Of a stretch of 46,852 nt of DNA, positions 1 through 46,852 are shown one piece after another; position 1 is the stretch's first letter; each line of letters starts with the position of its first letter. Below the pieces are notes generated by a model, which made no database searches, had not been told where the DNA came from, and saw only the letters and a list, made by a program, of their open reading frames with translations. A program made the position numbers and the translations under genes. Source of the DNA: an uncultured Eggerthellaceae bacterium (GTDB lineage: Bacteria; Actinomycetota; Coriobacteriia; Coriobacteriales; Eggerthellaceae); assembly GCA_905234635.1 (NCBI GenBank), contig CAJOJB010000001.1, positions 1 through 46,852 of the forward strand. The letters are read 5' to 3'.

Positions 1-2
1 AT

Positions 3-620
3 GCCACGGTCGACGAAGCCTTAGACCGCATTGCAGCAGACGGCATTACCGATTTAATTGTGCAACCCACCTTTCTTATACGCGGCGTAGAAATGCGCAA
101 ACTGGAAGACAAAATCGCTGCCTGGAAACCTACACACATAAACGTGCGTTTAGGTATGCCACTTTTGGTGGACGCGAACGATCGCAGCAGCCTCGCACAT
201 ATTTTTGTCGATGAATTTTCCCGTCTAAGCAACGACGAAATGCTCATAATTATGGGCCATGGTTCACCGCGCGACGGCAACGACGTGTACTTCCAAATGA
301 ACGATGAATTCAAGAGCATGGGTTTGGATCGCTTTATTGTGGTCACCCTTAAAGACGAACTGCCCTTCAGTGTGGCGCTCGACGCGGTGGAAACACGCAA
401 GCCACGCCATGTTCATATTGCGCCACTCATGATAGTAGCGGGTGAACATGCCACCGTGGACATGGCAGGGTCTGGCCCTGAATCATGGAAGAATCAACTG
501 GAAAGTCGCGGCTATGCAGTTACCTGTCATCCGCGCGGCTTGGGCGAAAATGCCGATGTACGGGCAATGCTTGTTCGCCATGCCCGCGAAGCCCTGCCCT
601 TGGAAGAAATGGAGCAGTAG
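3..620 (+). CDS. cbiK: Sirohydrochlorin cobaltochelatase, CbiK type (5' end outside window)
   Basis: Frame open from the window edge (ATVDEALDRIAADGITDLIVQPTF...); IIMGHGSP and HIAPLMIVAGEHATVDMAG motifs typical of CbiK; first gene of a cobalamin operon. Confidence 0.88.
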   Translation, partial: ATVDEALDRIAADGITDLIVQPTFLIRGVEMRKLEDKIAAWKPTHINVRLGMPLLVDANDRSSLAHIFVDEFSRLSNDEMLIIMGHGSPRDGNDVYFQMNDEFKSMGLDRFIVVTLKDELPFSVALDAVETRKPRHVHIAPLMIVAGEHATVDMAGSGPESWKNQLESRGYAVTCHPRGLGENADVRAMLVRHAREALPLEEMEQ

Positions 621-622
621 GC

Positions 623-1810
623 TTGACCAAGTTTTGGCAACAGAACACGCTCTGGGTGGCGGCATTGATTCAGCAGGTAGCGGCATTGGCCCGACATGCG
701 GCAACAAAAAGCCTGCGTGGGGCCGGCCTTGTGCTATGCATGGCCGCCTTAGTGTTCTGCGCTGCCGTGCCTGCAGCCTACGCCGACGAAGCCCACAGCC
801 AGGTGGCTCACCAAAGCGAAATGGCGACAGCGCGCATGCTGGGCTACGAAGGCATGGAAGCTATTTCGGGCGAATCGGTTCAAGACGGCACCTACGAAAT
901 AAAAGTCGAATCATCTTCGTCTTTCTTCAAGATTGAATCGGCCCAATTGCAGGTTGAAGGTGGCGAAATGACAGCCACTCTTAAGCTCCGCTCTAATAGC
1001 TACTTGCTCGTCTTTATGGGTACGGGCGAAGAAGCAGCGGCTGCCCCGGCGCACGACTATATTGACTTCAACGAACAGGACCAGTCCTTCACCATTCCCG
1101 TGGAAGCACTCGATACCAATATCGACTGTGCCGCTTTTAGCAAGGCGCGCAAAAAATGGTACGACCGCAAGTTGCTGTTCTTGGCCAGTTCGCTTCCCGC
1201 AGATGCCCTTTTGGTAGAGCTCCCCGCATACGGCAAAGCGCTCGATGGGACGGGCAAAACCTTCGAGGGTGTAACAGCGGGGTCAGGCCTGGGCGACACA
1301 GGTGGCACCGACGGCACGATTGGCTCTAACGGCTCGAACGCAACCACATCCGACACGCCGCCCGAAGCCGCTGCAATCGATTTGCCCGACGGTGAATATT
1401 CCATTGAAGTCAATATGACGGGAGGCAGTGGTCGCGCTACGGTCAGTTCCCCCACCTGGCTCTACATCGAAGACGGCAAAGCCTATGCACGCCTGCTATG
1501 GAGCAGCCCACACTACGACTATATGCTTGTCGATGAATACCGCTATGACAACTTAACCACCGACGGAAGCAATTCGACTTTTAAAATTCCCATTACGGCG
1601 CTCGACGAAGAAATTGACGTGGTCGCCGATACCACCGCCATGGGCGAGCCCGTCGAAATCGAATATCATATAACTTTCTATTCAGAAACCGTTGGCGAAA
1701 AGAACCTCATACCGCAGGAGGCCGCCATTCTGGTACTTGAAATTGCCGTAATCATTATTGTGGTTGGCGGCATTTTGAATTACATCTTGAAGAGGAGAAG
1801 GAAACGCTAA
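623..1810 (+). CDS. Membrane-anchored surface protein with two tandem beta-rich domains (NEAT/Shp-like in style), probable tetrapyrrole or metal binding
   Basis: TTG start 3 nt after the cbiK stop is plausible; signal peptide (LVLCMAALVFCAAVPAAYADEA); two domains each starting DGxYxIxV; C-terminal TM plus KRRRKR tail; YDYMLVDEYRY motif. Confidence 0.6.
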   Translation: MTKFWQQNTLWVAALIQQVAALARHAATKSLRGAGLVLCMAALVFCAAVPAAYADEAHSQVAHQSEMATARMLGYEGMEAISGESVQDGTYEIKVESSSSFFKIESAQLQVEGGEMTATLKLRSNSYLLVFMGTGEEAAAAPAHDYIDFNEQDQSFTIPVEALDTNIDCAAFSKARKKWYDRKLLFLASSLPADALLVELPAYGKALDGTGKTFEGVTAGSGLGDTGGTDGTIGSNGSNATTSDTPPEAAAIDLPDGEYSIEVNMTGGSGRATVSSPTWLYIEDGKAYARLLWSSPHYDYMLVDEYRYDNLTTDGSNSTFKIPITALDEEIDVVADTTAMGEPVEIEYHITFYSETVGEKNLIPQEAAILVLEIAVIIIVVGGILNYILKRRRKR

Positions 1811-1821
1811 AAGGGGAAGCG

Positions 1822-3375
1822 ATGATTGACGAAACAACAGAACAGATGCATGCCAAAGAAGCAAACCTGGTAGCCATGATAGGCACCGACCATGGCCTGG
1901 CTTCAGTCGACGTACGGTCCGCCTTTGTCCTGGACAAGGAAGAACGTGCCCAGGCCATGAAGAAAATGCGCGACTTTTTGGGCGCAACGGGCGTCACCCT
2001 TATTACCACGTGCAATCGCACTGAACTTTGGGCTAGTTTTGACGGTGTCGAAATGCCCGAACGCCACGTACGCGAAGACGGCCATCCTGAAGCGAACGAC
2101 CCCTTCCTGGTTACCCTCTGCCAGGCACACGGCTTGAATCCTGAAGACTATACTGACTATTTTGTCTGCCGTAACAATGGTGAATCGATCAGCCACCTGT
2201 TCAACATGACCTGTGGTCTGCGCTCTGCCATCATGGCTGAAGATCAGATTATTTCGCAGGTTAAGCATGCCATTGGCTATTCGCGCGAACATGGCCTTAC
2301 CGACGGTTGCTTGGAAGTGCTCTTCCGTGAAGCGGTGGCAGCTGCCAAAAACGTTAAGAGCGGTGTGCGCTTCACGCGCGCCTATGCCACGGCGGTCGAG
2401 CAGGCCATGCATGTGCTCCAGGAAAAAGGCGTCGATCTTGCCAACACGACCTGCATGGTAATAGGCAACGGCGAATATGGCAGATTGGCTGCCACAACAC
2501 TTGTTGAAGCCGGAGCGCGCGTGTTCGTAACCGTGCGCCAATACACGCATGGTCATGTATCCATCCCGGCTGGCTGTGGGAGCATTCCGTATACGGATCG
2601 CTATCTGCAGCTTCCGCAGTGCGACATTGTTATGAGCGCCACCACGAGCCCCCACTACACGCTTGCCCACGACGAGTTCGTTGAACACAATGTGGGGAAC
2701 ACCCTGCTGTTTGACCTAGCCATTCCGCGCGACATCGACCCCGCCATCGCTGAAGTGGAAGGTTGCGAAGTATTTGACATCGACAGCTTCTCGACCGACG
2801 TGGGCGCAGAAAACACACAGGCCATCGCTGAAGCCCAGAGTATTCTCGATGCTGGCATAAACGAATTCTGGAACTGGGTGCAGCGGCGCAGGCAGGTACA
2901 GGCCATGCCCGACCGCGGCATGTTCTTCCCTCTGTTCGTAAACCTCAACGACAAGCACGTAGTGTTTGTGGGCGGTGGAACGGTTGCCCTACGTCGCCTG
3001 CGCTCCCTTCTGCCTTTCGTAAACAACGTCGAAGTCATTGCGCCCGAAGTCACTCCTGAAGTGCAGGCCATGGCCGACGAAGGAGCTCTTACCTTGCGCA
3101 AAGAAGCCTTCACGCCTGGCTGCCTGGACGACGCCGACATGGTATTTGCTTGCACCAACGACGACGAACTCAACGCACGCATCGCCGACGAATGCCATAA
3201 GGCAGGGCGCCTGGTGAGCGTGAGCAGCAACCGTCACCTGTGCGACTTTTACTTCCCCGGCGTGGTGCAATACGAAAACCTGGTCGTGGGCATCAGCGCC
3301 GCTGGACGCGACCATCGCCGCGTTCGTCAGCTGCGCAAGCGCATTGAACGCCTCCTTGAAGAAGAAGACCTGTAG
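1822..3375 (+). CDS. hemA: Glutamyl-tRNA reductase fused to precorrin-2 dehydrogenase/sirohydrochlorin ferrochelatase (HemA-Met8 fusion)
   Basis: N-terminus ITTCNRTELWASF and AEDQI (GluTR); C-terminus VVFVGGGTVALRRLRSLL...FYFPGVVQYENLVVGISAAGR (CysG-N/Met8). Confidence 0.85.
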   Translation: MIDETTEQMHAKEANLVAMIGTDHGLASVDVRSAFVLDKEERAQAMKKMRDFLGATGVTLITTCNRTELWASFDGVEMPERHVREDGHPEANDPFLVTLCQAHGLNPEDYTDYFVCRNNGESISHLFNMTCGLRSAIMAEDQIISQVKHAIGYSREHGLTDGCLEVLFREAVAAAKNVKSGVRFTRAYATAVEQAMHVLQEKGVDLANTTCMVIGNGEYGRLAATTLVEAGARVFVTVRQYTHGHVSIPAGCGSIPYTDRYLQLPQCDIVMSATTSPHYTLAHDEFVEHNVGNTLLFDLAIPRDIDPAIAEVEGCEVFDIDSFSTDVGAENTQAIAEAQSILDAGINEFWNWVQRRRQVQAMPDRGMFFPLFVNLNDKHVVFVGGGTVALRRLRSLLPFVNNVEVIAPEVTPEVQAMADEGALTLRKEAFTPGCLDDADMVFACTNDDELNARIADECHKAGRLVSVSSNRHLCDFYFPGVVQYENLVVGISAAGRDHRRVRQLRKRIERLLEEEDL

Positions 3376-3395
3376 CACAGCTTACAGGCGCTGCA

Positions 3396-4559
3396 TTGCG
3401 GGTATGGGAAACGGTGCAACAGCTGAATGAATACATAACATCGAACGGCAAGCGCTTGCGCTGCGGCTACACCACGGGTACCTGCGCCGCTGCAGCCGCA
3501 CGAGCCGCCACGGAACTCTTGTTGGCCAACACCTTTGTACCAGCCGTTACGGTTGAAACACCTGTCGGACTCGATGTAGTTGTCGACATTGAAGAACATA
3601 CTTCGGGCGACGGCTGGGCAGAATGTGCCGTCCGCAAAGACGCGGGCGACGACCCCGACGTTACCGACAGCACCCTGGTGTTTGTGCGCGTATCGTTGAG
3701 TGAAACGCCGGGCATCACCATAGACGGTGGCGTGGGCGTGGGCCGCGTAACCAAGCCCGGACTCGACCAGCCCGTAGGCGAAGCAGCCATTAATTCCGTA
3801 CCGCGCGCCATGATTGCCCAACAGGTCCAAGAAGCAATAGATGCCTGGGGCTGCAGCCAGGGGCTTGCCGTTGTGGTTTCCATTCCAGCGGGCAGCGAAC
3901 TTGCGGCTCACACCTTCAACCCCAAGCTGGGAATCGAAGGTGGTATTTCAGTGCTTGGCACAAGCGGCATTGTTAAACCCATGAGCGAAGATGCACTCAT
4001 TTCTTCCATCGAACTTGAATTGAAGGTACTGCGTGAAGCAGGCGTGAAAGACCTTCTCGTTGTGCCTGGCAACTACGGACGTCATTTTGCGGAAGGCAAC
4101 TTACAGCTTTCCCTTGAACATGCCGTTCAGTGTTCGAACTATCTGGGCGACACCATAGACGCCGCGCGCATTCTGGGCTATTCAAGCATGCTGGTCGTGG
4201 GCCACCTAGGCAAGATGGTCAAAGTGGCGGGTGGCATCATGAATACGCATTCACGTGTGGCCGACTGTCGCATGGAAGTACTCGCTGCCCACGCAGGCTT
4301 GGCGGGCGCTTCGCAGGATTGCATCGCACGCATTATGGAAGCAGCAACAACCGACGCGGCCCTTGACGTTCTTATTGCGGCGGGCCTGTGCGAGGCAACC
4401 ATGACAACGCTTGTCGCTGCTGTTGCAAAGCACCTGACAGAGCGAGCGGGCAACACCCTGCGCACGGAGGTCATCGTGTTTTCAAACATTCATGGACTCC
4501 TGGGGCTAAGCCCTGGCGCCCAAGAACTTGCACGGGCATTCGCACTTCAAGAGAGGTAG
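3396..4559 (+). CDS. cbiD: Cobalt-precorrin-5B C1-methyltransferase CbiD
   Basis: LRCGYTTGTCAAAAARAA and VVPGNYGRHFA motifs; operon context. Confidence 0.93.
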   Translation: MRVWETVQQLNEYITSNGKRLRCGYTTGTCAAAAARAATELLLANTFVPAVTVETPVGLDVVVDIEEHTSGDGWAECAVRKDAGDDPDVTDSTLVFVRVSLSETPGITIDGGVGVGRVTKPGLDQPVGEAAINSVPRAMIAQQVQEAIDAWGCSQGLAVVVSIPAGSELAAHTFNPKLGIEGGISVLGTSGIVKPMSEDALISSIELELKVLREAGVKDLLVVPGNYGRHFAEGNLQLSLEHAVQCSNYLGDTIDAARILGYSSMLVVGHLGKMVKVAGGIMNTHSRVADCRMEVLAAHAGLAGASQDCIARIMEAATTDAALDVLIAAGLCEATMTTLVAAVAKHLTERAGNTLRTEVIVFSNIHGLLGLSPGAQELARAFALQER

Positions 4560-4631
4560 AACCATGACACGGCGAAACATGTTTTCTTCTCTAAAGTCAT
4601 GCCAGAAGTCACAGCAGGGAAAGGACGAGCA

Positions 4632-5387
4632 ATGATTCATTTCGTAGGAGCTGGCCCTGGCGCTGCGGATTTAATTACCGTGCGCGGTGCCGATTTGCTC
4701 AAGAAAGCCGACCTGGTTATCTATGCGGGCTCGCTCGTAAACCCTGCTCTCCTACATTATTGCAAGGAGGACTGTGAAATTCACAATTCTGCGTCCATGA
4801 CCATGGAAGAAGTCATCGCGCTTATGAAGGCAGGCGAAGACGCGGGAAAAACCTGCGTGCGTCTGCACACGGGCGACCCCTCGCTTTACGGCGCACACCG
4901 TGAACAGATGGACGAGCTGGACAAGCTGGGCATAAGCTATGACGTCGTACCAGGAGTGTCATCATTTTCAGGGGCGGCTGCAGCACTCTGTGCCGAATAC
5001 ACCCTGCCGCAAATTTCGCAGTCCCTTATTATCACGCGCATGGAAGGCCGCACGGCTGTGCCCGAAGGGGAAAAACTCGCACGCATGGCAAGCCACGGCT
5101 GTTCGATGGTGCTCTTTCTTTCCGCTGGTCTGCTCGAAGCCGTTCGGGAAGAACTGATTGCCGGCGCCTATGAACCCGACACTCCAGCGGCCATCGTCTA
5201 CAAGGCCACCTGGCCCGACGAAGCGGTCTATCGTTGCACGGTGGGAACGCTTGCACAAACCGCAAAGGACAAGGGGGTAAATAAAACGGCGCTCATATTG
5301 GTGGGCGACTTCCTGTCTGGGCCAGTCGAGCGCTCCAAACTCTACGACCCTGCCTTTACGCACGAATTCCGGACCGCGAGCGAATAA
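4632..5387 (+). CDS. cbiF: Cobalt-precorrin-4 C11-methyltransferase
   Basis: MIHFVGAGPGAADLITVRGADLL...; TGDPSLYGAHREQMDEL. Confidence 0.93.
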   Translation: MIHFVGAGPGAADLITVRGADLLKKADLVIYAGSLVNPALLHYCKEDCEIHNSASMTMEEVIALMKAGEDAGKTCVRLHTGDPSLYGAHREQMDELDKLGISYDVVPGVSSFSGAAAALCAEYTLPQISQSLIITRMEGRTAVPEGEKLARMASHGCSMVLFLSAGLLEAVREELIAGAYEPDTPAAIVYKATWPDEAVYRCTVGTLAQTAKDKGVNKTALILVGDFLSGPVERSKLYDPAFTHEFRTASE

Positions 5388-5438
5388 ACGAAGTGCTGCC
5401 TGAAAGCTTTTGTATTACTGCGAGGATACAATAAACGA

Positions 5439-6605
5439 ATGAAACATATTGCCATCATAGCCTTTACGAAAACGGGAACACAGCTTGCCTGCCAGCTGCG
5501 CGACGCGCTGCTCGCCCAGGCTTCACAGGTAAGCGTTGCCGCACCCGAACGCTTTGCGAGCGAATATGGTGTAAGCGCCTACGACACCCTGGACGCGTGG
5601 ACAAGTGAAGCATTCGAAACAGCCGATGCCCTGCTCTTTGTTTCCGCGACGGGCATTGCCGTGCGTGCTATTGCGCCCTTCATTCGCGACAAGTTTGTCG
5701 ACCCCGCGGTTGTAAGCATCGACGAAAAGGCTCAATTTGTGGTGCCCCTGCTTTCTGGCCACGTAGGTGGTGCAAACGACTTTGCGCGTGAAGTTGCCGC
5801 CCTAGTAGGTGCCCAGTCAGTTGTTTCAACCGCAACTGACCTACATGGCATTTTTGCTGTTGATGAATGGGCGCGCAATAATAATCTAGCCATTCTGGAC
5901 CGAGCGCTTGCCAAGGAAATATCCGCAGCACTTCTTGCGGGCAAAGACATCGGTTTTGAAAGCAGCTTCCCCATTAAGGGCGAATTGCCTGCGGAACTTA
6001 AAATGGGCGAAACGCTTGGAGGCCAAACAACTGGGTGCGAGGTGCCCGGGAACGAAACGGCCAAGAACGACGACCCCACAGCAAACGAGCCATCCCACCA
6101 TCTCATGGGTGTGGTCGTTTCGCTCGATCCAAGCAAACAGCCTTTCGAACACACGCTGCGGCTGGTACCCCGCGTGGTTACCGTTGGTGTGGGCTGCAAG
6201 CACGGCACACCCGGTGAAACCATCGAGGCTTTCATTAACGAATGCCTAACGGCTGCCCATATTGCACCCGAAGCAGTGAGCACACTCGCAAGCATAGACC
6301 TAAAAGCAGACGAGCCTGGCTTGCTTGAAACGGCGAGCAAGCACAACTGGACATGCGTTTTTTATTCCGCCGAAGAACTGGCTGCAGTGCCAGGCGAATT
6401 TGCGTCGTCTGCCTTCGTTGAACAGACCACCGGGGTCGACAACGTGTGCGAACGCGCGGCTTGCGCGGCAGGCGGACAGCTTGTGCAACCGCGCAAAAGC
6501 CACAATGGCGTTACGGTGGCCCTCGCGCTCGACCACGACGCATTAAGTAATCTGGAATTTCCGCCGCGTATCGAAGGCGAAGAGCCAAGCAAGGAGCAAC
6601 AATGA
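5439..6605 (+). CDS. cbiG: Cobalt-precorrin-5A hydrolase CbiG
   Basis: FVSATGIAVRAIAP, LLSGHVGGANDFAREVA, GVGCKHGTPGETIEAFI. Confidence 0.92.
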   Translation: MKHIAIIAFTKTGTQLACQLRDALLAQASQVSVAAPERFASEYGVSAYDTLDAWTSEAFETADALLFVSATGIAVRAIAPFIRDKFVDPAVVSIDEKAQFVVPLLSGHVGGANDFAREVAALVGAQSVVSTATDLHGIFAVDEWARNNNLAILDRALAKEISAALLAGKDIGFESSFPIKGELPAELKMGETLGGQTTGCEVPGNETAKNDDPTANEPSHHLMGVVVSLDPSKQPFEHTLRLVPRVVTVGVGCKHGTPGETIEAFINECLTAAHIAPEAVSTLASIDLKADEPGLLETASKHNWTCVFYSAEELAAVPGEFASSAFVEQTTGVDNVCERAACAAGGQLVQPRKSHNGVTVALALDHDALSNLEFPPRIEGEEPSKEQQ

Positions 6606-7345
6606 CCAAGCTTGCCGTAGTTGGACTGGGCCCAGGCGGCGCGCATGACATGACCGTACGCGCCATCGACGCACTCGAAGCCTGCGATTTAATCGTGGGT
6701 TACACCACCTACATCGAACTTATCGCCGACCAATTCGCGGACAAAGAAATGTTGAGCACGCCCATGCGCAAGGAAGTCGACCGATGCCACCTAGCGCTGC
6801 AGGAAGCCGCAAAGGGCCGTAAGGTAGCTATGGTGTGTTCGGGCGACCCAGGTATCTATGGCATGGCGGGCTTGCTTTTCGAACTGGTGAGTGAATACCC
6901 TGGTGTCGAAATTGAAGTTATCCCCGGTGTTTCGGCGAGCAATGGTGGTGCAGCCGTGCTGGGTGCCCCACTCATGCACGACTGGTGCTCCATTTCCCTT
7001 TCCGACCTGCTCACCCCCTGGGAAAAAATTGAGGCACGCCTGCGTGCAGCGGCAGAAGCGGATTTCAGCATAAGCATCTACAACCCCAGCTCGCGCAAAC
7101 GCGCCGACTACTTGAAGCGCGCCTGCGACATCCTGCTGGAAACCAAAGACCCCGAAACCGTATGTGGCTACGTACGCAATATTGGCCGCGATGGCGAAGA
7201 AGCGCGTGTGCTCACTTTGGTCGAACTGCGCGACACGCCCGTTGATATGTTCACCTGCGTATTTATTGGCAATTCGCAGACGGTGCTTATAGACGGGCAC
7301 ATGGTTACCCCGCGTGGCTACTTGCAGCGCGAAGACAGCGAATAG
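6602..7345 (+). CDS. cbiH: Precorrin-3B C17-methyltransferase
   Basis: VVGLGPGGAHDMTVRAIDAL, CSGDPGIYGMAGLLFE, SISLSDLLTPWEKIEARL. Confidence 0.93.
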   Translation: MTKLAVVGLGPGGAHDMTVRAIDALEACDLIVGYTTYIELIADQFADKEMLSTPMRKEVDRCHLALQEAAKGRKVAMVCSGDPGIYGMAGLLFELVSEYPGVEIEVIPGVSASNGGAAVLGAPLMHDWCSISLSDLLTPWEKIEARLRAAAEADFSISIYNPSSRKRADYLKRACDILLETKDPETVCGYVRNIGRDGEEARVLTLVELRDTPVDMFTCVFIGNSQTVLIDGHMVTPRGYLQREDSE

Positions 7346-7424
7346 CGTGGCGGCATGGACATGGCAGTACAGATATGGAAAAGACAGTGCAGCGTAAGCA
7401 CGGGCGAGGCGGCAAAGTAAAAAC

Positions 7425-8195
7425 ATGACGCACGAACGCGACATACTCGTTTTTGGAGGCACGGCCGAAGGGCGTCAGCTGGTTGAATGGCTCAACGCGC
7501 GCGGCACCTGCCATGTCGTCGCGTGCACGGCCACTGAATACGGCGCAAGCCTGCTGCCTGGCGGCGAACACGTACAAGTTTTGCAAGGCCCCCTTTCGGC
7601 TGAACAAAAACAGCAGCTCATGGATGAACACAACTTCGCGTGTATCGTAGATGCCACGCACCCCTTCGCCATGCATATTTCTGAAAGCGTTGCCGCCTTG
7701 GCAGCCAACCATGGCGTGGACCTGCTGCGCATCGAACGCGAACAAATCGAAAGCGGCCATTGGATAGGTGTCGCAAGCGCCGAAGAAGCAGCGGCCTACC
7801 TTGCTGGCACCACAGGAAACATCTTGCTAACCACGGGAAGCAAGGACCTGGCTACCTTTACGCAAGCCATCCCTGGCTTTGAAACGCGCCTTTGGGTGCG
7901 CGTGCTGCCCGTGCAAGAATCCTTGACACACGCCGCGCAACTGGGTATTCCTACCGACCACATTATTGCCATGCAAGGCCCATTTACCCAAGCCTTCAAT
8001 AGTGCGCTTGTTCGCGAACTCAACATTGCCCACCTGGTTACGAAACAGTCGGGTACAACAGGCGGTTTTGCCGAAAAAGTTGCCGCGGCAGATGAATGCA
8101 ATATCGAACTCGTCGTCATAGTACGCCCTGCGCAAGAAGCGGGCCTTAGCCTTGAAGACGCAAAAAGAGAACTGGAGAAGCGTTATGGTTTCTAA
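7425..8195 (+). CDS. cbiJ: Precorrin-6A reductase
   Basis: ILVFGGTAEGRQLVEWL, DATHPFAMHISESV, ILLTTGSKDL. Confidence 0.92.
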   Translation: MTHERDILVFGGTAEGRQLVEWLNARGTCHVVACTATEYGASLLPGGEHVQVLQGPLSAEQKQQLMDEHNFACIVDATHPFAMHISESVAALAANHGVDLLRIEREQIESGHWIGVASAEEAAAYLAGTTGNILLTTGSKDLATFTQAIPGFETRLWVRVLPVQESLTHAAQLGIPTDHIIAMQGPFTQAFNSALVRELNIAHLVTKQSGTTGGFAEKVAAADECNIELVVIVRPAQEAGLSLEDAKRELEKRYGF

Positions 8196-9495
8196 GGTTT
8201 ATATTGTCGGATGCGGTATGGGCAACCTCGGCACCTTAACTTTGGCTGCACAAAATGCCATAGCAGCGTCACAGCTGCTTATTGGTGCCCCCCGTCTGCT
8301 CGAGCAATTCGAACACGACGCAGCCGAAAAGCTGCCCTTAATAGCAAGTGAAGAAATCGCAGAAGCCCTGCGCACTTCATCGGCGCCTGTGACAAGCATC
8401 CTTATGAGTGGCGACATTGGGTTTTATAGCGGCGCCACTAAGCTTTACTCCCTCCTGGAAGCAATGGAGGGTCTTGAAATTGAAAGTATACCTGGCATTT
8501 CGTCACTCACATATTTCTGTGCCAAGTTGCACACCACCTGGCAAGACGCCTTCCTGGTTTCAGCCCATGGACGCCCCCATAATGCCCTGGGTGCCATTCA
8601 AAGCCATGCAAAGACCTTCCTGCTTACGGGTGGCGACACCCTTTGCTCCGACATCTGCCAGGCCATGGTGGAACGTGGCTTGGGCGACTGCACGGTTGCC
8701 GTTGGCGAGCGTCTTTCCTACGACGACGAACGCATTACGCGCGGCACGGCAACAGAACTGGCTGGTCGGAAATTTGACGGACTGGCGGTCATGCTCGTTG
8801 AAAATCCTGCTCCTGTCGACCATGCCATTTCGTCCCCCTACCTAGACGATGAAGCTTTCGAGCGCGGCAATGTGCCCATGACCAAAGAAGAAGTGCGCGA
8901 ACTGGCCGTGTGCAAGCTGCGAATTGAAGCCGCCCACACGGTCTGGGATATTGGCGCGGGCACGGGTTCGGTAACAGCCGAATTGGCACGCGCTGCCTTC
9001 GAGGGTCAAGTTTTCGCTATTGAAAAAAACAACGACGCCATTGCTTTAATCGAAGCAAACAAGCAGCGCTTGAACCTGCCTCACATCCGTGTGGTTGCGG
9101 GCGAAGCACCCCTGGCCCTTGCTGGCCTGCCCGCACCCGACCGCGTATTCGTGGGTGGTTCTTCGGGCAAACTGGAAGACATTCTGCGCACGGCTCTGGA
9201 AGCCAACAAGCAGGTGCGTTTTTGCATTACGGCCATTACACTGGAAACCCTGTCCGATGCCCTGCGCTGCATCGAAACCCTGGGGCTGAGCAACGTTGAC
9301 ATCGTGCAATTGAGCTTCGCAAAGAGCAAAAACGTGGCCGACTACCACATGATGACAGGCGCCAACCCCATCTATCTGGTAAGCGCCACGGGACCCGATT
9401 TTGACGCAAGCCAAAATCCTGGGGCCCGTACGTCTTGCGCCACTACGTCCAGCACCACTGGACCCTGCACTACCGAACCTGAAGGTGGGAAATAA
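8185..9495 (+). CDS. cbiET: Fused CbiE-CbiT precorrin-6Y C5,15-methyltransferase/decarboxylase
   Basis: N-terminal methylase VYIVGCGMGNLGTLT; CbiT domain VWDIGAGTGSVTAELA, FVGGSSGKLEDIL. Confidence 0.92.
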   Translation: MVSKVYIVGCGMGNLGTLTLAAQNAIAASQLLIGAPRLLEQFEHDAAEKLPLIASEEIAEALRTSSAPVTSILMSGDIGFYSGATKLYSLLEAMEGLEIESIPGISSLTYFCAKLHTTWQDAFLVSAHGRPHNALGAIQSHAKTFLLTGGDTLCSDICQAMVERGLGDCTVAVGERLSYDDERITRGTATELAGRKFDGLAVMLVENPAPVDHAISSPYLDDEAFERGNVPMTKEEVRELAVCKLRIEAAHTVWDIGAGTGSVTAELARAAFEGQVFAIEKNNDAIALIEANKQRLNLPHIRVVAGEAPLALAGLPAPDRVFVGGSSGKLEDILRTALEANKQVRFCITAITLETLSDALRCIETLGLSNVDIVQLSFAKSKNVADYHMMTGANPIYLVSATGPDFDASQNPGARTSCATTSSTTGPCTTEPEGGK

Positions 9496-9496
9496 C

Positions 9497-10873
9497 GTGA
9501 CCAGCGCATCTGCACCCCGCTTCCTTGTTGCCGCCACGTCGAGCGGCAGCGGCAAGACCACTATCGCCTGTGGCCTGATGCGCGCCCTTTCGCGCAGAGG
9601 CATGGCTGTCCAAGCATGCAAGTGCGGCCCCGACTACATTGACCCCATGTTCCACCGTCGCGTGTTGGGCACCCCATCACGCAACTTGGACCTGTTTTTT
9701 GCCGACGAAAACACCGTGTGCGAACTAGTGGCAGAAGGCAGCCGCAACGCCAACATCACCGTAATTGAAGGCGTCATGGGTTACTACGATGGCATAGCTT
9801 CGGGCAGTGACGCCTCGTCCTATGCACTCGCACATGCCACCAACACGCCCGCCATCCTGGTAGTCGAAGCACACGGGCGGGCGCTTTCGGTGGCTGCTGA
9901 AGTAGCGGGCTTTGCAGGGTTCCGACAGCCTTCGCATGTGGCGGGCGTTATTGTCAATCGTTGCACGAAAGGGTACTACCCCCGCCTGAAAAGCATGATT
10001 GAAACCGAAACGAGCATTCCTGTCTTGGGCTATGTTCCAGCACTGGACGACGCGCATTTGGAAAGCCGCCATTTGGGACTGGTTACGGCCGACGAAGTGG
10101 CAGACCTGCAAGCAAGGATTGACCGCGTGGCCAGCACGCTCGAAGAAACAGTCGACCTGGATGCGCTTATAGCACTTGCACAGGCAGCACCAAACCTGTC
10201 GTACGAGCCTCGCACGCTGCCCCAAACTCTAGAAAACCCCGTACGCATTGCCATTGCACGCGATGAATCGTTTAGTTTTTATTACGACGACACCCTGCGC
10301 ATGATGCAGCAACTCGGCGCAGAGCTGGTCGATTTTTCACCCCTGCATGACGCAGTGCTCCCAGAAAATATTGGAGGCTTATATCTGGGCGGCGGCTACC
10401 CCGAATTGCACGCTGCAGCGCTTTCTGCAAACACGAGCATGCGTGAAAACATCCGCTCGGCCATTGCGCAGGGTCTGCCCACCATTGCCGAATGCGGTGG
10501 CTTCATGTACCTGCATGAAAGCATGGAGGACGCAAACGGTACCCCCTGGCCCATGGTGGGTGCCATAAAAAGCCGCTCTTACAAATTGGGTAAACTTGAA
10601 CGCTTTGGCTACATACGCATTACGGCACGCGAAGACAACCTGCTTTGCTCGGCGGGTGAAAACCTGCCCGCCCATGAATTCCATTATTGGGACAGCGAAA
10701 ACCCCGGCAGCTGCTTTCACGCACAGAAGCCGCAAAGCAGCCGCAACTGGAACTGCGCCTTTGCCACTCCTACACTTTACGCAGGCTACCCACACCTGTA
10801 CCTGTACGCATGCCCTACGGCCATCAAGCGCTTCTTGGACACTTGCGCCCGATACAAGGATGCCAGTCGATGA
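9497..10873 (+). CDS. cbiA: Cobyrinate a,c-diamide synthase
   Basis: GTG start; FLVAATSSGSGKTTIACGLMRAL, KCGPDYIDPMFH, GGLYLGGGYPE, IAECGGFMYL. Confidence 0.93.
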   Translation: MTSASAPRFLVAATSSGSGKTTIACGLMRALSRRGMAVQACKCGPDYIDPMFHRRVLGTPSRNLDLFFADENTVCELVAEGSRNANITVIEGVMGYYDGIASGSDASSYALAHATNTPAILVVEAHGRALSVAAEVAGFAGFRQPSHVAGVIVNRCTKGYYPRLKSMIETETSIPVLGYVPALDDAHLESRHLGLVTADEVADLQARIDRVASTLEETVDLDALIALAQAAPNLSYEPRTLPQTLENPVRIAIARDESFSFYYDDTLRMMQQLGAELVDFSPLHDAVLPENIGGLYLGGGYPELHAAALSANTSMRENIRSAIAQGLPTIAECGGFMYLHESMEDANGTPWPMVGAIKSRSYKLGKLERFGYIRITAREDNLLCSAGENLPAHEFHYWDSENPGSCFHAQKPQSSRNWNCAFATPTLYAGYPHLYLYACPTAIKRFLDTCARYKDASR

Positions 10874-11835
10874 TTCATCTGGCTGCGCTTTTCGTTGGCT
10901 TTGGGCTTGACCTGTTGTTGGGCGATCCGCACGGGATGCCCCACCCCATTCGCGCTATCGGAAAACTCATCGAGGTAAGCGAGCGCATACTGCGTCGCGT
11001 CTTCCCCGCCACGCCTGCAGGTGAACGAGTGGCGGGCGTCGTGCTTGTGGTGGTAGTTGCAGTCCTTTCTACGACAATCGCAGCTATCCTTCTGTGGGTA
11101 AGCTACCGCATAAACCTGTGGCTTGGCTTTGCGTTGGAAGCCGTGCTCTGTTCCTTCATGCTGGCCAGCCGTTCCTTGCGCGACGAAAGCATGAAGGTGT
11201 CCACCGCTCTTAAGACCAAGGGGGTCAACGCTGCACGCCGCGCTGTTTCGATGATAGTGGGGCGCGACACCGAAAACCTCGACGAAGAAGGCGTGCTGCG
11301 CGCCACCGTGGAAACCGTGGCGGAAAACACCTGCGATGGCGTGGTGGCACCCATCCTTTTCATGGCCATGGGCGGTGCCCCCGCGGGCGTGCTCTACAAA
11401 GCCGTCAATACCATGGATTCCATGGTGGGCTACAAAAACGACCGCTACCAGTATTTTGGAACGGCGGCGGCGCGAATCGACGACCTATTCAATTTCATTC
11501 CTGCGCGAGTAAGCGGCCTGCTTATGTGTGTCATGGCGCGTTTGGTGGGCCTGAATACAGCTGGTGCTTGGCGCATTTTCAAGCGCGACCGTCGCAATCA
11601 CGCTTCGCCTAATTCGGCACACACCGAAGCAGCCTGTGCAGGTGCCTTGGGTGTACAACTAGCGGGCCCGACTAGCTATTTTGGCAAGGTGGCAGACAAG
11701 CCTTTTATCGGCGACAATACACGCCCCATTGAAGTGGACGACGTGGCGCGCGCGAACAAGCTTATGCTGGCAACTGCCGTGAGCGCCTTGCTTATTTCGA
11801 GTATCCTTATGATTGTGGTTTATCGCATTATCTAG
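10870..11835 (+). CDS. cbiB: Adenosylcobinamide-phosphate synthase CbiB/CobD
   Basis: GLDLLLGDPHGMPHPIRAIGKLI; VETVAENTCDGVVAPIL; MVGYKNDRYQYFG. Confidence 0.93.
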   Translation: MIHLAALFVGFGLDLLLGDPHGMPHPIRAIGKLIEVSERILRRVFPATPAGERVAGVVLVVVVAVLSTTIAAILLWVSYRINLWLGFALEAVLCSFMLASRSLRDESMKVSTALKTKGVNAARRAVSMIVGRDTENLDEEGVLRATVETVAENTCDGVVAPILFMAMGGAPAGVLYKAVNTMDSMVGYKNDRYQYFGTAAARIDDLFNFIPARVSGLLMCVMARLVGLNTAGAWRIFKRDRRNHASPNSAHTEAACAGALGVQLAGPTSYFGKVADKPFIGDNTRPIEVDDVARANKLMLATAVSALLISSILMIVVYRII

Positions 11836-11843
11836 GAACGGGC

Positions 11844-12926
11844 ATGATGGATCGGTTCGAACATGGGGGAAACATTTACGCGCATGAAGGCGTGTTGGAC
11901 TACTCTGCCAATTTGAACCCCTTGGGCGTGCCCGATTCCGTAAAGCAGGCCCTTGCGCAGTCTGTTGATTCTTTTGGCGTCTACCCCGACCCCCACTGCC
12001 GTGCCCTCACGCAGGCCATAGCGCAGTTCGAAGGCGTCGACGCTGCCTGGGTGCTGCCAACCGCGGGGGCAACCGACGCTATCACGCGCGTCTGTCTTGC
12101 GGTAAAACCTGCGCATGCCCTGGTATGCGCGCCCAGCTATTCGGGCTACGAACAGGCGCTTGAACAGGTAGGGGCAACGGTCGAACACCACGCCTTGCGC
12201 GAAGAAGAAAACTTCCAGGTAACCGCCCGCATTCTTAACGACGTCGACAGCGAAATCGACCTGGTCTTTTTAGCAAACCCCAACAATCCCACGGGTGCGC
12301 TGCTCGACTGCGACATCCTTATTGACGTGCTTGATGCCACCCGGCGCTGCGGTGCGGTAGTTGTGCTCGACGAATGCTTTGTCGATCTCACGTCACAGGC
12401 GGGCAGCACCGAGCTGCTTGGTGGCTATGACAACCTGGTCATCGTGAAAGCGCTTACAAAAACTTTTGCCCTCGCAGGCGTGCGCGCAGGCTACGCGCTC
12501 TGCTGTAATGCGGACTTGCTTGGGCGTATGCGCGAGCTTGGGCAGACGTGGGCCGTATCGACTCCGGCACAAGTTGCTGGCATAGCTGCCCTTCAAGAAA
12601 GGGACTATGTTGAACTTGCCAAGAAGCTGGTAGCCCATGAACGAGAACGCCTGGTGGACGCACTGGAAAGTTATGGCATGCAGGTAGTGCCTGGCTGCGC
12701 CAACTTCATCATGTTCAAAGCCCCCCAGGGGGGATCCGCACCTTCTAGTGGGACACCGGTACCGTCCCCACCGTCCCCACTTTATGATGCGATGCTTGAG
12801 CGAGGCATACTTATTCGCCGCTGCGAAAACTTCCATGGCCTCGACGGCAGCTGGTACCGTATTGCCGTGCGTGCGCCAGAAGAAAATACGCGCTTTCTCG
12901 TTGTGCTTCAGGAGGTCTTTGCATGA
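11844..12926 (+). CDS. Threonine-phosphate decarboxylase / histidinol-phosphate-type aminotransferase of the cobalamin pathway
   Basis: HGGNIYAHEGVLDYSANLNPLGVP; ANPNNPTGALLD; VKALTKTFALAGVRAGY; contains a Pro-rich insert encoded by a REP-like palindrome. Confidence 0.88.
   Translation: MMDRFEHGGNIYAHEGVLDYSANLNPLGVPDSVKQALAQSVDSFGVYPDPHCRALTQAIAQFEGVDAAWVLPTAGATDAITRVCLAVKPAHALVCAPSYSGYEQALEQVGATVEHHALREEENFQVTARILNDVDSEIDLVFLANPNNPTGALLDCDILIDVLDATRRCGAVVVLDECFVDLTSQAGSTELLGGYDNLVIVKALTKTFALAGVRAGYALCCNADLLGRMRELGQTWAVSTPAQVAGIAALQERDYVELAKKLVAHERERLVDALESYGMQVVPGCANFIMFKAPQGGSAPSSGTPVPSPPSPLYDAMLERGILIRRCENFHGLDGSWYRIAVRAPEENTRFLVVLQEVFA
12748..12780. repeat. REP-like palindromic sequence inside the cobalamin aminotransferase gene
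   Basis: gtgggacaccggtaccgtccccaccgtccccac, with tandem accgtcccc. Confidence 0.65.
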
Positions 12927-14425
12927 CAGCTAAGCCCATAATGATTCAAGGCACCATGTCGGGCGCCGGCAAAAGTTTGCTCGTAGCAGGCCTGTGTCGC
13001 ATTTTCGCCCAGGATGGCTACAAGGTCGCACCCTTCAAGTCGCAAAACATGGCGCTCAATTCTTTTATTACAACCGAGGGCATGGAAATGGGCCGCGCTC
13101 AAGTGGTCCAGGCCGAAGCAGCGGGCATCGAAGCCGAAGTGGCCATGAACCCCGTTCTGCTCAAACCCACTACCGACGTTGGCAGCCAGGTTATCGTGCA
13201 GGGCAGGCCGCTTAAAACCATGTCGGCGGTCGACTACTACGCCTTCAAACATGAACTGAAGCCTGTCATCATGGAGTCGTACAACAATCTGGCCGAACGC
13301 TTCGACATTATTGTTATCGAAGGTGCGGGAAGTCCTGCCGAAGTTAACCTGAAACAAGACGATATCGTTAATATGGGCATGGCCAAGATGGTCGCTTCGC
13401 CCGTGCTGCTTGCAGGCGACATAGACCGTGGTGGCGTGTTTGCCCAGCTTATTGGCACTATGATGCTTCTTGATCCCAGCGAACAGGCCCTCGTAAAAGG
13501 CTCTATCGTCAACAAATTCCGCGGCGACCCTGAAATCCTGCGCCCTGGACTTACTATCCTGGAAGAGCGTATGGGCGTGCCCGTCGTAGGCGTTGTGCCC
13601 TATATGCAGGTCGATATCGACGACGAAGACAGCATGTCCGACCGCTTAAGTGCGCGTTCACGCGGTGGCGTGGTTGACATTGCCGTAGTGCGCCTGCCTA
13701 AGATTTCCAACTTCACCGACTTTATCGCGCTGGAAGCCGCAGCGGGCGTCGATGTGCGCTACGTGGCTAAGGTAAGCGAATTGGGTAAGCCCGATCTTAT
13801 TATTCTGCCGGGCACGAAGTCCACCCTGGCCGACCTGAAATGGCTGCGGGAAAGCGGCCTTGAAACAGCCATCCTGAAACTCGCCCATGCGGGCACGCCC
13901 ATCTTTGGCATTTGCGGTGGCTACCAAATGCTCGGCCGCAGCATTGCCGACCCCCACGGGGTTGAAGGCGGTGGCGAAATGGCGGGCATGGATCTGCTCC
14001 CTGTTAATACGGTGTTCGAACCTGAAAAACATACCGTACAGTCGCAGGGCACGGTGCAAACCGTGGGCGGCGCTTTGGCAAGCCTTTCGGGCACGACAAT
14101 TGCCGGCTACGAAATTCATATGGGCACCACAACCCTCGAAAACGACACGCCCTTTGTTTTCCTAGAAAGCGACGGCACAACAAAGGATGACGGCTGTGCC
14201 TACGGGAACGCCTACGGCACCTACGTGCACGGCTTTTTCGACGAGCCTCAGGCAACGAAAGCTCTTATTGCTTCGCTCCTTTCGGCCAAAGGCCTGGACG
14301 CGCACGCTGTTGAAGCGGTCGACATGGCTGCCTACAAACAGGAACAGTACGATACGCTGGCCAGGGGCCTACGGGAAAGCCTGGACATGGATTTGGTCTA
14401 TCGAATTTTGGAGGAAGGCGTATGA
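12923..14425 (+). CDS. cbiP: Cobyric acid synthase
   Basis: MIQGTMSGAGKSLLVAGLCRIF, FKSQNMALNSF, DIDRGGVFAQL, GICGGYQMLG. Confidence 0.95.
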   Translation: MTAKPIMIQGTMSGAGKSLLVAGLCRIFAQDGYKVAPFKSQNMALNSFITTEGMEMGRAQVVQAEAAGIEAEVAMNPVLLKPTTDVGSQVIVQGRPLKTMSAVDYYAFKHELKPVIMESYNNLAERFDIIVIEGAGSPAEVNLKQDDIVNMGMAKMVASPVLLAGDIDRGGVFAQLIGTMMLLDPSEQALVKGSIVNKFRGDPEILRPGLTILEERMGVPVVGVVPYMQVDIDDEDSMSDRLSARSRGGVVDIAVVRLPKISNFTDFIALEAAAGVDVRYVAKVSELGKPDLIILPGTKSTLADLKWLRESGLETAILKLAHAGTPIFGICGGYQMLGRSIADPHGVEGGGEMAGMDLLPVNTVFEPEKHTVQSQGTVQTVGGALASLSGTTIAGYEIHMGTTTLENDTPFVFLESDGTTKDDGCAYGNAYGTYVHGFFDEPQATKALIASLLSAKGLDAHAVEAVDMAAYKQEQYDTLARGLRESLDMDLVYRILEEGV

Positions 14426-15081
14426 CCAGCAAGCTCGAACAGCTCACCTTCGTCAAACCTGCTGACATCGAAGCGCGCAGCTTTGAAATAATCGGCGAAG
14501 AACTGGGCAACACCACCTTCCCCGACGCGCACCATGAATCGGTGGTCAAGCGCGTTATCCATACGTCGGCCGATTTCGACTATGCCAAAAACCTGGTCTT
14601 TTCCCACGACGCCGTGGCGCACGGCATCAAAGCCCTGGCGGGCGGCACGTCCATTGTTACCGACACCAAGATGGCAGCCGCTGGCATCAATAAAAGCGTG
14701 CTGGGCAGCTTTGGCGGCGAAGTGCTTAACTTTATTTCCGACGCCGACGTAGCAGCCGAAGCTAGGGAACGCGGTCTTACGCGTTCAGCGGTTTGTATGG
14801 AACGTGCCGCGGCCCTGGGCGAGCCCTTGGTGTTCGCCATTGGCAATGCCCCCACCGCCTTGGTACAGCTTTACCAAATGATTAGCGAAGGCGCCATGGT
14901 CAAGCCAGCGCTTATCATTGGGGTGCCCGTGGGTTTTGTAAACGTTGTCGAAAGCAAAGAACTTATCCTGGACTTGGACGTGCCATCCATTGTGGCACGC
15001 GGGCGCAAGGGCGGTAGTAACGTGGCCGCCAGCATTTGCAATGCACTCCTCTATATTGCGTCCAACGACCGAAGAGAATAG
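14422..15081 (+). CDS. cbiC: Cobalt-precorrin-8 methylmutase
   Basis: IGNAPTALVQLYQMI; IGVPVGFVNVVESKELI; RGRKGGSNVAASICNALL. Confidence 0.94.
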   Translation: MTSKLEQLTFVKPADIEARSFEIIGEELGNTTFPDAHHESVVKRVIHTSADFDYAKNLVFSHDAVAHGIKALAGGTSIVTDTKMAAAGINKSVLGSFGGEVLNFISDADVAAEARERGLTRSAVCMERAAALGEPLVFAIGNAPTALVQLYQMISEGAMVKPALIIGVPVGFVNVVESKELILDLDVPSIVARGRKGGSNVAASICNALLYIASNDRRE

Positions 15082-15180
15082 TGCTGTTCGGGCGGCAAAG
15101 GCAAGCACTTTCCTGCTCTGCGCTCCTGCGGTTTACAATGAAGGCCTGGGTAAGTGTTTAACACAAACGAAAGGGCATGT

Positions 15181-16236
15181 GTGAACGAACTTGAACTGCA
15201 TATAGAACCTGCCGACAAGGCGGCAGCGCAGCGTGCCCAGGACAAGTGGAACGCGGTAGCCAAGCCCCTTGGTTCGCTCGGCTTGCTCGAAGACCAGGTT
15301 ATAAAAATCGCCGCGCTCACAGGAAGCGAACAGGTCGACATAAGCAAGCGCTGTGCGGCCATCCTCTGCGCTGACAATGGCGTCGTGGCGCAGGGCGTTT
15401 CCCAGAGCGGCCCCGACGTTACCACCATTGTGGCGAGCTGCATTGCCCAAGGTATTTCTTCAGTCTGCAAGATGGCAGAACCTATCGCCCTCGATTGCAT
15501 CGCTTACGACTTTGGCATGCTCAAGCCGTCCCCCGAAGCAGGGGTGTGCGACAAGTGCATCGCACGCGGCACGGGCGACATAAGCCAAGGCCCCGCCATG
15601 ACGCGCGAACAAGCCCTTGCCGCTATTACCGCAGGCATCGACGTCGTACGCGAGCTGAAAGACGAAGGCTACCAGCTTATTGCAACTGGCGAAATGGGTA
15701 TTGGCAATACAACGACATCGACCGCTATGGCCTGCGTCTTTACCGGCAACGCACCCAAAGACCTGGTGGGACGTGGGGCGGGACTTTCCGACGAGGGGCT
15801 CAGCCGTAAGCTGCGGGCCATCGAAGAAGCCATCGCGGTCAACCAGCCCCATGCCGACGACACTATCGATGTACTTGCCAAGCTGGGTGGCTTTGACATT
15901 GCAGGTATGTGCGGCATGTTTTTAGGGGGCGCCCTATACCGCGTGCCCGTGATTATCGACGGCGTTGTTTCAGCTGTTGCAGCATATTGTGCAGCGCGCA
16001 TTAGTCCTGCCTGCACTATTACCATGCTGCCTTCCCATGTCTCGAGCGAACCAGCTGCTTCAATATTGCTGGAGCGCATGGGGCTCACCCCGCCCATTAA
16101 TGCAGGCATGCACCTGGGCGAAGGCACGGGCGCAGCATGCCTGGTCCCCTTGCTGGACATGGCGCTTGCGCTCTACCATGGGTCAACCTTTGAAGACTAT
16201 GGCATGGACGCCTATAAGGAAACAGGAAAGAAGTAA
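15181..16236 (+). CDS. cobT: Nicotinate-nucleotide-dimethylbenzimidazole phosphoribosyltransferase
   Basis: KWNAVAKPLGSLGLLEDQVIKIAALTG; ATGEMGIGNTTTSTAM; HLGEGTGAACLVPLLDMAL; GTG start preferred over the upstream ATG. Confidence 0.92.
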   Translation: MNELELHIEPADKAAAQRAQDKWNAVAKPLGSLGLLEDQVIKIAALTGSEQVDISKRCAAILCADNGVVAQGVSQSGPDVTTIVASCIAQGISSVCKMAEPIALDCIAYDFGMLKPSPEAGVCDKCIARGTGDISQGPAMTREQALAAITAGIDVVRELKDEGYQLIATGEMGIGNTTTSTAMACVFTGNAPKDLVGRGAGLSDEGLSRKLRAIEEAIAVNQPHADDTIDVLAKLGGFDIAGMCGMFLGGALYRVPVIIDGVVSAVAAYCAARISPACTITMLPSHVSSEPAASILLERMGLTPPINAGMHLGEGTGAACLVPLLDMALALYHGSTFEDYGMDAYKETGKK

Positions 16237-16238
16237 TT

Positions 16239-16877
16239 GTGCAACTCGTTATGATGCGCCATGGGGCGACAAGGGCCAACGAAGAGCGCCGCTATGCAGG
16301 CATGCGCACTGACGACGCCTTAACCGATGGTGGTCGTGCCCAATGTTTGGCTGCGGGTGTCTTCCCCACAGTTGAACGCGTCTACACAAGTCCCCTGCTT
16401 CGCGCGCAGCAAACGGCACGGATCTGCTTTCCCCAGGCAGAAATAATTGCATGGCCTGGTCTTGAAGAATATGACTTTGGTGCCTTTGAAGGTCACACCG
16501 CAGACGAAATGACCAACGACGTAGACTATCGCGCCTGGTTGGACAGCGGTTGCACTTCGCGCTGCCCCCAGGGCGATTCCCGCGTCAGTTATATAGAACG
16601 CAGCAATTCTGCCCTTGTCCAACTACTACAGGAAGCTGCACATCGCGGCGAAGACCAGGTAATTGTCGTGGGGCACAACGGCACCATCATGGCCGCCTTC
16701 CATGCCTTTGCCACAAGCGAACAAGGACGACGCCTCAACCGTGCCGACGTGGACTATTTTAACTGGCATGTGCCCAACGCCCAAGGCTATACCGCTCAAG
16801 CAATCTTTGGTGCACAGGACAGCAGCGCACAGCTCACCTTCACCCAGTGCAGGCGGTTCGAAACTCTTCCTTTATAG
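16239..16877 (+). CDS. cobC: Histidine phosphatase family protein, probable alpha-ribazole phosphatase
   Basis: VMMRHGATRANEERRYAG, SPLLRAQQTA, VVGHNGTIMA; end of cobalamin operon. Confidence 0.8.
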   Translation: MQLVMMRHGATRANEERRYAGMRTDDALTDGGRAQCLAAGVFPTVERVYTSPLLRAQQTARICFPQAEIIAWPGLEEYDFGAFEGHTADEMTNDVDYRAWLDSGCTSRCPQGDSRVSYIERSNSALVQLLQEAAHRGEDQVIVVGHNGTIMAAFHAFATSEQGRRLNRADVDYFNWHVPNAQGYTAQAIFGAQDSSAQLTFTQCRRFETLPL

Positions 16878-16887
16878 GGAAATTCGA

Positions 16888-17517
16888 TTAAAGGAATTCG
16901 ACAATCTTTTCGGCGGCAGCACCCGCGTCTTCAGTGTAAGCGTCTGCACCAATTTCGTCGCAGAAGGCCTGATTAATGGGAGCGCCGCCAACCATAATTT
17001 TTACCTGGTCGCGCAAGCCCGCCTCTTCAAAGGCCTTCACGGTGTCGCTCATGGAAACCATGGTCGTGGTAAGCAAAGCAGACAGGCAGACCACCTTGCA
17101 TTCGGGGTGTTCTTCCACATGCTTGACGAAGGCCTCAGGGGCAACGTCGACACCAAGGTCGGTCACTTCAACGCCCTTGCCTTCAATCATCATGCGAACC
17201 AGATTCTTGCCAATGTCATGCATGTCGCCCTTCACGGTGCCGATGCAGGCAAAGCCAGCAGGTTCAGCGCCTTCCGCGGCCAAAACGGGTTTCAAAACTT
17301 CCGTGCCGGCAACCATGGAACGAGCAGAAATAAGCATTTCGGGGACGAAGCATTCACCCCGCGAAAAGCGTTCGCCAATTATGTCCATGGCAGAAATAAG
17401 AGCATCGAGCAGCGCCTGCGGATCTTCGCCCGCGTCCAAGCCCTGCTGCACCATGGGGCCAACTTCTTTGCGCTTACCAGCTATAACGGCGTCGCGGATA
17501 TCGTCAAACAAAGACAT
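16888..17517 (-). CDS. Corrinoid (B12-binding) protein of a methyltransferase system (MtaC/MtvC-like)
   Basis: GTVKGDMHDIGKNLVRMMIEGKGVEVTDLGVDV (DxHxxG B12-binding motif); N-terminal four-helix cap. Confidence 0.93.
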   Translation of the reverse strand: MSLFDDIRDAVIAGKRKEVGPMVQQGLDAGEDPQALLDALISAMDIIGERFSRGECFVPEMLISARSMVAGTEVLKPVLAAEGAEPAGFACIGTVKGDMHDIGKNLVRMMIEGKGVEVTDLGVDVAPEAFVKHVEEHPECKVVCLSALLTTTMVSMSDTVKAFEEAGLRDQVKIMVGGAPINQAFCDEIGADAYTEDAGAAAEKIVEFL

Positions 17518-17529
17518 TGTTATCTCTTT

Positions 17530-17634
17530 TCTTCATAGGTGGCCACCCTTGTTCACAGGCGGTCGCACCGCATTCATGGGCAATCGTCCCGTGTTCATGG
17601 GTGGCCGCCCCGTGTTCATGGGTGCTTCTCCCTT
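17530..17634. repeat. Degenerate 21-bp tandem repeat, 5 units, upstream of the corrinoid protein gene
   Basis: tcttcataggtggccaccctt / gttcacaggcggtcgcaccgc / attcatgggcaatcgtcccgt / gttcatgggtggccgccccgt / gttcatgggtgcttctccctt. Confidence 0.85.
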
Positions 17635-17664
17635 GATTTTCGTTGCTCTGATTATAGTACAAGC

Positions 17665-18195
17665 CTAATAACAGATACACCCAGTAAAACTTATGGTGTT
17701 TGGCCCATGGTTGTAGGGCACCCCGGCTTCGGTGCACACTTCGGTCACCACGAAACCTGCTGCTTCCAGCGACACCACCATGCGGTCGGGAAAACGACAA
17801 GCTGCATGGGGATAGGTGCATTCCGTACACAGCATGCAGGGCCCGGCGCCCAAGGCCATAAACGAAAGGCCTTCGCCGGATAAAGCTTCTACAAGACTAA
17901 CAAGGCGCTTGTTCTGCGTGCTTTCCGCAGTGCCCATGGCTTCGATGTCAAATTCGTCTTCGAGCTGCCCCACCGTCTGCACCACCATGCAGTTTTCAAA
18001 GGCGTGTACGCGCTTTTCGTAGTCTTCGACTTCGCCGCAAGCAGGCGGGCACGACCACGATTTCCCGTATGCCTGACACAAATTCGCAGCACACATATCG
18101 CGTACTTCAGGGTGCGTGTGCAAGGCGGAAGTCTTGCAATGACCAATTGCGTCGAAGCCCTGTTCATGTGCCAAGGTTTCGATGCGTTCCTTCAT
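17665..18195 (-). CDS. Cys-rich DUF2284-like predicted metal-binding protein
   Basis: 13 Cys in 176 aa; YGKSWSCPPACG, GPCMLCTECTYPHAACRFPDRM, FTGCICY. Confidence 0.8.
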   Translation of the reverse strand: MKERIETLAHEQGFDAIGHCKTSALHTHPEVRDMCAANLCQAYGKSWSCPPACGEVEDYEKRVHAFENCMVVQTVGQLEDEFDIEAMGTAESTQNKRLVSLVEALSGEGLSFMALGAGPCMLCTECTYPHAACRFPDRMVVSLEAAGFVVTEVCTEAGVPYNHGPNTISFTGCICY

Positions 18196-18218
18196 TACAC
18201 TTCCCTGTTCGAAGACTG

Positions 18219-18230
18219 CCTGGTGCCAGG
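18219..18230. repeat. Short perfect palindrome CCTGGTGCCAGG (REP-like) between the MeTr and DUF2284 genes
   Basis: Direct reading; lies in the ~39-nt intergenic gap. Confidence 0.5.
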
Positions 18231-18234
18231 GCCA

Positions 18235-19038
18235 TTAATCCTGCTTAGGACCAAAAATGCCTTCGCGATAAGCCGTCAGGTATTCCATGCAATATTCGTC
18301 GTTGCCGACAAGGGCGTCGGTTGCATAAACAATACCCATCATGTCGCGGTTGAGCGGGTCGATAATGGCAGAGTCCATGCCAGCGTTCATGGCCAAAACC
18401 ATGAAGCCCATGTTGATAGCCTTGCGCACGGGCAGGCCAAAGCTGATATTGGAAAGGCCTGACGTAATATGAATGTCGGGGCACAGCTCGCGCACCTCGC
18501 GGCAAACCTGCGTAAAAACCGTGCAACTTTCTTCGTTGGTACCCAAGGTTTCTACAAGCGGGTCAACAAAAACTTGGTCGGGCTTAACACCGTATTCGTC
18601 CATCTTTTCCAGCAGGCGCTTAAACGCATTAATGCGGCCCTCGGCGGTTGAAGGAATGCCATCTTCGTCGTCGAGCATGGCAACCACTTTCCATTCGGTG
18701 CCTGCAATAAGCGGAAAGATTTTTTCGACCTTATCACCCGCGATAGAAATTGAATTAATCATGCCAGGGCGATCGACGAACTTCATAGATTCAACCAGAA
18801 TATCGGCACTGGGGGAATCCAGGGCAATGGGGGTGTCGGTGGCTTCCTGGATAAGACCAACCATCCACTCCATAATGTCCAAGGCGCCTTCGTTGGTGGC
18901 AGGGCAACAGTCGAGGTAGGCCGCACCAGCTTCAGCCTGTGCCTTAGCAATTTCTTTGATGTATTCGCCATCGCGTTCTTCGATTGCCTGCCCCGTGCGG
19001 GGAACAAAACCGTTAATCTTTTCACCGATGATTATCAC
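18235..19038 (-). CDS. Methyltetrahydrofolate:corrinoid methyltransferase (pterin-binding MeTr family)
   Basis: VIIIGEKINGFVPRTG; LDSPSADILVESM; GLSNISFGLPVRKAINMGFMVLAMNAGMDSAIIDPLN; GTG start with an upstream GAAGGA. Confidence 0.9.
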   Translation of the reverse strand: MIIIGEKINGFVPRTGQAIEERDGEYIKEIAKAQAEAGAAYLDCCPATNEGALDIMEWMVGLIQEATDTPIALDSPSADILVESMKFVDRPGMINSISIAGDKVEKIFPLIAGTEWKVVAMLDDEDGIPSTAEGRINAFKRLLEKMDEYGVKPDQVFVDPLVETLGTNEESCTVFTQVCREVRELCPDIHITSGLSNISFGLPVRKAINMGFMVLAMNAGMDSAIIDPLNRDMMGIVYATDALVGNDEYCMEYLTAYREGIFGPKQD

Positions 19039-19057
19039 GTTATATCGTCCTTCTTCC

Positions 19058-19099
19058 CTTTTAGTAGCAACGCGCACGCTTTTAGTAGTAACTTACACG
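19058..19099. repeat. Two direct 21-bp repeats upstream of the MeTr gene
   Basis: cttttagtagcaacgcgcacg / cttttagtagtaacttacacg. Confidence 0.7.
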
Positions 19100-19119
19100 C
19101 GCCCGCTGGCACCCTCTCT

Positions 19120-19977
19120 TTAAAGCCCCGCAGCCTGCTTGGCTGCTTCAACCGCATGGCTTACCAGCACCGCCGTGGTTACCGAACCAACACCCCCTGG
19201 AACAGGGGTAATGGCATCCACGATAGGTTCAACGTCGTCAAAAATAACATCGCCACACGGCTTGGATTTTTCTTCACTCCAACCAAAGCCGACATCGATA
19301 ACGGTTTGGCCAGCCTTGAAGTATTCGGCGCCGATGGTTTCCACCCTGCCAACCGCAACCACCACAATGTCGGCTTCGCGCGTCACAGACGGCGCATCGA
19401 CGGTCTTGGTATGGCACGTAGTAACCGTGGCATTGGCGTCCATAAGCATCATGGAAACAGGCTTGCCAATAACGAGCGAACGGCCAATAACGGCAGCGCG
19501 CTTGCCTGTAACATCGATATCGTAATGCTTGAGAATTTCCATACACGCCTGAGCCGTGCAGGGGGCGTAGCCTTCGTTCTTACCCGTAAACACGTGCCCC
19601 AAGGAAGCGTCCGTGGCCGCGTCCACGTCTTTGGCAGGTGCGAGGGCGTCGCAACAAGCTGCTTCGTCGAGCTGTGCAGGCAGAGGTCGAAGCATGAGCA
19701 CACCATGCACGCTTGTATCCGCGTTCAGGTCTTCGATGGCGGCGAGCATGCTTGCCTGGTCCACGTCTGCCGGCAATACAACGTTCTTAACCGCAACACC
19801 GGCAGCTTCGCAGTGCTTGACGGCTGCACGTTCGTAAGACAGGTCGTCGTCGCGTTCACCCACGCGCAAAATTGCGAGCGTTGGCACCACGCCCTTGGCC
19901 TTACAGGCTTCCACCACAGCAGAACTGCGCTGCGCCAGCGCTTCGGCAACGGGAGCACCTTTCAAAAGAGACGCCAT
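19120..19977 (-). CDS. folD: Methylenetetrahydrofolate dehydrogenase/cyclohydrolase FolD
   Basis: GVLMLRPLPAQLDE; AVIGRSLVIGKPVSMMLMDANATVTTCHTKT; PVPGGVGSVTTAVLVSHAVEAA. Confidence 0.93.
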   Translation of the reverse strand: MASLLKGAPVAEALAQRSSAVVEACKAKGVVPTLAILRVGERDDDLSYERAAVKHCEAAGVAVKNVVLPADVDQASMLAAIEDLNADTSVHGVLMLRPLPAQLDEAACCDALAPAKDVDAATDASLGHVFTGKNEGYAPCTAQACMEILKHYDIDVTGKRAAVIGRSLVIGKPVSMMLMDANATVTTCHTKTVDAPSVTREADIVVVAVGRVETIGAEYFKAGQTVIDVGFGWSEEKSKPCGDVIFDDVEPIVDAITPVPGGVGSVTTAVLVSHAVEAAKQAAGL

Positions 19978-19980
19978 AAG

Positions 19981-20607
19981 CTACTCCTTTATAGCATTCA
20001 TAACGGAAGCACTAATTGCTTCGGCTTTGGGAATATATTTGTTAAGCAGAGCGTCGACCTCGCCTTCAACTTCTTCAGCATAAGCACGGTCTTGCAGGGT
20101 TTTCGTATTGATGAACACGTTCATGGCAGCTGCTTCGAGGGCCGCACGGCACAACGAAGCGCCACAGCCTGCGTCGGACACAATAAGGCGGGAACACTTC
20201 GCTGCCATTTCTTCAAGTAAGTCAATGGTATTGCAAACCAGGCGCACCATCTCTAAGGGGCAGACCAGAGCAGCCTTGGTGCAGACTTCAAGCGTTTCGG
20301 CGCGCATAGGGTCTTCCTTGGGAATGCCATAGGCTTGAGCAAGCGGAGCAAAGGCCGCCGCGTCTTCGTCCATCAAATCAACCAGGCGCGCGCGAATGGT
20401 TTCAGCTTCGGCCAGCATGCGCTGCATGTCTGCTTCTACGCTGGCAAACTTTTCCTTGCCTGCGGTGAACACGCCTGCCATAGAACAGAGCGCCGCTCCC
20501 AGCGCACCAACATAGGCGGCAGCACCGCCGCCGCCTGGTACGCTCTTCTTCGCGGCAAGTTCAGTTGCAAAATCTTTGCAACTAATATCTGCCAACAAGT
20601 CTGCCAT
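19981..20607 (-). CDS. fchA: Methenyltetrahydrofolate cyclohydrolase (FchA/formiminotransferase-cyclodeaminase family)
   Basis: KKSVPGGGGAAAYVGALGAALCSMAGVFT; SDAGCGASLCRAALEAAAMNVFINTK. Confidence 0.88.
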   Translation of the reverse strand: MADLLADISCKDFATELAAKKSVPGGGGAAAYVGALGAALCSMAGVFTAGKEKFASVEADMQRMLAEAETIRARLVDLMDEDAAAFAPLAQAYGIPKEDPMRAETLEVCTKAALVCPLEMVRLVCNTIDLLEEMAAKCSRLIVSDAGCGASLCRAALEAAAMNVFINTKTLQDRAYAEEVEGEVDALLNKYIPKAEAISASVMNAIKE

Positions 20608-22286
20608 TAGAACAGGCCCACAATTCTGCCGTCTTTCTTCACATCGATGCGTTCAGCAGCAGGACGCTTAGGTAGACCGGGCATGGTCATAATCTCACCA
20701 GTCAGAGCCACAATAAAGCCAGCACCCGCGCTCACCTTCAAGTTACGCACGGTAATGCGGAAGTTCTTCGGAGCGCCCAGCTTGGTTTGGTCGTCGGTAA
20801 AGCTGTATTGGGTCTTCGCCACGCAGATGGGAAGCTTGTCCAAACCCAGCTCTTCCAGCTGCTTCATTTGCTTCATGGCATTAGGCGTGAAGTCCACACC
20901 GTCGGCACGGTAGATCTTCTTGGCAATGTCGTTGAGCTTCTTGGTGATGGAGTCGTTCACGTTGTAGCTGAAGCGGAAGTTGCTCTTCTTGTCGCACACA
21001 CGCACCACTTCTTCTGCCAAGTCAATGGCACCAGCGCCACCCTTTGCCCAATGCTGGGCCAGAACGGCATTCACGCCCAGGCGCTTGCACTTCTTCTGGA
21101 CCAGATCGAGTTCCTTCTTGGTGTCTGTCGGGAACGCATTGATAGCAACGACGGCTGGCAAACCATAGACCTTCTGGATATTGCCCACGTGCTGGAGCAG
21201 GTTAGGCAGACCGGCTTCCAGGGCCTTCAGGTTTTCTTTGTTCAGTTCGTCCTTCGGCACGCCGCCGTTGTACTTCAGGGCGCGCACGGTTGCCACGATA
21301 ACCACAGCAGAAGGCTTCAGGCCAGCAGCGCGGCACTTGATGTCCAGGAACTTTTCAGCACCCAGGTCGGCACCGAAACCGGCTTCGGTAATGACATAGT
21401 CGGCCATCTTCATGGCGGTCACCGTTGCCTGTACGGAATTGCAGCCATGGGCAATGTTGGCGAAGGGGCCGCCATGCACAAAGGCCGGATTGTTTTCCAA
21501 GGTTTGGACCAGATTCGGCTTGATGGCGTCCTTGAGCAGGGCCGTCATGGCGCCTTCGGCCTTCAGCTGATGTGCCGTAATGGGCTTACCCTTGCGGCTG
21601 TAAGCGACAATAATATTGCCCAGGCGCTTCTTCAGGTCGTCCAGGTCGGATGCCAGGCAGAACACAGCCATAATTTCCGAAGCCACGGTAATGTCGAAGC
21701 CGTCTTCGCGCACCACGCCGTCGGCAGCGGTACCCAAGCCGTCCACAACGTTGCGTAGCTGGCGGTCGTTCATGTCCACGCAGCGGTGCCAGGTAATGTT
21801 GTTCAAATCGATATCGAGTTCGTTGCCTTGCTTGATGTGATTGTCCAGCATGGCTGCAAGCAGGTTATTGGCAGCACCAATAGCATGGAAGTCTCCCGTA
21901 AAATGCAGGTTAATGTCTTCCATAGGAACAACCTGGGCGTAGCCGCCACCAGCAGCACCGCCCTTTACGCCAAATACTGGACCCAGGGAAGGTTCGCGCA
22001 AAGCCAGCATGGAGCTTTTGCCCAGCTTGCACAGAGCGTCATGCAGGCCAACAGACGTGGTTGTCTTGCCTTCGCCGGCAGGAGTAGGGTTAATAGCGGT
22101 CACCAAAACAAGCTTGGCCTTCTTGCGTTTATTTTCATAGGAATGGATGTCGACCTTAGCCTTATAGTGGCCATAAGGCTCGCACGTACCCCAATCGATA
22201 CCAGCTTTTTCTGCCACTTCCTGAATGGGCAGCATGGTAGCTTCTTGGGCGATTTCAATGTCTGACTTGTACTGCTTGGTGGCCAT
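20607..22286 (-). CDS. fhs: Formate-tetrahydrofolate ligase
   Basis: [67 protein letters not shown]. Confidence 0.96.
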
Positions 22287-22378
22287 ATTATTCCTTTCCT
22301 TGAGGCTTGGTAACTCGATGTTTCTATTGTAACGACCAAAGGGCTCCATGTCGCGCCTGGCATGCCCTTAGTTGGTAA

Positions 22379-22534
22379 ATGAACACGCAAAGTACGCTTT
22401 TGGCAAGGTCTAAAAAGCGCATGAGAAAGAGCCAGGGTAAACGCTGGAAAGATATCGGAAAACTTCTCAAAGGGGACGGCAAAAGAGTTCTTAAAGGAAC
22501 CACAGAAAAACACCTGAAGAACTGGTGCAGCTAG
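22379..22534 (+). CDS. Possible 51-aa very basic microprotein ORF opposite the surrounding operon
   Basis: MNTQSTLLARSKKRMRKSQGKRWKDIGKLLKGDGKRVLKGTTEKHLKNWCS; no strong ribosome-binding site. Confidence 0.2.
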   Translation: MNTQSTLLARSKKRMRKSQGKRWKDIGKLLKGDGKRVLKGTTEKHLKNWCS

Positions 22535-22536
22535 TC

Positions 22537-24153
22537 TTATGAATAGTCCCTTGGTGCGTCCTTGGGCGGCTGTATGCCATGCTTGGTTTCTTCGTCGGGC
22601 TCCACACCAGGCAGCCACTGACGACGCGCATAGCCGTCCAAACCCGTACAGTTTGCACCCCAGGGACTCTTAAAGATATTGGCCCAATTAACGGGAGGAA
22701 CAATGTAGGATTGCAGTGCGTCTGTTTCGCCGTGGGGCTTCAGACGATGGTAAGCCTTAAACCAAATGCAGTATTCTTCCCCTGGGTACACTTCGCACCA
22801 ACCGTCTTTTGATCCACCGCACGGACCATTGCGTTGACACTTCGGACACTTCACCATAGGGCAGGTATATGCCGTGGCATACAGACCGCAATCACCACAG
22901 TCCATGCATCCATACAGGGCGGTCTTACCCAGGTGCTCCAGGCCATGTTTGCGGTTGCGCCCCTTGGTAGATTCCAGATTTTGCTCACGCGACACAAACA
23001 TGCCATTAATGCCCTTTTGCGGGCTAAATATGAAACGATGCGCAAAACGGGAAAGGCCGTAGTTGCCCTTAATCTTCTTACCCGTATAGGTTTCGGTTAG
23101 ACCCGCAGGTTTGCGCAGATTCAAACCCGTTGCTTCGTCTTTCTTGTAGTAATAGAAACATCCGTCCTGGGGGTACTCAAATACGGAAAGGTGGTCCTGC
23201 CAGTTAGCTTCGAATTCGTCTGCTAGAGCTAAAACACGCGTAACATTTTCAGGGGTACAACCCACGCCCCCAAGGTGGACGCCCGCACAACCAAGACCCT
23301 TGGCAATGGCTACCATTTTCGCAGCACGCTGCAGGCGCGCTTCAAGGCCCTTGTCTTCGGAATGGTCGCGCTCGTCTTTGAGCACCCGGAGGAATTCGTC
23401 GGTTACGTCGCAGCCTGGAATGCTTCCACGGTTCATGGCGCCACCGTGACCAGCATTGATAAGGTAGATGTTTGCAATAAAGGGAACCATAATGCCGTGG
23501 TCTTCCATAAGCCAAAGCATTTCTTGGAGCTTGCGTGCAGAAAAGCCAACCTGGCTCACGACAAACTGGGCGCCCGCTGCAACTTTCTTTTTCAGCTTGA
23601 ACAGCTGTGTCATGGTTTCGGCTTCGGTCCATTTGAATGGCGAAACTACGCAACCAGGAAAGAAGGTACCTGGTGCCGTACGTTCGATTTCGCCCTTCAT
23701 ATTAGGATAACCCATGCCACGATTAAAGGACTGGATATGCTGTGTCATGGTAACGGAATCCAGGTCGAACACGGGGCGCGGCTGCCCCATCCATCCCATG
23801 CCGTTGTAGTCGCCTGTCATGACCAGTAGGTTTTCGATGCCGGCATGTTGCATGGCATAATACTGGGATTCTGCCTGGTTGCGATTACGGTCTTTACAGG
23901 TGAAATGTACGAGCGGCACGATGCCTTCGTCGAGCAGTTGCTTGCCAAAGGCGTCGGACCCGAGGGCGGGATTACCACTGGGACAGTCGGTAATAGAAAC
24001 CGCATGAATGCGTCCCGTAGCCCACAGGCCACGCGCGTCTTCAAGCAGCGCTTCTTGGGGCTTTTCGGCACCGCTTCCGCGCCCAGGAATGATTTCGCAA
24101 GTGACAACGAATTCACCTGCTTCCAGTGCTTTCCTGAACTTGTTTTGAACCAC
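22537..24153 (-). CDS. metF: Methylenetetrahydrofolate reductase with fused MetV-like C-terminal domain
   Basis: N-terminus VVTCEIIPGRGSG...LLVMTGDYN (MetF); C-terminus YGCMDCGDCGLYATAYTCPMVKCPKCQRNGPCGG (MetV-like Cys-rich). Confidence 0.9.
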   Translation of the reverse strand: MVQNKFRKALEAGEFVVTCEIIPGRGSGAEKPQEALLEDARGLWATGRIHAVSITDCPSGNPALGSDAFGKQLLDEGIVPLVHFTCKDRNRNQAESQYYAMQHAGIENLLVMTGDYNGMGWMGQPRPVFDLDSVTMTQHIQSFNRGMGYPNMKGEIERTAPGTFFPGCVVSPFKWTEAETMTQLFKLKKKVAAGAQFVVSQVGFSARKLQEMLWLMEDHGIMVPFIANIYLINAGHGGAMNRGSIPGCDVTDEFLRVLKDERDHSEDKGLEARLQRAAKMVAIAKGLGCAGVHLGGVGCTPENVTRVLALADEFEANWQDHLSVFEYPQDGCFYYYKKDEATGLNLRKPAGLTETYTGKKIKGNYGLSRFAHRFIFSPQKGINGMFVSREQNLESTKGRNRKHGLEHLGKTALYGCMDCGDCGLYATAYTCPMVKCPKCQRNGPCGGSKDGWCEVYPGEEYCIWFKAYHRLKPHGETDALQSYIVPPVNWANIFKSPWGANCTGLDGYARRQWLPGVEPDEETKHGIQPPKDAPRDYS

Positions 24154-24283
24154 AGATAACCCTGTCTTTCCTTAGCGCGTGCTTGTTTTTGCTCTGTCTA
24201 TTGTGCCACACATAGCCACGTGACTGAAAAAGGCTTACGGTTTCTCAATACTCTTTTGGCAACAAGACTGCCCCTGTAGTGCG

Positions 24284-25354
24284 CTACGAGCGACGGCGGG
24301 GATGGCCTTTGCGCGCACGAATACGTTCTGCTTCTGCCGTTTTCAACTGCTGTTCAGCGTTTTCGTTATGAAGGCGCTGGTAAGATTCCAGGCGCGCCGG
24401 ATGGATGGTGCCTGCCTCGACAGCTGCGCGCACCGCACATCCAGGTTCGTCGACGTGCTTACAGTCGCGGAACTTGCATTCTTGGGCCAGGTCGGTAATG
24501 TCGGCAAACGCGGTCGCCAAGCCTTCTTCGGCTTCCCATAGGCCCATGCCACGCACGCCGGGCATATCTACCACAAAGCCACCGCCCTGGATGGGCACAA
24601 TAGCACGGTTGACCGTAGTGTGGCGGCCCTTCCCGTCCGTTTCGCGCACGGGTGTGGTGGCCTGAACTTCGGAACCCGCCAACACATTCACGAGCGACGA
24701 CTTCCCCACGCCAGAACGCCCAATAAGCACGGCCATACTGTCTTCGGGTACGTGGGTGCGCAGGGCTTCAATGCTTGCTGCATCGGTTTCGGAAACCACT
24801 TCGACGGCCGCTGTATTCCCTACAATGCTGCGTACCGTTTCGGCCACCTTGTGCGCCTGGGCTTCATTGGCAAGATCGGCCTTGGTAAGCGCTACCACCA
24901 CCGCTGCGCCTGTTTCGCAGGCCAACACCAATTCGCGTTCGAGGCGGTTTATGTTCAGTTCTGCCAAGGGGTGCGCCACAATGATTGTGTCGAAATTGGC
25001 GGCCAAGGTTTGCGCCTGAGAACGTTCAGCCGGATCGCGACGTACGAGCACGCGTTCTCGTGGAAGGATTTCGGCAATCTGGGCTACATCGGCTTCATCG
25101 AGCGCGCCAACCAGTACTTTGTCGCCAATAACCGCGCGGACCTTTTCACCCTTCACTAGGGCCGTTGCGTGCTTGCAGCGCACCTGTCGCCCATCGTCAA
25201 GCAACACCAGGGGGAAGCCCCTGTCCAACTGAACAACCCGTCCACAAGAAGTAGATACCAGCGCATTGCGTGAAGTCGTTTCGTCCTCGTGCACGCGCGA
25301 AGCAGTTTCGTCCTGGTGCACTTGCGATGCGACATGAACCTTGCCCTTGTGCAC
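24284..25354 (-). CDS. rsgA: Ribosome small-subunit-dependent GTPase A
   Basis: GRSGVGKSSLVNVLAGSE; GGFVVDMPGVRGMGLW; CKFRDCKHVDEPGCAV zinc motif. Confidence 0.94.
   Translation of the reverse strand: MHKGKVHVASQVHQDETASRVHEDETTSRNALVSTSCGRVVQLDRGFPLVLLDDGRQVRCKHATALVKGEKVRAVIGDKVLVGALDEADVAQIAEILPRERVLVRRDPAERSQAQTLAANFDTIIVAHPLAELNINRLERELVLACETGAAVVVALTKADLANEAQAHKVAETVRSIVGNTAAVEVVSETDAASIEALRTHVPEDSMAVLIGRSGVGKSSLVNVLAGSEVQATTPVRETDGKGRHTTVNRAIVPIQGGGFVVDMPGVRGMGLWEAEEGLATAFADITDLAQECKFRDCKHVDEPGCAVRAAVEAGTIHPARLESYQRLHNENAEQQLKTAEAERIRARKGHPRRRS
25268..25354. repeat. 27-bp direct repeats (plus a partial third unit) at the 5' end of rsgA
   Basis: gcgtgaagtcgtttcgtcctcgtgcac / gcgcgaagcagtttcgtcctggtgcac / ...gtgcac; encode VHQDETASR-VHEDETTSR. 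Confidence 0.8.
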
Positions 25355-25947
25355 TAGCGTTCCCGTTCCCGCAGATAGGTGTAGATAAGGGTAAGAACAA
25401 GACCTATGGCCACTAGAACAAGCCCGGGAATAAAAGCGCTTATGTCGAAGTTGTCCTGCGACACGCTGCCCTTCGCGATAAGCGTTACATTTTCCGCATG
25501 GATGTCCATGATGCCTTCATGGCTCGGGCACGCCAAGTAAAAAACGCCGCGTACTTGCAGGGTAGTACCTTTGTGATTGTAGCTACCATACGTATCGATT
25601 AAACCAAGGATATCTTCGCCCACCAAAACAGAAATACTGCTTTCGTGGTCGTTTTCAATGGACTCAAGGGTAATCCAAACTTTACCCTTGTCACCTTCCG
25701 CGCGAATGGAGTCGCCCACCACTTCGCCCACCACCTGTACCGTATTGCCTTGGTAGGTAGCGTCGGCCAGCGAAAGTTCGTAAATGCTGGTGTCATAGAG
25801 GAAGGAATTGTCGGCAGTCTGGCGCGCGTCAACGGTGTTTTCACCTGCGTCTTCATGCGAATCTTCAGATGTACTGGCAGCCCATGCAGGTGCGGCAAAC
25901 AAGGTCATAAGCAAGACAAACAGTATGGCAAATTTGGACCTAGTCAT
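25354..25947 (-). CDS. Exported single-TM protein with probable OB-fold domain
   Basis: Signal peptide FAILFVLLMTLFAAPAWA; YQGNTVQVVGEVVGDSI...VWITLESI...LQVRGVFY OB-like pattern; C-terminal TM; overlaps both trkH and rsgA. Confidence 0.65.
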   Translation of the reverse strand: MTRSKFAILFVLLMTLFAAPAWAASTSEDSHEDAGENTVDARQTADNSFLYDTSIYELSLADATYQGNTVQVVGEVVGDSIRAEGDKGKVWITLESIENDHESSISVLVGEDILGLIDTYGSYNHKGTTLQVRGVFYLACPSHEGIMDIHAENVTLIAKGSVSQDNFDISAFIPGLVLVAIGLVLTLIYTYLRERER

Positions 25948-27469
25948 TGCGACCAACCTTTGCAGGACTAATGCGAGGCAACACCGAAGCACCAATCTTC
26001 AAACCCAGGGCAATGAGCGTCACAATTTCTAGACGGCCAGCCCACATTTCAAGTATGTAAATAGCCTTAAGCACCGTGGGCATGCCCGCATCGGTGAACG
26101 TAGTTATACCAGAATTCGAAGCCATGGCAATGCTTTCCGAAATGGATGAAAGTGCGTCGTAGCCAAGCGCAATGCCCGCCAGGGAGCCAATGACATAGAC
26201 CACGATATAAAACATGGTTACCGTCATGGCGTCCTTCACTTCACCTTCATCAAGCACGACTCTGCCCAGATGTTGGTAGCTAGAAACATTACGTACCGAT
26301 TCGCTGCTCATGGAGTTCTTCATGGTTTCGTAGGCCGACTTTGCCACGATGGCTACGCGCTTGAGCTTAATACCACCAGCCGTCGACCCGCTCGACGCAC
26401 CAATGCCCATCATAAGTGCAAGCACCATAATGGCACCCGAAGGCAGCAGGGCCGACATCTGATTGCTGGTCATGGTGGTAAAGCCCGTTGTTGTGGCAGC
26501 GCCCACAAAGGTGAAAAGCCCCGTGCGCATAAGCGCAGGCAGCCCGCCGCCGAGCGAAGATGCGCTTGCGGCAATAATAAATACCACAAGCATGCCTACC
26601 CACCAAATAAGAGCCGTGCGCACTTCGATGTCGCGCGGGAACAGATGGAATTTACCATTCCACACTTCATTTTGCAGGGCAAAGTTGAGGCCGCCCAAAA
26701 TCATGAGCGTCATAACAATAAATTCAACGGCCACGCTATGATAGTAAGTAATACTGGTACTCATGGGTGCCAGGCCAGCCGTCATAAAGCCCGACATAGC
26801 AAGCCACACCCCATGGAGCATGGCGCGAGTGCCCGACATTCCCATAAACAGTAACACGGTCGTGAGTACGATGCCGGCCAAAAAGATAATGCCTGCGGAA
26901 AACTTAAAGATAAAGCGCGCGGTTTCGACCACATTGGGCACCACGTGTTCACTGCGGCCTTCCGAAGAATACAGGCTCGAACTGCCGCCACGAGCGAGCA
27001 GGCCCACGCTCATGGCCACCACAACCAGGCCCATACCGCCGGTGTAGTTCATCACAAAGCGCCACATATTGTCGGCATGCGATACGTGATTGGTATAGGC
27101 GATAAGCGTAGCGTTCGTAGTGGTGAAATGCGACACCGAATCGAACAGAGCGTCGGTATAGCTTGCATAATGCATAGACATATACAGGGGTATAGCCCCC
27201 ACCAAAGCCACGGCAATCCAAGCGAAACCGGTAACGGCCATTGCTTGCGTACGATTCAAGTGGCCAGGGGTAATGCGCATCATGCGAAGAACGGTACCCA
27301 CCACCAAGGCTATGCCTATCGCAAGCAGGTAACGTGATGCCGCGTCCCATTCCTGGGCAACAAGAGCCGTTGCGAACGGCAAACACAGAGCCACTGCTTC
27401 CAATACCAGCAGCACGCCCAAATAGTGCGCAATCACGCGGAAATCGTAGAATGTAAAGCGTTGCCACAT
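25940..27469 (-). CDS. trkH: TrkH-family potassium uptake protein
   Basis: ALFDSVSHFTTTNATLI, WRFVMNYTGGMG, AMSGFMTAGLAP, ATTTGFTT, SNSGITT pore segments. Confidence 0.9.
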   Translation of the reverse strand: MWQRFTFYDFRVIAHYLGVLLVLEAVALCLPFATALVAQEWDAASRYLLAIGIALVVGTVLRMMRITPGHLNRTQAMAVTGFAWIAVALVGAIPLYMSMHYASYTDALFDSVSHFTTTNATLIAYTNHVSHADNMWRFVMNYTGGMGLVVVAMSVGLLARGGSSSLYSSEGRSEHVVPNVVETARFIFKFSAGIIFLAGIVLTTVLLFMGMSGTRAMLHGVWLAMSGFMTAGLAPMSTSITYYHSVAVEFIVMTLMILGGLNFALQNEVWNGKFHLFPRDIEVRTALIWWVGMLVVFIIAASASSLGGGLPALMRTGLFTFVGAATTTGFTTMTSNQMSALLPSGAIMVLALMMGIGASSGSTAGGIKLKRVAIVAKSAYETMKNSMSSESVRNVSSYQHLGRVVLDEGEVKDAMTVTMFYIVVYVIGSLAGIALGYDALSSISESIAMASNSGITTFTDAGMPTVLKAIYILEMWAGRLEIVTLIALGLKIGASVLPRISPAKVGRND

Positions 27470-27471
27470 AG

Positions 27472-27618
27472 CTATCCGACGATAAACCTTACGGCGATAA
27501 CTACCACTTCGAGAACGAAGAGGAAGGCCATTATGCAAACAACGACAGAGGCAAGCCCTAAGAGGGACGTGCGCAGGTCGTAGGTCTTTTCTCGCTGCAA
27601 TTCGCGCATAACGTGCAT
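27472..27618 (-). CDS. 48-aa single-pass membrane microprotein, 2 nt upstream of trkH
   Basis: MHVMRELQREKTYDLRTSLLGLASVVVCIMAFLFVLEVVVIAVRFIVG*; absent from ORF track; TAG-CT-ATG junction with trkH. Confidence 0.6.
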   Translation of the reverse strand: MHVMRELQREKTYDLRTSLLGLASVVVCIMAFLFVLEVVVIAVRFIVG

Positions 27619-27670
27619 ATTTTACTACTCACAAGCATTTTTCGCTGACAGCAGGGTAAAAATATGTACG

Positions 27671-27706
27671 AAACAAGAACCGGCCCGCATGAAGCGGACC
27701 GGTTCG
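27671..27706 (-). terminator. Intrinsic terminator downstream of the adhesin gene
   Basis: - strand gaaccggtccgc-ttcat-gcgggccggttc followed by ttgttt. Confidence 0.7.
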
Positions 27707-27749
27707 TTAAGGCACTGCACCAGGAATTTCTGTCCTGGCACCCTATGCG

Positions 27750-30700
27750 CTATTCGCGTCCAGCCTTTTCACCTTGGGCGGTGCGGCGACGCAGGCTAAC
27801 AAGAACCAGCATAACTGCAATAAGAGCCAGCGCGGACAGACCAGCAACGACCGGACCAAAGGCGTCGGAGGTCTTCACGTCGCCCAGGCGAGCCACGCTC
27901 GGCGTAGCAGGCGTCGGCGGGTTCTGGGTAACCGTCGGCGGCGTGTTTACCGGAGGCTCGGGCTCGGGCGTGGGCTCAGGTTCAGGATCCGGCGTAGGAT
28001 CAGGCGTGGGCTCGGGTTCAGGATCCGGCGTGGGATCGGGTGTCGGCGGATTGTAGGGCGTCGGCGGCTCGGGAATCGTTGGCGGAGGCGTTACCACAAC
28101 TTCATTGGTAGCCTGCGGATTACCATTGATGGCAACCGTTGCCTTGTTCGGAACGTTGGTGGTTCCATACTTGGCAATAAGCTCTTCGTCGGTAACACCA
28201 TCGCGCAGCTTAGCCACGATAGTCATCGTAACTACACTGTTGCGGTCGGCGCTTGCATCGCTCGTGGTAAAGCGAACCAGATTGCCCACGGTTTCGTCGA
28301 CGTATTCAGCAGCACCATCGATTTCAACGCTTACCACTTCGAGCACATCTTCAATCTGGTCTTCAAATACGGCGCTCACCGCGTTGTAAGGCATACGCTG
28401 AGCAATCGTGTACACGAAGGTATCGGTGCGTTCGGCCAGTTCAAGTGCGCCCTTCATGTCATTGATGAACTTCTCGGGTTCGTCGGCAGGCGGCGTGGGC
28501 GGCGTAACCGTAACTGTGTTGGATTCATAGCTACGGTCTGGGTCGTCGTTCACGATGTAGTTTGCCGTATTAGGAACGTTCGGGTTGCCGTTCGCGTCAA
28601 GGTACTTGGACAGGTCGGCACCTGCCTTGATGCTTGCCTGGAAAGTAACCTTGATGGTCTTGCCACGCAGGTCGACGATTTCGCCTTCAGCTTCGGCTTC
28701 TTCGTCGGCAGCTTCGTCGTTAGCGGCGTCGTCGTTGGCGGCAGCAGCTTCTTCAGCGGCAGCCTTGGCTGCGGCAGCTTCTTCGGCGGCGGCGTCAGCA
28801 GCAGCACGTGCTTCGGCAGCGGCAGCGGCGGCGTCAGCAGCAGCGGCTTCGGCGGCCTGAGCAGCTTCTTCAAGTTCGTCAGCCTTGGCCTGGGCAGCTG
28901 CAGCCTTTTCGGCGGCTTCATCAGCAGCGGCGGCAGCGTCGTCGGCAGCAGCGTCGTCGCCTTCTTCGGTTTCTTCAGCCTCTTCAGTCGCGGGCTTGCT
29001 GGTGGCAACTTCAACCGTCAGCAACTGGCCGTCAATAGTCTTAGTAGCCTTGATTTCTTCACCGTCAACCGTTACTGAAACGTCGTCAGCAGCGGTTTCG
29101 AATTGAAGTTCGTCTACCAGCTTGTCGGTGATGGTCATCTTTTCGGCATCGGCAGGTACATAGACCTCGATGTCATAGGTGAACACTTCGTCAGCTGCAT
29201 TAAGGTCGGCATGCTGAGCATTGTTGACAGTCTTAACGATTTCTTTGTCTTCGACTGGCGGAACAACCTTAACTTCATTGGTCGTGCGCGGAATGTCGTT
29301 GATAGTTACGACTGCCTTATTCGGAACCGTCGTGGAACCGTACTTGGCAATAAGGTCGGCGTCGCCCACGCTGTCGCTAATCTTGGCAACGATGGTCAGG
29401 GTCAGCGTCTGGCCTTCATAGCCGCGAGCGTCTTCGATGGTAGCAACAACCTTGTTGCCGTCAACGGTAACAACAGCGTCGTCGCAGTTCATGCTTGGGG
29501 TGCCTACGATTTCAAGCACATCTTCCAGCGTGTCTTCAAAGACCACGTTCTTGGCACCAGCAGGAATGACCTGAGAAACCGTATAGGTAAATTCATCAGG
29601 ACGGGACTCGAGTTCGACGAGTTCCTTCTGGCCGTTGATTTCCTTTTCAGGATCTTCGCGCGGATTATCCGGCGGAGTTACCTCTACTTCGTTGGTGGTC
29701 TTGGGGTTGTTGTTAACGGAAACTTCTGCCACATTCGGAACTGTAGTGGAACCATACTTGGCAATAAGCTGTTCGTCGGTTACGTCATTGCGAATCTTGG
29801 CCTGGATGGTCAGGGTGACCGTTTCGTTGCGGTCGGCAATAACATTCGAACCAACAGCAGTTACCACATTACCTTTGACCTTGATTTCATAGGTACCCTT
29901 GCCGTCGATGGTGGGTTCACCCACGATTTCAAGCACGTCTTCCAGCATATCGTAGAAGCTAGCGGTCTTGGCATCGCCTGGGAAGGTCTGGCTTACCGTG
30001 TAGGTAAATACCTGGTCACGCGTGCCAAGGGCAAGGCTCAGCTCGCCGTCGACCTTCTTTTCTGGATCGCTACCAGGCTCATCTGGCGGGGTAACCGTTA
30101 CGGTGTTGGTCGTACTCGGCTTGTTATTAATAGTAACCGTAGCCTTGTTCGGTACCGTTGTGCTGCCATACTTAGCAATAAGGTCGGCGTCGGTTACTTC
30201 GTCGCGGATCTTTGCCTTGATGGTAAGGGTTACTTCCTTTTCACGGTCGGCCGTCGCATCTTCGGTTGCGGCCGTTACCTTGTTGCCCACAACCGTAATG
30301 GTATAGGCGGCTGCGCCATCGATGGTGGGCTCGCCCACTACTTCGAGTACGCTTTCAAGTTCGTCTTCGAAAGTAACGGTTTCGGCAGCAGAGGGAACCA
30401 GCTGCGTAATCGTGTAAGTAAAGGTTTCGGGACGAGTCTCGAGCTCGTAAGCCTCAACGCCGTTAACCTTCTTATCGGGATTGCTCGGGGGCGTAACCGG
30501 TACCGTATTGGTCCCCTTGCCCTTGCCATTGATGGTTACAGTTGCTTCATTTGGAACATTCGTCGAACCATATTTTGCAATAAGGTCTTCGTCAGAAATA
30601 CCTTCTTTAATCTTGGCCTGAATGGTCAGGGTTACCGTCTTATTACGGTCGGCAATTACGTTGTTGCTCGTGGCGGTAACCTTCTGGCCTTCAACCGAAA

Positions 30701-32261
30701 TGGTATAGGTAGCTGCACCATCAATGGTGGGTTCGCCTACGACTTCGAGTACGTCTTCCAGCACGTCTTCAAAGGTGGCCGTCTTTGCGTCACCCGGGAG
30801 CTTTTGGCTAATCGTGTACGTGAAGGTTTCGGGGCGGTCTACCAGGATAACGTGGTCAACACCATTAACCTTCTTCTGGGGTTCGTCACCTGGCTCATCG
30901 GGTGGGGTAACTTTAACAATGTTGGTGAACTTAGACTTGTCGTCGATAGTAACGGTTGCTTTGTTAGGTACAACGGTCGATTCATACTTGGCAATAAGCT
31001 CATCGTCCGTTACTTCGTCGCGAATCTTGGCAACGATGGTCAGGGTAGCGATTGTGTCTTTTTTAACTACTGGAGCTTCTTCGCTACCTTCTGCCGTTGC
31101 AACAACTTTGTTGCCATCAACAACAACTTCGGCACCGTCCAGATCGATAGTCGGCGTGCCGACTACTTCAAGGACACTTTCGAGTTCGTCCTCAAAGACG
31201 ACCTTGGTGGCGCCAGCAGGGATAGTCTGAGTCACAGTGTAGGTGAAGGTTTCGGGGCGCTCTTCAAGCTCAACGAGCTCTGTGTCGCCATTAATCTTCT
31301 TCTCGGGGTCGCTCGGAGGTGTAACACCGACTTCGTTGGTGTCCACTGCGGGCTTGTTGTTAAAGCCAACCTTTGCCTTATTAGGAACCGTAGTAGAGCC
31401 ATACTTTTCAATAAGCTCTTCGTCGGTTATGCCATCGCGAATCTTTGCGACGATAGTGAGAGTTACAACACTACCACGTGCGTTGGTGACAATCTCATTG
31501 CCGTCTGCGTCTTCGGCAGTTGCCACAACCTTGTTGCCGTCAACAACAACTTCGGCACCTGCAAGGTCGATGGTTGCTTCGATTACCTCAAGAACGCTTT
31601 CGAGTTCGTCTTCAAAGATAACTTTGGTAGCCTTGGGGAGAATCTTTTGAGAGACCGTATAGGTGAACTCCTCGGTGCGGTTCTCAAGCTCAACAGCTTC
31701 TTTGTCGTTGACTTTCTTTTCGGGTGTCGACGGCGGGGTAACAAGCACTTCGTTCGTGGACTTGCCCTTGCCGTCAATGTTTACCGTAGCAGTGTTTGGA
31801 ACTTCGGTCGTGCCATACTTTTCGATAAGTTGCTCGTCGGTAACACCGTCGCGAATCTTGGCTTCGATAGTGAGCGTTACTACCTTGGTCCAGACTGCCT
31901 TAAGGGCATCATCTTCGAGGGTGGCAGTAACAGTTTGCCCGTCAACCGCTACGCTTGCGCCTTCTGCGTCCAGGCTCGGCTCCCCAACGATTTCAAGAAC
32001 GTCTTCGAGCGTATCCGTGAAGGTGGCGCTCTTGGAGTATGCCGGGATATATTGCTCAACCGTATAAACGAAGGTTTCGTCGCGGTTGGTGAGTTCTACC
32101 GTTTCGGTTTGACCGTTTATCTTCTTAACGGGGTCTTCTTCAGACGGCGGAGGAGTTACTTCTACCTCGTTTGTGGTCTGAGGATTGTCGTTGATGGTAA
32201 CGATTGCCTTGTTCGGAACAGTAGTAGAACCATACTTTTCGATTAACTGCGCATCGGTTAT
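27750..32261 (-). pseudogene. 3' part of giant surface adhesin: tandem fimbrial isopeptide (D2-like) domains, Ala/Glu-rich insert, Pro-rich stalk, C-terminal TM; frame-broken from its 5' part
   Basis: Nine copies of the ~110-aa unit in frame (one lies upstream of the ORF-track start): VTPP..(E)KKVNG..FTYTVSQ..FEDxLExVLEVV..VPNxATV; ends PTPDPEPEPTP... + ARLGDVKTSD + TM + RRRT. Confidence 0.8.
28670..28992 (-). other. Ala/Glu-rich predicted helical insert inside one repeat domain of the adhesin
   Basis: EEAEETEEGDDAAADDAAAAADEAAEKAAAAQAKADELEEAAQAAEAAAADAAAAAAEARAAADAAAEEAAAAKAAAEEAAAAN... Confidence 0.8.
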
Positions 32262-32468
32262 ACAACCGTGTCTTTTTCAACAACAGGTTCTTCTTCGGTG
32301 CCGGTAGCGCTCGCACTTACATAGTTGCCATCCACTACTACTTCAGCAATAGCAGGAGCAATTGTGGCGCTTTTAACTTCGAGAACATCTTCTAGGGTGT
32401 CTTCAAAGACTACCTTGGTAGCACCAGCAGGAACGGTTTGAGTAACGGTGTAGACAAAGACCTCGGTC
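32259..32468 (-). pseudogene. Out-of-frame repeat-domain segment of the adhesin between two frame disruptions
   Basis: TEVFVYTVTQTVPAGATKVVFEDTLEDVLEVKSATIAPAIAEVVVDGNYVSASATGTEEEPVVEKDTVV then stop; matches family repeats only in this frame. Confidence 0.75.
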
Positions 32469-34811
32469 TTTAAGGTCAACATGCTCAACACCATTGACCT
32501 TCTTTTCAGGAGTAGAAGGAGGTGTAACCGTTACCTCGTTTGTGGTCTTGGGGTTGTCGTTGATGGTAATGGTTGCCTCGTTGGGTATATCAAGAGTGTT
32601 GCCGTACTTGGCAAGCAGTGCAGCGTCGGTGACGCTGTCCTTGACCTTGGCGGCAATGACAAGAGTAACGTTCTTGCCGCGCACTGCCGTTGCGTATTTC
32701 TCGGTCAACGGTGCGTTGGCGGACGTGTTGTCCAGGATGAATGCGGTTACGTTCTGGCCGTTGATCTTGGTTTCGATGAAGCCGGGGACTGCGGCCAATT
32801 CACCGTCGGCAAGGTAGAGCTTCGCCTCTTTGGCCTCCAGCTCGTCAACCAGCACATCTTCGAACTCGATGCTCACTGCGTCGGCAGGAACAACCTGAGA
32901 TACGGAGAAGTAGAAGGTGTCGTCGCGATTGGTAAGCTTCAAGTTAGTTGCATCATCGGAACCGTCAAGCACGCGTACCGTAGCCGGCTGCTCTGCAAAC
33001 AGAACGCGACCCGGATTGCTGGCGGAAGCGTCGTCGGCATCTTCGCTATTCGGGAAGTTGACTACAGTCTTCGCAGTTGCTTCAAGAGTCTTGTTTTCAG
33101 CACCCTGGTTGACCGTACCCTTGATGGTAAGGTAATAGTGTTCGCCCTGCATACGCATGGTGTTTGCGAGGAAGCTTTCGTTGAACGTGTAGGTGACCGT
33201 GTTGCCCTCCACGCTAAAGCTGCCTGCCTCGGGGATAACGCCAACAATCCCTTCGCCAGAGTCTTCGACCTCGGCGGCAATCTTGCTGCGTTCGATGGTG
33301 AGCGAATCTTGATCGACGGTTACACCGTCGGGGATAGTGGCAACGATCTTGAGGCCCTTGTAGCGAGTGGAGCCATCCTGGCCCAGAGAGTTGACCTGCT
33401 GGTCAACCTTATACGTAACAACATTGTCAACTGCTACCGTAGCAATTTCGTTCAGTTCTTCCTGTGCTTCTTCGCTCGTGGCGGCAACGCCCTTCCATGG
33501 AGACGAATCCACGGAGATGGCCGGTTTGCCAGGAACAGAATTCGTCAGGGCCATTGGGTAGATTGTGAACCAGAAGGAGTTGTCAGGTGTATTCATGCGG
33601 AAACGCACGTCAAGCGAATCGGCAAAGTTTAAGGAAACCGAGTTGCGCGTGAAGCCGTCGGCACCCATGGTGTCCTGGAATCCGTTTTCGGAAGTGGTCC
33701 AGTAATAGGGCCAAGGCGCATCGGCGTCTTCGGTCGTTGTATAGTCGCCCAGCCAAATGGTGCCCTTCTGTGGCCAGTATGTTTTACCATCTGTGCTCGT
33801 GAAGGTATCGTACAGACCCATTTCGCTATAGCGGTCATTGTTGCCGCGCTCGCCCGTGCCTTCGCCGGTGTACACGTTGGTGTTCTCGACCACATATGCC
33901 GCGTTGATCTTGCTTAGAGCCTTGACCTTTTCATACTGCTTAATTGCAGCGCCGTCCCAACCTCCGGGCCAAAACTCATTCGATCCGAAGCCCGGATGCC
34001 CAGAGCTCACCCAAGTTGTATATTGGGACAAAGAGTTAAAAGTGAAGAAGAGGTCGTTGAGGTTGGCAAGAGGCTCGCCCACGATGGACTGGTAACCATC
34101 GGCGGTCTTGTAGAACTTCACGTCGAAGTCATCCTGATGTATATTCCACTGGAAGATGCCGTACTGGGGAAGCTTGGCAATCGTCATGGCCGGGCCGGTG
34201 ACGTACTGGTCGGCACGGCTACCGTCCTTGGCGCCGACGATCTCGCCGTCTTCGATGTCCCACATCAAACCGTTCTCGACATGAGCGGCAGCCGCGGAAA
34301 ACAGGTGGCGCCTGTATTCCACGTTAGTGATATCCATTTTGATACCAACCGCTTCACCGTTGTAGGTGCCGACATAGGGATAAATGACCTCGATGGTTGC
34401 TCCATCAAGAGCCTCCGGGTCGTCGAACCAGAAAGAAACGGAAGCGGGCTTGCGGCCAGCCGTGTCTCGGAAAAACCCGTAATGCGCTGTTTCCCACTCG
34501 GACTTCATCCGATACGGCCACCATGCCTCAGGAGCGTCTGCGGGAATATCCCTGATTCCCGAAGGAGGCTCGATTGCCTGGCCGTCCTTGGTGATGCTAA
34601 TGCTAAAACCGGACGTGTCCGCGTTCGGGTCGAGCTTTAGCCCAGTGTCGAACAGGTAGTTCGGACTGGCAATGTTATCAGTCGTAACTTGCACGTAGTC
34701 CGCCTGAGCATTTCCGGCAAAACCAAATACACCCCCCATCAATGCGATAAGGGCTACCAGAAGCACCGCGATGGGCGTCCTGCGCGTCCGGGTTACTGCT
34801 TGCGTTGCCAT
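32403..34811 (-). pseudogene. 5' part of adhesin: signal peptide, large N-terminal head, first repeat domains; truncated by frameshift
   Basis: MATQAVTRTRRTPIAVLLVALIALMGGVFGFAGNAQA signal; GGAAGG RBS before ATG 34811; ends KKVNGVEHVDLKDR|GLCLHRYSNRSCWCYQGSL*. Confidence 0.75.
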
Positions 34812-34884
34812 GTCCAACTTCCTTCCAACATCGGTCATAACAAGGCGCGGCTATTTTAAGGCCGCACCGCCTGTAAACACGCAA

Positions 34885-34912
34885 AAAGCACGGGCATGTG
34901 CCCGTACTGTAC
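34885..34912 (-). terminator. Intrinsic terminator/attenuator in the adhesin leader
   Basis: - strand GTACGGGC-ACAT-GCCCGTGC followed by TTTTT. Confidence 0.65.
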
Positions 34913-35029
34913 GTAACTCGTTTTCTTTTACGTTGGGAGAAGTGCTGATTACATCTTAAAAGGTAGAAAAATAGTAACATTTCTAGGAATTACGGACAAA
35001 CGCTGATACCAAGTCTATGTGCCTTGTAG

Positions 35030-35070
35030 ATTATACAACTAGAGTCGTTGTTCATTTCCCAGCAATGAAC
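35030..35070 (-). promoter_or_regulatory. Candidate adhesin promoter -10 (TATAAT) with upstream 7-7-7 inverted repeat
   Basis: attata at 35030-35035 (+ strand); GTTCATT-tcccagc-AATGAAC at 35050-35070. Confidence 0.45.
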
Positions 35071-35214
35071 TGGTATTTTGCACAATTTCGTACCACTATT
35101 TAGAAATATCAATTATGAACAAATTGTGGACGAAGCAGCGGACAGGATTTCTACCCTGCCCGCTCGCTTTCTGTTGTCCCTTTTGACCTTAAACCGCATG
35201 TAGTCTTTCAGTTC

Positions 35215-37914
35215 CTAGTGTTCCGGCAATTCGAAGTCGTCGAAGGCGCCCGTAACGTCATCGGTCGCGGCCGCCACGTCGGTAACGGGAGCGGCTCCTT
35301 GCGTGTTTTCAACCTTGCACATGTAGCGCATGTCGTCGTCAAGATCGATGGTTACGTGCGCACCTTCGAGCACGTTGCCGCGCACCATTTCGCCCGCGAT
35401 GCGGTCGACAATTTCGCGCTGGATAAGACGCTTCAAGGGACGTGCACCAAAGACCGGATCGTAGCCGTCGAGCGTCAGTTGCTGCATGGCTGCGGGTGCC
35501 ACTTCGAGCTCGATCTTGCGGTCGGCCAGGCGGGTGCGCACGGCCTTCAATTGGAGTTCGACAATGGGCTCGATATTGTCGAGCGTCAGTGCTTGGAAGA
35601 TCACCGTATCGTCGATGCGGTTCAAAAATTCTGGTCGGAAAGTTTGGCGCAGCGCATTATCGATGGCTTGCTTCATGGCCTTCTCGTCGCCGTTTTCAGC
35701 GAACTCGCGAATGAACTGAGAACCCACGTTGCTCGTCATGATAACGATGGCATTTTTGAAGCTGACTACGCGGCCCTGACCATCGGTCAAGCGGCCGTCG
35801 TCGAGCACCTGGAGGAGCACGTTGAAGACGTCCGGATGGGCCTTTTCGATTTCGTCCAAGAGGATGACGCTATAGGGTCTGCGGCGCACGGCTTCGGTCA
35901 GCTGACCGCCTTCGTCGTAACCCACGTAACCCGGAGGCGCACCAATCAAACGCTGGACAGAAAACTTCTCCATGTACTCCGACATGTCGATGCGCACCAT
36001 GGCGCGTTCGTCGTCGAAAAGGTATTCCGCAAGCGCCTTGGCAAGTTCGGTTTTACCCACGCCCGTGGGGCCCAAGAACAGGAAGCTACCAATGGGTTGG
36101 TCGGGGTCGGCAAGGCCCGCGCGGCTGCGGCGGATGGCACCCGCCACGGCAGACACAGCTTCGTCCTGACCCACCACGCGTTCATGCAAACGGTCTTCCA
36201 AGTCGACCAGCTTGGCGAGTTCGCCCTGCATCATCTTGGTTACTGGAATGCCCGTCCAACTGGACACCACGTCGGCGATTTCTTCCTCGCCCACTTCTTC
36301 CTTGAGGATGGCACCATCGTCCTGCTTTTGGTTGAGCAAGGTTTCGGCTTCTTCAAGCTGTTTTTTCAGGTCGGGAATGGTGGCGTAGCGCAACTCAGAC
36401 GCATGCGAAAGGTCGCCTTCGCGGGTGGCGCGCTCTTCGTCGACCTGAGCCGCATCCAGGTCGGCCTTGAGCTGCTGTACGCGCACGATGACGTCCTTTT
36501 CGTTTTGCCATTCAGCCATGCGCGCATCCAGCGATTCCTGGGCCGTAGCAATGTCACGGCGCAGAGCTTCCAGACGTTCCTTGCTGGCTTCGTCGTCTTC
36601 CTTCATGAGGGCCTGTTCTTCGATCTGCATTTGCGTGAGCTTACGTGTTGCCAGGTCCACTTCTTCAGGCATGGAGTCGATTTCGATGCGCAGGCGGCTG
36701 GCCGCTTCGTCCATGAGGTCGATGGCTTTGTCGGGCAGGAAGCGGTCGGAAATATAGCGGTTCGAAAGTTCGGCTGCAGCCACCAGGGCACTGTCGGTAA
36801 TGCGTACACCGTGGTGGATTTCGTACTTTTCTTTGAGGCCGCGCAGGATGGCGATGGTGTCTTCCACGCTTGGCTCGCCCACCACCACGGGCTGGAAACG
36901 GCGTTCCAGGGCAGCGTCTTTTTCCACGTATTTGCGGTATTCATCGAGGGTTGTGGCGCCGATGGCATGCAATTCACCGCGCGCGAGGGCGGGCTTGAGC
37001 ATATTGCCCGCGTCCAGGCTGGAATCGCCCGCCGTGCCGGCACCCACAATGGTGTGCAATTCGTCGATGAACAGGATAATCTGCCCGTCCGACTGCTTTA
37101 CTTCGCGCAGCACGGCCTTCAGGCGATCTTCGAATTCGCCGCGATACTTCGCGCCCGCCATCATGGCCCCCAGGTCGAGGGCGATAACGTCGCGGTCGCG
37201 CAGGCTGGACGGCACGTCGCCCGCCACGATGCGCTGAGCCAGACCTTCGACGATGGCCGTCTTGCCCACACCCGGTTCGCCTATGAGCACCGGGTTGTTC
37301 TTGGTGCGGCGGGAAAGCACCTGGATGGTGCGACGGATTTCTTCGTTGCGGCCAATGACGGGGTCCAGCTTGCCTTCGCACGCCTGCTGCGTAAGGTTTT
37401 GGCCGTACTGTTCCAGGGCTTCGAACTGGGCTTTTTCGGTTTGGTCGGTAACGCGTGTGTCGCCGCGCAGTTCGTCGTAGGCTTCTTCGATGTTCTTGCG
37501 CGAAATACCCGCAACGGAAAGCAGCTTGCCCGCCGCTCCCCTATCTTCGGTAAGCGCGATGAGCAAATGTTCGCTCGTGGCGTACTGGTCGCCCAGGCTT
37601 TCGGCAATCTTCACAGCATTGTCCAATAGGTTCATAAGTTCCATGCTGGGCACGCCACCCATGAGCATGCTGCCGCTGTTAGAAACCTTGGGCATCTTGG
37701 CGATTTCGTCGTTGACGTTGGCCAAGAGTGCCGCTGGGTCTGCGCCAATGCGCTTGATGATGGCGTTCAGATTGTTTTCTTGCGTTTCCAGGAGCGCCTT
37801 CAGCATGTGGATAGGTTCTGCCTGCGCCGCTTCTGCGTCGCTTGCAATGCTTAAGGTGTTTTGAAGTGCTTCCTGTGCGGTAAGTGCTAACTTCTGCAAA
37901 TTTCCCATGTTCAT
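35215..37914 (-). CDS. clpB: ATP-dependent disaggregase ClpB
   Basis: [38 protein letters not shown]; middle domain; C-terminus [15 protein letters not shown]. Confidence 0.96.
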
Positions 37915-37939
37915 AATCGTTCCTTTCCGCTTTTTATTA

Positions 37940-38108
37940 CGGCAGGTTTTCTAATCGCGAGCGCTCTCGCTACTCGTGAAAAGCATTCACTGGATGCTTT
38001 TCACTCGTGCGCTCTCGCTTGATGCTCGTCAACTTTTAAAGTCCAATTTTTGGCAACAGCAAAAATTGCAAAGTTTGAACTCTCGACATCGCTTTAGAAA
38101 ACCTGCCG
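37940..38108. repeat. 169-bp nested inverted-repeat element upstream of clpB
   Basis: 15-bp perfect terminal inverted repeats cggcaggttttctaa / ttagaaaacctgccg enclosing an 11-bp hairpin, a 9-bp hairpin and 11-bp direct repeats. Confidence 0.9.
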
Positions 38109-38130
38109 CAACAAAAAACTCCTCTCCTGT

Positions 38131-38514
38131 TTATGGAAGTCGGCGCAAGGCGGTTGTTGACGCCCGAACGAGGCTGGTAACTTGCTCGCGGGTTTCCAGT
38201 TCATGGACGCGGTCGGCCAGGCGACGAACGCGCTTGTGCAAGTCGTCCAATTCTTGGTCGCGCTCGTCCAACCTGCCCTGCAAGTCCAGAATGCGAATAA
38301 CACCTGCCAGGTTTATGCCTTCGTTGGTTAGTTCGTTAATGAGCGCCAGTCGTTCGATGTCGGCCTGGCTGTACATGCGCGTGTTGCCACTGGTACGCTG
38401 GGGTGTGACCAGGCCTTTCTGTTCGTAGGAGCGCAGAGTTTGCGGATGCACTCCTGCCAGTTCGGCCGCCACGCTGATCATATATACCGGTCTATTGCGA
38501 TCGTCTATGCTCAT
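38131..38514 (-). CDS. hspR: MerR-family heat-shock repressor HspR
   Basis: RPVYMISVAAELAGVHPQTLRSYEQKGLVTPQRTSGNTRMYSQADIERL; heat-shock operon context. Confidence 0.92.
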   Translation of the reverse strand: MSIDDRNRPVYMISVAAELAGVHPQTLRSYEQKGLVTPQRTSGNTRMYSQADIERLALINELTNEGINLAGVIRILDLQGRLDERDQELDDLHKRVRRLADRVHELETREQVTSLVRASTTALRRLP

Positions 38515-38577
38515 GTTTCCAACTCCTTTGCTTCGGCCAGTTGTTCAACCCATTGAAGGCCGAACAACTTCGAAGCT

Positions 38578-39546
38578 TTAGCCTTTGCTTGCTTCCCTGA
38601 AAGCTTCCAGTGCTTCCCTTTGTGCATCGTTTAATTCCGTGGGAACTTCTACACGCACGGTAATGCGCAAGTCACCATTGCCGCTGCCCTTCACTTTGGG
38701 TGCGCCCTTGCCTGAAAGCTTGAGCTGCTTGCCGTCCTGCGTTCCCGCAGGAATGGTCACGCGGGCCTTCTTGCCGTCAGGCGTTGCCACGTCAATCTTG
38801 GCGCCAAGGGCAGCGTCGGCAATGGACACCGGCACGTCCATAAGTACGTCGGCGCCCTTACGTGCGTACAGCGGATGTTTGGCAATCTTGGTAATGATAA
38901 GTAAGTCGCCTGCTGCGCCACCATTTTCGCCTAGAGCACCCTTGCCCTTAAAGCGACTGCGGCCACCATTCACGGCACCAGCGGGCACCTTCACTGTCAA
39001 AGTTTCGGGCTCGGACCTGCCAGGCACGCGCACGGTTACACGCTTTTCGCAGCCGTTGAAGGCCTCTTCAAAGCTCACGTCCAAGTCCACGCTTAAGTCG
39101 CGGCCTTTTTGCGGACGCGGCTGCGCACTAGCAAAGGGATTGCCGCCCACAAAGGGGCTCCCACCTGCGTAAGCGCTTGCGCCCCCACCAAAATCGAAGC
39201 CGCCGGTCGCACCAAAAATTCCTTCGCCACGACGAATGCTTTCCAGAATTTCAGCCCAGCTACCGAAGTCACCAAAGTTAACCGTATATGAGCCGCCAGT
39301 GCCCGTGCCGCCCCATCCCGAAGGAATGTGGTTCGGGTTGCCCGTGCCATACTGGTCGTAAATCTGGCGCTTCTTTTCGTCGCTCAGCACTTCATAGGCT
39401 TCGTTGATTTCTTTGAACTTGGCTTCGTCGCCGCCCGCATCGGGGTGATGCTTGCGCGCCAGCTTGCGATATGCCTTCTTAATTTCGTCTTGTTCGGCAT
39501 TCCGTGGAACGCCAAGGATCTTGTAATAGTCTGGGGTACCAGCCAT
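38578..39546 (-). CDS. dnaJ: DnaJ-family co-chaperone without zinc-finger domain (type II/CbpA-like)
   Basis: [33 protein letters not shown]-rich region; no CxxCxGxG repeats. Confidence 0.9.
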
Positions 39547-39649
39547 ATGCGTCCCACCTACCTTTCTTCAAAAATCTATGTGCAGACTTACCCGCAGAAC
39601 GCGCGAGCCATCCTACACACGTCGTTATTCATCGTCAGTTCCGAAAGGC

Positions 39650-40288
39650 TTAGCCCTCGGCGTCGTCTTCCTCTTCCACTTCGCGCGCGGGGCCACCCGT
39701 GGTTACCGTCACCATGGCGGGGCGGATGACCTTGCGGCCCATGCGGTAGCCCTTTTGGTACACTTCGGCCACCGTTTCGTCGGGCACGCTGGCGTCTTCC
39801 ACCTTGGCAACCGCCTGCGCGGCCAAGGCATCAAAAGCTTCACCTACTGGATCGATAACTTCCACCCCATTCTTGGTAAGCACTTCCACGAGCTTCGTGT
39901 GCACCTGCTTCACGCCGTCCAGCAAACCCGCTTCGCCGTTTTCTTCGGCATAGCCGATGCTGCGCTCGAAGTCGTCGATAACGGGCAGCAGGTTTTCCAC
40001 CAGGCCTTCTGTGGCGCGCGTCTTTTCTTCTTCGCGCGCTTCGTTCGTGCGACGGCGGTAGGTGTCCCATTCGGCATGAAGGCGCATGAACTTGTCCTGC
40101 CATTCCTTCACTTCTGCCTGCGCAGCCTGCTCCTTGGGTCCCTCTGCCGCTTCTGCCGCCTGATCTGCTGTTTCTTTAGCTTCGGCAGCGGGCGCATCAG
40201 CTGCGCCCGCCCCCTCGTCTTCTATTTTGCTTTCAGCTTCTTCGAGGATTTCCTCGGCTTCAGAAACAATGTCTTGCTTCTTGGCCAT
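39650..40288 (-). CDS. grpE: Nucleotide exchange factor GrpE
   Basis: RLHAEWDTYRRRTNEAREEEKTRA; LLPVIDDFERSIGYAEE; VAEVYQKGYRMGRKVIRPAMVTV. Confidence 0.93.
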   Translation of the reverse strand: MAKKQDIVSEAEEILEEAESKIEDEGAGAADAPAAEAKETADQAAEAAEGPKEQAAQAEVKEWQDKFMRLHAEWDTYRRRTNEAREEEKTRATEGLVENLLPVIDDFERSIGYAEENGEAGLLDGVKQVHTKLVEVLTKNGVEVIDPVGEAFDALAAQAVAKVEDASVPDETVAEVYQKGYRMGRKVIRPAMVTVTTGGPAREVEEEDDAEG

Positions 40289-40290
40289 GA

Positions 40291-42216
40291 TTAGTTCTCC
40301 TCGTTGTCGTCCACAACTTCATAGTCGGCTTCGATGGGGCCGTCGTCAGCTGGGTTGGCAGCTGCTGCGCCACCCATGTCGCCCATGTTGGGCATGCCGC
40401 CCATATCAGGGGCACCCTGAGTGCTGTAGACCACTTCGGCCAGCTTGTAACCCACCTGCTGGAGCTTTTCAGTGGCGCTCTTGATGGTTTCGATGTCGCT
40501 ACCTTCAAGCGCGGTCTTGGCTTCGGCGATAGCTTCTTCAGCAGCGGTCTTGGATTCAGCCGGCACCTTGTCGCCCAGTTCGGCCAAGGTCTGTTCGGTG
40601 GCGTTTACCAGGCTGTCGCAGTTGTTGCGAATTTCGACTTCTTCGCGGCGCTTCTTGTCGGCTTCGGCATTTGCTTCAGCGTCCTTCACCATGCGGTCGA
40701 CTTCGTCGTCGTTCAGCGCGGTCGAACCCGAAATGGTAATCTGCTGCTGCTTGCCCGTGCCCAGGTCCTTAGCGGAAACGTTCACGATGCCGTTCGCGTC
40801 GATGTCGAAGGTAACTTCGATTTGCGGAATGCCGCGGCGTGCAGCCGGAATGCCGGTGAGGTTGAACTTGCCCAAGGTCTTATTGTCAATGGCCATGTCG
40901 CGTTCGCCCTGCAGCACGTGAATTTCCACACTGGTCTGGTTGTCGGCAGCCGTTGAATAGATTTCGGTCTTGCGCGTAGGGATGGTGGTATTGCGTTCAA
41001 TCATGCGTGTCATAACGCCGCCCAGGGTTTCAACACCCAGGGAAAGCGGCGTTACGTCCAGCAGCAGAATGCCTTCCACGTCGCCTGCGAGCACGCCGCC
41101 CTGAACAGCAGCGCCCATGGCCACCACTTCGTCGGGGTTAACCGACATGTTCGGCTGCTTGCCCGTGATGGTCTTGACCAGGTCTTGCACGGCAGGCATA
41201 CGCGAAGATCCGCCGACCAGCAGCACTTCGTCAACGTCGCCCACGCCCAGGCCGGCGTCCTTCAAGGCCTGCTGTACCGGGCCCTTGCAGCGTTCGAGCA
41301 GGTCGTGCGTGATCTTTTCGAATTCCGCACGGGTCAGCGTGTAGTCCAGGTGCTTGGGGCCCGACGCGTCTGCCGTAATGAAGGGCAGGTTGATGTTGGT
41401 CTGGCTGGTGGAAGACAGTTCAATCTTGGCCTGTTCGGCAGCTTCCTTCAGGCGCTGCAGAGCCATCTTGTCTTCACGCAGATCGATGCCATTGTCGGCC
41501 TTAAACTTGTCGGCCATCCAGTCGATAACGCGCTGGTCCCAGTCGTCGCCACCCAGGTGGTTGTCGCCCGCGGTGGAGCACACTTCAAACACGCCATCGC
41601 CCAGTTCGAGCACGGAAACGTCGAAGGTGCCGCCGCCCAGGTCGAAGACCAGGACTTTTTCATCCTTGTTGGTTTTATCCAGGCCATAGGCAAGCGCTGC
41701 AGCGGTCGGTTCGTTGATGATACGCATGACTTCGAGGCCTGCGATCTTGCCGGCGTCCTTGGTTGCCTGGCGCTGGGCGTCGTTGAAGTACGCGGGAACC
41801 GTAATAACGGCCTGCGTAATAGGGGCGCCTACCTGCTTTTCGGCGTCGGTCTTCATCTTTTGCAGAACCATGGCAGAAATTTCTTCAGGCATGTAGTCCT
41901 TGCCGTCGATGTCGACCACGGCACGACCGGCATTGCCGCTCTTTACCTTGTAGGCAACGGTCTTCTGCTCTTCGCTGGTTTCGGTTGCAGCGCGACCAAT
42001 GAAGCGCTTCACGGACGAAACGGTGTTTTCGGGGTTGGTGACCGCCTGATTCTTAGCGGCCTTGCCCACGACGCGTTCGCCGTCTTTGCGGAAACCCACC
42101 ACGGAAGGAGTGGTGCGGTCGCCTTCGGCGTTAACCAGAATTTCTGGTTCGGACCCTTCCATTACCGCCATGGCGGAATTGGTGGTGCCCAAGTCGATAC
42201 CAATAATCTTTGCCAT
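40291..42216 (-). CDS. dnaK: Chaperone DnaK
   Basis: [17 protein letters not shown]; full-length Hsp70 motifs; [13 protein letters not shown]-terminus. Confidence 0.98.
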
Positions 42217-42348
42217 TTTCTTTACTTCCTTTCAGCTTGTGCCGCAGAAGCACTCCTGCAGCACTTCTGTTATTACCCTTGTAAGGGAAAGTCCGCCGCG
42301 CGGGAAGGGGGAGGAAACCGCGCTGGCAGACTTTCATGTTACGCGCAT

Positions 42349-42377
42349 AATATAAAATCTAAGTGCATACTTGTCAA
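42349..42377 (-). promoter_or_regulatory. Sigma70-type promoter of the dnaK operon
   Basis: - strand TTGACA - 17 nt - TATATT. Confidence 0.75.
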
Positions 42378-42507
42378 GTTTTATAAAGGCGAATTGTGAA
42401 GATTAAACATAGGCCGCTGAACAGGGCATATGAGCCAATTTGGCTGCAGATGTGCGTTGAAACACGTATTCTGTAAGCTTTTCGTTACCTTTTGGGAATT
42501 TGGGGTC

Positions 42508-42541
42508 GGAGGATTTTTCCCATTTTTGGGAAAAATCCACC
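42508..42541 (-). terminator. Hairpin downstream of fic, probable terminator
   Basis: ggaggatttttccc / gggaaaaatccacc, 14-bp arms with one mismatch, 6-nt loop. Confidence 0.5.
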
Positions 42542-42557
42542 CGCCTCTTTGACTGGT

Positions 42558-43607
42558 TTAGTTTGCGCGCCTATAGCATGTCGCACGCCCCGCACCAATC
42601 TTTTGAATGCGGCCGTCTTTCACCATCTTGCCCAACACGGCCTCGATAGTTGTGGGGCTTACATCGGGCAATATTTGGCAAATGTCTGCTTTTGAAAGGG
42701 GCGTAAGGCTCCCGAGGACAACGGCTTCTATGCGACCGGATTTTGTAGCACGTCCATCTTCGACGGTTGCAAACCTTCGATCGAGCTCTTGGTAGCAGCG
42801 ATACAGAGTATGGAGGAATTCGCCCATAAAAGAAAAGTAATCGTTTTTGTTTTCGGCCCACCCTGTCGATGATAGGCGCAAAGCTTCGTAGTAGCTCGCT
42901 TTATGCAGATTAATCTGTTCTTCAAACGAAATATACTTCCCCGCATCAAAGCCGTTTTTATACAGAAGCAAAAGCGAAAGCAGGCGCGACATGCGTCCAT
43001 TGCCGTCCTTGAACGGATGGATACAAAGAAAGTCCAATATGACACAGGGAATAAGTAAAAGCTGGTTGATGGACGCATTATCACGCGCATCGAGGTAGGC
43101 AAGAATAAGTTGCTCTATCGCCTGTGGAGTTTGAGCTGCAGGAACAGGCTTAAAGCGAACACTGCGATTACCCATTGCATCTATTTCCATAATAAGGTTG
43201 TCATCGGTTTTATAGGCACCAGCATTTTCGGTATCTGCTAGCTGAAGCATGACCCTATGAAGACTCAAGATGTCGCTTTCACTTAACTGAAGCGTGTCAT
43301 GGTTTTCATGAACAAGCGCAAGGGCATCGCGGTACCCTGCTATTTCTGCCTCGTCATGGTTTAATGGCGCACTATTGCCTTCAACAATAGCAGCAATGCG
43401 GTCGTCGGAAGTTATTATGCCCTCTATAGAATTCGATCCTTTAACCGACTGTATACGTGCAATACGTTCTAGTTGGGTAAATGCCTGCACATAATCATGC
43501 TTGCGAACTTGGGCAAGCGTCTTCAAGCTGGCAATACCATAGGTCACGTCTACCAGGTTCGATGGGAGTAAACCATTATTAAGAAAGCTATAGTCGAATC
43601 TATGCAT
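42558..43607 (-). CDS. Fic-family protein (Fido domain) with N-terminal inhibitory motif and C-terminal winged-helix-like domain
   Basis: HPFKDGNGRMSR catalytic motif; SNSIEG matches the (S/T)xxxE(G/N) inhibitory motif; C-terminal LSKADICQILPDVSPTTIEAVLGKMVKDGRIQKIG. Confidence 0.92.
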   Translation of the reverse strand: MHRFDYSFLNNGLLPSNLVDVTYGIASLKTLAQVRKHDYVQAFTQLERIARIQSVKGSNSIEGIITSDDRIAAIVEGNSAPLNHDEAEIAGYRDALALVHENHDTLQLSESDILSLHRVMLQLADTENAGAYKTDDNLIMEIDAMGNRSVRFKPVPAAQTPQAIEQLILAYLDARDNASINQLLLIPCVILDFLCIHPFKDGNGRMSRLLSLLLLYKNGFDAGKYISFEEQINLHKASYYEALRLSSTGWAENKNDYFSFMGEFLHTLYRCYQELDRRFATVEDGRATKSGRIEAVVLGSLTPLSKADICQILPDVSPTTIEAVLGKMVKDGRIQKIGAGRATCYRRAN

Positions 43608-43616
43608 GTATGTGCC

Positions 43617-43702
43617 TTTTCTGCATATTTTATTGCGATTTATGTGCATATAATAACACAGAACAGCACTTTTCTACATATTTTTTATCAAAAAATATGT
43701 AG
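43617..43702. promoter_or_regulatory. Operator-like repeat array between fic and the divergent membrane-protein pair
   Basis: TTTTCTRCATATTTT at 43617 and 43670 (53 bp apart); perfect 13-bp inverted repeat CTACATATTTTTT-ATC-AAAAAATATGTAG at 43674-43702. Confidence 0.55.
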
Positions 43703-43886
43703 TAGAATGGATTTATATAAGACAAATCCCCGTCTCTTTGTCCCTTTTGGAGCGGAGTAGCAATGAGGCAAAGTCTTGGGGACCAATCATAAAAGTACCA
43801 CTCCAAAATTCCCGTTTCTTTTTTCCCATTACAGTGTTACAATTATAAAATTCGTAATACTTATACGAGAAAAAGAGAGGTTAAAC

Positions 43887-44297
43887 ATGGCTTGTTTTAT
43901 CGTAGGCGGCGCTGAAGCGGTTGTTGTTACCGCCGCACGCTCGGCTGTCAAGAAAAAGGAAATTGAACAGGGCATCGTGGATGCCGAAGGCAACCAGCTT
44001 ACCGATCCTTCAAAAGAAGGTATTTGCTGGACTCGCAAACTCGGGTGGCTCATGAATATGCTTTGGGGCGGCGTAATTCTGCTGGCCGTTGAGCATATGT
44101 GGCACGGCGAAGTGGTGCCTTTCCCACCCTTCCTTACTGCAATGAATGACCCGGCTGAAATTCCTGTCATGCTTGGCGAAATGGGAACCGTAGGTGTTGG
44201 CATGGCGGTCCTTGTTACCGTTGCCTGGTTTATCGTTACGCTTGTGGCGGACATGGCGGTAAAGCGCCAGGCTACCACCGTGGTAGAAGGAGCATAG
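43887..44297 (+). CDS. Small membrane protein, unknown function (first of a pair)
   Basis: MACFIVGGAEAVVVTAARSAVKKKE...; hydrophobic segments; GAGAGG RBS. Confidence 0.75.
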   Translation: MACFIVGGAEAVVVTAARSAVKKKEIEQGIVDAEGNQLTDPSKEGICWTRKLGWLMNMLWGGVILLAVEHMWHGEVVPFPPFLTAMNDPAEIPVMLGEMGTVGVGMAVLVTVAWFIVTLVADMAVKRQATTVVEGA

Positions 44298-44300
44298 ACC

Positions 44301-44612
44301 ATGACACTCGTTATTACCCTCTGCGCTGCGGCCATCGCCACCATTGCATGGTATGCCACAGCACCCAACAATAAACTTTACCTTGGGGTACTTGCCCTTA
44401 TGTACTGGGGCGCCGCCCTTATGTGGACCGTTGACGGCATCAATGGCCTTATTGAAGGCGAAGGCTTTATTGAAATTGCCGACACTGCTGCAATGCTCGA
44501 CGACGCCATTCTTGGTCTGCTCGTTGTGATTGTGGGCCTCGCTGCTTGGGCAATCTACCTAGTTGCAAAAGACCCCAAGCACATTTTGCGCAACACCCTC
44601 GCACGCGGCTAA
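44301..44612 (+). CDS. Small ~3-TM membrane protein, unknown function (second of pair)
   Basis: MTLVITLCAAAIATIAWYATAPNNKLYLGVLALMYWGAALMW...; 3 nt after upstream gene. Confidence 0.75.
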   Translation: MTLVITLCAAAIATIAWYATAPNNKLYLGVLALMYWGAALMWTVDGINGLIEGEGFIEIADTAAMLDDAILGLLVVIVGLAAWAIYLVAKDPKHILRNTLARG

Positions 44613-44635
44613 TTGCATTTCGCATAGCCGTACGA

Positions 44636-44686
44636 CCCCGCTCCAAGACAACAATCGCACCTCCTGTCTTGAAGCGGGGCCTTTTT
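44636..44686 (+). terminator. Intrinsic terminator of the membrane-protein pair
   Basis: ccccgctccaagaca ... tgtcttgaagcgggg followed by cctttttg. Confidence 0.85.
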
Positions 44687-44768
44687 GTCCTCATGCTCTC
44701 GAGTAATAGCAAGACACACAAGAACTCGCACTCTATGACTCGGGAGCGGCTTCTCTACAAAGATATAG

Positions 44769-46229
44769 TTAGCCCTTATTTAGTTCGGCAATAAGCAGTT
44801 CGCGCAGAACCTGCGTGTCGCACTTACCTTTAAGCTGCTGCATGCAGGCACCGAAAAGCGGGTTGAGCGCTTTTTCACGGCCGTCTCGATACGCTTGTGC
44901 AGTTTCGGGGTCGGCAGCAATAACAGCGGCCACCACGGCTTCCAGTTCGCCTGTGTCTGACGAATTAAGCAAGCCTTCGGTTTCGGCGTACGCCTCCATG
45001 TCTTCAGGGATGCTTTCGTCACGCTCAGCCACATCGAAGAGCGTTTCGAGCAAGCGCTTGCCATTAGCGCTGCTTAACTTGCCACCATCCACCAAGCCAA
45101 TAAGCTGCCCGAGGGCGGTCCCTGGCACGGGCAGTTCGTCGGAAGTCATGCCGCGCTTATTCAGGACGCCAGCACAGTTGGTAATAATCCAATTGGCCGC
45201 ATCCTTGGGCGCTGCCCCTGCCGCCATGGCCCCTTCGAAGCAGTCGCAGAAGGCACGGCTTTGTGTAAGCATGTCGGCGTCGTATTCGGAAAGACCCACC
45301 TCGGCCATGTAGTGCTCACGCTTTTCTTCGGGCAGCTGCGGCAGACTGGCCTTGATGCGGTCGAACCATTCGTCGTCAATGACAATGGGCATGATGTTGG
45401 GGTCGGGGAAATAGCGGTAATCGCCCGCGGTTTCCTTCGTGCGCATAGAGAAAGACGTACCCGCGTCGTCATTCCAACCGCGCGTTTCCTGCACCAGTTC
45501 TTCCGTGCCGTTTTCGATGGCGTCGATATGACGTGCCGTTTCGAATTCAATGGCACGGCGAATGGCTGCGATGGATGCCATGTTCTTCATTTCTGTGCGC
45601 ACGCCCAGCTCTTGGCTACCCGCCGGACGCACCGAAAGGTTCACGTCGGCACGCATGGTGCCTTTTTCCATACGCGCACCCGAAACCTTTGCAAAGCGCA
45701 GAAGGGTACGCAGGCGCTCCAGATACGCTTCCACTTCGTCGGCGTTGCGCAAATCGGGCTGGCTGACGATTTCGATAAGGGGCACGCTCGTGCGGTTGAA
45801 GTCCACGAGCGTGGTAAAGGTGAGGTTGTCGTGCACCAACTTGCCCGCGTCTTCTTCCATGTGGATCTGCTTGATGCGGATATCCTTGGGGCCTTCGGGC
45901 GTGTCGATGGTCACATGCCCGTTCACCGCCACCGGCGCAAACCATTGGGTGGTTTGATACGACGCCGGCAGGTCTGGGTAGTAGTAGCTCTTCTTGTCGA
46001 AGGTGGTCGTGCGGTTAATGTCGCAATTGAGCATCATACCCGCAGTCATGCCCAGATTGATAACTTCGCGGTTTGCCACGGGAAGCATTCCCGGCATGCC
46101 GCAACAGGCAGGACACACGTGCGTGTTTGGGTCGGCGTCGCTGCCGTTTGTGCATGAGCAGAAGATCTTTGAATTCGTGGACAGTTCGATATGAACTTCG
46201 AGGCCAATGACGGTTTCGTACGCAGTCAT
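44769..46229 (-). CDS. gatB: Asp-tRNA(Asn)/Glu-tRNA(Gln) amidotransferase subunit B
   Basis: YETVIGLEVHIELSTNSKIFCSC; HVCPACCGMPGMLPV; FNRTSVPLIEIVSQPDL. Confidence 0.96.
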   Translation of the reverse strand: MTAYETVIGLEVHIELSTNSKIFCSCTNGSDADPNTHVCPACCGMPGMLPVANREVINLGMTAGMMLNCDINRTTTFDKKSYYYPDLPASYQTTQWFAPVAVNGHVTIDTPEGPKDIRIKQIHMEEDAGKLVHDNLTFTTLVDFNRTSVPLIEIVSQPDLRNADEVEAYLERLRTLLRFAKVSGARMEKGTMRADVNLSVRPAGSQELGVRTEMKNMASIAAIRRAIEFETARHIDAIENGTEELVQETRGWNDDAGTSFSMRTKETAGDYRYFPDPNIMPIVIDDEWFDRIKASLPQLPEEKREHYMAEVGLSEYDADMLTQSRAFCDCFEGAMAAGAAPKDAANWIITNCAGVLNKRGMTSDELPVPGTALGQLIGLVDGGKLSSANGKRLLETLFDVAERDESIPEDMEAYAETEGLLNSSDTGELEAVVAAVIAADPETAQAYRDGREKALNPLFGACMQQLKGKCDTQVLRELLIAELNKG

Positions 46230-46231
46230 GT

Positions 46232-46852
46232 TTAGGCCTCCTTTCCGTCAAGCTCGGCAGCCGAAAGGGTGGCGCCCAGGCGCAGCAAGGCAACATCGGA
46301 AAACGCGCTGCCCACCAGTTGCACCCCGCCTGCCACCAGTGCGGGCAAGCCACTTATGGCAGCTGGCGCCGTGAAGCGATTTTCCTCAAAGGCCAGGTAG
46401 GGATTTGCTTCCACGTCGGCCAGACTATAAGCACGCTTGGCGCAAGCGGGAAGCAATAGTGCGGTTTGGCCGGCGCCTTGTTCGCCTGCGGGCGCCGCAC
46501 ATTCTTCGTTAAGCGCCTGCAGCACCAAGCGACGAATGCGCAGGGCTTTGTCGTAGCAACGATCGTAGTTGTTAGTAGCTAGCACTTCGGACCCGTACAA
46601 AATAGCCGTCTTGGTAAGAGCACCAAAAGCTTCCGTGCGGGACTTGGTGTAGAGCTCGTCTATGCTCTGGCATTTTTCCGCCTGGTAGCCGTACTTCATG
46701 CCTTCAAAACGATTCACGTTGTTACACAGTTCGGCGCACATAAGAATATTCCATGCCAGATTGGCCACGCCAAGCAGCTTGTCGGTTTCTGGCGTCGTGT
46801 CCGAAACCGCAATACCTTCTGCTTCCAAGGCAGCAATGGCAGCCGCCACAAG
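46232..46852 (-). CDS. gatA: Amidotransferase subunit A, C-terminal part (5' end outside window)
   Basis: LAWNILMCAELCNNVNRFEGMKYGY; RFTAPAAISGLPALVAGGVQLVGSAFSDVALL; paired with gatB. Confidence 0.8.
   Translation of the reverse strand, partial: LVAAAIAALEAEGIAVSDTTPETDKLLGVANLAWNILMCAELCNNVNRFEGMKYGYQAEKCQSIDELYTKSRTEAFGALTKTAILYGSEVLATNNYDRCYDKALRIRRLVLQALNEECAAPAGEQGAGQTALLLPACAKRAYSLADVEANPYLAFEENRFTAPAAISGLPALVAGGVQLVGSAFSDVALLRLGATLSAAELDGKEA

Follow-up and report, generated by a model that had tools for sequence, protein, structure and literature searches.

The formate-to-methyl operon and its surroundings

The window (the whole stretch of DNA analyzed, 46,852 nucleotides) contains seven genes that lie head to tail on the minus strand between positions 24153 and 16888: metFV, fhs, fchA, folD, MeTr, DUF2284, and CP, in that order (Table 1). 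All seven gave clear family matches in profile searches, with coordinates as in the preliminary description, and these matches bear out its reading that the folate methyl branch here supplies a stand-alone corrinoid protein. The metFV product matched both the methylene-THF reductase family (MTHFR, PF02219, 1e-17) and the MetV-like family PF12225/DUF5981 (1.1e-25). MeTr scored 315.6 bits against NF005719 (cutoff 259), and the corrinoid protein CP matched PF02310 (5e-24) and PF02607 (5.8e-17). Judged by its profile match, the Cys-rich protein encoded between them is a true PF10050 member. The genes fhs and fchA overlap by 1 bp, and the successive gaps from fchA to DUF2284 measure 3, 42, and 39 bp. 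Wider gaps separate metFV from fhs (187 bp) and DUF2284 from CP (147 bp).

Convergent with the CP gene, and ending 10 bp from it, is a cluster of anaerobic cobalamin biosynthesis genes with matches to CbiD, CbiG, TP_methylases, CbiA/CobQ GATase_3, CbiC, CobT-type DBI_PRT, and histidine phosphatase. No riboswitch passed the gathering threshold, either in the window or on three further contigs of the host genome (C77, C61, and C121); three weak matches near the operon were regarded as chance and dropped as a functional hint. Consensus promoters and terminators did not exceed chance expectation.

Table 1. Position and assignment of the operon genes and adjoining features in the window.
Feature	Position	Strand	Description
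metFV	22537-24153	-	Methylene-THF reductase fused to a MetV-like Cys-rich C-terminal domain, 538 aa
fhs	20607-22349	-	Formate-THF ligase; PF01268 2.6e-273; NF010030 above cutoff
fchA	19981-20607	-	Methenyl-THF cyclohydrolase; PF04961 3.6e-57; NF045657 under its cutoff
folD	19120-19977	-	Methylene-THF dehydrogenase/cyclohydrolase; PF02882 and PF00763
MeTr	18235-19077	-	Methyl-THF:corrinoid protein methyltransferase, O-demethylase MTII/MtgA/MtgD type; PF00809
DUF2284 (PF10050)	17665-18195	-	Cys-rich protein; proposed RACE partner; PF10050 1.2e-41
Degenerate 21-bp tandem repeat	17532-17624	.	In the DUF2284-CP gap; TRF 4.5 copies, 69% matches
CP	16888-17517	-	Stand-alone corrinoid protein; B12 cap, DxHxxG motif (GDMHDIG)
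Anaerobic cobalamin biosynthesis genes	3396-16877	+	Pfam matches; operon context

Components elsewhere in the host genome and in its relatives

The host genome (G000) is an Eggerthellaceae MAG of 1.7 Mb in 132 contigs, 81% complete. Its contig C77 (5.8 kb) encodes a RACE, a convergent stand-alone homocysteine S-methyltransferase (HcyMT), and a Cys-rich PF04071 protein, followed by frames that resemble cobU and cobS as read from the sequence only. The RACE is canonical, with Fer2, Raco_middle, and RACo_C_ter domains (PF14574 1.9e-74). In addition, two pieces of MttB-type PF06253 genes were found at the ends of contigs C61 and C121, the former followed by metNIQ-like ABC transporter genes. The lack of RACE and of MttB-type enzymes noted in the preliminary description therefore holds within the window and not for the genome as a whole. 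In a tree of HcyMT sequences, the C77 copy groups with those of the same-genus genomes G004 and G005 (support 100/100), so that C77 very probably belongs to the host lineage and contamination is unlikely.

CP is the sole PF02607 match in G000 and is not fused to HcyMT. Stand-alone MeTr, CP, and HcyMT are thus present together with a RamA/RACE-like reactivator. Fused MetH, MetE, a PF02965-type activator, and DUF1638 were not found in this MAG, nor was CdhC, our criterion for CODH/ACS, which was also not found in five same-genus genomes; the absence of CODH/ACS described for the window thus extends to the assembly. These absences are soft, as the MAG is 81% complete and split into 132 contigs.

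CP had been described as MtaC-type, but it scores higher against the pyl/MtgC/O-demethylase type (~183 bits) than against MtaC (112 bits). The closest PDB structures are 1y80 for CP and 4o0q for MeTr (274 bits), both of which we take to be O-demethylase components. Compared with the fused MetH of congener G001, MeTr is only 31% identical to the pterin domain and CP only 38.5% to the B12 module, whereas the C77 HcyMT (331 aa, PF02574 2.5e-70, best PDB match Thermotoga MetH 1q7m) shares 54.5% identity with the homocysteine domain. On these identities and nearest structures, the system is chimeric: its homocysteine module is MetH-like, while its MeTr and CP are of the demethylase type. A corrinoid subunit of non-MetH origin has also been described for the marine split enzyme (PMC12478193).

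For comparison, 61 related genomes of the same order were examined. The genome of G007, from the same family, is 98% complete and is a cleaner case for absences than the 81% complete host. It contains one RACE, one CP, one DUF2284, and a strong HcyMT match not fused to CP; MetE, CdhC, and MTTB were not found. A stretch of ~14 kb in this genome carries RACE, folE, focA, MeTr, folD, fchA, fhs, metFV (70.7% identical to the window copy), CP, and DUF2284, and the presence of the formate transporter gene focA fits formate as methyl source.

Within the order, a fused MetH (PF02607 and homocysteine domain in one long frame) was detected in 23 of the 61 genomes, 21 of which also encode a ~240-aa PF02965-like protein, adjoining metH where inspected. 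DUF2284 was found in 13 genomes from four families. Twelve of these do not have fused MetH (G015 is the sole genome with both), and all twelve encode RACE and give an HcyMT match at E <= 2.1e-57 in a frame without a CP domain. In these counts, which are not adjusted for shared ancestry, fused MetH with a PF02965-like activator and split synthase with RACE and DUF2284 largely alternate in one order. Split and fused forms are intermixed in the HcyMT tree, which makes more than one switch between them possible.

DUF2284 and its association with RACE

The DUF2284 protein has 176 aa and 13 Cys, the latter as counted before. Across 80 homologues, Cys 35, 40, 49, 120, 123, and 126 are invariant, Cys133 is retained in 79, and Cys 154, 173, and 53 are mostly retained. 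An Fe-S motif is suggested by the pattern CxxCxxC-x6-C. PF10050 alone was above chance in the 80 members, and no ASKHA ATPase domain was found in DUF2284. Searches against solved structures by sequence gave no believable match; a match to PDB 3hiu (E 0.008), in which the Cys motif is not kept, was dismissed as chance. There was no useful match to viral structures, and DUF2284 was not found in viral contigs. Homology to the PF02965-like activator was rejected. The same applies to DUF1638, which has no sequence relation to DUF2284, yet both occur in RACE-containing systems; in same-genus G004, contig C22 carries DUF1638 along with RACE and CP.

An AlphaFold2 model of the protein (pLDDT 95) was compared with the PDB using Foldseek. 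Ten chains of epoxyqueuosine reductase (QueG) ranked at the top, followed by reductive dehalogenases (RdhA), although the best match is marginal (E 1.4e-3, probability 0.99, TM 0.48). For a second model (pLDDT 90), built from a ~28%-identical homologue adjoining RACE in G040, QueG and RdhA again ranked first, with a likewise marginal best E of 5.5e-3; the B12 chaperones CblC/CblD also appeared, though the matches were very weak. In QueG and RdhA, a module of nitroreductase type binds base-off cobalamin next to two [4Fe-4S] clusters (PMC4646009). DUF2284 may resemble these class III cobalamin reductases in its predicted fold and CxxCxxC-type Fe-S motif, but it has only 176 aa and no significant sequence match to them (hhalign probability 7.5% against QueG). 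Lacking profile support, the likeness is a lead and not a classification.

Loci encoding DUF2284 were collected by an alignment scan of named genomes that ignored neighboring genes. This gave 80 loci, spread over Eggerthellaceae and other Coriobacteriia, Oscillospiraceae, Lachnospiraceae, and further groups. At 57 of them, RACE and DUF2284 are no more than 600 bp apart, whereas ~0.2 such loci would be expected if genes were placed at random. Within 6 kb, CP was found at 42 loci, a URO-D methyltransferase at 30, MeTr at 19, and HcyMT at 8. At least one gene for RACE, CP, MeTr, HcyMT, or a URO-D-type methyltransferase is present within this distance at 70 of the 80 loci, which affirms the linkage to corrinoid systems that the preliminary description had proposed to check; the remaining 10 have no such gene nearby. 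All 58 full-length RACE copies of the DUF2284 loci and C77 carry an N-terminal C-x5-C-x2-C 2Fe-2S motif. Clostridial 'Corr' proteins of 571-592 aa, considered as MeTr-CP fusions, turned out to be URO-D-CP fusions.

Among the 61 genomes, RACE is present in 13 of the 13 with DUF2284 (Fisher 4e-10, shared ancestry ignored), and RACE without DUF2284 occurs in G013, G020, G023, and G059. Three further patterns show that DUF2284 follows systems with stand-alone corrinoid proteins: (i) HcyMT, RACE, DUF2284, and a URO-D-CP fusion are clustered in L118 (Baileyella intestinalis), L113, L114, and L075; (ii) in same-genus G004, one 6-kb contig carries both DUF2284 and HcyMT; and (iii) in G040, G047, and G052, DUF2284 is beside a RACE unlinked to CdhC, the CdhC-linked RACE being another copy. 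In the literature searched, largely from outside subscription journals, COG5423 was not named and the passages found on DUF2284 did not tie it to RACE; the DUF2284-RACE link is likely new.

Proposed methionine synthesis from formate and alternative readings

Resetting of corrinoid proteins from Co(II) to Co(I) takes place at a potential below those of ferredoxin and flavodoxin; RACE provides the ATP step, and the physiological electron donor is given only by example, as ferredoxin or flavodoxin (PMC6739815). Split methionine synthases with RACE have already been described, and genetics in Phaeobacter inhibens showed that a RACE-type protein serves such a synthase and that DUF1638 is needed too, for reasons left unexplained (PMC5764234).

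The reading we favor, with moderate confidence, is a split methionine synthase fed by formate, in which RACE performs the reactivation and DUF2284 acts as its Fe-S partner. The sequence evidence covers gene content, domain identity, linkage, co-occurrence, and conserved Cys residues; from it we infer the direction of flux, methionine as the product, and a redox or docking role of DUF2284. Fhs, FchA/FolD, and MetFV would convert formate to methyl-THF, MeTr would transfer the methyl group to Co(I) of the stand-alone CP, and the MetH-like HcyMT of C77 would pass it from CP to homocysteine, giving methionine. This HcyMT is most likely the methyl acceptor, a role for which DUF2284 itself had earlier been considered. 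RACE, with ATP, would return accidentally formed Co(II) to Co(I), and DUF2284 would either deliver electrons to the 2Fe-2S domain of RACE or dock and hold the corrinoid during reduction. DUF2284 is probably an overlooked partner of this B12-re-reducing enzyme. Such a partner is not always needed, since published activating enzymes function in vitro with artificial reductants (PMC6739815). Counterpoints to the favored reading are that RACE and HcyMT are encoded outside the operon of the window, that MeTr and CP are nearer to parts of demethylation systems than to those of MetH, that the genome contains MttB-type fragments, and that 10 of the 80 DUF2284 loci are without a neighboring corrinoid-system gene and four genomes have RACE but no DUF2284.

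Like the three-part synthase of P. inhibens (PMC5764234), the system consists of separate pterin-binding, corrinoid, and homocysteine proteins, lacks a MetH activation domain, and has a RACE-type activator (DUF4445, RamA-like in P. inhibens). It differs in that MeTr and CP share one operon with the genes for conversion of formate to methyl-THF, in a gut anaerobe, and in that DUF2284 is present and DUF1638 absent, which makes it a variant and not the P. inhibens form. The dual methionine synthase/glycine betaine demethylase MtgBCDE of Ruegeria pomeroyi (PMC12478193) offers counterparts in MtgD (MeTr), MtgC (CP), MtgE (HcyMT), RamA, and possibly MtgB (the MttB-type fragments); unlike it, the same operon occurs in G007 without MTTB, and DUF2284 takes the place of DUF1638. 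The four-component O-demethylases of acetogens (MTI, CP, MTII, and activating enzyme; PMC6739815) share the MeTr, CP, and RACE types and methyl transfer between CP and THF, but here the operon is without an MTI donor methyltransferase, DUF2284 is added, and a MetH-like HcyMT is the likely acceptor. With a fused MetH and separate PF02965-like activator, as in G001, the net reaction is equal and the HcyMT domain homologous, although the pterin and B12 modules are as divergent as given above and the activation system is different.

Affinities to demethylases also raise the possibility, which we consider rather improbable, that the operon runs in the catabolic direction, with an MttB/MtgB-type or other donor enzyme methylating CP and the methyl group passing through MeTr and THF to formate, with ATP formed by Fhs. 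The PF06253 pieces on C61 and C121 with the adjoining metNIQ-like genes, the nearest structures of MeTr and CP, and the use of MtgC and MtgD in both directions in Ruegeria (PMC12478193) are in its favor. However, a genome-wide search for donor methyltransferases of the MTTB family found none in the 98% complete G007, which has the same operon, nor in 6 of the 13 genomes carrying DUF2284, each of which encodes RACE. Demethylation and methionine synthesis may also coexist. That the operon instead forms part of a complete Wood-Ljungdahl pathway as its methyl branch, the CODH/ACS genes being lost to assembly gaps, would suit its gene content, the incompleteness of the MAG, and strong CdhC matches in same-order G040, G047, and G052. 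We nevertheless regard it as very improbable, considering that CdhC was not found in G000 and the five same-genus genomes, and that the CdhC-linked RACE in those three genomes differs from the DUF2284-linked one.

With respect to DUF2284 itself, a role as metal or corrinoid chaperone or CP loading factor in place of redox partner of RACE is unlikely, slightly more so than catabolic demethylation. It would agree with the annotation of this Cys-rich family as 'predicted metal-binding', the CblC/CblD matches of the second model, and the B12 synthesis genes adjoining the operon; the tighter linkage to RACE than to CP (57 against 42 of 80 loci, within 600 bp and 6 kb, respectively) and the resemblance of the Cys pattern to an Fe-S motif argue against it. 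The position of the gene between MeTr and CP had suggested DUF2284 as a reactivation factor. As a replacement for RACE and sole corrinoid activator it fails the refuting condition set in the preliminary description, or is at best highly improbable, given the canonical RACE in G000, RACE in all 13 DUF2284 genomes, and the lack of an ATPase domain match; participation in reactivation gains support from RACE as its neighbor. More tentatively, and with some doubt, DUF2284 may be a miniature relative of QueG and reductive dehalogenases that serves as dedicated electron donor or corrinoid-docking partner of RACE across gut anaerobes.

While the split synthase with RACE is known, the DUF2284 link is likely the new part. 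Tied to RACE by linkage and co-occurrence, this small Cys-rich family is a testable candidate. The favored reading predicts a route from formate to methionine for gut Eggerthellaceae that have neither MetH nor MetE. If DUF2284 is a partner of RACE, it would be a recurring and so far unrecognized second component of ATP-driven corrinoid reactivation.

Gene clusters around DUF2284

In Clostridia, a URO-D methyltransferase-corrinoid domain fusion was clustered with the corrinoid-reactivating ATPase (RACE) and the Cys-rich protein DUF2284 in six loci (L075, L084, L113, L114, L118, and L122), all of which except L122 also carried a homocysteine methyltransferase (HcyMT). Possibly, these clusters shuttle methyl groups directly from the donor to homocysteine.

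An ASKHA-type gene resembling hydantoinase/oxoprolinase had homologues in 12 loci (e.g. L047, L051-L055, L059, L060, L062, and L073). In Coriobacteriia, it immediately followed DUF2284 or adjoined HcyMT. Its product matches GlmL, an accessory protein of a B12 mutase, very weakly and is possibly a second ATPase in corrinoid care.

A PF04071 protein ('Cys-rich small domain') recurred close to RACE, HcyMT, or DUF2284 (L001, L047, L050, L052, L054, L055, L059, L060, and L084). Matches to PucR-type regulators repeatedly adjoined corrinoid clusters (L050-L055, L098, L106, L115, and L126), as did a PocR/AraC-type regulator in L057.

Positions of individual features in the window and in other inspected stretches
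Feature	Stretch	Position	Size
ASKHA-type gene	L050	10510-12552	~680 aa
PF04071 protein	L001	3257-3595	
PocR/AraC-type regulator	L057	8474-9754	
21-bp degenerate tandem repeat, intergenic gap of operon	window	17532-17624	
21-bp degenerate tandem repeat, second intergenic gap of operon	window	19058-19100	
Repeat-rich protein	window	27750-31748	1332 aa
Divergent PF02965-like protein	L157 (also L043-L046)	5220-5981 (L157)	~240 aa
MttB-family piece, C61 end	L131	11580-12260	
MttB-family piece, C121 end	L132	1-372	
DUF2284 locus	L076	8837-10525	

Fused metH, MttB-family pieces, and repeats

The divergent PF02965-like protein, found in 27 of 61 genomes by profile search, bears a C-terminal Cys cluster. 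Its gene lies between metF and a fused metH devoid of an activation domain of its own (L157; L043-L046). Two MttB-family pieces in the host genome (G000), both at contig ends, contained no in-frame stops within their sequenced extent; metNIQ-like ABC genes came next on C61.

The repeat-rich protein, with a Pro/Glu-rich tail and a hydrophobic C-terminal stretch, is probably a surface protein. A short repeated peptide, NTDDSTMA, was noted in a cobU-like frame of L002.

DUF2284 outside corrinoid clusters

The DUF2284 locus in L076 is among those that lack corrinoid genes. Since its neighbours resemble hydrogenase-maturation (Hyp) genes, the family may also serve redox uses beyond corrinoid systems.
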